This document shows positions 1 to 64,000 of a stretch of 64,000 nt of DNA, in pieces (the stretch's first letter is position 1; each line of letters begins with the position of its first letter). The stretch lies in NCBI GenBank assembly GCA_021234155.1, contig JAJEKV010000003.1, positions 9,362,413 through 9,426,412 of the forward strand, given 5' to 3'. This DNA comes from Isoetes taiwanensis. Its lineage: Eukaryota; Streptophyta; Lycopodiopsida; Isoetales; Isoetaceae. Under the pieces are notes generated by a model that saw only the letters and a list, made by a program, of their open reading frames with translations, was not told where the DNA came from and searched no databases. Both the position numbers and the translations under genes were made by a program.

Positions 1-2269
1 TTTGGATTCACCCCAATCACAAATGCCAATGTATACGACTGAGGATTAATACATCCCTTCTCCTTTCCATAATCAAAATGGAGCAATATATTGCGGGATG
101 CAAGTCCATATGCAAATATCTTTCTTGATGGAGCTTTTCGTAGCCCCTTCTGAGAATGACATTGCTAAGTCCCCAACCCTAGATGCAACAAATAATTCTT
201 TCTTTTGCGCTCCTCAAACCTCAAGTCCGTCTCAACTCGGGGGACAGCTCCCAACTTCTTAAATGCAAGCTCTGCAAAGGCATTGGACCCATGACTTGTG
301 AAGAAGGTTGCCAGCGAACCTCCATTCCAAAATGGGAAAATTAAGCCTTGTCTTTCTAGGCGGTTGTGCTACCAATGCGGTATGATACACCCATGCCTAA
401 CTTGCATTCGACTCCCTCATGTTCTTGACATAGCTTCCACTAACTTATTGGGTTACGTACTAGACTGAAAATTATTATGTTGAAGTTTTACACAATAGGT
501 TCATCCTTAATAAAACTAGACCCTAAAATATTGCACTTGTACCTTTGCGCCATATGAACGAGAACCAATTAGTTTATGCGTTTATTATTTGTGATGAGTC
601 TACCATGGCAAACCAAGTAGTCTTAGCATCACGCTCTTCTCTGAGCTTCCCACTCCCTATCTGTCTCACCGGGGCGTTTAGCTTTTATGGTTTGTGCCAA
701 CACTTTCTTAACAAGATGGGGGTTGATGGGCTTCTTTCTTCAATTTTTGTTGGTCCATGCCGCATTTCATGTCTTTGGCTTTTTCTTTCAGCTCTAGCCT
801 CAGCGATGACTACTCAAATTTGCAACCGTGATCATATTGCGGTAGTGCGGTGATATTACCACTATCCATGTATACCTCTCTTGCTCACTCTTTGCGGGCT
901 CTAGCTCCATCATTGAAGCTTAAAAGCCCTCTCGGCATCTTTTACCAGCCCTGCATGGTAGTCTAGCCATCCTTCCTCATTGCTGGTAATCAATTCCAAA
1001 TCTTGGTGAGGCATTGCATAGCCGATTACACAACCAGTTCATAAAATCTGGTCTCAAAGTAGACCATGCTTGTTGTGGTCTACTTCTTTTCTCTGTGGCG
1101 ATCTTTGCGAAGATGACTTTCGGTTGCGACTCTCTGTAGCTTTGTGTTTGAGGCGCTTGCGGCTCTATCACGAGACACTAATGCCACATTTGGTTGCAAG
1201 TTAACTTCCGCTCTCTCTTACGAAGTCATCTTGCTTGTTTTAAAGGATTGTCTAGCGGACTAGCAAAATCGACTGGCGATAATACCTGGCCCGACAACGA
1301 CAACACCTACAAGTCAAGCAAAGATAAAACTTTGAATTTAGTGCTTAGCACATGAGGGTAAATCAACTCACTCTAACCAAAACAAAAGCGCTAATTTTAC
1401 GCTTCCTATTCCTACACTAAGACCCTAACATGAGTATGTATGTGCAAGGCCAATTATAGGGTAACAAATAAAAGGACCAAAACACGATTTATGATCTATA
1501 GCCCACTCTTTGCCAAAATGCAAGGCTAGCAAGTTTTAAATGCATTGCACTTGTCCCCGGTCATGCTTTTTCAAAAAGCGAGACCAATCGAATGCTTATC
1601 AAAACATACGCCAGTTCCTATATTAGTGTCGGACTTTCATCAACAACACCATCAGGAACTAGGGTGTGAATTAATAAAACATTCTTCTAACCCTTAATAA
1701 AAGTACAACGCACACCTTTCGACACCGCATGACCAAGGCCAACAACGGCGTCAGGCGAGGGTTATACTCCTAATAAAGGATGACCCTAGTTGCCTTAAGC
1801 TTCAGCAGTGCCACCCACCCTCGGCATGGCGCAAATAAATGCGGCAATACCAGGCAAGGGGCATGCCTATGCTCTTAGCAACACGCGACCCTAAAAAAGC
1901 CCTCTCAGTTGTCGTTTAAGGGAAGGCAACCAATTTCTTTTCTTCTTTGGTTTTCTTTTTTTTTACTTTACTCTTGAATTATTATTTGCTTAAATTGTTA
2001 TTATTATTTTTTTTTCTAAAATAGGCCAAGCTCAGCCCACAGAACAAGGCACTCACCATCGTTACGCCCCTTACGAGGGGGCAACGGTGAGGGGGGCCTA
2101 AGCTGCTTGGACCTAACGGCCTACCTATCAAAACAACAAAAAAAAACCTAAAAACTAAGAAAAACAAAAAAAAAAGGTTTTGGGTGGCAAATTGCAAGGT
2201 TGGTATGACAAATTACCTTTTCTTGGTATAAAAAAGCTGAATCGAAGCCAACTTTATAAATATATAAAA

Positions 2270-2540
2270 AATTCGGCGTCTGTGAAAAACTTGATTCAGC
2301 GTCGTGAAAACTTTTCAGCGTCTGTAAAGCGTGAAAAAAGCGTCTGCTTGAGTTTCAGCGCCGGTTTCAGCGTCTGCGAAAAGCGTTTAGCGTCTGAAAA
2401 ACGAAAAAGCGTCTTGTGGCGCCGAATTTACCAGCTTTACAGACGAAAGTCAGTCTGTACTTTGCGGACTTAAAAATTCATTATTTCAGCGTCTGTGAAG
2501 TTTTTCGTCACAGACGCTTTCGAATCTTTTCGGCGTCTGT
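2270..2540 (+). repeat. Irregular array of the motif AGCGTCTGTGAAA
   Basis: The motif (C/A)GCGTCTG(T/C)GAAA and close variants recurs about eight times in 270 bases, in direct orientation, with one inverted copy (GTCACAGACGC) near 2508. A TATA-like stretch (TATAAATATATAAAA) lies just upstream near 2255. Spacing is irregular, so this is not a simple tandem repeat; it may be a promoter or LTR region with repeated protein-binding sites. Confidence 0.45.
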
Positions 2541-2576
2541 GAAATTTTTTTTCCGGCCGGCGAGGTTTTTATACGT

Positions 2577-2615
2577 TAAATACGTATTTTATTAAAAAAT
2601 ACGTATTTTTTGACT
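2577..2615. repeat. Short palindromic TACGTA repeats
   Basis: Two AATACGTATTTT blocks stand about 10 bases apart and each is itself nearly palindromic, followed by further TACGT words up to 2645. The stretch could extrude as a small cruciform. Function unknown. Confidence 0.4.
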
Positions 2616-2679
2616 TTATACGTCAAGAATTTTAATTTTGTACGTATAGAACCTATCCCTGGTTTCCAGGCCAAGTTAA

Positions 2680-2943
2680 CGTGTGACAGTTGCTTTTCTT
2701 GAGTCCTTTGAATGCTTACATCTTTCGGTGGTGGAACTTCAGATGGACTCAGCTATGGTATACATATTGATTTCTTCCTATGTTCTATTTGGCAAGGATT
2801 GTACCTGCCTTTTAAATCCCGGTCTTAGACAGTGAATTACAAGATAATTCTTCCAATCTGGCCCTTTGAGGGGTCCTTAATAAGGTTTCTGTACCATTTA
2901 TTATTATTAATATAAAAACTTGCCTTCAAAAAAAAAAAAAAAG
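2680..2943 (+). mobile_element. 3' end of a poly-A retroposon (LINE/SINE-like)
   Basis: A non-coding stretch ends in an uninterrupted run of about 16 A at 2927-2943, preceded by an AT-rich tail (ATTATTATTAATATAAAAA). This is how LINE or SINE insertions end. No coding part of the element is visible and no target duplication was found, so it is a 5'-truncated copy at best. Confidence 0.4.
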
Positions 2944-3070
2944 ATTGGGCACAGCAGAGTCAAGCTTTTGGACAACATGAATGCTTCTTATGTTATATGT
3001 TCCGTTATCTGCATGAAAGGTGTCACTCCATTCTCTTGCAAATTCTATCGACAAAAGATGAAAATGGTTC

Positions 3071-3075
3071 GATGA
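3071..3075 (+). repeat. Left target-site duplication GATGA
   Basis: GATGA directly precedes the 5' LTR and is repeated at 16476-16480 directly after the 3' LTR. A 5 bp duplication is standard for Ty3/gypsy integration and fixes both ends of the element. Confidence 0.88.
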
Positions 3076-4761
3076 TGTGACGTTCCAGACCGATACCGCG
3101 GCCCGGGGCGTATACCGCATCTACCTAAATCACGCGCATTACGCGCCACTCGGTGGCGCGGGTAATGCGCTAGCGCAGTAACCAGAGGCGAGTGGCCCTA
3201 GGGGGCAACGTGCCAGAAATATGTGCAACTATTAATGTGCACATTTTCCAATGTACACATTAATGGAGCACACATTTCCAAGTGGACACTTCAATCCAAG
3301 TGGGCCACACCCATAGGTGCAATTAATGTGCACATTTTCCAATGTACACATTAATGTGGGCACACATTTCCATGTGTGCACATTTGGCCACCTAGCCCTT
3401 AAAGGCAAGTGGGCCCATTTCCAATTATCCCACATGCCAAAAGGGGATAATTGGAAACCCTAGCCAACCCCCTTGTCTATATAGGGTAGGAAACCCTAAC
3501 TAGCCCAATTTTCGATTTTAGGGCTTTAGAACTCTGTTTTGGGCGCCTCAACAAAATTAAAACCGCATCGAACTTCTGCACGGGAGAATTGCATCCTTAG
3601 TTTCTCTTGATTGGCGTTTCCAGGGGGGATGGTCGAGCTCTCAGTCGAGGAGGAGCCCCTCAAGGATCGGTATTTGGCCAATTAGATAGTCTAAACCCTA
3701 TTTTAGTCATAGAATCAGTAGGTTTAGCCTATTAAATTGCCCATAGCACCCTCTAGATCTCTAGATAGCGATTCTAACTAAAGAACCTAACTCTATGTTG
3801 TAGATTAGATCTAGTTCTTTAGTTCTCGTGGAAGTATATGGATGATGTATCTCTATGAACTCCTTGTATTGGGAAGGGGGTAGAGACCTAAAAGCTTTGT
3901 AGTTGATGCTCCTAGAGTAGCCTCTCTAGCACACTTGTAGATTCGGCACGTGCACAAGAGCCACAGGGATGTGGGTGGAGGGGCGGAGGACCGGCTAAGA
4001 AGGAGGTTCATGTCTCGACTCTTGAAGCGATCCCTACGGTGTGTAAAGCCTACCAGGGATCATTGTGACTAGGTCTAATGCCTTGCCTTGCCTGGCGTGT
4101 GGGCAAGGCATGGGCTCGACACCCGTGAAGTGGTGTTCACTTTCCGGTGGGTTCGGTCGAATACGGGCAAAGTGGCCCTCTAGTCACCTTGAGTCAGCAT
4201 GTAGATCTCGGAGGGAGTGATCCCTACCGCCCCATCGGGGCGGGAGGATGAACCGGGGAATAGCCCCCTTGGCTACGATCCGTGGGGCTACTGATCAGTC
4301 CGGACACTTTTGAGACCACTGCAAAGTGTGTGTGTGAGGGGCGGATGGAGTGGACAACCCTAAGCCATGTTCATATGCCGGCCAAATCCATTGCCATGAA
4401 TTGCATGCGCAATGAACTCGGAGACCCAAGCCGTCGGTCATCCCTTTGAGTCTCGAGCCTTGGGTAGGATTCCCTATGTGATGTGCCGATCTTTGTCTAT
4501 GCAGATATGTGGAGGACCATCCTTCGTGATGGTCATATGATGTTGATATATGTGCTACGACATGTATGTTTACGCTTCCAGCCTAGGTAGGCCCGAGGGA
4601 GGCGGGGTGCAATGACCCTTCCACTCTTCCCTTTGGAACCCGCCACCGCGGTTGCGGTGTCATGTGGAGGGCCCCGTATTAGCATGGAGCTGGTATGGGG
4701 ATGAACTCCTGTTTGTATACGGTGGGGAGGGCACCGTATGCGAAAGTAGGGGACGTCCGCA
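3076..4761 (+). repeat. 5' LTR
   Basis: Starts TGTGACGTTCC; the matching end in the 3' copy is GGGACGTCACA, so the LTR is bounded by the inverted octamer TGTGACGT/ACGTCACA. In this 5' copy the end reads GACGTCCGCA. A direct repeat of about 97 bp in the U3 part (3227-3370) contains AATGTGCACATT and AATGTACACATT words. A TATA box (CTATATAGG) lies at about 3477-3485, followed by a telobox (AAACCCTAA). Compared with the 3' LTR, many CTG/CAG triplets appear here as CG or CCG/CGG. Confidence 0.88.
3477..3500 (+). promoter_or_regulatory. LTR TATA box with telobox
   Basis: CTATATAGGG is followed within a few bases by AAACCCTAAC. The same arrangement is present in the 3' LTR near 15197. It is the probable Pol II start region for the genomic RNA; the telobox is a known plant promoter and chromatin motif. 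Confidence 0.55.
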
Positions 4762-4762
4762 G

Positions 4763-4774
4763 TGGTATCGAGCT
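4763..4774 (+). other. Primer binding site, tRNA-Met type
   Basis: TGGTATCGAGCT, one base after the LTR end, matches the usual plant initiator tRNA-Met primer site TGGTATCAGAGC except for a missing A inside CAG. That missing base fits the CAG-to-CG pattern seen through the whole element. Confidence 0.8.
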
Positions 4775-4967
4775 ATGTTCTTGGAGACCAAGAGCAAAAG
4801 TTAATCGCCATGTTCCCAGTAGCACTAACTTGATAGGATCCTTAAACCCCGAAAAATGGGAAAATGTTTTCTCATTTTTGTAGTTTATGCTAAGCTAGTA
4901 ACAGTTAAAATGTGCTAGAAATGTAAAAAGACTAAAATTGATGAGCCAACATCCAAAAAGTAGAGTG

Positions 4968-5040
4968 GTCTCACCGCGTCGCCGCCGCCGGAGACAGATT
5001 TCTAGATTCTAGGAATCGGGCTGGGCGCAACGTGTGAGAC
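4968..5040. repeat. Palindrome copy 1 (unit 1)
   Basis: Degenerate left arm (GGTCTCACCGCGTCG) and intact right arm (GGGCGCAACGTGTGAGAC) around a TTTCTAGATTCTAGGAAT core. First of two copies about 200 bp apart upstream of the H3-like gene. Confidence 0.75.
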
Positions 5041-5172
5041 ATTCAGCTTTGTCACCAAAAAAAAAAAAAAAAAGTTGTAAATTACAGTAAAATAACTTGA
5101 TAATTCTTATTTTAAGCTAAGAATCAGTAGAATTAGGATGTTACATGTTAATTTAATAGTGGGCCCCACCAT

Positions 5173-5239
5173 GTCTCACACGTCGCGCCAGGACAGGTTT
5201 CTAGATTCTAGAAATCGGGCTGGGCGCAACGTGTGAGAC
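5173..5239. repeat. Palindrome copy 2 (unit 1)
   Basis: GTCTCACACGTCGCGCC faces GGGCGCAACGTGTGAGAC, 16 of 17 positions pairing, around a core that is itself partly palindromic (TTTCTAGATTCTAGAAA). The arms contain ACGTG/CACGT cores of the kind plant bZIP or bHLH factors bind. It ends about 75 bp before the TATA box of the H3-like gene. Confidence 0.85.
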
Positions 5240-5313
5240 CTCGCTTAATTAGGTGTTTTAGATGCCTTAGACAACCCAAAAAGGTAGTTTAAAAGTTGAC
5301 CTAAATTTGGCCC

Positions 5314-5320
5314 TATAAAT
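5314..5320 (+). promoter_or_regulatory. TATA box of the H3-like gene
   Basis: TATAAAT within CCCTATAAATAGAACC, about 105 bases upstream of the ATG. The 5' leader after it (GGCGATCTTCTGGCGCTCAG) resembles the leader of the second cargo gene, suggesting a duplicated promoter. Confidence 0.65.
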
Positions 5321-5424
5321 AGAACCAGACCCCTCCCATTTTTTTCCTGTTCTTCCCTAGAACTTCGCTCGTGCTGCCAAGGCGATCTTCTGGCGCTCAG
5401 CTCCGATCGACAAACCGTAAGATG

Positions 5425-6716
5425 ATGGCCCGCACAAAGCAAACTGCAAGGAAGCCTAGCCGAAGCGGATCCTCCAGCGCCAGCGGCTCCGGCCTCCTTC
5501 ACAGGATTCTTCGGGAACGCCTTCTCCACGACGGCGAATCTTCGTCGAGCGAGGAAGCAGGATCAGACAGGAGCGACCACACAGAGCTCTTGGAGGACGA
5601 CCGGCCGGATGTCATGAACCAGATCCTCGAAAAGATCGCACAGGAGGTGGGAAGAAGCGGAGAGCAGCAAGAACAACCTCGGGAGGACAACAACCCACGT
5701 GAGGAGGAAGGGAGCGAGTGGGGACCCATCAACAAAGACAGAGCAACCCCTGTGCCGAGATCCACCGCAGGAGGAGCAGTGGAAAGAGGAGGAGAGTCAC
5801 TGAACTCACCCCGGAAGAAGAGGCCGACCTTGCACGCTTCGTCCACAAGTATGAAGCCAAAGAGCGCCGCCAGGAGCAAAGGACAAAGAGTCGGGAAGAC
5901 GACCCGACCACAGCCAGCGGGTCCAAGAAGAGGAAGGCCAAAGCCATAAAGGCAGGCAAGAGGAAGGTGGTGAAGGTCGGGAAGCGAGCTGCGGGTCCCG
6001 TCATCAACGAGCCGTCGGGAGAGGAGACCCCGCCCACTACCGACGACTCGGATGAAGACTACGTGCCGGGCGCAGACGGGGCAAGCTCTTCAAAGCCCCC
6101 GGTTGTAGAGGAAGAGGTCCCGGAGCAGATAGCCCAGGAACAGGAGGAGACCGGACAGCTAGCGAAGCCCCCACCTTTTCCGACGTGGGATAGGGTTAAA
6201 GCCCCGCGACCCCAGCGGGAGGCGTACGTGATAGACCCCCTAAAGGTCTATCAGAAGAGGATCAGGGAACACAACTCCTATATGGAGAAGTGGGAGGCAT
6301 ACAATGCCTACTTCCAGGAGCATCGGGTGAGAACGGTCGAAGGTGGAGTACCCCCTAGGCAGCAGCTGAAGCCACCGCCACCTAGGCCCAAGCCTCCCCG
6401 AGCACCGGGTAAGAAGCGGAGCAAGAAGAAGAAGCTGGAAGATAGGGCCCTCAAGGAGATCCGCCACTTCCAGAAGAGTTACGGACTCTTGATTCCTCGG
6501 GCGCCGTTCCAGCGTTTGGTCCGCGAAGTGATGCAAGAATACAACACAGACATGCGCGTGACCGACGAGATGCTGTTGTGTTTACAGGAGGCGGCCGAAG
6601 CGAAAATTGTGCAGCACTTCGAAGATTCAACGGCTTGCACAGTACACGCAAAGAGGGTCACCCTCATGAGGCAGGATATGCATCTTGTCAGGCACATCAA
6701 GGGAGAACGCCCTTGA
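5425..6716 (+). CDS. Histone H3-like protein with giant linker, one frameshift
   Basis: Starts at the second of two adjacent ATGs (5422, 5425), giving [10 protein letters not shown], identical to the first nine residues of mature histone H3 including K4 and K9; residue 10 is P instead of S. About 330 residues of Ser/Glu-rich, Lys/Arg-rich and Pro-rich linker follow. The last 89 residues (6447-6713) are a full H3 fold: alpha-N ([11 protein letters not shown]), alpha-1 ([14 protein letters not shown]), alpha-2 ([15 protein letters not shown]), then [11 protein letters not shown] and an IKGERP end. Loop 1 has canonical H3 length, but EIRHFQK, LLIP, LQEAAE and VTLMR resemble plant CENH3. The frame changes once, from that of 5425 to that of 6716, between about 5740 and 5800, consistent with one lost base; adding it gives 430 residues (H3 is 135). 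No intron is needed. It lies inside the retrotransposon with its own TATA box. Function unknown; nucleosome incorporation is inference. Confidence 0.88.
6447..6713 (+). other. Histone-fold domain of the H3-like protein
   Basis: Eighty-nine residues align end to end with the H3 core without gaps. Positions important in H3 are kept: the PFQRLVRE helix, TD-R before alpha-2, Cys and His of the C-x-x-H-A-K-R segment at the H3-H3 interface, the Asp of the last helix, and the GER terminus. Changed positions include [10 protein letters not shown] for LARRIRGERA. Retention of the fold implies past selection. Confidence 0.9.
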
Positions 6717-6859
6717 GTTTTGTAAAAAACTGGAAAATTTTGTTAATATAAAGAAAATTTTGTGTAAATAAAGTGTCAAACCCTGTTTAAATAGGTCAAG
6801 ATATCGATCCCTAGCTTTTGTTTTAATTAAATTGGAGTTTTGAGCAAAATTGAGACGAT

Positions 6860-6926
6860 GTCTCACACGTCGCGCCAGGACAGATTTCTAGATTTTAGGA
6901 ATTGGGCTGGGCGCAACGTGTGAGAC
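6860..6926. repeat. Palindrome copy 3 (unit 2)
   Basis: GTCTCACACGTCGCGCC and GGGCGCAACGTGTGAGAC arms, as in copies 2 and 4. It lies about 140 bp after the H3-like stop codon and belongs to the promoter of the second cargo gene. Confidence 0.85.
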
Positions 6927-7058
6927 CATGCCCAAAAATGCCCAAAACAGCTCCAAATCGACCAAGTAAGGGGTCAATTCTGCCTAACTCGATGAGTTTA
7001 GTGGAATTACAGCCTTAGATCACTTAAATTGAGTAAGCCTAGCCCAATTAGAACCCAT

Positions 7059-7125
7059 GTCTCACACGTCGCGCCAGGACAGATTTCGACATTTTCAAAA
7101 TCGGTCTGGGCGCAATGTGTGAGAC
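7059..7125. repeat. Palindrome copy 4 (unit 2)
   Basis: Same arms (right arm GGGCGCAATGTGTGAGAC) with a diverged core (TTTCGACATTTTCAAAA). It is about 200 bp from copy 3, the same spacing as copies 1 and 2, so the pair was duplicated as a unit. Confidence 0.85.
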
Positions 7126-7302
7126 CTCGTACCATTTCTTCACCAAATGATCTCCAAATTGTACAATAGGTTCAGTAGTTGTTCTTAGCATGCTCAAACC
7201 CTAGAAATAGTCTTCAAACTTGCAATTGCATCCCTTAATAGATCAGAATTACCTAATCTCAGTAAAATCCAGGTCATCCAAAAATTAGGGTTTTCCCCTT
7301 TC

Positions 7303-7310
7303 TATAAATA
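7303..7310 (+). promoter_or_regulatory. TATA box of the second cargo gene
   Basis: TATAAATA about 115 bases before the ATG at 7425, the same geometry as in the H3-like gene. The leader (GCTTAGGCGATCTTTCAGCTC) is related to the first gene's leader. Confidence 0.6.
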
Positions 7311-7424
7311 AGTCCCCCATTTCTTATTTGGCACCCTGCAAATTTGCCCTCCTCTGCTTAGGCGATCTTTCAGCTCCCTGAGGCGCTTCTGCATCCGTTT
7401 GATACTCCCTTCTTCGCTAGATCC

Positions 7425-8933
7425 ATGGCCCGCCGACTTGGGCGATGGTACACAAGCGCCCATGCCCATCTGCTTTGCCGGCGGATGTCAACGACATCTT
7501 CCAAGAAATTGACATCAAGCTACGCTTAAATGCAACCCCAAAGATATAGGCGGGTGCTAGCGGAATTTCGTGCTAGGGTAGGACCCTCCCTTGTTCAAGT
7601 CCCCCTTGCATAGGATACTTCGTTCCCCGCCCATCCCTTCAAGTACTTTGGGCGATGTCCCCAACATCGCCAAGTACTTGACTAATAAGGCGCAGAGGTT
7701 GCTCGATTACATGGTCCCGACGACCACAGGGGACCAAGTACTTCTCTTACACCGCAGCCCTAGCCATCTTCTTATCCCAATAGTAGAGAACCCGATGGGG
7801 GCAACCTCTATCCCCCGATGGAGGTAGACCCCATAGCAGTCAGCGAGAAGAGCGGATACGTTGCGATCATCAGAATCGAGGAAGCAAGAGAGGATGAAGA
7901 GGAGTCCGGACGGCGAAGGATACACCTGAGCTCGACTTCGTAAGAAGCGGCAAGCCAAAGCACGAGCCGATCAACTTCGAAAGCGGCGCGGGGGCATCGT
8001 AATTGCTCCCCACTCAGGGCTAGGCATCACAAGCCTAGCCCCTATCATCATCAACGGAGAGGAGTATCTACTCCCACCGGCGACATCCGTAACCTTCCCA
8101 ATGCGAGGGAGAGGGAGCTCAGGTTGGATGAACTGCTCCACCAACTGCGGCAGACCGACATGGACGACTTCATCGTCCGGGGAGCCTCGGACTTTCCGCT
8201 TCAAGTAAGGGAGGCCGACACCTACACAGGGGAAACGACCTCCGATATCCAGGCCTACAAAAAGATCGTGCAAATGATGGACGAGCGGGAGCTGCCAACA
8301 GAGGAGGAGTTCCTCGCCCTCCAAGAACAGATGGGGATCCGTGGGAAGACCACGAGCATCCTAATGCCGAGTCCTTCGACACCACCCCCGCCAAAAGGAG
8401 AAGGAATCGACCTCAGGAGGCTCGACCGCACAATTGAAGACTACAGGGAGCTGACTGAAATTGAGGTCGACGAGTACGCCGGGCGGCACAGAGCTGGAGG
8501 CCAAACAAGCGGAGAAGCTTCGGCGACACACAACGACAGGTCGCTCAGGTACTACTTGCCGCTGCTGATGGATGGGAGAATAGCGGTAATACACCGCAAG
8601 TTCAGCCCCAGAGGTGAAGAAGGAGTGTTCATGCTGATTGCACTCTCGGGCTTCGGCAGGCATGCTCGAATAGCAACAAATGTCGAATATGCTGTCCTGG
8701 TCAAGAGGGCAATGGCACTCGACCTCTTTGACTTCGCCATACCCCACTGACGTCAGGCGAGATTGGCGGTGACTGCAGCCCTCACATCCGACCGCAGAGT
8801 AGAAGACTTGGTGAGAGCCTTGCAGGGAGGCTCGTCAGCAAGCATCATCAGGAACTTGGGTCACTCGGTAGGGACGGCCCAAGTTAAGAAGTTCCTTGAA
8901 GACAACCCGTCTTACCGGCGATTTCAAGACTAG
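7425..8933 (+). pseudogene. Second cargo gene, unrecognised, frame-broken
   Basis: The ATG context ATGGCCCGC is shared with the H3-like gene (both start M-A-R). After that the reading frame changes several times: a protein-like stretch at 7591-7827, then a long clear frame 8124-8750 that continues past a single TGA to the TAG at 8931-8933. The long part is acidic in its first half (repeated E/D-rich, DDF, MMDERELPTEEEF) and more basic and hydrophobic in its second (YYLPLLMDGRIAVIHRKF, then GFGRHARIATNVEYAVLVKR). I recognise no domain; it is not a histone fold. The shared promoter layout suggests it arose by duplication of the cargo unit or was acquired with it. The breaks may be real decay or the CHG artefact discussed in the findings. 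Confidence 0.6.
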
Positions 8934-8981
8934 TTAGACTCTTGATCCCGGAGACTTTTTGTACTAAAATATTATATGATA

Positions 8982-8989
8982 TATAAATA
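8982..8989 (+). promoter_or_regulatory. Possible third internal TATA box, before gag
   Basis: TATAAATA in a very AT-rich stretch 50 bases after the second cargo gene and about 110 bases before the gag frame. A splice acceptor-like TTGTGTATGCAG also lies at about 9102-9113. How gag is expressed 4.3 kb downstream of the LTR is unclear; both an internal promoter and splicing are possible. Confidence 0.35.
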
Positions 8990-9101
8990 CAATTCTGTTG
9001 CACTTTAAATGCTTTGTTGATGTATTTTTGCCCCACAATTATACCAACAAACATAAACAATGCAAGAGAACAAATGAAACTAACCAAATAGCCATGAATT
9101 G

Positions 9102-11224
9102 CTTGTGTATGCAGCTAGAAGCCTAAACGCAGGGGAACGACAACTGCGAGACCTGATAGAAGAGCAGACCCCGCCCAGACCACCCCCGGCAAGGAACCTA
9201 TTTGAAGATATGGAACCCATGACCCCAGAGGAGGAGATATCCCAGATGAGGACGGACCTGGAGCAGATAAAGGCAGGAATGGGTCCGCGCAAGCAGGAAT
9301 GGGTTCGGTGGGCAACGCTCAGTTGCCGCAAGCATCAGCTCGGAGAGCAGGAAGGGACAAGAAGAGGAGCAAGAGAAGGAGATCCTCCAGTCCGGAATCT
9401 TCCGACTCAAGTTCAGACTCGGACTCCGACTCAGAGGAAGAGGAAGAGCAGGCTCGGGACCGAACTGATGGAAGGCAAGGGAACACTGAAGATGGAAGGC
9501 AGAGGAACACCCCAGATGGACGACAAAGAGATACCAGGGCCTCTGACTACCAGAAGAAGGTAGATTCCGCACTGGGCAATGTATGGAAGGCCCGGAAACT
9601 GGAACAGTTCTCAGGGGAGAACAGGTCAGGATTGGAAGCAGAGGCATGGCTGGACGAAATGAGTGAGTACGGCAATGCTTATGGCATGAAAGACAAAGAC
9701 AAAGGCAGAGTTGCAACAGCCAACTTGAAGGGAGCCGCTTGGATTTGGTGGAAGGGTTATGCAAAGGCACATGGCTTAAGCAGGGATGCTTGTAAGTTCA
9801 GAAAGTTTGCTAAAGCCTTCAAGCGCCACTACGTCCCGAGGGAACATAAGTCCAGCATGATGCAGCAGTTTTATAGGTTGCAGCAAGGCAACAAATCAGT
9901 CCAGAAATATACAGAGGAATTCATGAGGCTAAGGCTGTATGTGCCGATATTGGGAGAGAAGCATGCAGTAGAAAGCTATATTGAGGGACTGAATGAGGAG
10001 ATCCGCAAGCTTGTGAGGGCAATAAACCCTAGGACAGTATCAGAAGCGGAATCCAAGGCTATAAGCTTGCAGGGGTCGGGACCTCAGAATAGCGGGCAGA
10101 GGCAGCAGTATTTCCAGGATAAAGGCAAGGCGACAGGAAGCCATAGCCCTAGGGCAGCCAGTCCAGGTCCAGCTAGAGCCCCATATGGTGGGAACCAGGG
10201 GAAACAGCAGGAGAAGAAGCAGGTGTCCTTCAAGGACAAGCAGGAGGGGTCAAACTACTCCAAAGCAGTGCGATCCTTTTTGCAGGCGATGCCCAAGGAA
10301 AAGAGGCAGGAGTGCATAGAAAAGCAGCTGTGCTTCAGGTGTTTCCAGCCAGGCCATAGGACAGCAAACTGCCCCTACGTCATGAGTGCAGCTCTAGCGG
10401 AGTTGGGAGATTGGGACGCTCTGTCTGACGACGACGGCGAAGAAGCCCGCGACTACATCCAGGGTGAGTGCCACATCTTTGCCGCAATAGATACAGAGCA
10501 AGCAGAGAGCCAGTATAAAGTAATTTCCACAGTAGGGAAGGCCAAGGCCAAGTCCTTCATAGTCTTGATAGACTCGGGAAGTAGCCATAACTTTGCATCC
10601 CCCAGAATGGTTCAAATGTTGAAGTTGAAGCCGCTAAAGTCAAAGCCAAGACCCGTTGTCTTAGCAAGTGGTGCAGTAAGGCAGACGGCGGGCAAGAGAA
10701 TTAACTTCGACATCGACTTGCCAGGGATTAATATCCAGATGGGGGCAGAAGTAATGGGCATTGGCAAGTATGACTTGATCATAGGAATGGAGTACCTTGG
10801 GCCAGCAGGGGCCATTATCGACTGTGGAAAGCGGAAGGTGACCTTCCCAACGCCTGACGGCAAGATCATCGAAATCACAGGTAAAGAAGTTGTTCCCATC
10901 ATGCAGTGCATGTCTTCTAAGAGGCTGTTCAAGTGCATCAAGAGCGAGCAGGTGGCGTACATCTTCAAGCTTGAGATTAGTGAGCCAGAATCGGAAGGAA
11001 GCAAAGAAGATAAGGTGCTCAGCAAGTTGCCGAAGCAAGTAGCTAAGCTGATCACGGAGTTCCATGATCTCTTTCCAGATGAGATCAAGCAGCTCCCTCC
11101 ATATAGGGGAGTCGAGTGCGAGATTGCACTCGAACCGGGAACAAAGCCAACAAGCAAGGCTCCATATAGAATGACAACGCAGGAGTTGTCGGAGCTAACT
11201 AAAAGCGATTCGGGAGCTGCTTGA
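9102..11224 (+). CDS. gag: Gag and protease, one frameshift
   Basis: The first frame (from about 9102, first in-frame ATG near 9210) is acidic and proline-rich. Near 9299 reading passes to the frame of the 641-residue ORF, a one-base-loss type shift. In order: a Ser/Asp/Glu-rich segment; a retrotransposon gag domain ([32 protein letters not shown]); a CCHC zinc knuckle [15 protein letters not shown] at about 10333-10377; an aspartic protease with active site [10 protein letters not shown] at about 10566-10595 and its IIGMEYLG flap region; then the start of reverse transcriptase ([11 protein letters not shown]). Gag coats the RNA and forms the particle; the protease matures the polyprotein. 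Gag and pol share one frame here. The frame ends at 11224 by a local break. Confidence 0.88.
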
Positions 11225-12690
11225 CCTAGGTTTCATTAGACCTAGTGTTTCGCCATTTGGAGCGCCCATTCTCTTCGTTAAGAAGAAGGATGGCAGTTTA
11301 AGGATGTGCATAGACTATAGGCAGTTGAACAAGCACACCATTAAGAACAAGTATGCGCGCTCCCGGATCAGATGACTTGATGGATCAGCTCCAAAGGCGC
11401 AAAGATCTTCTCAAAATCGACTTAAGGTCGAGGTTATCATCAGATCAGGATAAAGGAAGAAGATATCCATAAGACCGCCTTGTAACGCGGTATGGGCACT
11501 ATGAGTTCAGAATGCCTTTTCGGCTTATCGAATGCCCCATAACGTTCATGAGGCTCATGAACGACATCTTCGAGGAGTTTTAGACACCTTTGTGATTGTT
11601 TTCTTTGATGACATTTTGGTGTATAGCAGATCCCTTGAAGAGCACGTACAACACTTGAGAAGAGGCTTTGGAGAAGTTGAAGAGGCACCGGTTATGCGCC
11701 AAGTTGTCGGGTGCCACCGCAGCAGAGAAGGTGGAGTATCTAGGTCATGTGATCTCGCGAAGGCATCTCGCCGGATCTTGCAAAGATTGAAGCCGTCATC
11801 CGGTGGCGGGCGAAGAATGTGCATGAAGTCGGAAGTTTCCTCGGCCTAGCAGCGGTACTACAGAAGTTCGTGGAAGAACTTTGCCAAGATAGCAGCCCCG
11901 CTAACGGACTTTGACGAGGGCGAGAAGTGAAAGATTGGGTAGAGCATTGGCACAAGAAAGCCCAAGCGGGGGTTTGAATTGTTGAAGGAAGCTTTAACAA
12001 CAGCCCCGATCTTAACCCTTGGGACGGGAGAAAGATAAGCTTGTAGCGGCGGGGTATTAAAGTAAGATAGCTACAGAGCGGTGCTTATGCAAGAAGAGCG
12101 GGTGGTAGCGTATGATTCCAGGAAGATGAACGACGCCGAAACGCGCTACCCCACGCACGATCAGGAATTGCTTGCGGTTGTCAGGGCATTAGGAATTTGG
12201 AGGCACTACCTTTTGGGAAGGAAGTTCCAATTGGATACAGACCACCAGAGCCTCCAATATGTATTCACGCAACCACACCTCAACCCGAGGCAGAGAAGGT
12301 GGATGGAGTTCCTTGAAGAGTACGACTTTGATATAGTCTACAAGCCAGGGAAGCTTAATGTGGTAGTGGATGCGCTTTCAAGGCATCCCCTGACAACTAG
12401 AGTGCATTGCAATGCAATTTCGACGATCTCCAGCAACTTTGGTAAGATGATTGAAGAGTCCTTGCCAACGGACGTGGATTTCAAGGAAGTATGGGCAAGT
12501 CTCTCTAGGGAGGCTAGAACAGATAAGGAGCGGGAAGCCTTTAAACATTTTAAGAAGGAAGGCAACCTGTTATACCATAAGAACAAGTTGTGCGTACCCG
12601 AATCATCAGGTGTAAGGAAATTGATCCTCCACGACACGCACAACAGCCCAATAGCTGGCCATGCGGGATTCATGAAAACATATTTTTAAA
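11155..12690 (+). pseudogene. pol: Reverse transcriptase and RNase H, multiple frame breaks
   Basis: RT motifs run on after the gag-protease frame but in changing frames: [20 protein letters not shown] and [19 protein letters not shown] (about 11219-11345), and the catalytic FFDDILVYS box (about 11601-11627). At least four shifts occur between 11200 and 12080. RNase H is readable at 12081-12400 (YDSRKMNDAETRYPTHDQEL, DTDHQSLQYVF, VDALSRHPL). Integrase N-terminal zinc-binding residues begin near 12630 ([14 protein letters not shown]). Protein similarity stays high through the breaks, so the decay is recent or partly a sequencing artefact. Confidence 0.8.
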
Positions 12691-13943
12691 GTCTTGGCAG
12701 CAGCTATTATTGGCCGGGGAATGAAGAAGCGGTAGCTCGCTACATCAAGGAATGCCAGCTATGTCGGCCAGACAAAGGCGGAGTAAGCCGAATTCGGGGG
12801 CATTGGAGCCATTAGCGGTGCCAAACGCTAAGTGGGAGGTAATCAGCATGGATTTCATCACAGGACTCCCAAGAACGGCAAGAGGGAAGGATGCCTTGAT
12901 GGTAGTGGTCGACAAGTTGTCTAAGATGGCACATTTTGTGCCTTGGGACCACAGATCTGACTATGGATACAAACAAAGCTCTTCACCAAAGAGATCTTCG
13001 TGCTTCATGGCATGCCAAGGGAGATCATCTCCCGAGGGATCCGAAGTTCATGGCGCCTTTTGGCAAGACCTCTTTTGCGACAATCCGCACGAAGCTATCC
13101 ATGAGCATGGCATATCATCCTCAGACGGATGGCCAGACGAAGCGGACCAACAGAATTTTAGAGGACATGCTACGAAACTATGTCTGGAATAAGCAAAGTA
13201 TGTGGGAAGAATTTATTCACTTGGTGGAGTTTGCATACAATAGCACCAAGCAAGAATCATCCCAAATGTCGCCGTTTATGATCAATTACGGCTATCGATT
13301 GCCTAACTCGGACACTTGGCACAACCAGGTGTCAAAGGTGGAAGTTTCGCAGCAGATGTTGGCCGATATGCAGCAGCTTGTGGAAGAAGTTCGAGGTTAT
13401 CTGCTAGCAGCAAGAAGTCGTCAGAAGAGCATCGCCGACAAGCATCGAACAGTAAGAGAGTTCAAAGTTGGAGATGATGTTTGGCTCAAGATCAAGGTGA
13501 AGCAGGCAAAGCTCAGGATCGGCAATTGCAAGAAGCTTGCTCCAAGGTGGGCTGGACCTTTCAGAATAGTCAAGAGAGTAGGCAATCAATCCTACAAGCT
13601 AGACTTGCCAGCACACCTAAAGATTCATAACGTCTTCCACGTGAGTTTGTTGAAGAAGCATACTCCAAATCCAGACGAAGTCTTGGATTCTCCAACATTG
13701 TTGGAAATGACGGAGGAGCAGCTGGAAATAGTTCCAGAATTGATTCTTGATAAAGCTTTCAAGAAAACGAGGAGATCAGAATTCCTCCAGTATTTGGTCA
13801 AGTGGAAACACTTACCAGTGGAAGACGCGACGTGGGTACTTAAGAAAGATTTAGTAAAGCAGTATCCACAGTTTATGGAGCAATGGGACGGCAAGGTCAT
13901 CTCCGAAGAAATCGGCTCAGGCATGTCGATTTGTGTAGGTTAA
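12640..13943 (+). CDS. int: Integrase with C-terminal chromodomain
   Basis: The CQLC half of the HHCC zinc site is near 12750. The catalytic core starts in one frame (12830-12935: [28 protein letters not shown]) and passes to the frame of 12936-13943, with [13 protein letters not shown] at about 13110-13150. A GPY/F-like segment ([20 protein letters not shown]) precedes the chromodomain at about 13733-13890: ILDKAF, then [20 protein letters not shown] and QYPQFMEQW. Chromodomains of related integrases are known to read methylated H3 tails and steer insertion; the Y and W of YLVKW and the W of ATWV are kept. In this element the domain sits beside a self-encoded H3 tail. Confidence 0.88.
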
Positions 13944-14789
13944 TTCTTGTGTAATTAAGATTAATCTACGCATGTAACCTATCCTTAGTATGGGTCGCAT
14001 GCGTGTTACCGATGATGGGACCACTACGGTGATCTCTAGGGCGTGGTGTAATGTCAATGTAGGCATGACCGCGTTTCCGCTTGGGCGAGTGGAAGGTAGA
14101 TTAGAAAGTCTACTTACGTCCACTAAGTAGGCGACCTCGAGAGAAAGGAGGTCATGGAGGAATGCATTGATAGGGGAAAGCACCTTTAGCCCCATATATG
14201 CTTTGATAGGAGGAATCTATCCTTCCGCCCGCGAGAAGGATATCCTCCATCTTTGGGCAACTAGAGGTGTAGGCATGAGCGGCATATAGGCATATAGGTA
14301 TTTGTCTCCGGCCATAATGGAAGATTCACCCTCTTCCTACGTAGGAGATTAGCCATGCATCCATGTAGATAGGTGGGGTGGTCACCATATAACCAAAATT
14401 TTATTAATAATTAAATGGTACTAACGTAGTGTCGACCTGCAGGCCAATAGAGCGCTCCGGAGGGCAAGGAGGTCGAGCTACGAAGACTTGCAACACAAAT
14501 TTTGTTGGAATGTGTTGCAAGGAATCAAGAGTACCTCGGACGTTAATTTTAAATTTTGATAAACTTAATTGTCATGTTAAGTGAACTATGGAGTAATCTG
14601 TTTAGTAATGTTATGAATTGATAAGTTATTTCATAATATAATGATGTGATAATGTCATAAAAGTATTACCTTAAGGTAATCTTAATAAATGTGTAGGAAT
14701 TATAGTAGTTATCGTATGTATTAGGTTGATTGCAGGTTACGATGACCCCAAGGTGGGGAGACCCACGATGCTGCGGACAGCATCATTTC
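13944..14789 (+). other. 3' untranslated part of the retrotransposon
   Basis: No reading frame of note. A duplicated word CAAGGTGGGGAGA occurs near 14749 and again as the polypurine tract, suggesting a second priming site or a local duplication. Confidence 0.5.
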
Positions 14790-14802
14790 AAGGTGGGGAG
14801 AA
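14790..14802 (+). other. Polypurine tract
   Basis: AAGGTGGGGAGAA directly abuts the TGTGACG start of the 3' LTR, the position from which plus-strand DNA synthesis is primed. Confidence 0.85.
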
Positions 14803-16475
14803 TGTGACGTTCCAGCATAGTATACGGCCCCAGGACATATACCGTCTTTGCCCTCGTCAGCGTACCGCCACTCCGGTGGCGTATGCGCTAGCGTGTAGCC
14901 AGCGAAAGTGGCCCTAGGGGCAACGATGCGTGAAAATATGTGCAACTATTAATGTGCACATTTTCCAATGTACACATTAATGGAGCACACATTTCCAAGT
15001 GGACACTTCAATCCAAGTGGGCCACACCCATAGGTGCAATTAATGTGCACATTTTCCAATGTACACATTAACGTGGGCACACATTTCCATGTGTGCACAT
15101 TTGGCCACCTAGCCCTTAAAGGCAAGTGGGCCCATTTCCAATTATCCCACATGCCAAAAGGGGATAATTGAAAACCCTAGCCAACGCCCTTGTCTATATA
15201 GGGTAGGAAACCCTAACTAGCCCAATTTTCGATTTTAGGGCTTTAGAACTCTGTTTTGGCTACCTCAACAGCCAAAACCGCATCCCAGACTTCTGCTGGG
15301 GGAGAATTGCATCCTTAGTTTCTCTTGATTCGGCGTTTTAAACGGGATGGTCGAGCTTCAGGTCGGGAGGAGCCCCTCAAGGATGGGGTATTTGGCCAAT
15401 TAGATAGTCTAAACCCTATTTTAGTCATAGAATCAGTGGGTTTAGCCTATTAAATTGCCCATAGCGACCCTCTAGATCTCTAGATAGCGATTCTAACTAA
15501 AGAACCTAACTCTATGTTGTAGATTAGATCTAGTTCTTTAGTTCTACGTGGAAGTATATGGATGATGTATCTCTATGAACTCCTTGTATTGGGAAGGGGG
15601 TAGAGACCTAAAGCTTTGTAGTTGATGCTCCTAGAGTAGCCTCTCTAGCTGCTTGTAGATTCGCCCTGTGTGCACAAGAGCCACACAGGGATGTGGGTGG
15701 AGGGGCCAGACTGGCTAAGAAGGAGGTTCATGTCCTAACTCTTGAACGATCCCTCTGCTGTGTAAAGCCTACCAGGGATCATTGTGACTAGGTCTAATGC
15801 CTTGCCACTGCGTGTGGGCAAGGCATGGGCTCGACACCCGTGAAGTGGTGTTCACTTTCCAGTGGGTTCAGTCGAATACGGGCAGTGGCCCTCTAGTCAC
15901 CTTGAGTCAGCATGTAGATCTCTGGAGGGAGTGATCCCTACCTGCCCCATCGGAACTGGGAGGATGAACCCAGGAATAGCCCCCTTGGCTACGCATCCGG
16001 CGGGCTACAGTCAGGTCCCGACACTTTTCAGACCACTCTGCAAAGTGTGCACAGGAGGGGCGGATGGAGTGGACAACCCTAAGCCATGTTCATATGCCAG
16101 CCAAATCCATTGCCATGAATTCTGTCTGCAATGAACTCTGGAGACCCAAGCCGTCAGTCATCCCTTTGAGTCTGAGCCTTGGGTAGGATTCCTTATGTGA
16201 TGTGCTGATCTTTGTCTATGCAGATATGTGGAGGACCATCCTTCGTGATGGTCATATGATGTTGATATATGTGCTACTGACATGTATGTTTACGCTTCCG
16301 CAGCTAGGTAGGCCCTGAGGGAGACGGGGTGCAATGACCCTTCCACTCTTCCCACTGGAACCCGTCACGGTTGCAGTGTCATGTGGAGGGCCCTGTATTA
16401 GCATGGAGCTGGTATGGGGGATGAACTCCTGTTTGTATACGGTGAGGGCACCGTATGCGAGTAGGGGACGTCACA
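14803..16475 (+). repeat. 3' LTR
   Basis: TGTGACGTTCC to GGGGACGTCACA, colinear with the 5' LTR throughout, including the duplicated 97 bp U3 block. Single-base length differences from the 5' LTR cluster at CTG/CAG sites: TCTCTGGAG here against TCTCGGAG, CTACTGACATG against CTACGACATG, CCCTGAGG against CCCGAGG. Confidence 0.88.
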
Positions 16476-16480
16476 GATGA
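16476..16480 (+). repeat. Right target-site duplication GATGA
   Basis: Matches 3071-3075. Removing the element leaves GGTTCGATGAAATTCCC as the empty site. Confidence 0.88.
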
Positions 16481-17685
16481 AATTCCCAACCTTTTTGCAT
16501 ATGTGAACTTTAGTCCAACATGATAGCCAATAACTTACGAGCATGCTGCACATTGCAAAAATTATCCGGTCAGCCCATGTTAGGTGCCGTTATGTGCATG
16601 TGCACCTTCAACTTGTTATGTCATATTAGGCATGTAACGAATACCCTAAACTAACTCACTTAATCTCCTAGCATGCATACTTGGGCTTAAGCAAGAACAC
16701 CTTATTGCCCAACTCATTACTTTGGCAGCTTTTTTTTGTACAAGTTCGTACAAACATATTATATCTAAAAGAGTTCTTTATAGACAGAAAGGTGCTTATA
16801 AATTTGGTAGCTACAAAATAGTTCTTCGAATTAAGTATAAGCATCCGCTTCTCTATGATAGAGTAGTTGGACATGTTCCAACAGAAGAAGCAAAGAGGAT
16901 GGGTCAAGCAAGGAAACGTCTCATACATATCAAACTTCAAGTCTTAAACTTCATTAAATTTTATCAAGTGATACTTTTGCTTCTCAAAGAGCACATAAAT
17001 CATTGCTTATAACTGCAATGCAGGGCACAACTCCTAATTGGTAAAAATATGCACTCCTTGGAGACTGAAGACTGCAATATGACACCCAGATTGGCACCTA
17101 AACAGCTCAGATTGAAATTCAAAGCATTTGCAGTCCAGATGAGGACTGTGGACTCAACCAATGATTCAAGGCTTTCTCAAAACGGGCAGTGTTCCAAATT
17201 CGACGGCTCAGTATCAAGGGATCTCAATAAAAGACCATTGTCAAATCCAAGCACCTATTTTCTGTTTTACTGCCAACAACTCTGCAACCTGATTAAAATA
17301 ATTGTTTTTGACATCGCCGATTCATATTTAACAAGTATTTTGTGCTTAAGAAAACCTCATATAGGCATGACCTAATAATACAATGTTGGGAATGCTAGAT
17401 GACTTTAGAGTTAGACTCTTGGATTGGAATCCCACCTAAAAGGAACAATGAACCTGCTCTGTAAAGCAAATAATTTCCTAAGAACTTTTTTGCTGATTAT
17501 AAAAATTTCTCCAACTTCTGTTGTTATGCCTGCAGAGAACCATTGTATTAGATCAAAACCTACAATATATGTAGTGAAATATGACATCTTACCTTCAGAA
17601 GACTTTTCTGATATCGATAACCCTGAACATTACAAGCCAAATATCAGAACAGTTCGAAGCATTTGATAACAAACAGGTATCTCAA
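16481..17685. other. No recognisable gene
   Basis: Two plus-strand frames (16722-17012 and 17049-17375) look somewhat protein-like but match nothing that I recognise. The stretch is otherwise AT-rich. Confidence 0.3.
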
Positions 17686-17738
17686 GATTATAATATCCAG
17701 GGACTGAGCAACTTCCAAAAGAAAGTATGGAAATAAAC

Positions 17739-18293
17739 CTTATCGGTTCCATAGATGAAGTCACAGTAGGTGAACGCTGAAGCAAAATTGCTTTGACTTT
17801 TCTCGCCAACAAAGTGATGATAATCGTGATACTCTGGTCCACCATACAAGGGGATAAGTTTTGTTGGACTCCAAAGAAAATCATATCTGAACTGCGATTT
17901 CATAAAAATTTAGGAACTTAACTTTTTTTTTTTAGTTAAAGTAAATAATGACAGGAAACTCCTTCAAACTCACCCACTATGCGTGTCAAGTGCCTCAACA
18001 CTTCGCAAAATATTCCACAGCCAGAAGGTGATCATATGTCCAGGAACAAAAGCAGGGCCAACAAAGGTTGGGATGCCAAGCAATAGAATTTCAGAGCATA
18101 TGGAGCTGCAAAACTCATTGGGCACTAAATTCATGATGCATATAGTGAATTTTACTGTATCCCCAACTGCAATATAACCATCGATGGACCCAGTAATTGC
18201 CATAGTCTTCCACCAGAAAATAAACACTGAGTTGCAAAATGACTTCCCAAAAAGATGGCAATGGTAAGTCTGTCCTTCAGCCTATTAACTGTG
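17739..18293 (-). pseudogene. Sterol 4-alpha-methyl oxidase fragment, introns kept
   Basis: The minus strand carries at least two exons. Exon 18293-17974 begins after a TTTGCAG acceptor and reads LPLPSFWEVILQL, LVEDYGNYWVHRWLY and the His box HYMHHEFSA. After a frame break near 18135 it continues ILLLGIPTFVGPAFVPGHM and DTHSG. A GTGAGT...CAG intron (17973-17887, 87 bp) leads to YDFLWSPTKLIPLYGGPEYH, DYHHFVG and YGTDK at 17739. This is the plant SMO1-type C-4 sterol methyl oxidase, an ER di-iron enzyme. The N-terminus and the last exon are missing, so it is a relic. Retained introns show it was copied as DNA, not from mRNA. Confidence 0.8.
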
Positions 18294-18502
18294 CTGCAAA
18301 CGAGATTATTAAAAAAGTTAAGGTCAAGAAGCACTTTTTGCAGTCACCAGTGACTTCTTCACTCTTTCTATACATGGTGCAGAATATTCCCTAAGCAGTA
18401 GCTACTCTCACCAGCCTAAAACAACAGCCTAAAGAGTTCACCAGCCTAAGAATGCATTGAATATTTAAACCTTCATAGGTTAAAAGATCACCCATGCACT
18501 AT

Positions 18503-19340
18503 CTAAGTAAGTGATCTGGTCCAAAGCCCTGGAATAATTATTGTATACAGAACAACCTCATCACCAAGGTCATGCTTTGAGTGGGGCAAAGAGCTGTGAA
18601 AGCCAAGAAAAGGACGAGTAGGCCTTAATACACCATGGCCAATGGCCAAAGGATTGTTTACCAGTAGCAATTTTCCAACCTTCATATTTCTTGTAGCAAA
18701 TAATGTAAGGCCATTCCCATCCTTACAAGCACAGATAGAAACATGCCCTATATAATTGCTACATTTGAGTGCTTCTGCTGTGTTATTCTGCAAAATAACT
18801 GGCTAACTGATTAAACCCCCATAGTGCTTTGGTTTATAGAAATGACGCATTTGTGCATCATTTCTTTTAGCATCTTTAGCATCAGGAGCCTTATCACGAG
18901 CATGCTCAAGTGTGCTCGCTTTGTTATATTCCTGCAAGGCATATAAAGACCAAGCTTTCCTAAAGAGGCTTTTCACATGGGTAGCATCAAACTTTAGAGC
19001 ATGAAAAGCATCTGCAAGGGCCCTTACATAGTTATGCAACTTCATCCAGGCCTCTGACATATTAGAAAATGATTGCATGACAAGTTCTTTGGATTCTGAT
19101 GTGCCCTGCATCAATGCATTTGGTATAGGCATCGATGGCACCCTTTTAGTCATTCTTACCAAACAAACGATTGCCCTCAGCCATTAACTTCTCAAGCATA
19201 AGATCCCGGGGTGCAACACGCTCAAAAAACTGGACGTTTGCAAAATTATTCACTCTCACAACAAGTTTCTTATCTGCTCGTTTAGCTGGGTAGCGTTGGT
19301 CATCTTCCAAGCGTTGAGCATCCGCGGCACAAAGCAGATC
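18503..19340 (-). pseudogene. TPR-SET protein fragment
   Basis: Reading on the minus strand from about 19340: a lysine-rich start, then a TPR-like helix pair (MAEGNRLFGKND, a stop, then KGAIDA), further helices (AWMKLHNYVRALADAFHALK, SLFRKAWSLYALQEYNKAS) and, after one stop near 18803, the start of a SET domain (GNGLTLFATRNMKVGKLLLV). This resembles plant TPR-SET proteins related to the SMYD group. The catalytic NH-x-x-C and GEE-Y parts of SET are absent. It sits head-to-tail upstream of the SMO relic with no functional link known. Confidence 0.5.
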
Positions 19341-20618
19341 TAATCGCCTATGCCGGATGCAGCTGTGAAGAGAGGGAAGCCGACAGAAGGAGTGGGATGG
19401 AAATTACGGAATTTTTAGAATTTTCAGAACCGTTGATGCAGAAAATAAAAGATCCAATGGACAAGAGTTTTTTTGGCTGACGTGGCACGACACGTGGCAT
19501 AGCTAGGAATGCAGGAAATCGGGGAGGGGGGGTTAGGCAACCCTGCTAAAAAGTCCGAAAATTTCTCTTTCTTGCTCTTCAAGCAATCTCTCCGGTGACT
19601 TTTTACATTCCTTGCCCTGCAAGCCCTTTCCCTGCCTTTCTCAAAAATCGGTCCAAGCATTTCGACTGATTCTGTTTTGTGCATAGCGGATGCGCTAGAC
19701 CGTCGGTATGGCAGATGCTCTATAATAGATCAATCTTTCTGGCAAGAAATTCTCTATTGGTGTAACAGTATGGATGCCGGAATCCGGATGTCTGGGTTTT
19801 GTTGCCGGGTCTGCTCATCCTCTCCATCTAACCTTTTTGGTGTTGCAAGGATTCAGAGAGTATCTTGTGAGGTCCTCTTTCAGGGCTTCTGTAGCCCCGT
19901 CATTCTTTGTTTGAGGCGCGAAATACTAGAAGCGGTCCGATTTTATGACTGATTTTGGAGATGGACCCTTGGATGGCTAATTATTTTGTTATTTCTAGCT
20001 TATATAAGCGAATCCAAGAAATTTCGGCATTCCTTTCTGAATGCTTGCATATATTTTAGAAAACCATGCGGGAAATTATCAACGGATCAGCCTGTGGACA
20101 CTGCGCCTATGCAAGAGAGCTTCCGACATCAGTTTCGCAGGTGAATATGTGGGCTTTTTATTACAATATCATATAGGATAAAAATGATTCACCTCTGTAT
20201 CATAACAAAATTGTTGCAGTATCCTTTTCAGTGGCTTGGAGCTTCTGTAGCCCTTTTCATTCCGTCATTCTTTGAGCTTGCGGCATCAGCTTTCGACAAG
20301 TTTGTACTTACAATGCTTGGTTTCATTATCCGGTCTTTTGAGGAGTTCTTTTTATGGCATGCGCATCTAGAAGACGGATCTTGACAGAGCCCAAGAACAT
20401 GCACTCGATGGCTATTATGTTCCCAATCCGTGTTACAGGTGAGGTATCTGGTGCACTAAGATTTATTATGACGAGATATTGTCAAACGGGTCTGTCTCTC
20501 TCAAGCATGTTACACGAAGTTCTATTTGCTGGGAAAGATAGCAGTGTGAATCTTCCCATTCTGGAGACGGTCAAGAGATGCAACCCAACCAGGTTTTTCT
20601 TGAAAGAATACCGTAATA
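19341..20618. other. No recognisable gene
   Basis: A plus-strand frame near 20354-20640 reads as protein-like sequence (GEVSGALRFIMTRYCQTG) but has no domain that I know. It is interrupted by the MITE at 20628. Probably another gene fragment. Confidence 0.3.
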
Positions 20619-20627
20619 TAGAATGTT

Positions 20628-21122
20628 GGAACTCCGTATATATCATCCGGGATGTGGTCAATCCGGACAAAACAGAGTGGTTAATCCGGACATCCGGTAT
20701 CAGCCAGGGTGGTTAATCCAGACATCCGATATCAGCCAGGGTGGTTAATCTGGACATCCGATATCAGCCAAATGGTTAATCCAGACAAAAAGTGGTTAAT
20801 CCGGACAAAAAACCAAGCGTAGAACTGTGCGGCGGGGGCAGAAATTTTGATCAGATCACTCTTGCTGCTCCGTGGGCTGTTTGATCCGCTTTAAAAAGCA
20901 TGCCAATCGCTTTGTATGCCCCTTTTATGTTAGATTGATGAAGAGAGGAAGAGATTTAAGGCGAAATAGGGCAGAATCGATCAAAAAAAGGGCAAAAACA
21001 GTTGGTTTTTGGGCTTCAAACTGCGCAGTTCTTAATGGCTGATAACGGTGTCCGGATTAACCACAATGGCTGATAACGGGTGTCCGGGTTAACCACATCC
21101 CGGATGATATATACGGTCTTCC
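20628..21122. mobile_element. 495 bp Mutator-type MITE with 9 bp target duplication
   Basis: Flanked by a perfect 9 bp duplication TAGAATGTT (20619-20627 and 21123-21131). Ends are inverted repeats: GGAACTCCGTATATATCATC on the left, GGAAGACCGTATATATCATC read from the right, continuing through CCGGGATGTGG. A 9 bp duplication with long inverted repeats is the Mutator-superfamily signature. Inside the left end a unit of about 39 bp (GTGGTTAATCCGGACATCCG) is repeated about three times, with two inverted copies in the right end. No transposase. Confidence 0.85.
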
Positions 21123-21229
21123 TAGAATGTTTTCCATTGTACTTTTTTACATAATCTCTTTAAATTCTTCTAGCTAGAGATCTAGCTTTAAAAAAATTTC
21201 TCTCTAAAGCTTTAAGTACTAGAGTAATG

Positions 21230-21469
21230 CAGTATAATATAGGTGATAAAGCAGGTTGGAAGGTTCCTATTGACAAGGGGGCCAATTACACAGCATGGGC
21301 ATTATTATCAAGTTTTCTAGTGCAAGTACGGTTAGCTTTTAACTGATCTATTAATGGGAAAGGAGCCGATAATGTTCTTCAAGTAAATGAGGCCAGCTAT
21401 GGATCTTGCAGTAATGCAAGTCTGATTGCAAACTATGATGATGGTAACAGTGTGGTATATTTGCTCTGA
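21230..21469 (+). pseudogene. Phytocyanin domain fragment
   Basis: One frame reads YNIGDKAGWKVP, NYTAWA, FLVQVRLAFN, one stop, then ADNVLQVNEASYGSCSNASL. This is the order of a plant phytocyanin (uclacyanin/early nodulin-like) domain. The first copper-ligand His is Asp here (ADNV), as in early nodulin-like members; the Cys of GSC remains. Signal peptide and GPI end are missing. A single stop codon in an otherwise open domain suggests a fairly young relic. Confidence 0.7.
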
Positions 21470-21699
21470 GAGAGATGATATTAGTTTATGAGTGGAGTAG
21501 AAAAGCATTGCAACTCAGGGCAGAAATACTATATCTAGGTGCTGCCATACAAACATATGAAGGCCTCTGTTCCTGCCCAAATTGCACAATCCTTTCAACC
21601 CTCGTAAATTGTTCTTTTCCTGCCTTTCTCAAAATTAGGATATTCGCAAACCAGGAGGCAGAAACAGGCATCTTTGCAAAAGATTCAAGCTCCTAGGCT

Positions 21700-21912
21700 A
21701 TGGCGTCGGAATCATGCAAAATATGCTGCACTATAAGTTCCAAGAACGATGCAGGGAAGGTGCCGAAAGAAGATTACATAAGGCCTCTGATGTTTCACTA
21801 CGGAAGGCTGGTAATAAGCCCAACTCCAATTTTTCTCTGGTTACCAATAGTGTTCATGTTAGCGCTTCTTAGAGTTATGGCAGCTTTGGAAAGCTCCCAA
21901 ACGTCGGATTAG
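21700..21912 (+). pseudogene. Glycerol-3-phosphate acyltransferase (GPAT) fragment
   Basis: EDYIRPLMFHYGRLVISPTP followed by IFLWLPIVFMLALLRV matches the conserved PL-FH-GRL-PTP segment and the following membrane segment of land-plant GPATs that make cutin and suberin precursors. Only this segment is present; the acyltransferase motifs (H-x4-D) are absent. Confidence 0.55.
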
Positions 21913-21919
21913 CCATAGC

Positions 21920-24025
21920 TTTAGAAGCTCTGCTTGGCATAGCAATACGGCAGCAACCCTGCATCATCTCTACTGGCTTTAAGCAAGGTTTAGTCCGCTA
22001 TTTTTTGGTAATAAAAAGATGCAATTTTGGTGTCCGGCACAATTTTGGTGCAATTTTGGCAAAACCATGTCTTTCTGCTTATACTCAAACAATAATCTGT
22101 AGGAACAGGTAATTCTCATGTTTTGCTTTGTTGATTAGATATTTGGTTGCAATTATTGTCATCGCATATATTTTGAAACTTTTGTGCACTTAATGCAGCA
22201 GCAGCTGAACTGCCACTCACGTATTTGCGCAAAAATTAGGTAGATCTAATCGGATACACAAGCTCTGGGCTAACATCATGTAATGTACACATTGATTTGA
22301 GCTTTTAGATTCTATTTGTTGGATATATGTTTGATGTAAGGAGTTATTTGAACTTAAAGAAATAACTGAAGGTTTTGTACTTTGTTATGATGGCAACATT
22401 CTGGTATTATATTGAAGCATTAGACCTTTTCTACTTGATGTGTTTTGTTAAAACACGATACACCCATAGATCTGTCTTACAAGCATTTTGAACTACAGAA
22501 AGATGTCTCACTCTCAAAATGCATAACGATCTAGGGGCAGATATGTCCTTCCTAGAATTAGAATCTGGAGTCTGGAGTCTGCACAATTTCATATACTCAA
22601 CTTATTTTACATCATATAGAGTCAAGGAACCTGGAGTCTGGAATACAAATAATTTTATGGTCTTTGTTGAGAAGTTCCCTCTATGGATTTAAAAAAATGT
22701 ATCTTTATAATGGCTCTGGTATATGAGAGGTTCAAACTGGTGTTCATGTACAACACTTGCACATCTCATCAATCGATTTTCTTCAATTGTAACTTATATT
22801 TCTACAATGTAGCTTATAGTTTTACAATTAGAATAGACGAGCGTTCCAGGTCCTTCCAAGTTTCAATCATTTTTGTTGATGACATGCTGGATATTATGCT
22901 TGGCTCAGAACTGCCTTAGCTAGGTACTCAAATACAATCCATGCTGCGGAGATTGCGAGGATCAAAAAGCAAAGCATCCTCTCAATAAAAGTCAGAATGT
23001 GATCTGTAAGCAACTATAGGATAAGCCAGGTTATTATCCTACAAAGTTTTGAAAAAAGATGCACTCTGGACCATAGTTGCTATCATAGCAAATTTTAAAT
23101 GAAGACTATTGGAGAAAAGCCTTCCTTCTGCAATGTTAAAACCATTGATGCAATACCATGCCAGACTGACGTTATCTTTCCCTGCCATGAGGAAAATGTT
23201 TGAGTCAGTTTTTAATCATTGTCTCAATGACTTGATAGAATTTCATATTTTAGAGGTCCAGTTTAGATACCGTGCCTTCATGTGAAAACCACAAATGTAT
23301 AACCCAAGTCTAAGGAAGAATAAGATCAAGAGCTACGTGGATTGAAGCAATAGTCACGTATAATCCAAATCCAGGGAAGAATAGGATCAAGAGTTGCATG
23401 GATTTAAGCAATAGTCATTTGACAACGTGTTCTTATGCAACATATAGTAAACCAGTATTAAAGTCGGGATAATAGTGATATTGAAGACAATGCATTCATC
23501 AATGAAGAGCTCCTATTAACAAAGACTGTATTCACTAATTTCTCATAGAATTGGGAAAAAGGCTGCCGCGATAAATTTCTTGTATAAATAACTCAACATA
23601 GAAGATACAAGGTCACAATATGAACCTTTTTCAACTGCTAGATGACACTATATTGTGAGACATTAAAATTTTATGGGCGTGGATGTAATTTTTATGGCAA
23701 TTTTTTGTTTTATCCAAATGCACCTTGTTTGAACCTTGTATCTAGGATAAAGATGACCAGGATAATTGACTATAGTTGAGAATGAGTTCAAAAATGAAAC
23801 ATGGCGTGATAACGTCCCAAAATTGACACTTTACTATGATTTGGCCAAAGCTTGGCTGAGAAAAAAGGGAAGGGGGTTTTATTTCTTGGCAATTTTTTCT
23901 AAGGCATGCACAGGACTGGAACAACTCTAGTGGTTCGACCCCTTGACTGATGATGTCCTGCAGCTGGTTTTTGCTTTTGCAGATGACGAGCATCAGATGA
24001 CACTCATGTCACACTCTATGGTAGA
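21920..24025. other. AT-rich intergenic DNA with a 63 bp duplication
   Basis: No supported gene. At 23291-23420 a unit of about 63 bp (containing GGAAGAATA(A/G)GATCAAGAG and GCAATAGTCA) occurs twice in tandem with moderate divergence. Confidence 0.4.
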
Positions 24026-24027
24026 CA

Positions 24028-24320
24028 ACTGCTTTTGCTTTGCGGCATCTTTGATCTGGTCATTTGCAATGGAGTCGCACAGTGGCTATCTGCTGACATG
24101 AGCACTTGCAGACATGATAACCAGGGGGGTGGATCTAGTGTAGTGGACTATGTGTTGGTAGCTGAGCAGGATATCTATGTGGTCAAGCATTTCTGAGTGG
24201 GAACAGACAGTGACAGACAGTACAGATGTGGAGGTCGACTCAGATCACTTGCCATTATATCTGCAGTTGACCTAACAGTGGACCCCCTGTGCCACTGCCA
24301 GAACACCTCGCAGGCCTCAG
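24028..24320 (+). mobile_element. LINE endonuclease remnant
   Basis: One frame reads LLLLCGIFDLVICNGVAQWL, then GGGSSVVDYVLVAEQDIYVV, a stop, and in a shifted frame VDSDHLPLYLQL. These are the late blocks of an APE-type LINE endonuclease (NG, S-V-DYV and SDHLPL with the catalytic Asp-His). No reverse transcriptase follows. Confidence 0.6.
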
Positions 24321-24429
24321 CTGCGCCTGGACTACGTACATGCGGAGGCCCATACCCGAATGCTCGCAGAGGATTTTCCAGGAGTTCTGCAGTGTCCTAC
24401 GCTACAGCAACAGACTAAGAGGCTGATTG

Positions 24430-24785
24430 ATCGTAAAGTTTATCCATGGCAATCAATCATTCGACCAAAGAACGTTTCGTGGTTGTTCTTAAAGTTTGTG
24501 AAATAAGTTAATTTTTTTTACATTACATTTCTCCAATAAGTCTTTTAAATGATTCAAAACGTTATAAACATTATCACCTAGATGCCTCTTTATGGGGTTA
24601 AATCAAATCCTTATGGGTGTTGTATCAAATCTAATATCATTACAAGCAACCATCTCACTGATTCCATGAACATCATCTTATGGGAAAACATGCTTTACAC
24701 TTATGTAATTTATAGATGCCTTTAGCTAACAAATCCTTTTGATTTATGATGTTCTAATTATGTAAAAGCTTCAATCCTATATAAA
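24430..24785. other. Nothing recognised
   Basis: AT-rich sequence without frames, repeats or motifs that I can support. Confidence 0.4.
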
Positions 24786-24793
24786 GTATACAC

Positions 24794-25363
24794 CAGGAAA
24801 AAATTTACTAAAGCCATATTTTTGATTAGCTAGAACAACTTTGGCTAATTTAACCCAAAATACATAGGAAAACTTTCGAATGTTTGGCTAAAGTTGAATA
24901 ATTTTCCTTTACTAGTTTTGAATGTTTGGCTATTTTTTGTTTGAATCTTTATATAAACTTTAGCCAAACATTTATGCTATGCCAAACTTTTTATTGTACG
25001 AACATATTAATAATAGAAATCTACTAGTTGGAGAACAAAAAAATGTCCATCTAATATAGTATTAGCAACCTCTATTCCATAATCTCATGAATAATCTCAT
25101 ATTTTACATTAGCTATTAAAAAGTATGGCTAATCTATCCCTAAATGCATAGGAAAACTTTCGAACGTTTGGCTAAAGTGGAAGAATTTTTCCTTCTTTCT
25201 TATGTTTGGCTAAACCTTGGTGTAAGGGAGGTCAACTTTGAAAATATTTGGCGATTTTTTTCTTTTTTCCAAAAATTTCCTCCTTTATAGTTTAGCCGTA
25301 CTTTTTCCAAAAATGTCCAAAAAATCGCCATTTCGCTAATATTAGCCGCTATTTTTTTCCCTG
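24794..25363. mobile_element. 570 bp hAT-type MITE with 8 bp target duplication
   Basis: GTATACAC stands directly outside both ends (24786-24793 and 25364-25371). Element ends are CAGGAAAAAA on the left and CAGGGAAAAAA read from the right. An 8 bp duplication with CAGG(G) ends is the hAT signature. Two internal direct copies of a segment (CATAGGAAAACTTTCGAA(T/C)G, then TTTGGCTAAAG) lie about 285 bp apart. No transposase. Confidence 0.8.
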
Positions 25364-25371
25364 GTATACAC

Positions 25372-26490
25372 ATTTATACACATTTCCAAATCTGTACACA
25401 TAATCAGAATCTTCATTTGTAAATTATGTACAAACTCTCCCTGAGATCAATATGATCTCAACCATGATTATCCTCAACTCATTCCAATAATATTTCTGCT
25501 TTTATGATGTTCTTATGAAACAATATAGGGACAATATAAGGTTGTAGTTTCTGGCTCAAGAGATAAGTGTTCAAGTTTTAAATTATGCTCTCAGAAGCAA
25601 AGGTTTCATCCTATGCAGGGCGCAGGTGTTTGCATTTGCCAGAGGTGTTTGCATGTGCATGTGCAGGGCAACGGGGTTCAACTAGACAGGTACCAAAAAA
25701 CCTTTTGGACAGGTACCAAAGGTTTAACATTAGACATAACTTTTTGGACAGGTACCAAAGGTTTTTGGATTGAAAGCCATAACTTTTCAGAATTTCAGAC
25801 CTATCACAACTTTGCTTTAAGTTGAAGAATACCCACCTGAAGCTCTGTGCTCTATGGCTATGGCAGTAGCTGTGAGTTAGCCCTAAGTTCCTGGCTATGG
25901 CAGATCTTTCATATTCTGAAAGCTCATCAGGCTCTGTTCTATATGACCATGGCAGAGAAACCATAACCTGAACCCTCATTAATATGTAAAATCATAGCAA
26001 AGAACCAAAATAAAAAAACCAATAACTGTTCAACATTTTCAATAAGCCTTCAACATCTTATAGCTTGTTTTCACTGGATACATCCATCAAAGAAATAGAG
26101 CTGTTTGAGTTTTGTGCTCTGTAGCTATGGCAGAGATTCTTCTCTTGTTTCTCAGAATCAGCAGTCCAGCACATTTCCAACATCATCCCCTGCTTTTGGT
26201 TTGGTCCATTCAAACATTTGACCTATTGCTCATTCAACACGCTATCGTAAATATTGGTTTTGGAATCCCCTTTTGCAGAAAAGATGAGAAAGTGATGATT
26301 CTTCCATATATCCCTGCACAAGATGGTTGTCTATAATTTTCCTTATATATATCCTTTTCATACTTCTTTGAGCATATCTACAAAGATAAGCAAGAATCTT
26401 CAATGAACGCTTAATTAACAACAGTGTCCTATAACACCATCAAACAGAAACAAGCCAAACAGAAGAGACAGAATAACTAGCCATTATATT
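25372..26490. other. Intergenic DNA with a small tandem repeat
   Basis: No supported gene. At about 25683-25772 the word GGACAGGTACCAAAGGTTT recurs three times at 37-39 bp spacing. Confidence 0.4.
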
Positions 26491-26493
26491 AGA

Positions 26494-26560
26494 CTAGTAA
26501 TGGTGCCCAGCGTTGCTGGGCATAAGTTGGGAACGTGTGTGGATGACTGCTCAGCTTAGA
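26494..26560 (-). mobile_element. Helitron 3' terminus, copy 1
   Basis: Read on the minus strand, the hairpin GCCCAGCAACGCTGGGC (26505-26521) is followed by ACCATTA and CTAG (26494-26497) with T as the next host base. A hairpin about 7-11 bases before a CTRR end inserted between A and T is the standard Helitron 3' end. The element extends toward higher coordinates; its TC start was not found. Sequence just inside (GGGAA, then TGTGTGGA, CAGCT(C/T)AGACTC) is shared with copy 3. Confidence 0.75.
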
Positions 26561-27239
26561 CTCATTTTTATAAACCTATTATAATTAGGCAAATCCATAG
26601 AGAAATTATCATTGGTTGTCACATACTTTGGTACTCCAACTTTAAGTTATGCCTAAGGGCTCTCAAAACCTTTGGGTCGCATTAATCTTATATAATAATA
26701 GTGTAAGTGTAATGTTATAATAATGTTATAGTGTAAGTGTCATTCTGAAGATATACGAGCCTCTGCATAAGTGGTTAGCAGATTGTTCATGGTAGAGTTT
26801 CAGATTTGATTTTGTGTGTGGTTTTTAGAATGTTTGAGAAATGTGGCTTTGATAGGTTTCAAGCAACGACTATGGCAATTTCGTCTCGTATATATCTATG
26901 GCAACCTGTTGTTTAAAGAGGTCGTTAGGAAGATGAATGTGTATTGATGAGGCAATGGAAATACTTGGTATTAAATGCTCTCAAATTGTATTTCAATTTT
27001 GAGGCTTAGATTTCATTTTTTTCTTTGTAAAAATTGATTTCAGACAATAAATCCTTTGAAGTCAGAGGTTTGTGTAAAAGGCAATATGGTCAATTCTTGG
27101 TTTCTTACTTGCATATGCATGTCAGGAGTTCGCATGTGCATGTCCACAATATCTTTGACAATCCTCTCGCCTTTCAGTGCTATATATAATTTTTGCAGTT
27201 TTTTGATAGTCCTAGCATGCTCGGAGGTTTTTAGTATAA

Positions 27240-27357
27240 GGTAACCTACGCCACAAGAAGGTTTCTGGAAGAAACCTTGCGGTGCCACACTCGCGGCTGC
27301 CGCAAGTGGTGACGCCACCAGGCTTCTTCCAAGAACCTTCTTGTGGCGTACTTTACC
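27240..27357. repeat. Fold-back palindrome, about 118 bp
   Basis: The arm CGCCACAAGAAGGTTTCTGG on the left pairs with CGCCACAAGAAGGTTCTTGG read from the right, and homology continues to the centre (GCGGTGCCACACTCGCGGC against GGTGGCGTCACCACTTGCGGC). The whole unit can form one long hairpin with few mismatches. Likely a small fold-back MITE or a small-RNA-like hairpin; no clear target duplication. Confidence 0.65.
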
Positions 27358-27949
27358 TTTCGTGGCCTTCATTACCCCCCAATTACCTCAAAAGCCAGAG
27401 ATCCAGAAGCCATAGCCAAGAAACAAACTAATCTGTCTCAGGAAGAAACACAGAATTCGCCCGCAATCGCTGCCACAGAAATACAGAAATTTATTGGAAA
27501 TTAAACTTGCATCATTTTTGAAGCTTGATGAGCGTTTATGAGAAGTAAGCATATAAAAACCTCGGTCTATGGCCCCCCTATGACAGAGATTAGCACATGA
27601 CAGAGATTGACGGTTTGTGTTTTCCGCGAAACATGTCCTTTTTCAAATCCGTTTCAAGATAGAGTTTCTTCTAGGGTATGCATTCTTCCTTTTCAGCGAG
27701 GCTACGACGACATAGAGATGCTTGGCTATGCGAGATAGTAGGCTATGGGACCTGGAACCCTTGCACACTCACCCCGATTTTTGATCCACTGTTGAAAACA
27801 TCAGTTTTGGTAGGTCTACATGTCCTGTTTTCAAAGAATCCTACATGTGGATTTGTGAAGGTATGGTTTTGTTCGATAATGGTGTTCTTTTTTCAGTGGA
27901 CTAAAACATCCACTGTTGTTTTGTAGTTTCTTCTATTGTGACATGTCAT

Positions 27950-28455
27950 TTTATAATACAATCCACTGTAGGAAAGAGTACTTGAATTTCTACATGTCTA
28001 ATAATTCTATTGTCACATGTCTTTATAGATGTAGGAAAGAATATTTGATTCTCTACATGTCCTATACTTCCATTCACATGTCTTTATAGTAGTAGGACAG
28101 AGTACTTTATTTGCTAAGGCATTGTAGGAAAGAATACATGAATTACGACATGTGTAATACTTCTATTGTCACATGTCTTTCTTGATTCTCTACATGTCAT
28201 ATGCTTCCATGTCACATGTCTTTATAGTAGTAGGACAGAGTACTTTATTTGCTAAGGCATTGTAGGAAAGAATACATGAATTACGACATGTGTAATACTA
28301 ATATTCTCACATGTCTTTATAGAAGTAGGAAAGAGTACTTGATTCTCTACATGTCCTATCCTTCCATATCACGGGTCTTTATATTGGTAGGACAGAGTAC
28401 TTGATTTGCTACATGTGATGCACGTGCACGATCACATGTTCTTATACTAGTATTC
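27950..28455 (+). repeat. Minisatellite with ACATGTC/CACATGTC words
   Basis: Units of about 60-110 bp share GTAGGA(A/C)AGAGTACTT, CTACATGTCCTAT and TCACATGTCTTTATAG. About six imperfect copies are present, including a larger exact repeat (GACAGAGTACTTTATTTGCT) about 170 bp apart. Confidence 0.65.
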
Positions 28456-28514
28456 CATGTAACACAAGTTACTTCAACTACTTCAATTACTTAACACCTA
28501 TTTTTGCATAACGT

Positions 28515-30118
28515 GGGCACCAACATGCCAAGGTGGCTCTAACATGCCACCTAGGCTCAAACATGCCAAGGTGGCTCCAACATGCCATCTAGGCTCCAAC
28601 ATGACAAAATGGCTCAAACATGCCACCTAGGCTCCAACGTGCTCAAACATGCCACGCAGGCTCCAACATGCCACCTATGCTCCAACTTGCCAAGGTGGCT
28701 CAAATATGCCGTGGGCTCCAACATGCCACCTAGGCTCCAACATTCCTAGGTGGCTCAAACATGCCACATAGGCTCAAACATGCCATGCAGGCTCACTTAG
28801 GCTCCAACATGCCAAGGTGGCTCCAACATGCCACCTAGGCTCAAACATGCCAAGGTGGCTCAAACATGCCACCTAGGCTCCCAACATGCCACCTAGGCTC
28901 AAACATGCCAGGTGGCTCAAACATGCCAGGTGGCTCAAACATGCCAAGGTGGGCTCAAACATGCCACCTAGGCTCCAACATGCCACCTAGGCTCAAACAT
29001 GCCAAGGTGGCTCAAACATGCCACATGGGCTCCACCATGCCACCTAGGCTCCAACATGCCAAGGTGGCTCACAACATGCCACCTAGGCTTAAATATGCCA
29101 AGTTGGCTCAAACATGCCACCTAGGCTCCAACATGCCACCGTGGCTCTAACATGCCACCTAGGCTCAAACATGCCACGTGGGCTCTAACATGCCACGTGC
29201 CAAGGTGGCTCCAACATGTCACCTAGGCTCCAACATGCTCAAACATGCCACGCGGGCTCTAACATGCCACCTATGCTCCAACTTGCCAAGGTGGCTCAAA
29301 TATGCCACGTGGGCTCCAACATGCCAAGGTGGCTCAAGCATGCCACACAGGCTCCAACATGCCACCTAGGCTCTAACATGGCAAGGTGGCTCAAACATGC
29401 CACGTGGTCTCCAACATGCCACCTAGGCTCTAACATGCCAAGGTGGCTCCAACATGCCAAGGTGGCTCAAACATGCCACCTAGGCTCCAACGTGCTCAAA
29501 CATGCCAAGGTGGCTCAAACATGCCACGTGGGCTCCAACATGCCAAGGTGGCTCAAACATGCCACCTAGGCTCAAACATGCCAAGGTGGTTCCCACATGC
29601 CAAGGTGGCTCCAACATGCCACCTAGGCTCAAACATGCCAAGGTGGCTCAAACATGCCACCTAGGCTGCAACATGACAAAATGGCTCAAACATGCCACCT
29701 AGGCTCCAACGTGCTCAAACATGCACGCGGGCTCCAACATACCACCTATGCTCCAACTTGCCAAGGTGGCTCAAATATGCCACGTGGGCTCCAACATGCC
29801 ACCTAGGCTCCAACATTCCTAGGTGGCTCAAACATGCCATCTAGGCTCCAACATGCCACCCAGGCTCAAACATGCCAGGTGGCTCAAACATGCCAAGGTG
29901 GGCTCAAACATGCCACCTAGGCTCCAACATGCCAAGGTGGCTCAAACATGCCACGTGGACTCCATAATGCCACGTGGGCTCCAACATGCCAAGGTGGCTC
30001 AAACATGCCAAGGTGGCTCCAACATGCCATGCAGGCTCCAACATGCCATCTAGGCTCCAACATGCCAAGGTGGCTCAGGCATGCCACCTAGTCTCAAGCA
30101 TGCCACCTAGGCACCCCA
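28515..30118 (+). repeat. CATGCC minisatellite array 1 (about 1.6 kb)
   Basis: A roughly 22-24 bp unit, CAACATGCCACCTAGGCT, alternates with AAACATGCCAAGGTGGCTC. Units differ mainly at CCACCTAGG, CCAAGGTGG and CCACGTGGG, so each pair has a GCCACC...GGTGGC inverted character. Open frames across it are consequences of the repeat. Confidence 0.85.
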
Positions 30119-30225
30119 AGTGGTGACATGGCATAAAAAACCAAAGATGTCCATCTTTGGTCTTTTCATTGGGTGATGTTGGCAAATTTTAGGTGACATG
30201 GCTAGATGATGGTGACATGGACCTT
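30113..30225. repeat. Inverted flank of the central region, left copy
   Basis: CAAGTGGTGACATGGCA through GATGGTGACATGG is repeated in reverse complement at about 35250-35385, with one extra ~54 bp block in the right copy. The two copies face each other just inside the two minisatellite arrays. Confidence 0.65.
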
Positions 30226-30289
30226 GGTAGGGGCGGGGCACCTCGGGCCGTGCCCCCTTCTTGTGAAGGGGAGTCTCAGAAAGGTATAT

Positions 30290-32321
30290 ATGCTGGTGCA
30301 TTTTCTCTCATGTATGCGTCATCTTGCACATCCCGCCAAGATTTCACCTTTTTCGAGACCCGATTTTTATCTGTGCTTTTCTTTGTGTTTATGCTCCGGA
30401 AATTCATAATTAATGCATGGGGCAGGGAAAAATCCTGGTTTTCAGCCAGCTGGCTTGCCAAGTGGCCCCGAGAGTATAGGAAAATCCCCGGTATTTCCGG
30501 ATGAGTTTTAGACCCTCGATTTTTGATTGGGATGGCCGCCGTTGGCCCTGACAAGGTTTAGACCACGTTTTCGATTTTGGGGCATGGATGAGGCCCCGGA
30601 TTGGCGATCCGACCTCGCCGCGTCGTCCGGAACGGCGAAATTACCCTAGGGGACAAGTTCCACGGCGAGTTTTCCCATGGGATCAATCACTTACCCCTCA
30701 CTAGGAGGTATTCGACATCCACCTCCATGCCAATTGACTACAAATGTGTATTAAACGACCTACTTTGGCGTTTCTTGGAGAGGGGTGGTCTTACGCCCCC
30801 TAAACTTGGTCCCCTAGGTAATGGGGATGTTAGGGTCCATTGGCGGAGCCGGTTCTCGATTCGGTGGGGGTCCGGCCGTCCTCGCCCCCGGCTTGGACTA
30901 GCCTCTGCGAGAACAAGATACTTGGGTTCACCCCGAGGCCCCGGTAGAAGATTGAAGTGAGAATAGCAGCACTAGGACTGCTGGGTGGTATACATGTGAC
31001 CCGCGGAGAAGCAAAGCTAGCTCCACTACCTAGTAGGGCGTTACAGGCCGGTGGTCTCCGGAAGGGGGTTGGCTCGGAAGCTCGTCTCATGCCTCTGCTT
31101 GTGCTTCTATTGCCGGTGCATTTTCTCTTGCGTGTGCAGCGTCATGCTGCACATCCTGCCAAGATTTCACCTTTTTTCGAGACCCGAATTTTTATCTGTG
31201 CTTTTCTTTGTGTTTATGCTCCGGAAATTCATAATTAATACATGGGGCGGGGAAAAATCATGGTTTTCAGCCAGCTGGCTTGCCAAGTGGCCCCAAGCGT
31301 ACAGGAAAATCCCCGGTATTTCCGGGTGAGCTTTAGACCCTCGATTTTTGATTGGGATGGCCACCGTTGGCCTTGACAGGGTTTAGACCACGTTTTCGAT
31401 TTTGGGGCATGGAGGAGGCCCCGGATTGGCGATCCGACCTCTCCACATCGTCTGGAACGCCGAAATTACCCTAGAGGACAAGTTCCACTACCAGTTTTCC
31501 CAGGGGATCAATCACTTACCCCCCACTAGGAGGTATTCAGCATCCACCTCCATGCCAATTGACTACAAGTGTGTAGTAAACGACCTACTTTGGCGTTTCT
31601 TGGAGAGGGGGTGGTCTTCTGCCCACAAAACTTGGTCTCCTAGGTAATGGGGATGTTCCGGGTCCATTGGCAGAGCCAGTTCTCGGTTCTGGAGTGGGGG
31701 TCCAGCCCGTCCTCAGCCCCCAGCTTGGACTAGCCTGCGAGAACAAGATACTTGGGGTCACCCTGAGGCCCTGGTAGAAGATTGAAGTGAGAATAGCAGC
31801 ACTAGGACTGCTAGGTGGTATACATGTGACCACGGAGAAGCAAAGCTAGCTCCACCGCCAAATGGGGCGTTACCAGGCCGGTGGCCTCCGGAAGGGGGTT
31901 GGCTCGGAAGCTCGTCTCATGCCTCTGCTTGTGCTTCTATTGCCAGTGCATTTTCTCTTGCGTGTGCAGCGTCATGCTGCACATCCTGCCAAGATTTCAC
32001 CTTTTTTCGAGACCCGGATTTTTATCTGTGCTTTTCTTTGTGTTTATGATCCGGAAATTCATGATTAATGCATGGGGCGGGGAAAAATCATGGTTTTCAG
32101 CCAGCTGGCTTGCCAAGTGGCCCCGAGCGTACAGGAAAATCCCCGGTATTTCCGGGTGAGCTTTAGACCCTCGATTTTTGATTGGGATGGCCACCGTTGG
32201 CCCTGACAGGGTTTAGACCACGTTTTTTATTTTGGGGCATGGAGGAGGCCCCGGATTGGCGATCCGACCTCTCCATGTCATCTGGAATGCCGAAATTACC
32301 CTAGGGGACAAGTTCCACGAC
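30290..32321 (+). repeat. Tandem module A, about 825 bp, 2.5 copies
   Basis: Copies begin near 30290, 31114 and 31944 (spacings 823 and 830 bp); the third is cut at about 32321. Shared landmarks include CCAAGATTTCACCTTTTT, GGAAATTCAT(A/G)ATTAAT and CCGGATTGGCGATCCGACCT. No lasting reading frame. Copies 1 and 2 differ repeatedly by CCAG or CTGG against CCG or CGG. Confidence 0.75.
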
Positions 32322-32350
32322 CCTCTTGATTAGAGGAGCATCCCCAGAAT

Positions 32351-32388
32351 GTAAATCCTACCAAACCCTAGGGTTTGGTAGGGTTTAC
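32351..32388. repeat. Near-perfect palindrome of two teloboxes
   Basis: GTAAATCCTACCAAACCCTA is followed by its reverse complement GGGTTTGGTAGGGTTTAC with one mismatch. AAACCCTA and TAGGGTTT, the plant telomere/telobox word, meet head to head at the centre. Confidence 0.8.
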
Positions 32389-32504
32389 ATCTCGAGCGTC
32401 AAGACGGAGACTAACACATCCGAAACTTTGCATGGAGTTCTCGTGTATGCTCCGGGGACCATGCAGGAGATGGGGTCAAATCCCCCTGCGCAGCATGCTT
32501 TTCT

Positions 32505-32545
32505 AGACTCCCCTTCACTGGAAAGGGGCTTGTGAAGGGGAGTCT
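32505..32545. repeat. Perfect 14 bp inverted repeat
   Basis: AGACTCCCCTTCAC (32505-32518) pairs with GTGAAGGGGAGTCT (32532-32545) around a 13-base loop. The right arm also recurs near 30254. Confidence 0.7.
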
Positions 32546-32759
32546 CCGAAAGGTATGCTGCACCGGGAAATTTGGCTCTGTCTCCCAGTGCCATGAGGAC
32601 ATGATGACTAGGACTTTATGCAAGAAATATGATAACCTTTGAAATTTTTGGTAGAGGAGTTTGGCAAGAAATAGAATAGAGGGATCTGAAGAACTTAATG
32701 CGCTGACATACTTCCACAACTCGAACCAGGCCAAGACTTTGCTGTGACTTTCTCACGGA

Positions 32760-35210
32760 GGGAGAGAGGCGGACCCCGGAGATGGATCTCAGAAAGGGTG
32801 TCGAGGAGATGGAGCAGGGGTGGTCTTCTGCCCACGAAACATGGTCTCCAAGGTAATGTCGATGTTTCGAGTCCGTTGGCAGAGTCAGATCACAGTTCCG
32901 GGGTGGGAGAGTTGCCCGTCCGTGGCCAGGGACCTTCCAGAGAGGACTTTTGGGTCGAACTGCTTCTGGAAGGTTTTAGGGCTCCGTCTTCTGGCGTCAA
33001 CGCCCTCCCACTACCTCATGACATTGTGCAAGATCTTGGTCCAATCTGACTAGGGTATGGCCTCCAAAACGTAAACCCTGTGCCTTGTCAGGTTATTGTA
33101 GGGTTTACGTTATGGAGGTCGAGTTTTATTCAGTTGCACTTGAGACATGGTCGAGAAGCTGCAGTTGAAAACAAGAAGCAATAGAAACTGACAAAATGAG
33201 GTTTGGATTTACCGAGGCAGGCTTTCCTACCAGTGCTCCTCCGGGAGGGCAAATGCCAATGCCTCCCTTCCCGGAACCTGGTTTCCCTATCTGACCGTTG
33301 AATCCACGCTTCAAGTAACTTGCTTCGAGCAGGTTCAAAAAAATTCAAGATCTGTCCGGGAGAACATATCAAACCGCAAAGTGTCCTGCAGTCGACCGTG
33401 TAGAAACCCAAGTGTTTTGTCGTTCGGGCAATACAAAGGCTCCGGAATGGAGATTTGACTTCGCCATGTCGTCCGAAAGAACGAAATTACCCCAGGGACC
33501 AAGTTACACGGTCATTTTTTGCAGCAAAAGAAACACGAACCCTATTCTGCACCCTCCGCTAAGGCCAATTCACTACGAACGTGTTGGACATGAGCTGCTT
33601 TGGCGCTTCCTAGAGCAGGGGTGGTCTTCTACCCACGAAACTTGGTCTCCAAGGTAATGTCGATGTTTCGAGTCCGTTGGCAGAGTCAGATCACAGTTCC
33701 GGGGTGGGAGAGTTGCCCGTCTGTGGCCAGGGACCTTCCAGAGAGGACCTTTGGGTCGGGCGCTTACGGAAGGTTTTAGGGCTCGAATCTTCCCGGCTTC
33801 AATGCCCTCCCACTACCTCATGACATTGTGCAAGATCCTGGTCCAATCTGAGTAGGGTATGGCCTCCAAAACGTAAACCCTGTGCCTTGCCAGGTTATTG
33901 TAGGGTTTACGTTATGGAGGTCGAGTTTTTATCCGGTTGCACTTGAGACATGGTCGAAGCCGCAGTTGAAAACAAGAAGCAATAGAAACCGATTTAAATG
34001 GGGTTTGGATTTACCAAACAACGAAATTACCCCGGGGACCAAGTTACCGGTCATTTTTGCAAACAAAAGAAACACGAACCCTCTACATGGCCGATTGATA
34101 CGCACCCCTCCGTTAAGGCCAATTCACTACGAACATGTTGGACATGAGCTACTTTGGCGCTTCCTGGAGCAGGGGTGGTCTTCTGCCCACGAAACTTGGT
34201 CTCCAGGGTAATGTCGATGTTTCAAATCCGTTGGCAGTCGGATCACGGTTAGGGGTGGGAGAGTTGCCCGTTAGGTGGCCGAGGGACCTTCGGAGAGGAC
34301 CTTTGGGTCGGCGCTTACGGAAGGTTTTAGGGCTCCGATCTTACGGCGTCAACGCCCCCCACTACCTCATGACATTGTGCAAGATCCGGTCCAATCGACT
34401 GGGGTATGACCTCCAAAACATAAACCCCATGCCTTGCCGGGTTATTGTAGGGTTTACGTTATGGAGGTCCGCTTTGGTCCGTTGCACTTGGGACATGGTC
34501 GGCATTTGCGTTTGAAAACACGAGGCGATAGAAAGCGCCACAATGGGGTTTGGATTTAATCTCCTCCTAGTTTTGCAATTAAAAGTCTAGAGCACCTTAT
34601 GCAAAGAGCAAAATTGTTTGGGATCACTTTCGGGCCCGCCAATAGATCGAAACTCTGTTATTTCGGTTCTCATGGCTCCCCATGCATGTTTAGAAATGGT
34701 CCACCTAGTTATCAAAGAAGTCGACTACGTTTTGGCCTCCAAAACGTAAACCCTGCGCGTTGCTAGGTTATTGTAGGGTTTACGTTATGGAGGTCGAGTT
34801 TTATTCAGTTGCACTTGAGGCATGGTCGGCCGAAGCGGTTGAAAACAAGAAGCAATAGAAGCCCGGCGAAATGGGGTTTGGATTTATCCTCCTCCCAATG
34901 TCGCAATTAGAAGTCAAGAACACATTTTGTAGTAGCAAATTTTTCTGAAATGATTCGGGATCGTAATAGATCCAAAGTCTGTTATTTCAGGTTGCCATGG
35001 CTCGCATGCATGTTCAAAAAGGTACACGGATCCCAAGTGCAATCGACCGATTTGGCCTCCATAACGTAAACCCTACAATAACTCGGCAAGGCCACGGGGT
35101 TTGCATTTTGGAGGCCATACCCTAGCCGATTGGACCGGGATCTTGCACAATGTCATGAGGTAGTGGGGGCGTTGAGCGGAAGGCGGAGCCCTAAAACCTT
35201 CGGTTCAAAG
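32760..35210 (+). repeat. Module B repeats with telobox hairpins
   Basis: At least three direct copies share GGGGTGGTCTTCTGCCCACG, AAGGTAATGTCGATGTTTC and GTTGCCCGTC; anchors at 32814, 33616 and 34171. Each ends in a hairpin with arms CCTCCAAAACGTAAACCCT and AGGGTTTACGTTATGGAGG (for example 33061-33079 and 33100-33118); further hairpin copies lie near 33862, 34410 and 34737, with an inverted copy near 35055. Module B shares the GGTGGTCTTCTGCCCAC core with module A. No coding potential supported. Confidence 0.7.
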
Positions 35211-35249
35211 GTTATCATATTTCTTGCATAGAGTCCTAGTCATCATGTC

Positions 35250-35385
35250 CATGTCACCACCATCTAGCCATGTCATCCAAAATTTGCCAACATCACCCAA
35301 TAAAAAGACCAGAGATGGGCATCTTTTCATTTTGGCCTAGTCAAAACTTGGCCTTGCTTTCTTGGCATGCCATGTCACCACTTGA
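35250..35385. repeat. Inverted flank of the central region, right copy
   Basis: Reverse complement of 30113-30225 (CCATGTCACCACCATCTAGC, AATTTGCCAACATCACCCAA, CATGCCATGTCACCACTTG). Confidence 0.65.
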
Positions 35386-35394
35386 GTGCCACAT

Positions 35395-36665
35395 GGGCTT
35401 CAACATGCCACCTAACATGCCAGCGTGGCTCAAACATGCCGGTGCTCCAACATGCCACCTAGGCTCAAACATGCCACCTAGGCTCACACATGCCACCTAG
35501 TCTCCAACATGCCACATAGTCTCCAATATGCCATTTAGCCTTAAACATTCCATTGTGGCTCAAACATGCCACGTGGGCTCCAACATGCCACCTAGGATCC
35601 AACATGCCAAGGTGGCTCAAACATGCCAAGATGGCTCCAATATGCCACACGGGTTCCAACATGCCATCGAACATGCCAAGGTGGCTCAAACATGCCACGC
35701 GGGCCCCAGCACTCCACCTAGGCTCAAACATCCCAAGGCCACCTAGGAAGCCAACATGCCAATTAGTCTCCAACATGCCACATAGTCTCCAACATGCCAC
35801 ATAGGCTCCAACATGCCACATAGTGTCCAACGTGCCATCTAGGCTCGAACATGCCACCTAGGCCCAAATATGCCAAGGTGGCTCAAACATGCCACGTGGG
35901 CTCCAACATGCCACCTAGGCTCCAACATGTCAAGGTGGCTCAAACATCCCAAGATTGCTCAAACATGCCACCTAGACTCCAACATGCCACCTAGGCTCCA
36001 ACACGACACCTAGACTCCAACATGCCACCTAGGCTTAGACATGCCAAGGTGGCTCAAACATGCTGCGTGAGGCTCCAACATGCCACCTAGGCTAAAACAT
36101 GCCAAGGTGGCTCAAATATGCCACCTAGGTTCCAACATGCTCAAACATGCCAGTGGGCTCCAACATGCCACCTAGGCTAAAACATGCCAAGGTGGGTGAA
36201 ACATGCCACCTAGTTTCCAACATGCCACATAGTCTCGAACATGCCACCTAGGCTCCAACATGCCACATAGTCTCCAACGTGCCACCTAGGCTCCAACATG
36301 CCACCTAGGCCCAAATATGCCAAGGTGGCTCAAACATGCCACGTTGGCTCCAACATGCCACCTAGGCTCTAACGTGCCAAGGTGGCCCAAACATGCCACA
36401 TGGGTTCCAACATGCTAGCTAGTTGGCTCAAACATTCCAAGGTGGCTCAAACATGCCACAAGGGCTCCAACATGCCACCTAGGCTCCAACATGCCACCTA
36501 AGATGCCAAGGTGCCTCAAACATGCCGCCGGGCTCCAACATGCTACCTAGGCTCAAGCATGCCACCTAGGCTCCAACATGCCACCTAGGCTCCAACGTAC
36601 CACCAAGGCTCCAACATGCCTGGGTGGCTCAAACATGCCACCCTAGGCTCCAACATGCCACCTAA
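35395..36665 (+). repeat. CATGCC minisatellite array 2 (about 1.3 kb)
   Basis: Same unit and same orientation as array 1. It passes at 36666 into a diverged module B segment (GTCGATGTTCGAGGTCTATT, then TGCAAGATCATGTTC), which shows that the minisatellite and module B belong to one repeat family. Confidence 0.85.
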
Positions 36666-39600
36666 GTCGATGTTCGAGGTCTATTAGAAGAGCCAATTTA
36701 TGGATTGGGAGATGCTCATTCGTTGCTAGGACCATATGGAGAGGACATTTGAGACAAACTACTTTCGAGGAAGGTGTTTAGGGGGTGCATCTTCAAGCGC
36801 CAACACCGAATCCCTCTAAGTGATATACTATGCAAGATCATGTTCAAAAACGACTAATGATTGTCTACTTCCACACGAGGTCAAATTTGCATTTTATGCC
36901 TTAGGGAAATAAATGTGCACGAGCTTCATTTGTTATTATTCGACTTCCATATTAATTCATATGATTCGGGTTCAAAGTGAAGTTTGTAATGTGGAATAGG
37001 CCCAATTTCTGCAAAATATGATAAACATTTATGAAATTATCTTGTTCACCGATTCTGGGCGGTTAAACCAGATCTTTGCAAATATCGTAGTTGATCCTTG
37101 TGAATTTATTTCCTGCAGATTGTTCAAGAACACTTGTTGAGGGCGGCATCAAGAATTTTATCAAAACATAATGGAGATTTGAAGAGGATTATCATTGTAG
37201 ATGATAATTCTTGATCTTAGAAATTGGTCCATTGTCGGGTTTCAATTGAAAAAAGATGCCAACACATAGAGGTTTCCGACAATCTCTACAAGTTAAATGA
37301 GCGAGTGATGCCGCTTCTCGCTATAAAGTTTTTTAATAATGTCAATTCATTGAGGAGTATGGAGTAATCCCTCCGTTTTTTGTTGCATCAAGGTCGTTCG
37401 GACATACTCTAGAACTCGTCCGTCTCCATCGCTTTTGCTTTCGTCATCGGTTTGGCGTTCGGGGCATTTTCATAAGTATCAAGAAATATGGGACATTTTA
37501 AAACAATTTCCTAGTATTTTTTGAGTTTAAATATGCATCCAAGCAAAGTAGTTTAACCAATGGCTTAGATGGATGGCATAGATGTTGATCTCCGTCCCTA
37601 TTCTCCGATTGGCCCTTAGAATTGGCGGTGGAGATTGGCGGTGAGATCAATGGCTAAGATGTCGATCCATGTCTTGTAATTTCATTGGTTGCACGAGATT
37701 AACACTGCGACTTGTGTTTTCCTTTCCCTCCCCCGCGCCTTGTGTTTTCCTTTCCCTCGAATGGCTATGGCGCCTTCCAACATGGCGCCTTCCAACATGC
37801 ACCTTCGAATGGCTATGGCGGCCTAAGATGCACCTTGTGCATGCCGCCACCGCTTTAGTGGTGATCCGACCACGGATCGGTCCACGGTCGTCTGGGGATG
37901 GCCTCCATGGATTCGACCAGGCCATATCGCATGCGAGAAATGCGACCTTGTAGCTCCCGCCGCGGACATATCCAGATTCGCCTCCTTGTTCCCTCAGGAA
38001 AAATGCCCTGCTTGGCTATGGCGATACCAAATCCGGCAATGGCGCTCTCGCCCTGTTGAGCACATGGAGTAGAGTATGCTTTTGGGCGCCCATGAATACT
38101 CGCTAGTTCCGTACTTTGCACGGATTCGTATTTCGAAAGGGAATATTATTGGAAACAAGCGATTTGGGGCTGGATGAGGTAAGAGAATTCATTGAGCATC
38201 GTCTTTTGCGGTATACCGGGATTCTTACCATCGATTACAAGTAGCTCTTTGTTTAGTTACAAATAAGCTGCTGTTTAGGGTTTCAGCTTATCAACCCAAA
38301 GCGATTCTTACCGGATTTGTGAGCTAAAAGTTCTTACCATCATCATCTTATCGTTCAGGTATTTGTCGATCAGTAAAGGGGAGTGTCGCCTAATCCTCTC
38401 GCCCATGATGATGGTATGCAAGAAGCAATTCAATCTAACAAGTTTCTCTCTCGGCAAGCTACTGATGATATGCAAGGATATCCAAATCTGTGAGTACAGA
38501 GGTCGCCTTGATTACAAATATTTTAGATTGTACTTGTTTTACCTGTCTTCAGTTCAGGACACAAATATCCAAATATTTGAACTGTGTCAAGTATTTTTTG
38601 CACGAATAAAGAATTTGAAGTTTGATCATATCGTCATTTCTGTTCTTGGCGTATAGAAACGCCGTTCAAGATAGCTCTGAGAATTAACAGAACTCCTATA
38701 TGCTCGGGGTTTCATATATAGCTCTGTCTGCTACTCGACGGGCCATCACTGTGTTAAAATTTTGATCTCAGAACTCTGTTAAATTTCGATGTAACTTCTA
38801 TTGCAATAATAAATTTGATTGTAACTTCTGATTGTTTTTCACAACAATAATTATTGAAATTTGACCTCTAAAACATGGGTTCAATTCTTAGCTGGATAGG
38901 CTTAAATTGAATAAACAAGAAAGAATAATAAAATGATGGCTGATGTCATGTTTAAAATAAAATATGATTATATTGCCTTCTAGATTCTAGTGAATACTGG
39001 ATTTTTTTTTTATTTTTTTTACAATATATGCCACGTGTCATTACATAATTGGTTAGACATATTAAAAACAACATTTAATTTTTTTTTATATGTCATAATA
39101 ATGCTTTTTTATTTAAAAATAACTTTAGTAACTACATACCATATTGTGTAAAAACAATATACGAATTTTTTTCTCAAAAGACCATTATAGATTTTTTTTT
39201 AAATTACCTATATTTTCATGAGGAAAACAATAATGGAAAACAATGGCACCTCTTAAAAACTACATATGGAGACAAGATATCAACATATAGAAAATTGGAA
39301 ACATTTGAAAACAACAATTATTTTTAAAATAATACATATGAATTTCTTGAAAATTACATATCCTTTTTTGGGAAAACAATGTCGACTTTAAAAAACTACA
39401 AGTGGAGAAAACAAAACAACACAAGTGGAGATCACAAAACAACACATATTGAAAAGGAAAAAATAACTATTTTTTTTCGGTTTTTCACGTGTACTAATAT
39501 TTAAACCTACATGTGTTTTTTGGAAGATAAACAACGCGTGGCTCCTTAAAAAAATAGCAAGTAAGAAAAAAACTACACGTCGAAAAAGTTCAGTAAAAAC

Positions 39601-40066
39601 AACAGTGAAAAAAAGGACACGTTGACAAAAAAACAAAAAAGTGCCAGAAAAACCACCGTGGGATTTTTTTCCAAAAAACCACTGTCTCTTTGTGCAAATC
39701 CGGATAAACGGGCCACGTGGACTTTTGGGGCCATTTTGGTGTTGTTTTTGGCATAAAACAACACTTCCGTACAAGTAAAAAACAACTGTGGACCAAAATT
39801 CGGGGTCAGTGTGTTGCAATAGGGAATGGCGAATGCCATAGAAATGTGGTGAGCCGGCTATTGCTACCTAGAGAACACTCTGTTAGCGGCACCACCAAAT
39901 CGACGCCAGACCAAGAAGCCAAAGATTACTTAAAAAAACAACCCCCGATAATCTTAAGTAATTAGGGGTGACGAAGGTTACGTAGCTTTAATGGTTATGC
40001 CTTGAGATGCAAGCCCAAATGCTATTATCAATTTCTTACAGCGCCCCTAAATGCATCTTCTTTATA
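36666..40066. other. Intergenic DNA, no supported gene
   Basis: 36666-36870 is diverged module B. Around 37700-37850 there are short direct repeats (TTGTGTTTTCCTTTCCCTC twice, GAATGGCTATGGCG twice). 38990-39700 is A-rich low-complexity DNA with many AAAACAACA and ACA(A/T)GTGGA words. No frame that I would call a gene. Confidence 0.4.
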
Positions 40067-41520
40067 ATTTTTTTTTTTGAAGGATGAAAGCCAAAAAATT
40101 TATTAATCAGTTAAAAAGTACAAAATTTACATGTCTCATCTAACTGTGTAAGCACAAAAAGATGTCACAGGAGCACGAGCGTGGAGCACACTTACTTCAG
40201 AATAGGAGACTAACGATAAGAATCAATTCAAAAAGATAATGAATCCAGATGCATTCCATCATTTCTCATTCAAGGGAGGAACACTCATAGGCTGTTAGTA
40301 TCTTTTTCTGGGCCGTCGGAATAACACCACATGCAGATGAATAAATACCCTGAAAGATGTGGTATATATGATGCTCCCATATCGACCACAGGAGCCAACC
40401 AAAACCAAGATGGAATGCCCTCTATTTAACTGGGGCCATGCGTTGGGATAGGACGCCAAAAGGATGCATCGGCAGTCCAATGTACTGTTAAGCAAAACGC
40501 TGGTTGAACGTCTGGATGATCAAAGAGACAGTGCTCAAGAGTATTAACGTTTGAAAGGCAGAGTGGGCATACTGCAGATATGCGAAAATCATAGCGATGT
40601 CGGAAGGCATTAACACGCAGGCACCTGTGGATAACCTGCCACCATAGTACAGAGACTTTAGGGTGGAGCAACCTATCCCAAAGCCATCGCCATGTACGAC
40701 ACAAAGTGGGTTGTGGAACCTGTAGGTGCCACCCATCTGGCAACTGGAGAGGTTGTGGTGCTAAAAGAAGGCGATATACTGATCTAACAAAGTGCTTGCC
40801 TTTGTGAATATTTTCATGACAATTCCATGGCACTCTTTCAGCAACACCAACTTGCACTATAAGAGGCAAATTTGCTGCAACCTTCTCCCATTGAGACACA
40901 TCCCCATGAGAGTGCAGGAACTTTGCCTGAAATTCATGCCAAGACAGTAGGCGACCCGCTTCATACTATGCTTAAGTAGAGTGCAACATCTGCAAGAACC
41001 CATCGTCTCTGTGTAAAGGGATGAACTAATGCTGCCAGTGGAGGTGCTGAGGGGTCTGGAGGCAGTGGTGCCCACCATCATGGAGTCTCTAATAGAGTGT
41101 GGATGGAAGGGCATGGCCAGAAAAGATGTTTGACTGCCTCCCACGCTGTCAACAATCCACAAAAAAATGGAGAAGCACTTGGAAAAGGCTGCAAAGTCTG
41201 AAATAATGCCCAAGGTAGGATTAGTTTGACTGCCTTCTTGCCTAGAGAGATACAGTGACCAAGAGCTTGTCTAAAAAGGTGTAAACCAGGAGAGTCATCC
41301 TCACCATTCAGGAGTCTCCAAATGAACTTTGAAATAAAGACTTTTGTCTACAATAAGAAGTTCATCATGCCTAGACCATCTGCCCATTTTGGAAGGATGC
41401 ACTTCGACCAAGCCACCTTAATCACAGCACCTTCCTCAGTACCCGCCCATGTAAAGTTCCGAACTATTGCAATGAGCTCATATACTTTGATCTGTGGGGC
41501 TAGCAGTAAGGATGCCATAT
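40067..41520 (-). mobile_element. 5'-truncated LINE (L1-like), minus strand
   Basis: The 3' end is the T-run on the plus strand at 40067-40079. Reading on the minus strand from 41520: WSKCILPKWADGLGMMNF, the post-RT segment typical of plant LINEs, then the C-terminal zinc-binding domain (LLHPKVSVLWWQVIHRCL, CPLCLSNVNTLEHCLFDHPD) within the 157-residue frame 40426-40899. The reverse transcriptase core and everything before it are missing, as usual for truncated insertions. Confidence 0.75.
40426..40899 (-). pseudogene. LINE C-terminal zinc-binding domain
   Basis: The frame contains W-x2-LW-x7-HPKVSVLWWQ and then C-P-L-C with downstream E-H-C-LF-HPD, the zf-RVT arrangement found after plant non-LTR reverse transcriptases. 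It is a fragment of the LINE above. Confidence 0.7.
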
Positions 41521-41534
41521 AAACAAGGGTATTA

Positions 41535-41579
41535 CTTCCCCCGAACCCTCCCCCCCGCCCCTCCTCCCCCTTCCCCCTG
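41535..41579 (-). other. C-rich run (G-quadruplex potential on the minus strand)
   Basis: CCCCCGAACCCTCCCCCCCG continues to CCCCTCCTCCCCCTTCCCCC. The complementary strand has more than four runs of three or more G within 45 bases. Confidence 0.5.
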
Positions 41580-41863
41580 GTGTTTTTGCTGATATTCAGA
41601 CAGGACGTCCATCGGTAGGCCTAGGTCATTGGATGTCTGTTTCAGACGATCCCCCAATCATCCTTAGACGCAACTCATTTTTTAGTAAGTTTTAGTTAAC
41701 TGTCAGTTTCAAATACAAAATTAACCCAAGGGTTGTGAGGTGCAGTGTACACATAATAAGACAATCCGTATGTTGATTGTAACATTGCATACTACTTGTC
41801 TGTGCAATACTAAGGCAACTCAAAGTAGAGTCATGCAACTCTATCACAATAGAATATAGTAAA

Positions 41864-41930
41864 CTAGTAATGGTGCCCAGCGTTGCTGGGCATAAGTTGG
41901 GAGCCTGTAAATGCTTTGGGATGCAGTGAG
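41864..41930 (-). mobile_element. Helitron 3' terminus, copy 2
   Basis: CTAG at 41864-41867 (minus-strand end) and hairpin 41875-41891, identical to copies 1 and 3, again with an A/T host junction. The 1.65 kb pyrimidine tract starts within 70 bases and is presumably internal to the element. Confidence 0.75.
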
Positions 41931-41931
41931 A

Positions 41932-43592
41932 AAAGCCCTATCCCTTTCCTTTTCCCTTTTGCTCTATCACGCATTTCATTTTTTCTTATTTTCTCTACTT
42001 TTTCTTTTCTTTTCCTTTTTTTCTCGTCTTTCTCACATGTTTCCTTGTTTTCCCATCCCTTTCCTTCCCCCTTCCCTGTTCCCGATAACCTTTTTCCCTT
42101 CCCTTTTGCTCCTTTCTCCACCTTTTCCCTCTTCTCTTTTTTCTTTGCCCTTTTCCCTTCCCCTTTCTTTTTTTTTTACGCCTTCTCTTTTCCCCACCCT
42201 TTTTCCATGTCTTCCTTTTTTCTCAACCTTTTACTCTTTCGCCCTTTTCCATGCCTATTTTCCCTTCTCTTTTCCTCCTTTTTTTGTGTGCCCTTTTCCC
42301 TTTCATTTTTCTTTTCTCCCTCCCATTTTCCATGCCCTTTTTATCTTCCCTTTTTTCCATCTCCTCACCCTTTCCCTCTTTCCCTTTTCCATGTTCCCTT
42401 TTTCTCTTCCCCTTTTCCATTTTTATCATTTCCTTTTTCCCGTGCCTCTCTCTGTTTCCCCCCTTTTCCATTCTTTTTTCTTTTCTATTTCCCTTTTCCC
42501 ATGCCCTTTTTCCCACCATTTTCTTCTTTCTATTTTTCCCGTGCTTCCTTTTCCTCCTTTTCCCACCCTTTCCCTCTTCCCGTGCAATTTTCCCTTCTTT
42601 CAACCCTTCTTTTTTCTTTTCTCTTTTCCTTTCCTCATGTCATTTTTCGCTTTCCCTCCCCTCCATCACTCCCCTGCTTCCCTTTCCCTTTCCCTTTTTT
42701 CCCGTTTTCTTTTCTTGATGGATTTTTTTCTTTCCGTTTTCCTCCTTTGCCGATCCTTTTCCTGTGCACTTTTTCCCTTCCTTTGCTTTTCCTTTTCCCT
42801 TTTTCCATCCCTTTTGCACATTTGTTTTATTCTCTTATTTCCTATACCCATTTTCCTCTTTTCCCCACCCTTTCTCTCTTGCCCCTTTTCTTTTCCCTTT
42901 TTTCTTTTTTCCCTTTCTTCACCATTTTCCTCTTCCCTTTTCTCTCATGCCCTTCCCCCCTTCCCTTTTCTCGTTTCCCTCTTTCTTTTTCCTTGTGACC
43001 TTTATCTAGGTTCCCTTTCCCCCTTTTCCCTTTCCTTTTTCTTTCTTCTCACCTTCCCTTTTTCTATGCCCCTTTTCTTTTCCCCTCTCCCCATCCGTCC
43101 CTTCCCTTTTCCTCATTTTTCCAACCTTTCACTGTTCCCCTTTTCTTGATGCGTTTTTTCCCTTCCCTTTCCCTCTCTTTTTTTTTTTTTCCCTTTTCCT
43201 ATGCCATTTGTCCCTTCCTTTTTCCTCTTTTCTCAACGCTTCTCTTTTTTCCCCTTTTCCCATGCTCCTTCCTTTTCCCATGCTTTTTTCCTCCTCCCTT
43301 TTTCCATGCTTTTTTTCTCCTTCATTTTCTCCCTTTTTCAACCTTTTCCTCTTTCCTTTTTTTTTTTTCATGTCCTTTCCGTTTACCTTTTCCACTCTAT
43401 CTCTTACTCCTTCCCTCGTGCCCTTTTCCCAGGTTCCCTTTCCCTTTTTCGTTTTCCATGCCTTTTTCTCTTCTCCTATCCCCACCCTTTTCCCTTTTCC
43501 TTTTACCCTTTTCCCCATGCCTTTTTGCCCTTCACATTCTCTCTTTCCACTTCCCTTTTCCTTTTCTCCCTTTTCATTTACCCTTTTCCCTT
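41932..43592 (+). repeat. Pyrimidine tract 1 (about 1.66 kb)
   Basis: Almost purely C/T on the plus strand, built from degenerate units such as TTTTCCCATGCCCTTTTTCCC and TTTCC(C/T)CACCCTTTCCCTCTT. ATGCC and CACCC are the only regular breaks. Frames of up to 412 codons on this strand and Lys/Arg/Glu-rich frames on the other exist only because stop codons need A or G on the plus strand. Such tracts can form triplex (H-DNA). Confidence 0.85.
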
Positions 43593-44030
43593 AAGAGATC
43601 GAAGCATGACCAATCACAGTGTTGGTAAGTCGTACAATAAATCTAGGCCTTCAGATGCATCCAGATGATCTCGGCCATTCAAATTAGGGCTCGGTGCACT
43701 ACTTACGGTATAACATTATAATATAAGATTCTACAACCACCACAGGTTGGGCACAAAAAAGGGGGAAAAAGGAAAAATGAAGGAAAGTAGGGGGTGGGTG
43801 GGGGTGGGGGTGTGGAACAAAGAACAGAATTAAAAAAAGAAAGGAAACGTGTAAGGAAAATGAGGAAAAGAAAAAGACAAAGGGTAAAAGTGGGATAGAG
43901 CAAATGACAAAATGAAAAAAAAATGTCGTTTGTAACGATGGTGTACTTTTGGGTTATTTTCTTAGTGCTACAGTGTATTATTTACAGTTTCTCAGCTTGT
44001 GTCCAACGAGGTTGGCCACAGTTCCTAGTT
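43593..44030. other. Spacer with G-quadruplex motif
   Basis: No gene. 43790-43810 is GGGGGTGGGTGGGGGTGGGGG, a textbook four-run G-quadruplex motif inside a purine-rich stretch. Confidence 0.6.
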
Positions 44031-45329
44031 CTATATAGAATAGAATATAATAGAATAGAATACATTTGTGTCCTTTGTGCCATAAGGCCCCTGGACTTGT
44101 GTAGCATGGGCGAGCTCCCTAAAAGGGTGCTACTAGCACATCACTTATTTGTTACAATGTAGCCTTTCGAAGGGTGACTTTTTCCTTTTAATCCGGCACC
44201 CCAGCTTTTACCTCGGCTTCTTGGCCGTGCGGTGATCGTCGTTATCAATCGGCTTTTAGGCGAGCAATTTGTGTGAGGCTATATGAGTCGTTTTGTGCGG
44301 ATCATATTACAAGCCCTCTTTCAGCGTGTACTTCTCGTATAAAGTGGGTCATTACGTGGATCGCGCCCGCTAGATCACTTAGTGATTACGTCATCTTCAT
44401 CGGCTTGTGAATTTTGGTTCTCCCCACCTTATATTCCTATATCATCACGACGATGTCTCGGTATGTCGGGCGATCACTAATCATATGGTTCTCATCCTCT
44501 ATTCTCCCCTGTCGCGGGTTACGCATATCACGTCTTCCTTGTCTACCCCTCTCCACTGTCTTTTTCGATTCTCGGATCATGGCTTCCCATCCTAAATCGG
44601 CTAAGCGTGTCCCTTACGTTTTCCCGATAAATTATCCTCAGATATATCGATGTCCTATTTGTTGGTGCGGATTAAAACACGTATGAGCAATTTGTCTTGG
44701 GTCCGTATGCCTTTGCGGCCATGCTCTTGTTCTTTGTGTCGCCCCTCCTCATTCCACTTGCCCCTCTTCTATTAGGTCACTTTGGATTTAATCCCATTTA
44801 TGCGGTCCATGTTGCCACCTCCTTAAACCATCCTTTGCTTTTCGAGGATATGTGATTTTCTTGATTACGTGATTGCAATCTTTGGGCCGGTTTTCCTTGT
44901 ATGTCTCAGCGTTATCTCGGAAAGGTATCTTATAGTTCTCTCCCATGCTCTCACTTCCATTGGTTTTACGCCCTGTTTGAGGACCATGATTGTTAGTGGT
45001 GTGTTTGTCCTCACCACAATTCTATGCATTGCCATTGCCTAAAATTCCTTCTGCTTTTCCCGGTTTCTCTCGTTAGACCTGGCCCCCATGCTTACGCTCA
45101 GGTATAAGCGGGTGGTGGCTATTCTTGCCTTGAATAGATAACATTTGATATCGGTCGGTTATTCTACTTCGTTACAAAAGTTTTTCATGTTGAAGTAGCT
45201 TCCTATAGCTGATTGAAATCGGCATTGGCTCCTTTGGTCCATTTCCACGATGCCGCATGCGTGTCATACCCTAGATATCGTATTACGTTGGTTCCTCTAT
45301 CTCGTTACCTTTATATTTAAAAGGTTTAT

Positions 45330-46123
45330 GCATTCTTGTGTCCAAAGATGACTATCTTAGTTTTTGCTAGATTCCTTTGTCGTTACAGTATCCTCCGCAA
45401 TTGTTCTAGAATTTTTGGCGGATCGTGCATTCCTTTGTTCTTTGTTGCCATCATACTAAGATCATCCGCGTATAGCATTATTGGTACCTTCGTGTCTCTA
45501 AGCGTTGGGGCATGCTTTCGTCTCCCTTACGTTACGCTATGTATCCCTGTAGTGCGTCTATGTATATTCCAAAGCGGTGTTGGGGATAGCGGGCATCCTG
45601 CTTTACCGGTGTCCGCAGTTATCAATTTGTCCTTCTGTTCCATTTTAGCATACACCTTGTGGTATAGTCTTGCTATCGATCCTACCATATTTCTCGGGGC
45701 TGCATGTCCATCAATCTCTTTAGCGGCTTCTCTCGGGGCCGTGTATCGAATGCTTTTACGAAATCTACAAAGCGTGATTATTATTTTCTTTCCACGCAAT
45801 TTGTTACGCTCTATTAATATCCGTAGGGTCACTAGATGATTTGTGGTTGAGTGCTCGGTCTGAACCACCTTGCCCCTGTGCTCTCATATTTCCTTCTTAC
45901 GCCCATTTCTTTAGTTTATTATCCAATACCTTTCCAAACCATTTTCGCGAAAATCGAGCTTACCATTATTGTTACGTAATTCCACGGATCTTTTTCTATT
46001 CCTTTGTCTTATGTAAAGGTATGACTCTGTTGTATGTCCATCAAATGCGGGAGTCCTGTGTATGTATGATGCCGTTAAAATGTCACGTAACTTGCGCGAT
46101 TTCTAATTGCACACTTGGCGAGT
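45330..46123 (-). pseudogene. LINE reverse transcriptase, degenerate
   Basis: Readable blocks on the minus strand: HLVTLRILIERNKLRGKKII with following FRK, then AGCPLSPTPLWNI (usually QGCPLSP) near 45590, then the catalytic box MLYADDL with YADD at 45461-45472. Frames change between blocks. Loss of open frame here, but not in ORF1 or the endonuclease, is notable. Confidence 0.7.
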
Positions 46124-47083
46124 TCAGCGGTGAGTCCGTAAAAATCGGAGCTTTATGATTGGCCATCTGTTTGGGGCCATCCCTACGTCTAGCAAGTTGA
46201 AGCATGGTTTGTCCTGATCATGCTGTAGTGATATCGATACTGGAGGTGCCCCTGTCTTGTATAATTTATCCAAGTAACTCTCCCATCCCTCGGTTCCAAT
46301 GTCATCTTGTTCGTTCTTTGCTTTCACATTACTTCCCCCTCCTTTATTTTTGAGTCCTCTCCAAAACCTTCGGGGCTGTTTTTTCAGCATTTTCCCCAAG
46401 TACCATTGGTGCTGTAACAGGTTATTGTATCTCTTCTTCTTCAGTAATCTTATGTATGCTGCCCTTTCTTCTCGGTATGTCTCCTTTCCCCTATGTTTTC
46501 TTACTTTCCTCTTGTATTCCCTACACTCGTCATCATACCATACTGAAGCTCTAAATGCCCTATTTTTCCTGATTTTGATCTTTTTCCCAAACACATCTGT
46601 TGCTACCCTTACCATGATGTCATTTAGGGTGTTTCCATTCTCACTTGCGTTGTGCTCTCCCCAGTTCCATTCTCCCATTTCCTCCTTGATCATTTGGGTG
46701 AAGGTTTCTGCGTGTGTCTCCTGGAACTGAATCTTCACCCTGTCTTTATTATCTTCCTTTCTTTCTGTGCTGTCTTTTTGTGGCGTCTCCCCTAGCCCGA
46801 TTGTTAGTTCGCCCGGTCTATGACTTTCCCTCCTCCCGTTTGGCCATTCACGTAGCATCAGCCCTTCTATCTTTTTTGCTGCTTGTTTGTTCACAATTAT
46901 ATAATCCACTATGCTCTTACCATGTGTGTTTTGACTCGTGAAGCCTCCTGATCCCCTCCATTTTCCCACACCATTGGCTATAATCATCCCTGTTGCCGTG
47001 CATACTTCCAGCAGTAATTCACCTCTAGCATTGACCTCTGCCTTATCTTCTGTATCCCTCTGCCACTCCTGTGCCCTCATCAT
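46124..47083 (-). CDS. LINE ORF2, endonuclease C-terminal part and linker
   Basis: A 319-residue frame. It starts in the endonuclease (LLEVCTATGMIIANGVGKWR, THGKSIVDYIIVN) and continues through a basic linker (VWYDDECREYKRKVRKHRGK) typical of LINEs between endonuclease and RT. It is separated from the upstream half by a short frame break near 47090-47120. Confidence 0.7.
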   Translation of the reverse strand: MMRAQEWQRDTEDKAEVNARGELLLEVCTATGMIIANGVGKWRGSGGFTSQNTHGKSIVDYIIVNKQAAKKIEGLMLREWPNGRRESHRPGELTIGLGETPQKDSTERKEDNKDRVKIQFQETHAETFTQMIKEEMGEWNWGEHNASENGNTLNDIMVRVATDVFGKKIKIRKNRAFRASVWYDDECREYKRKVRKHRGKETYREERAAYIRLLKKKRYNNLLQHQWYLGKMLKKQPRRFWRGLKNKGGGSNVKAKNEQDDIGTEGWESYLDKLYKTGAPPVSISLQHDQDKPCFNLLDVGMAPNRWPIIKLRFLRTHR

Positions 47084-47120
47084 TATACTGCATGCGCCCC
47101 CCTATCTCATCCGGGTGTAC

Positions 47121-47630
47121 TCAGGTACTGTTCTGTCCGGTTCTAGCATTTAGATCTCCTATTATAATCACTGGTCCTTGTTCCTTCCATTTCGTTATAT
47201 TCTCTCCCAGATCTAGCAGTTCTAGTTTATCACTGTTCGGCGGGTAATATGTAATTATCAGAACCACATCTTGTTTGTTTTTCATTTGGATACTCAAAAC
47301 CATATATCTTTTATTGATATCTGAATGTAACATACATGCATTGTTAACTGCACTGTTTTTTATATAACAAGCCAAACCTGCACTCCCCCTCCCTATTTTA
47401 AATTCCCTGTCTTTCCAACACGTGAGCAGTTGGTATCCTTCCTCCTCTGGCAGCCTTTTGGCGTTATGCTCCCAAGTCTCGTCGGGGCATATTATGTCAC
47501 GACCTTGGGCACCTTCTAACCTTTCTCCATCATCCCATGGGTACCCGTGCAGTTCCATTACCACAATGTCAGCGTCTTTTCCCAGAGGTTGCTCTATACG
47601 TATCTCTGTGTTTTCTATACCAATGCCCAT
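47121..47630 (-). CDS. LINE ORF2, endonuclease N-terminal part
   Basis: A 169-residue frame with VVMELHGYPWDDG, RGSAGLACYIKN, VLIITYYPPNSDK and VIIIGDLNARTG. These are the APE-type endonuclease blocks; GDLNA contains the catalytic Asp-Asn pair. The enzyme nicks target DNA to prime reverse transcription. Confidence 0.8.
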   Translation of the reverse strand: MGIGIENTEIRIEQPLGKDADIVVMELHGYPWDDGERLEGAQGRDIICPDETWEHNAKRLPEEEGYQLLTCWKDREFKIGRGSAGLACYIKNSAVNNACMLHSDINKRYMVLSIQMKNKQDVVLIITYYPPNSDKLELLDLGENITKWKEQGPVIIIGDLNARTGQNST

Positions 47631-47836
47631 CCTCCTTGGTCTTCCCCGGTCTTCATTACGCCGGGTTGGCCCTCAGAACCTTTGCTTGTGTTGCTCGCTC
47701 TTCGTTTCCCCCGTTTTCGTTTCTTCCTATTACTCTGTTCTGGTTCCCTTCTACCGTGCCTGCTCTTAGAGCTTCCTTCAGCGATCTGTTCTCCAGCCCC
47801 TGTTGTATAGACATCGGTATGTTTTTCCTTCTCGCC

Positions 47837-48667
47837 TCAGATGATTTTTCTATCCCTGCGCCCCCTGCACCCACCGCAGCCCCTAGCCGTCGTTCTGCGG
47901 TTGAGTCGGCTTGTTCTCTCCCCTCTTGTGTATATAGACCTTGCCATTCTTGACCCCGCTTGTATCCTGCTTGGTTCGGATCCACGGCTTTGGCCAACTC
48001 CTGTGCGACCCACTGTCTGCATCACCGTTAATGACTCCTGTACCTTGATTCCATTCCTCAATCTGGGTCCCATCCGTAGGATCCTTTCCTTGGTAGCCAA
48101 ATCCCTTAACGTCACGTTTATGTGTCTCGGTCTCCCCCTCCATTGGCCTGATCGTAGGGCTTTGATGATGGCGCCCCTGTGCTCCTTGAACACCGTTTCT
48201 AACACTTCTGCAGTAACTCGATATATATCCTCGTTAGGCCTTTCTGCTATCCCAATTAGCCTAACATCATGCTTAATTTTATTTTGCTCCTCATATTCCC
48301 TTAAGTGTGGCTTTATCCTATCAAATGACTCCCATGCATCCAGCTCAACATTTGATTTCTCTAATTCAACCAACCTTTGCAGGATCTTTGCCTTTTCTTC
48401 TTCGATTTCGTCCATCCTCCGCTGCATTTCCTCATTCGTCTTCTCCACCCCTCCTACTCTCAGGTCCATGCTAGTGATGGCTGTTTTGTTGCTGTTGCAC
48501 GTTTCAGCCAGCGCGTTAAGTGCATCCAGGTTCGGGATCTTTGATTCCAGCCGCTTATCCATCTGTGCCAGGATGTCCCGTAGGTCCTGTTGGCTCACCG
48601 GGGCTCTTGCCACATCCGACCTTTGCTGGCTACCATTGGTGCTGTCGGCCATGGTCCTCGTTTGCAA
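47837..48667 (-). CDS. LINE ORF1 protein
   Basis: A 276-residue frame: a short basic start, a long coiled coil (VEKTNEEMQRRMDEIEEEKA, LQRLVELEKSNVELDAWE), then an RRM-like stretch (DVRLIGIAERPNEDIYRVTA) and an Arg-rich segment (RPRHINVTLRDLATKERILR). This matches the trimer-forming, RNA-binding ORF1 of L1-like elements. The C-terminus probably changes frame near 47990 and runs toward 47656. Confidence 0.7.
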   Translation of the reverse strand: MQTRTMADSTNGSQQRSDVARAPVSQQDLRDILAQMDKRLESKIPNLDALNALAETCNSNKTAITSMDLRVGGVEKTNEEMQRRMDEIEEEKAKILQRLVELEKSNVELDAWESFDRIKPHLREYEEQNKIKHDVRLIGIAERPNEDIYRVTAEVLETVFKEHRGAIIKALRSGQWRGRPRHINVTLRDLATKERILRMGPRLRNGIKVQESLTVMQTVGRTGVGQSRGSEPSRIQAGSRMARSIYTRGERTSRLNRRTTARGCGGCRGRRDRKII

Positions 48668-48750
48668 GATAATCCTGTGCCACAGGACTCTGTGGTGGCT
48701 CTTAGGCAGTGCGCTTGTGCTCGGCTCTCAATCTGTAAGCTAGCCGTCGT

Positions 48751-50011
48751 CCCCCACTATGACTATATATTCCCTAATTCTAAACGGCATTTTTATTCGT
48801 AATTACCGTTTTGATTTGAATTTCAAATTTTAAAAACCTAATTAATTTCGTCCATCTCTTTTATTATCATTTACCTTCTTTCGTCTGTTGCCCAAGGTTG
48901 ATCCTTTTGGGTTTTTCGAGGCTGCTTAGTTGGGTATATGGCTGCCTGCATTAATTACGTTGGTATCTCGCCCATAAGGAGATATAAGGTATTATAATGA
49001 GTTTTTAGTGGTCCGGGGTACCAGTTGGTGGGTCTAGCCCTCGCTATCCTGGTGTACGGCGGAGGCATAGCCTCTCTGTCCCGTATCTTGCCCCGTCCTC
49101 CTTTTACTCTGATGTTCCTCTGTTCTCTGTTTGTTCCCCTGTTGATCACATTTTGTTTGTGTTTCTACGCGTACGGTTCCGTGTGACCAATTATTCCTGT
49201 TCCTTGCCTATCTGTCCAATATGTGTTGCCCCTCCACTTGTATTCCTTTTTGGTGCGTTCGCCACCTTCTCACTCCCAGTAGATGTCTCCCATGATATGA
49301 TCCAGTTTGTCTAATTTCGCATGTTATCCATTGTGTTCTGTTGTGTTCTATTGCCCACTGAAGCCCGGTGTCTCCTGTAATGCTTCCATGTTTGTATATA
49401 TATCTGCTGGTGGGACTTACCAGTTGTGAACTCCCTTAGTAGCCTTCCAGTAATCTGTTTATAACTTCCCATATATCCTTGCCTTGTCTTCGTGTGGTAT
49501 GCTATGGATCAGGATCATTTCATCATTGAGGCGATTTTTAGAGCTGTACCTTGAAGCTAATTTATCAGTAACATATATTACTTTAGATTCATTTGATTTT
49601 ATTGATTTTATTGAGGCTACTTTACCCTTGATAACCATTACTTCAAAACTGCCTTCATTCAGAAATTTTCTCCCCATGGAGGTATTACATAATCAACACA
49701 TTACATTAACACCACTACATTAACATCATGTCTAGGCCTTCAGCTACAGTTAATTCTTCTTTTCTTCATCTATGCATTCTTCTTTTCACTGCCGTCGTAA
49801 CCTCTTCTGATCGAAATTATCTATTATATATATATTCTTGGCGGCCTCCCGTCTGTTAATGTCGTTGCTGGCTCTAGATAATCTGATCTGATCTTGGTTT
49901 ATCTTAAACAAAAACAGGACATAACGAGACACGATAGATTAAAAGCAAAAATAGAAAGAAAAGGTAGGACCAAAAACCCTGACATGCATCCCTATTTCTT
50001 GGGAGGAAAGA
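48751..50011. other. No recognised gene; degenerate minus-strand frames
   Basis: Minus-strand frames at 49459-49677 and 48955-49149 look like pieces of one decayed ORF upstream of the LINE (possibly its 5' region or another element). No motif identified. Confidence 0.3.
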
Positions 50012-50572
50012 CTAATTTTTGGGTTTCTTTTCCGAAGACGGTTCCCCGATCTTCTGGACCTTTTCCAGATTTCTCACTATGTACGCCCGGCACAGAAAAT
50101 CAACGGGGTTTTTTTCACAGCAGTAGATACAGACTTTCCCGGCATCACATATCAGCAGATTGTGTTGGAAATTAGAGCACCTTTGTATAGCAGCTTGGAC
50201 CTGTAATCTGTTGAAGCATTGCATTGTTCGATCTATGTCTTGGCGTCTTACAGTGTCATTCTTGTCGCCCAATACTCCGAGAACTTCCAGCATTCCTAGA
50301 GTATAACCACTATCTCGCATGGACTGTGCATGATGAATTCGGTCACAGTATAAGCAATGAACGCGGCCGCAACTGATGCATGATGGTAGACCTCTGCTTA
50401 AGCACCTACAGCCATCAAAGCAGATGCACCAAGGATTGAGCTCTTCTAAATCCGGGTTGAAAGGCACCGTGAGGTTGCCTGGAGCGCCAGAGCTTGGGCG
50501 CTTCTTGCCGACCTTTTCCTCCCCACATACATCAATCAAAACTTTCTTACCCTTGTCCTTACTCTTGTCCAT
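50012..50572 (-). CDS. Cys-rich protein of 186 residues, unrecognised
   Basis: Intact frame from ATG at 50572. A Lys-rich start (MDKSKDKGKK) is followed by a dense Cys/His cluster, WCICFDGCRCLSRG then CISCGRVHCLYCDRIHH, and a second group (LICDAGKVCIYCCEK, DFLC) near the end; the spacing C-x-C-x3-C-x-C-x7-C-x2-C-x4-C-x2-C suggests two or more zinc sites. The middle is helical. It is on the same strand as the LINE and 285 bases from the Helitron end. It could be a host gene, captured cargo or a zinc-binding element protein; I do not recognise the family. Confidence 0.5.
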   Translation of the reverse strand: MDKSKDKGKKVLIDVCGEEKVGKKRPSSGAPGNLTVPFNPDLEELNPWCICFDGCRCLSRGLPSCISCGRVHCLYCDRIHHAQSMRDSGYTLGMLEVLGVLGDKNDTVRRQDIDRTMQCFNRLQVQAAIQRCSNFQHNLLICDAGKVCIYCCEKNPVDFLCRAYIVRNLEKVQKIGEPSSEKKPKN

Positions 50573-50856
50573 CCTTTTGCTTCAGAGCTGGGATCTGGGC
50601 CGAAGGCTGAGATTTTTTGGTGGCGCTCCCCCTGTTAGGCCTAATTCTCCGGATTCCAATCACTAAGGCTACATTATGCGACATTTTAACATTTTGTTAG
50701 CTAGAGCTACCACAGCCATGCGTTTAAAGAAAGAGGAAAGAAAAGTGTGCCAACTTATAATTTGTAGAATGGTGATTAAAAAACATATTTTATTGCGATG
50801 CCTCTGGCTCACGAAGATGCAGAGAAGCTAAATTTCTTTTTGTTCTTATTATTCTA

Positions 50857-50925
50857 CTAGTAATGGTGCCCAGCGTTGCTGGGCATAAGTTGGGAATATA
50901 TGTGGACTAAAATCTATTCAGCTCA
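50857..50925 (-). mobile_element. Helitron 3' terminus, copy 3
   Basis: CTAG at 50857-50860 and hairpin 50868-50884, as in copies 1 and 2. A second partial hairpin word (AGCCCAGCATTGCTTAGCTT) follows near 50961. The pyrimidine tract begins at about 50995, as in copy 2. Confidence 0.75.
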
Positions 50926-50994
50926 GACTCCTTTTCATAAATTTAATATAATAGAAATCAAGCCCAGCATTGCTTAGCTTTAAGGGATTTTTGT

Positions 50995-51325
50995 GCATTC
51001 GACACCCTTCCTCTTCCCTTTGCCTTTTGCTCTATCTTGCATTTCTTTTTTTTTCGTTTTCTCTACACACTTTCCTTTTTCATTTTCCTTTTCCTTTTTT
51101 TTTTCTCATTTTTCGTACACATCTTCTTTTTTTTTCTCTATTTTTTTTCCTTTTTTTACCCCCTTCTCCCTTCTCTTCCCTTCCCATTTGTCCCTTCCTT
51201 TTCCCTTTACCTTTTTCCGACGGACTTATTCCCTTTATTTTTCATCCTTTCTCCCTTCCCATTTTCCCCTTAATTTTCCTCAACCTTTTTCTTTTCCATT
51301 TCCTTTTTACTTTCCCTTTTCCCAT
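50995..51325 (+). repeat. Pyrimidine tract 2, left part
   Basis: C/T-only DNA. Its start (TTTTGCTCTATCTTGCATTTC) matches that of tract 1 (TTTTGCTCTATCACGCATTTC). It is interrupted at 51326 by the inverted-repeat element and resumes at 60258. Confidence 0.8.
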
Positions 51326-51346
51326 GCATTAGAGTTTTTTTGGGAT
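51326..51346 (+). repeat. Left terminal inverted repeat
   Basis: Twenty-one bases, GCATTAGAG, seven T, GGGAT; perfect inverse of 60237-60257. Confidence 0.8.
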
Positions 51347-51751
51347 GTCAACTCATCCCCCTAAGAAAATTAAAAATATTTTCGTAATTATAAATTTTAT
51401 ATTACATATATTACAACCACCGTCAACAACCCCCCTCAACAACCTCCCTCATCCTTTGGTAATTAATCTCATTCCCTATTTTTCCTCAACCAACAAATAT
51501 TCAAAATTTCATATTTTCCATAAGCAAGAAGTTTTCTCTATTACAAGGTAACGTGGCTCCATTTTTTCAGGAAAACTTAATTTCGAAATTGTACACCGTG
51601 GCTCAAGAACTAAGATTCAGGAACTAAGATTCCGCCTGTCTGTGCTCTACAATTTCCTGTCTTCCGACCAAGCCTTCGAATTGAAGACCACGTCATCAAT
51701 CCGCTTTGAATTTTTCAAGTAGGCTTAGATAGAAAGTGATAATTGGCGCCA

Positions 51752-54406
51752 ATGGAGTTCCCGGGTTCTTCATATGAATTTGGAGGACGAATTTGCAGGT
51801 ATGTTTTTATTTTGTCTCTGAGTTCTACAGTTACTTTTGTAAGAAGATGACAACAGAGATCAGAATTGTGTTGCCTGAAGAATATGCAGTTACTTGGAAC
51901 AAGAAACGTGGAGGTTTCAAGGTTCGAGTGGATGCAGCTTTGTTGAGGTCAAGAGGAGCTAAGAATGCAGATCTGTGGACACGTGGTGAGATTTATCCCA
52001 GGGATCCAATTACCGGTAATCTCCCAGACTTTAATTCTGTTACTAGTTTGGTCAAGTTCGTCTGTGAAGGAAAAAATGGCTTGTTGGGATACTGTGAGAA
52101 CATGAAGAAATATTTGTTGCATAATTGGAGCTTATAGAGGTGAAATTGAGCTAATGAAATGTGAAAGAAAGCAATCATCAATTGATAAGGGTTCATTGGT
52201 AAAAGAATTAGAATGCATGAAGAAAACTTTAGTTCAAATGCAAAGTGAAGATACGTTAAAAAATTTTGTCATCAAGCAAGCAGAGAAGGAGAGATGTCAT
52301 GTCGAGAATGCTTTGATGCGGGCAGAGTCCTCGGTGAAAATTCTAGAAGCTCGTTTGAAGAGATTTAAGAAGACTGCAATGGGAATGCGTGAGCGGAAAA
52401 AAACATTGAAACCCATACATACATTAGCACCAAAAGGGGGAGCAGCAAGAAGGAGAGTTTATGCAATTAATCAAGCTTTGAACACCAAAAAGAAGAAAGG
52501 AGTTGTGAGGAAAAATATGGGAAATTTTCTTCTTAACATGGCTTCACGAGATGAGATTCTTGCTTTATTAAATGAGCCATGCAACATAGCATTGAAGAGA
52601 GATGTGCTAGACATGGTAATAAAGGAAATATATTAAAAAATGGATGCAAATGAAGTTCAAACCACTTGTGACACTATCGGATGCTTGAGGCAAGGATATA
52701 GAAGTCTATTCAAACCCTTTCAAGCCGCATTGAAATCTTTAGGCACTAAGAAGGTTATTATCCCGCGTCCATACACAGTTGAGAACATCAAAAGAGAAAG
52801 GAACATGAAAGTTGAGGAGGTTCTTGGAGGTATGCATTCTATTCAATGTGGAGTCTCATGCATTTCAAATAGAGATAGCGCTGAATGTGATGTGATCGGT
52901 CTTAATGAGAAAAATAACATTTGGTTTGATTTAGAGACTATTTTAAAACTTATGGTCGTATTTTACAATTTGCAATCTCATGAGGTGGAACAATTGGATG
53001 TATGCATTAAGCTCGATGAGATGGAGCTTACGAGTAAGGCAAAGTATGAAAGAGTCTCTTTAGTTCTTATGAATTATGCCATGGGACCAGAATATGAAGC
53101 ACAACTACGTTTGCCCAAGAAAAAGAGAGATCCTGAGTTTTTTTCAGTTCAATCTGAGGAACATACCTGGTGGCTTGGTATGTTCCAAGTTCAGAAGGAG
53201 AATTTTTCAATTTTGAAGTGGGTGTTTGATCAGACGGATATCCCAAGGATTATTAGTATGTTTGAAGCTGGTGAATTATTGCATGTGGATGGTATAGGAT
53301 CATTTAAAGTGAGATTTCATTTGGCTTCAGATTTAAAAACAGAGAAAGCTATGTATAATGTGGCTAATACAGGAGCACAAACTTGTAGTAATTGTATTTA
53401 TTGTATGTATAAATTAAAAGAGAAAAAAGGGAGAAAGTGTTCTAGTACCATGTCTTGCAAGCAGGATGCACCTCCAGATAGGCACTTGAAGGATAAAAAC
53501 TTTGAACCGATTTTGCCAATTCCACTACAAAGAGTTCACTTTTGTACGTTACATGCAATGGTTAGAATAGTGGAGAAAATGATACATCATAGTTGTATGT
53601 TTGTATGGAATTTTAAAAGCGAGAAGGATAGAAAAGAAGGGATTGCAAGGATAGAGAAAGTGCTATCAGAAGCTGGGCTTCATGGAGGTAATGTAAAGCT
53701 TGAAAAGGACTTGAAGAAATCAGTAAAAAGTTCTGTACCATGCAAGGTGTCATTGGGAGGTGATAAGGCCAGACGCTTCTTGGAAAATGTAGATTCAAAG
53801 AGAAAGGGGACATTTGACTTTGGTAAGAGGCTAGTTGAGGCTGAGAGGGATAGGACAGATAGAGCGAATGCTACAATAAGGAAACTAAATGCATGGAATG
53901 CATTTTCCAACCTAAATGTGTTATTGCAAAAACACACATTCACCAATGCTGATAAGGTGAAGTTCAAAGACCTCGTCAACAAGTTTACTGATGCTTACAT
54001 CAAGGCATGGGGCGAAAGTGAGGTCAGTCACTACGTTCATATTTTGTATGCTCATGGACCTTGGTTTGCAAAGGAATATGGTAGTCTTGCTGTATGGAAT
54101 ACTCAAGGCATGGAAAAGTCTCATAAACAGGCCAAACTAGCTTTCCATCGCGCCACACAGAGAGGAGGATCGTCACTTGCATCAAAGCCACTCAATCAGC
54201 TTGGAACCTGGTTCTATAGAAGGCTGCTCGCAAGGCATGATAGAAATGTCAAAAGAAGGACAAGTCCACAACTAGATAAAGCACTGAGAGATGCTATCCT
54301 CAAGCGCAAAAGGGAACTATGGGAAAAGTCATCTGCTAAGGAAACACAAAGGCAGTGGAGAAGCAAGCGGGTGAGAATAGGAAAAAAATACGTCCTCGGA
54401 TCTTGA
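51752..54406 (+). pseudogene. Transposase-like gene, three frame segments
   Basis: A start at 51752 (MEFPGSSYEFGGR) joins the next frame in phase if a GT-AG intron of only 32 bp (51799-51830) is removed. Segment 1 (to 52137) has TTEIRIVLPEEYAVTWNKKR; a one-base shift near 52110 leads to segment 2 (52154-52636), a Lys-rich coiled coil; one TAA (52634-52636) separates it from segment 3 (52640-54406, 588 residues). Segment 3 contains a beta-hairpin with a candidate catalytic Asp (VCIKLDEMELTSKAKYERV), a CSNCIYC zinc pair, FCTLHAMVRIVEKM, and VSHYVHILYAHGPWFAKEYG then WNTQGMEKSHK. This Asp-hairpin, LH, GS-x3-W-x3-G-x-E layout is seen in some eukaryotic RNase H-fold transposase-like families and distantly recalls Transib/RAG1, but catalytic residues are not confirmed. 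Confidence 0.5.
51799..51830 (+). other. Possible 32 bp intron
   Basis: GCAG|GTATGTTTTT to GAGTTCTACAG|TTAC. Removing it joins the ATG at 51752 in phase to the downstream frame; leaving it in gives a stop within 20 codons. Very short for a plant intron. Confidence 0.4.
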
Positions 54407-56561
54407 ATAGGTTAGTACCATCATTCATTTTGTTTGATTTTTTTAACTAAACTTTGACTTTTCAATTTATGGTACTAGTTGAGTTTATTGGATAATTAGT
54501 GAATATGTTTAATCTGCTGCATGCCATGATAACTGTGCTTATGAGTTGCTAGGTCTCCTGTTAATTTCCTTAACATGTACACATGTAGATTGGGTTGTCC
54601 AGATACTTAGGGCAGCTGTTGTTTTACTGTGTAACAGGTAACAGTGTAAATGATGTTTTCAGATGGTATTACAATGGTCTGCTTCTTTTGGATTATTGTG
54701 TTGAGAATGCCACTTGTTCAAGTTTACATGGTAAACATGGTGGTTATCTGCAGCTAGGTCGTGAGCAAGGTGAGTTGCTTTTTAACCCTGCTTATTACGT
54801 GTTTCAGGGCATTTAGGTCAGGGAGCACTTATAGGTAGTTATTGCTGTAGTAATTTTCGTCCTGGAGTCTTTTATACTAAATCATGCTGCTTGCGCATTC
54901 ATGAATTGAAAAGAAGGCATGGTGTTGTTAAACATAGAGAGTATATTTTGTACGAGCTAGGGTGCTAAGAGCAGTAGCTGAAATGATAGAGGCAGTTCTT
55001 TAAAATGTACAAGTGGTGCATGTGTGATGGATGATTGTGAATAGATTATGGGATAGTATAGAGATGGTGCATTGTAGGTTGCTACAGACTTTTGCAGAGA
55101 TTAAGGACTTAGCTAAGGTCTTTTGTATTTAGGAAATTGGACCAGAGCCAGTTGTCATATGGCTCCCTGATCTCAGCATGCAAAGACAAACCATCGAAGG
55201 CTACTTATCATCAATAAGGGACACACGGTTGTCTGTTTCATGGAATACGTCTTGGAGTTAAATGGACATGCACTCGTAGGTAAGCGTCTCCATACGTTGT
55301 TCCTTTGGCATTTGTTTGCCGTAGTGTAGAAGGAAAGAGCAAGCCAAATTCAGTAGGTCATCTTCTTTTTGCCTTATATTGTGCCTGCTTTGACCACTCC
55401 CATCATGGATGCGAAAGAAGATGCCCAACAGAGGATTTGCCAACAGTTGAATGAGGAGATTACGAGTCCTCTCAAATTTTTCTATACAACCGTTCAGAGT
55501 ACTTGTAGTTTTTGGCTTCTTTCAAACTTCAAAATGGTACTGGTTTCAAGTCTCCATTGTCTTACTGTTTTCTAAATTAGTTCCCTCATACTGATTGACA
55601 CATACTATACTCATGTTGTCACACTGCTTGCTAAGTTCCATATATACCATCCAGTACCATTTTAGTGGTTCTAACGTTATGGATGTTTGTTTCATTTTAG
55701 CTCTCCTGTATAAATTACTGTAACCAGCCTTTCATTAAGAACTTCAATATGCCACAGTGTGTCTTTGGATTATGGCTGCAACATCTTATCTTTTCAATTG
55801 GTTATATTCTAGGTTCTTCATAATGAGCACTTAAGTTATTCCACATTGTAACATTATACTATAAGATTACACTCAAAGATGTGATTAAACAGAACCCATA
55901 GATGTATACAATGGAGCTTTGTGGCTCCAATTCCATGAAACTGTTTATAGTCAAAAGATGTCAACATTTTTCCACTCTTGACTGACATCTCAATTCCCTT
56001 TGCTGAAGAAGGAAGTTCCAGGTGTCTAAACATTCTTAGACAGTACATTCTTATACAGTACTGCTAAGAGGTCTGTGGGCTTGCAGCAGATTTGACAAGG
56101 TTCAGATTAAGCACAGTTTTTGGGCAGTTATGTAAAGTTTGTGGCATACTCCAGTTATGTGACTGATGGTTTTATCACAAACTGCATAGACACATAAATA
56201 AAGGTTCTTGGGAAGGAAATTATTATTCAGATTATGCAAGGTTCACTAGTAGCAATTGTTGGATCTGTGAAGTCTCCCCTACTTGCTTTTGTTATTAGTT
56301 GTGGAATTAACTTGCTAAGGTATACTTACATTGCAAAAATGCTTGAGTGTTAGATATGTTACTAATAATTTTATCCCTGATTGATCAGGTGACAGTGTGG
56401 GGCAGCTTACATTAGGCATAAATGGGAAAATCACTACCCCATAAAAATGGTAGTCTCATCTACGGATTCTTATTGACTGGACCATCAAAGGCAACTTGTA
56501 GATGTGGTAGTCTCAGTGAAGGCATATTCATATTTTCCAAAAGTCATAGCCTGCAAAATCT
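54407..56561. other. Interior of the two-gene element, no supported gene
   Basis: AT-rich sequence with only short frames. Could hold the 3' untranslated region of the transposase-like gene. Nothing recognised. Confidence 0.35.
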
Positions 56562-56813
56562 TGTTGAGCAGACGAAGCAGAATGTTTATTCTTCAGTGCT
56601 GCAGATACCTTTAATTTTGAACAGTTAATGGAAGCCTTCTAGCAATTTCTGCCTGGAGAATAGCAAGACAATAAGTTTTTATACATATATTCCATGGACA
56701 TACTCCTGGCGATGCTCATACTGGGACCCAATTGTAACTCTGCTCTGCATATATTTAAATTGATAAAGAATCTCGGTGTCATGCCTATTTCCCACAATGA
56801 TATCAGAGCATGG
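56562..56813 (+). mobile_element. Possible Ty1/copia LTR end and primer site
   Basis: TGTTGAGCAGACG (56562) to TATTTCCCACA (56796) could be a short LTR; directly after it TGATATCAGAGCATGG (56798-56813) matches the copia initiator-tRNA primer site TGGTATCAGAGC at 11 of 12 positions. No gag follows and no second LTR was found. Confidence 0.35.
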
Positions 56814-57841
56814 ACACTACGACTAAAGAACGAATTTTTTTGGTAATGTCTACTGACCAGTGAGATTGCGTGGGAGTGGCCTACACCATCCAGTGGGATT
56901 GAATGGAGTGGATGTATAGAAAGGATTCAGTGCTAACTAGGTGGTTGTTAATTAGCAAATTGTGTAGGTCCTAGTGAACAACTTGATTCCTCTGTTATAG
57001 CTACACTATTCTATAGGCTGTGCTTGTGAGTTGTACACTTGCAATATATATTTACTCCTCTGAACTGACTTAAGCTTTCAGAAAAATGATCTATACACAT
57101 AGTTACAAAAGCATGCAGTTTGTATACCCTATCAATTGGAGGCAAAACCCATAAACCTTCTGCTTGTAGCCATAACGTAGAACATTTTTTGTGATTTCCA
57201 TTTACTACATCATTTCTTCCATTGCCAACCACTACTGAAAAGCAATATGCAACTACTCAAGAAAAATATCTAGCTTGTGTGTAAAAATAGAGAAAATTAT
57301 CACTTTGACCAACTCCAAATCAAACGGCCAATATATTGATGACAATGTCAGACATGGGCGATCACTCACAACCTCGCTACATGATCTTTTTAATAAATTG
57401 GTTATCTTTCTGATAATTCTCGACTAGATCAGAATGGAAAGAAGCATCCATCTCACCAAGGACAGTAAAAACTTGGTGTACACTTCAAAAGAAGTTTATG
57501 AACCTGGGACTTCAATTTGTTCCACATAAAGCACGTGCAAGGCAGGGTCATGACCCTGTAATATGAAGCTAAACAGTATTGCAACATATCTAAAGGAATT
57601 CTGTTGTGGAATTCAGCATAATGCTAATAGAAAGAATATCGTAATGTTATGGCAGTGTACAGATGATTGAAAAGTCAAGATATGAGACATGGAAATTACC
57701 AAACATGCTGAAATATGTACCTAAAAGAACTGTAAACCAATGAATACAATACGTTATGACTTTCTAAGATGTTTCTTTGGGAATCGAACCCAAATTCCAC
57801 CAGGAGAATCTTTATTTTATTTTTTTTCCTTATTAAGTACA
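56814..57841. other. No supported gene; one possible minus-strand exon
   Basis: A minus-strand frame at 57011-57232 begins after a TTTTCAG acceptor-like site and could be a further exon of the gene at 57842-59067 or an unrelated fragment. Nothing recognised. Confidence 0.3.
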
Positions 57842-59067
57842 TCAAGTAGTACGATCAATCCTCAGGATACAAGGAGGCATACAATCCTTGCATCTGATTG
57901 TGTACTCTCTTCTATATCCTACCTTCTTATCGTCCATCAAGAAAACAAAATCAGAAAATCCAGTCAGCGCCTCCAATAACCTTCTGCATTCCACTAACGT
58001 CCATACTTCGTCCACATTCAACACATGAATATGATCGTTCTCCATATGCACTTCCAATTCAATTGTAGGAGTCCTAATGCAATGCTCCTCCACTGCTTTC
58101 CAACATAATTGACCATTTTCTCGCTGCCTTTTTTTTCTTTGAATGAAGAAATTGCAATATAAAGTCTGTTTTGGTAACCTGTACCTGAAAGTAGTTGTCT
58201 CATATTATTTACTTCAAAACCACAATGATAACAAAAACTTCATGGTTACCTGAATGTAAAACTGCTTGAGTCCACCTCACAAAGAGTTGTTTGTCCACCC
58301 GTCTCATGGATTCTTTTTCTCCATTCTCCATGAAAAATCTGTTCAAGAGAGGCTTCACTAACACCTCGAAAGGTGTATGTCTGTGGTGCAATCTTTAACG
58401 TCTTTACATCCTTGAACAAAAATGGTTTTGCGCCACCACGAACTCCGCCTCTTTCTGTCAACAACTTTTGTATTTCTCTTGCTAATAAGCATCGAAATGC
58501 CATGACAATATGTGTATTACTAATGCCTTTAGAAATATGAGATAGTGTAGGAGAATCTACCATCGTCAACTTTCCGAGCTTGCCATTTGATTTCGTGTAA
58601 TGGTATTTGTGGAACCAAACACCTTGATTCCTAAGAGAAGATAAAGGAACGTCAGGAAATAACAAACGCCCGATAGAATGGTGATGGACCTCCAACACGC
58701 TTGTGATGCTCTCTGTTGGAACTCTATTCTTGAACTCAGAAGAACAAAGACAATTTGCTTCAAGCTTTGGAAATGTAGGACTCTCTGCAATATCCTCCTT
58801 CATCATATCTTGAGGACCATATGCATGCGCAACAACAATCTCATCTACCCTTTTACGGCCTTGATTAATCACAAATCCAATAACATGGGCTTTCCAATGT
58901 GCATTCAAATCGTTGAGCTTTCGCTTTTTTACTGCATGATCACCATGCTGTGCAGGCCTCATTGTTACCCAAGAACCCACTGAGATATTCAAATCGATCC
59001 ATTCTCCATTATCACCCTTCCCATTTCTTAGTATAATTTGACTAATTTCAGATCGCTTCAAAGCCAT
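57842..59067 (-). CDS. Spliced gene with a BAH-like region
   Basis: Exon 59067-58250 and exon 58184-57842 are joined by a 65 bp GT-AG intron (58249-58185; donor TTCAG|GTAACC, acceptor CTTTCAG|GTAC). The joined frame is open over about 385 residues, whereas the unspliced frame stops at once, so the intron is well supported. The first half shows VGSWVTMRPA, AHVIGFVINQGRKRVDEIVV and SSEFKNRVPTESITSVLEVH, the spacing of a BAH (bromo-adjacent homology) domain: a chromatin-binding module. The second half is unrecognised and ends in a CKDCMPPC motif. Another GT-AG pair upstream (near 59150-59070) suggests a 5' untranslated intron. It converges on the transposase-like gene inside the same inverted repeats. 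BAH assignment is tentative. Confidence 0.55.
58185..58249 (-). other. 65 bp intron
   Basis: GTAACC donor and CTTTCAG acceptor on the minus strand; exact phase continuity on both sides. Confidence 0.7.
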
Positions 59068-60236
59068 TACCTGTGCAATAGATAAATAAATTAGTTAACT
59101 AGAAGGCCACTTAATAAGTAACATCATTGGGCCAAAAATACTTACAATTTCTCTTCAGTGAGTGGCTGCCAACTAATGTAACTTGAGAGGAGCAAATGTT
59201 CCATCCTTATTCTGTTTCACATCAAAATAACAAAAATAAGAATGTTTATATAGCTAACATACATATATTATGCACAACATATATGGCAGTAGCCCAATGT
59301 GCAACACCAAAGCCTGTAAGTACTATGCAAAAGTATTAATATACTAAAGATAAGGAATAAAGACTACAAAAAAAAACTGGAGTTTTGTGCCCTTTTTGGG
59401 TAGGTAAAATTTCAAGGCTTTCAAGGTACAATTTCATAATTTCAAGGCTTGCATTCCCGTTAGCTATTGTCAAAGAGATATCTGTTCTATATTAACTGAA
59501 TTTCCTGTCTGTTCTATGCAAATTGAATGTCCTGCAATTGCCTGAAGCAAATGTAAGAGTATGAAAACATCCATGAATAAAATGAAAAGCTTCATGTATG
59601 AACTTGAGAATATAAGACTTGATAATGCAGGCCATTGCTTCCTCATCCAGAATGTCAAAATAGATAGCATTAAACACCATATTCGATTTTGACCTTTTCA
59701 ATTGCTGCAGATGCGGTATACTTCAACCACTTGAAGCTGTTTTATAACCAGATTATTTACACAGCATTTTCAATTTATAACTATTGTTCGAAATCGCAAA
59801 TGATGAAAACAAGCATCGAATACCTGCTAAAAAATAAGAACAACATGGCCTTGCTGAAACTTTGTGCTTCAAGATGTGAACAACAACAACTAAGAGAAAT
59901 TTTGAGGAGACCAACGAACAACCAAAATTTGTATTCGACAACCCTATTCGGCTCACAACAGAATCATGGATTTGTTTGACACCACCATCACGAAAAATTT
60001 CTCTCAATACATTTCGCGCTCTCTAACCTTAGATTCAGGCGAAAATCTCTTGCATTAATTTCTATTATGCTTTAATGCGGTGTTAGGTTACCATAAATGT
60101 ATTCATAAATGTATTGGAAATTGGCTCATAAATTGCCACGTAATACTGGTATAAAACTATTAGCACCTCGCATGCTATTGGTTGATCTTAAATGCCCACG
60201 TGGAATTTCAAGGATTTATTATTGGGATATTTCGAG
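59068..60236. other. 5' side of the BAH-like gene and subterminal DNA
   Basis: Apart from the possible untranslated exon near 59150-59220 there is nothing coding. Contains the promoter of the minus-strand gene by position. Confidence 0.3.
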
Positions 60237-60257
60237 ATCCCAAAAAAACTCTAATGC
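60237..60257 (-). repeat. Right terminal inverted repeat
   Basis: ATCCC, seven A, CTCTAATGC; perfect inverse of 51326-51346. Confidence 0.8.
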
Positions 60258-61524
60258 TCTTTTTTTGTTCTCTTTTCTCCACCTTTTCATGTGCCCCTTT
60301 TCCTCCTTTTTCCATCCTCTTCCTCTTTATCCCTTGCCCTTTTCCGCTTCTCTTTTTCTATTTCCCGCTCCCCTTTACCTCGTACCCATTTTCCCTTCTC
60401 TTCCCCCCTTTCTGCCTTACTTTTTCCTTTTCCTTTTCTTTCCCTTCCCTTTTCATTATTTTCGCACCCTCTCGCTTTTTCCCTGTGCCCTTTTTTCATG
60501 TCCTTTTCCCATTCCTTTTCATTTTCTCTTTCCTATGCCTCTTTCGATTTCTTTTTCTCTATCCGTTTTATGTGCCCCTTTTCCTCATTTCCCCGCCCTC
60601 ACCCTCTTTTTCCTTTTCCACTTTCCCCTTTCCTCTCTTTCTTTCTTTTCCCTTTTCCCATGCTCTTTTTCCCCTTTCCTCACCCTTTCCCTCTTCCCTT
60701 TGTTCCCGTGCCCTTTTTCCCTTCCTCTTCCTCTTTTTCAATTCCTTCCTCCTCACCCTTCTCCTGTTTCACTTTTCCCCCTCCCTTTTCGTCCTTTTGG
60801 ACTTTTTTCTTTCTGTTTTCCTCCTTTTTTGATCCTTTCCCTCTTCCTCTTTTACCCATGCCCTTTTTCCCTTTCCTTCACCCTTTCTTCCTTTCATTCC
60901 TTTTTCCATGCCCTTCCCATATTTTTTCTATGCTCTTTTTCCTCTTTTTCCCACCCTTTCCCTCTTCCCCTTTCTTTGTTCCATGTCTTTTTTTCGCTTC
61001 ATTTTTTCCCTTTCTTCTTCCTTTTTCTTTTTCCCTTTTTTCTCGTGCCATTCCTCCCTTCGCTTTCCCTTTTTCCCTTCCCTTCTGCCCATCTTTTTTT
61101 GTTCCCCCTTTTCCTTGCCTTTTCCTCATTTTCCTAACCTTTCACTCTTTTCCTTTTCTCAGTGCCCCTTTTCCCTTGCCTTTCCCTCTCTCTTTTCCTT
61201 TCCCATGCCATTTTCCCTTCCCTTTTCTTCTTTCCTCACCCTTTTCCTTTTTCTCCTTTTTCCCATGCTCTTTTTCCCTTTCTTTTTCCCATTTTATTTT
61301 TTCCCCAACCCTTTTCCCATTCTTGATCCTTTTCCCCACTCTTTCCCTTTTTCCTATGCCATTTCCCCTTCCCTTTTCCCCTTTACCTCTTCCCATTTTT
61401 CCTTGTGCCTTTTTCTCAGGTTCCCTTTCCCCCTCCCCTTTGATTTTTTTCTTTCCCTTTCCCTTTTCCCATGCATTTTTCCCCTTTCTTATCCCCACCC
61501 TTTTCCTTTTTCCCCTTTTCCCTG
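60258..61524 (+). repeat. Pyrimidine tract 2, right part
   Basis: C/T-only DNA with the same TTTTCCCATGCTCTTTTTCCC and CACCC units as tract 1. Together with 50995-51325 it totals about 1.6 kb, close to tract 1 (1.66 kb), as expected for one tract split by an insertion. Confidence 0.8.
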
Positions 61525-62505
61525 CAGTTAGTGGAATAGAAGTTTACAAGTGGAAAAAAGCAATGGAAGAGGAAATGGACTCATTTGATAGAACAGGAAC
61601 TTATGAGTTAGTGAATTTGCCAAAAGGAAAGCATTCAATAGGAAATAAATGGGTATATAAGCTCAAAGTTAATGCAGATGGAACACCTAAATACAAGGCA
61701 AGGTTAGTTGCCCAAGGATACTCTCAGAAGAAAGGCATTGATTTTGAAGAAACTTACTCCCCAGTGGTAAAGTTAGCTAGTATTAGAATGATCATTGCTA
61801 TGTCAAATGCCCTAAATTTGAACCTGCATCACATGGATGTATGTACAGCGTTTTTGAATGCAGACCTAAAGGAGGAAGTCTATATGAACCAACCTCAGGG
61901 CTTTGAGAAGGGATTAGGAAAAGTGTGGAAGCTGAAAAAGGCTGTTTATGGTCTAAAACAGTCACCTAGAGAATGGTATTCTTGCATAAATGATTTTTTG
62001 AAGGAGCAAGGATTTATAAAATTGACAAATGATGGGAATGTGTATGTTCTAAGAGAAGGTGAAAGTTTCTGCATAATGGCAATTTATGTGGATGATTGTG
62101 TGCTAGCCTCTAACAACTCAGACTTTTTGAAAGACTGCAAACAAATGCTTAAGGGAAGGTATAAAATGACAGATCTTGGTGAGTTATCACAGTACCTTGG
62201 TGTAGAGGTGAAAAGAAATAGAGAAAGAAAAACCATATCATTATGTCAAAGCAGATACATTGATATAGTTTTGGAGAAGTTTAATATGCAGGACTGTAAC
62301 ACAGTAAAGGCCCCTATTCTTCCAGATTGTAAACTTTCAAAACATATGTGTCCTCAGTCAGACTGAAAATGAAATTGAAGAGATGAAGAAAGCTCCCTAC
62401 AGACAATTAATAGGGAGCCTACTATTCATTGCTAATAATAGCAGGCCTGACATTGCCTTTATTGTGAATGTCCTAAGCAACATGTGAATCCTGCTGGAAA
62501 GTCTT
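61525..62505 (+). mobile_element. Ty1/copia reverse transcriptase fragment
   Basis: Continuous frame from the tract into WKKAMEEEMDSFDRTGTYEL, GNKWVYKLKVNADGTPKYKA, RLVAQGYSQKKGIDFEETYS, HHMDVCTAFLNADLKEEVYM, KKAVYGLKQSPREWY and the catalytic YVDDCVLAS (about 62086-62112). After a frame break near 62365 it continues PYRQLIGSLLFIANNSRPDI and stops near 62486. Integrase, RNase H and LTRs are absent. The RT core is well preserved. The junction TTTTCCCTGCAG|TTAGTG looks like an ideal splice acceptor. Confidence 0.85.
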
Positions 62506-64000
62506 GATCTAACATGGCCACGTCACCAACCAGCGCCCATTTTCTTGAATCTTTTGTCCTATCTGATTCAAACTCTTTCTTGATCCCATCCACCTGAGAA
62601 TTTTCCTTTTGATCCGAATTTGCTCTCTTCATCTTGCTGGCCCTGTAGAGGCCCAGCAATTATCCTCTTCATCATCTGATTACCTTTGTATGGATATTAA
62701 ATTTTTTACAATCTTGAAGCAGGAAGACAGAATCTCGTGTGGTTTTCTATCTGGAGCTCACTCTACACTTTGGGAATCGCTAGTTCTTCACCAATACTTT
62801 CATGATTCCTTATTTGCTCCAGAATACACTACTACAACACACACAGAAGAATTAGAGTCTGAGATCATTGAATCTTGGGTATTGGAATTCACAGGCAAAA
62901 GAAATATCTCAGCAACAGCAATCTTTCAAGTTTACTGTGAATGGACAGACAAAAAAATTCAAGTTAAGATTTTCTCAGATTGATGCAATTAATGGATGCT
63001 CTCAAGGTATTTTGGCAAATCTATGGTTCTCCTTTCCTTCTTTGTTCTTAGATAGATTTTTCTCTTGCTTTGTTCCTTTGATCTTCCCTCACATCCCCTA
63101 CTAGCTTTAGCCACTCACCTTTGAATTTCCTTTTCTGTGCATTAATGGCGGTATTTCCCCAAAAAAATAAATCCTTCATTGACTCATCAGCCCTAAGCCC
63201 ATCTTCCCTCTCTTTTATTCATAACTTCATCCTCCTCCCTTCTGCTGCCAGAGACGATCTTCTTGCTCAGTTAAGTATACTCCACCTTGATCCTTCAAAA
63301 TTCATCAAATTTGGAGATTTCTCTAACCCTGCTCCTAAGGTAATAGAAATGCATCACTACAGCCACTTTGCTCCAAATTGGGATACTCTATCTCTGGACC
63401 CAAGAGGATCTCAAACTTTGCCAAATTTGGATGCCAATGGTGTGCCAATTCCTCTGTTCCCGAGGCCGAGATCCCCAGTTATCTCTGATGAACAACTGAC
63501 TTTTGACTTCGAGTACCAACAAACCCGGGCACCTACCAATATCCAGCTCTTCAGAGGTATTCAGCTTAACTCACCTGTGGTTGCCTGTAAGATTGAATCA
63601 TTGTCTAAAATTGTTGTTATAGTCAAAGTAGACTCGACTGGCTTAAAAATTGAAAAACTTTGGGATCATCTTCTTAGACTCCACAAAGGCATGTTATTAA
63701 CTCGATCTACTGGCTGAATTATCCCTACATTGTGGTTGAATGTGGCTGTACAAGGACTTCAAATTTCTTGCTCAAACTTGGCTTCTCCACTATTGAAACA
63801 TTTCAACTATCTTTTCTCAAATGGAATGCCAAATTACCTCTGAATGAATTCAACAAATTTCATGTTGCCTCTCTTACTATGAGTGAGCTCAGCCCTATTA
63901 CTGGAATGAAGACTGTTTCTCTACAATATTCAACTCAATTGGCACCTACCTGACTACTGAGTATTACCCTTACAAACCTCCCAAGTGCTTTGTCCAGCTT
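62506..64000 (+). other. Unrecognised protein-like frames running off the window
   Basis: Frames at 62609-62983, 62868-63104, 63121-63717 and 63732-63953 overlap or follow one another in different phases. They contain protein-like stretches (FKFTVNGQTKKFKLRFSQID, LWDHLLRLHKGMLLTRSTG) without a domain that I know. They look like one frame-broken ORF of a further retroelement, possibly a LINE ORF1 or gag, continuing past 64000. Confidence 0.35.

Follow-up and report, generated by a model that had tools for sequence, protein, structure and literature searches.

In Isoetes taiwanensis, chromoviruses of two families carry, between the primer site and gag, a gene for a protein with a C-terminal histone H3 fold behind an N-terminal part, and in both families this fold has changed very little between copies while silent sites diverged. 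Selection across so many copies suggests that the element H3 may build or disguise the chromatin of these parasites. The finding starts from one window, a stretch of 64,000 nucleotides (JAJEKV010000003.1, 9362413-9426412, forward strand) in a genome of 1,658,258,908 bases in 1110 contigs, in which a first-pass annotation made from the letters alone had described an H3-like gene carried by an LTR retrotransposon. Positions below are those of the window, and its retrotransposon family is called M1.

3071..3075, no strand: target-site duplication GATGA, left
3076..16475, plus strand: complete Ty3/gypsy chromovirus of family M1, 13,400 bp (LTR pair, 5-bp duplications, gag-pro, RNase H, integrase, chromodomain)
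3076..4761, plus: 5' LTR, 90.7% identical to the 3' LTR with gaps counted
4763..4773, plus: primer-binding-site-like TGGTATCGAGC, read from the sequence
4969..5041, plus: 73-nt repeat, copy 1, upstream of the H3-like gene, 70% identical to copy 2
5168..5240, plus: 73-nt imperfect palindrome, copy 2, a direct repeat; 5173-5239 matches its own reverse complement at 81%
5314..5321, plus: TATAAATA box (TATA) of the H3-like gene, read from the sequence, in 26 of 30 copies
5425..5457, plus: H3 tail ARTKQTARK of the H3-like gene, read from the translation
5425..5949, plus: first part of the H3-like gene, tail and acidic linker, in the frame of 5425, which closes at 5949
5718..6716, plus: second part in another frame, with linker, long helix (from the model), basic stretch, H3 fold and stop TGA
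6447..6713, plus: histone H3 fold (PF00125; PDB H3 chains by sequence; Foldseek on a moderate-confidence model)
6855..6927, plus: 73-nt repeat, copy 3, upstream of unit 2, 93% identical to copy 2
7054..7126, plus: 73-nt repeat, copy 4, 88% identical to copy 2
7303..7310, plus: TATAAATA box of unit 2, read from the sequence
7425..8933, plus: unit 2, a second extra gene, decayed in the window (ORF 8124-8750; homologous frames in other copies)
9299..11224, plus: gag and protease (PF03732, PF19259, PF08284)
12081..12689, plus: RNase H and integrase start (PF17917, E 1.3e-27; PF17921 weak, E 0.0075, below its cut-off)
12936..13943, plus: integrase C-terminal part and chromodomain (PF24626; PF00385, E 8.3e-10)
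14803..16475, plus: 3' LTR
16476..16480, no strand: target-site duplication GATGA, right

The complete 13.4 kb Ty3/gypsy element claimed at first pass is there, with its LTR pair, GATGA on both sides and coding domains. Gag, protease, RNase H and integrase follow in Gypsy order with the chromodomain after the integrase, a polypurine stretch is also present, and the primer site TGGTATCGAGC is presumably of the initiator Met tRNA type. The K2P distance between the LTRs is 0.088 (5' LTR taken to 4759), which at an assumed rate of 7e-9 per site and year dates the insertion to about 6 million years ago. Its gag-pro has no match at 1e-10 among the 7998 protein database candidates scored. The H3-like gene lies upstream of gag-pro, RNase H, integrase and chromodomain, between the primer-site-like stretch (4763..4773) and gag (9299..11224), where the annotation had placed it.

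The exact H3 tail and the TATA box were likewise confirmed, at 5425 and 5314. The single ORF of about 430 residues described with them does not exist in the window, where the frame is broken, and does exist elsewhere: six of 30 fetched copies have an uninterrupted frame of 417-439 codons from MARTK to stop, and the window therefore holds a damaged copy of a real gene. Here 5425-6716 measures 1292 nt, which three does not divide; a stop closes the tail frame at 5949, the frame of the fold is open from 5718, and codon-position GC shifts phase at about 5700-5760, inside the acidic linker. A short intron is unnecessary to account for the frame change because other copies are uninterrupted; none of a few GT-AG pairs tried by eye has a fitting length. 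The longest stop-free run has 337 codons; in 1000 first-order Markov simulations the 99th percentile is 230 and the maximum 326. As an argument against chance, the homology weighs more.

The fold in the window matches Pfam PF00125 at E 2.7e-27 and solved H3 chains at E of about 2e-30, over chain positions 8 to 135 of 136 and free of gaps, as had been claimed for the 3' end of the gene. A model of 6171-6713 reaches a mean pLDDT of 71 and a pTM of 0.35, and Foldseek against the PDB returns H3 chains first (52-55% identity, E down to 4e-5), with low TM-scores of 0.3 by query and about 0.5 by target. By eye, the residues that we take to form the H3-H3' interface and the inner DNA contacts look kept (FQRLVR, DMR, CTVHAKR), and the RYRPGT stretch and R63 are presumably gone. 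The tail matches H3 residues 1-9, followed by a proline at position 10. It is not joined directly to the fold, which a basic stretch precedes; the six intact genes encode 417-439 residues, as against about 135 in H3.

Comparison with other copies, proposed in the first-pass annotation, shows the H3-like gene to be present in them. Its 32-nt start occurs at 159 places in the genome (up to 3 mismatches) and the reversed control at 0. In a genome-wide search with the fold, 150 of 9294 first-look candidates were scored; these are 90-100% identical over 97-100 of 100 residues, 4 have an internal stop, and 43 lie in open frames of at least 400 codons. Thirty M1 copies, the window among them, were picked by protein similarity and fetched. 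The tail is exact in 17 of them (window included), and at least 24 of its 33 nt are identical in 21. Copy L035 has LTRs that match the window's, a target duplication ATAAT on both sides, the H3-like gene at the same place, and the second extra gene, gag and integrase; no match was found for RNase H in it, and part of pol seems to be deleted.

Selection between copies proved to be strong. Within the six intact M1 genes, pN/pS is 0 in the tail (11 codons), 0.33 in the acidic linker, 0.23 in the middle part, 0.10 in the FPTWDRV block and 0.028 in the fold, and 0.187 over the whole gene. For the fold in all 30 M1 copies, mean pS is 0.285 and mean pN 0.0073, a ratio of 0.026, to be read with the fact that these copies, like those behind the ratio of 0.039 for the second family below, were picked by protein similarity, which lowers pN. 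The graded constraint in parts of the gene outside the search query, the starts picked by DNA, and the size of synonymous relative to LTR divergence speak against this sampling as the cause of the low pN. Among 100 of the 159 starts listed, 97 still encode the H3 tail; 213 of the differences are synonymous and 3 nonsynonymous, against an expectation of 20:61 for random single changes. The differences are common by descent rather than independent (24 distinct starts, 3 nonsynonymous). Synonymous divergence among the six genes is 0.36, 4-7 times the LTR divergence of three insertions (0.052, 0.055 and 0.088), so the frame has been kept over rounds of transposition. A sample picked instead by 3' UTR DNA has an uninterrupted fold in 5 of 30 copies, window included, and an apparent pN/pS of 0.63 over 275 of 435 pairs, inflated by frame-shifted copies aligned in one frame; we read this sample as the decay of old copies after insertion.

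A second family, M2, emerged from a search with Quercus CENH3 (P0174), in which 150 of 7980 candidates were scored, with open frames of at least 400 codons at 53 of these. Ten stretches were fetched: one canonical H3 (L074), taken as the host's and used as the host H3 reference, eight M2 pieces and one third variant of the H3 fusion (L078), whose N part is longer. Of the M2 pieces, the four long ones run from MAITK to a near-canonical H3 fold, and the other four, which are short, contain the fold; the M2 tail matches H3 in AxTK only. The M2 start has 146 matches in the genome and its reversed control 0. Copy L072 carries its own LTRs, the first 12 bases of which, TGTGACGTTCCA, are those of the window's element; the primer site TGGTATCAGAGC follows right after the 5' LTR, the H3 fusion starts 773 nt on, and the flanks CCTCA/CCTCC are alike in 4 of 5 bases. 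Against the window's element, L072 is 37-52% identical in gag-pro pieces, 69% in RNase H and 46% in integrase, and it holds a distant relative of unit 2 (23%, E 1e-6). The searched pieces of L072 contain neither the TATA word nor the palindrome words of M1.

Over eight M2 copies the fold has a pS of 0.363, a pN of 0.014 and a ratio of 0.039. M2 and L078 are 27-28% identical in their N parts (E 4e-27 to 1e-32) and have 90% of the fold in common; the fold is therefore what is kept. Identity of the fold to host H3 is 87% for M2, 88% for L078 and 55% for M1. As a control, all 69 candidates for H4 were scored and gave 43 matches, with a longest open frame of 176 codons; 16 H4 genes are 99-100% identical, in open frames of 107-146 codons. 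Of the two histones searched, H3 shows a flood of long-frame copies and H4 does not.

The broken window copy, and the like state of most copies in the 3' UTR sample, would be expected if a piece of host H3 had been caught by a single element and had no role. This account is already contradicted by the 159 and 146 matching starts of M1 and M2, by a pN/pS of 0.026-0.039 in the fold, and by the presence of an H3 fusion ahead of gag in both families, between which the best gag-pro pieces show 50-52% identity, and we give it next to no credence. No orthologue outside an element was recognised among the 30 of 150 and 10 of 150 scored matches that were fetched, LTRs being checked in the window, L035 and L072. 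A core histone as a regular gene of an LTR retrotransposon is thus supported beyond the window copy, by other copies and by selection.

A tree places M2 and L078 together next to plant H3 (99/98) and M1 on a long branch, weakly with the sole plant CENH3 sampled (84/28). M1 has the H3 fold in common with plant H3 and CENH3, and differs from them in its 417-439 residues and long linker; its tail is ARTKQTARK. With Quercus CENH3 it has IRHFQK, an IPxAPF motif and one 11-residue stretch in common, for which a CENH3 origin was considered; loop 1 is longer in CENH3, whereas that of M1 has H3 length (a gap stands opposite the extra CENH3 residue in alignment A1). With its weak tree placement, M1 may or may not have such an origin. 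How close H3-like protein matches are was judged from one alignment of 12. The N parts of M1 and M2 show no similarity (hhalign probability 0.1%, from few and similar sequences). There may have been one capture or two; the place before a unit 2 relative and gag, common to both families, favours a single capture, and the tree does not. In a search for linker relatives in other species, none of the best 120 of 1694 matches covers more than 55% of the query, and the four inspected were all repeats of H3. The unusual H3-like proteins P0121-P0126, from ENA contigs, share a motif around LYISRRKERTKLGHRILDWTP at the N-terminus, where it replaces most of the H3 tail.

Plants silence transposons by H3K9 and H3K27 methylation. 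The best explanation as a whole, which we put a little short of an even chance, is that the element H3 enters nucleosomes and dilutes silencing marks on the H3 tail. The element H3 would join H4 in nucleosomes, these would be without the normal H3 tail, and H3K9 and H3K27 methylation would be diluted on new and old copies of the element; a role of the N-terminal part may be to tether the nucleosome or to bring in factors, and unit 2, with the same promoter motif in M1, may be the partner of the H3-like protein. The first step is the firmest: because 90% of the fold is kept and the N part is down to 28% identity, the fold probably still pairs with host H4 and H3, and the protein probably enters nucleosomes. 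For M1, whose fold is 55% identical to host H3 and presumably without the RYRPGT stretch and R63, entry is less sure. By eye, M2 is without the K9 or K27 context, and M1 has residues 1-9, proline 10 and a linker of about 300 residues. A fold that is kept while the rest is swapped between families is as expected if the N part is in an arms race and the fold must fit host H4. Anti-silencing as the purpose of the element H3 is a tentative reading of these sequences, and M1 conserves tail residues 1-9, K4 and K9 among them, which a pure loss of marks would not need. It is conceivable to a similar degree that a retrotransposon lineage builds element-specific nucleosomes, with an H3 of its own and a private N part, and thereby writes the chromatin state of its copies, or erases it.

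Because M1 keeps residues 1-9 followed by proline 10, an alternative to consider is that readers, perhaps including the element's own chromodomain, are drawn to the tail or titrated by it. The main rival to nucleosome entry with dilution of marks is that the element H3 marks its own copies for integration, its tail or N part in chromatin being recognised by the chromodomain integrase so that new copies land beside old ones. In PMC12786077, plant LTR elements are said to have group I chromodomains that bind H3K9me and group II ones without the cage aromatics. The strong selection on residues 1-9 of M1 and the presence of PF00385 on the integrase are in keeping with such recognition. However, the window's chromodomain by eye resembles the group II type, presumably without two of the three HP1 cage aromatics, the chromodomain region of L072 is damaged, and M2 has no H3 tail beyond MAxTK, and we regard self-marking as rather unlikely.

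Should the M1 tail instead act in solution, ARTKQTARK on its long linker would titrate readers or writers of H3K4 and H3K9, and the fold would serve only dimerisation or chaperone binding. The tail protein sequence is indeed invariant in the six intact genes (pN/pS 0 over 11 codons, against 0.33 in the linker), but M2 lacks the tail and keeps the fold, which is strongly constrained in M1 and M2 alike; since M2 keeps only MAxTK, tail mimicry is not a function common to both families, and we think it improbable. Slightly less probable still is a role in packaging or nuclear import: by way of histone chaperones and importins, the H3 fold would condense the element's cDNA or integration complex, or escort it. 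This role would suit a gene that belongs to the element, stands before gag in the three copies whose layout was checked, and has a basic stretch ahead of the M1 fold. Yet the M1 gene has its own TATA box (26 of 30) outside the gag-pol frame, so that its product need not enter particles, and we know of no case in which a lone histone fold without H4 condenses DNA.

We found no retroelement encoding a core histone in our searches of the open-access literature; the first-pass annotation likewise knew of no described plant LTR retrotransposon with such a gene. The word "histone" does not occur in the main text of a review on extra ORFs in plant LTR elements (PMC7264820), nor "retrotransposon" or "retrovir" in the main text of a review on viral histones (PMC9145170). 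The nearest parallel among retroelements is an orchid Ty3/gypsy lineage that carries an AlkB-type m6A demethylase as an extra ORF, from a survey of 121 angiosperm genomes with 15 unusual domains in LTR elements, of which those named in the excerpt, not all 15, do not include a histone (PMC9289625). There, likewise, a captured host domain has been fixed as an extra gene in a large plant Gypsy lineage; the orchid gene, however, is an RNA demethylase, whereas in Isoetes a core histone is fused to new N parts, in two families, upstream of gag. Core histones in viral genomes, in contrast, are carried by DNA viruses, and the excerpted review names a bracovirus H4, giant-virus histones and a single viral H3, with 68 added N-terminal residues in one viral H3 (PMC9145170); the bracovirus H4 is reported, in the part of PMC5423620 available, to act by its tail after joining host nucleosomes. 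The role proposed here for the element H3, a transposon protein set against epigenetic silencing, has a precedent in the VANDAL elements. These are DNA transposons. Their VANC proteins are described, in excerpts of PMC5735166 and PMC10398659, as anti-silencing and sequence-specific, and no histone fold appears in those descriptions. A Gypsy chassis with extra ORFs is therefore known, and a core histone in a retroelement is new as far as the open-access literature shows.

Should the protein enter nucleosomes, transposons would be able to change the material that bears the silencing marks, an axis absent from familiar models of host-transposon conflict. The many H3 variants, in insertions that can be dated, form a natural set that shows how far H3 can change, and whether a parasite can own its chromatin is directly testable in a sequenced plant.

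The second extra gene, unit 2, has about 500 codons when pieced together from separate copies, in which it starts with MATADF; its core has a pN/pS of 0.049 in 14 of 30 copies, picked for an open core. For it, Pfam gives nothing above its cut-off, the PDB nothing better than E 1.5, and a single-sequence fold was useless (mean pLDDT 32). A likeness to H2A was seen by eye and dropped for want of Pfam or PDB support. The 73-nt imperfect palindromes come in pairs 199 nt apart, one pair before each extra gene, and look like shared promoter elements; of 30 copies of the H3-like gene, 23 have the palindrome arm upstream and 27 downstream.

Elsewhere in the window, 28511-30000 matches itself at many offsets with about 74-97% identity and is probably a tandem satellite array. 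A 588-codon ORF at 52640-54406 adjoins a 160-codon ORF at 52154 and is possibly a DNA transposon gene, which is a guess. Very long Phe-rich frames run over simple-sequence tract at 41883-43668 and 60109-62366, the latter continuing into a frame that reads by eye like a copia reverse transcriptase.
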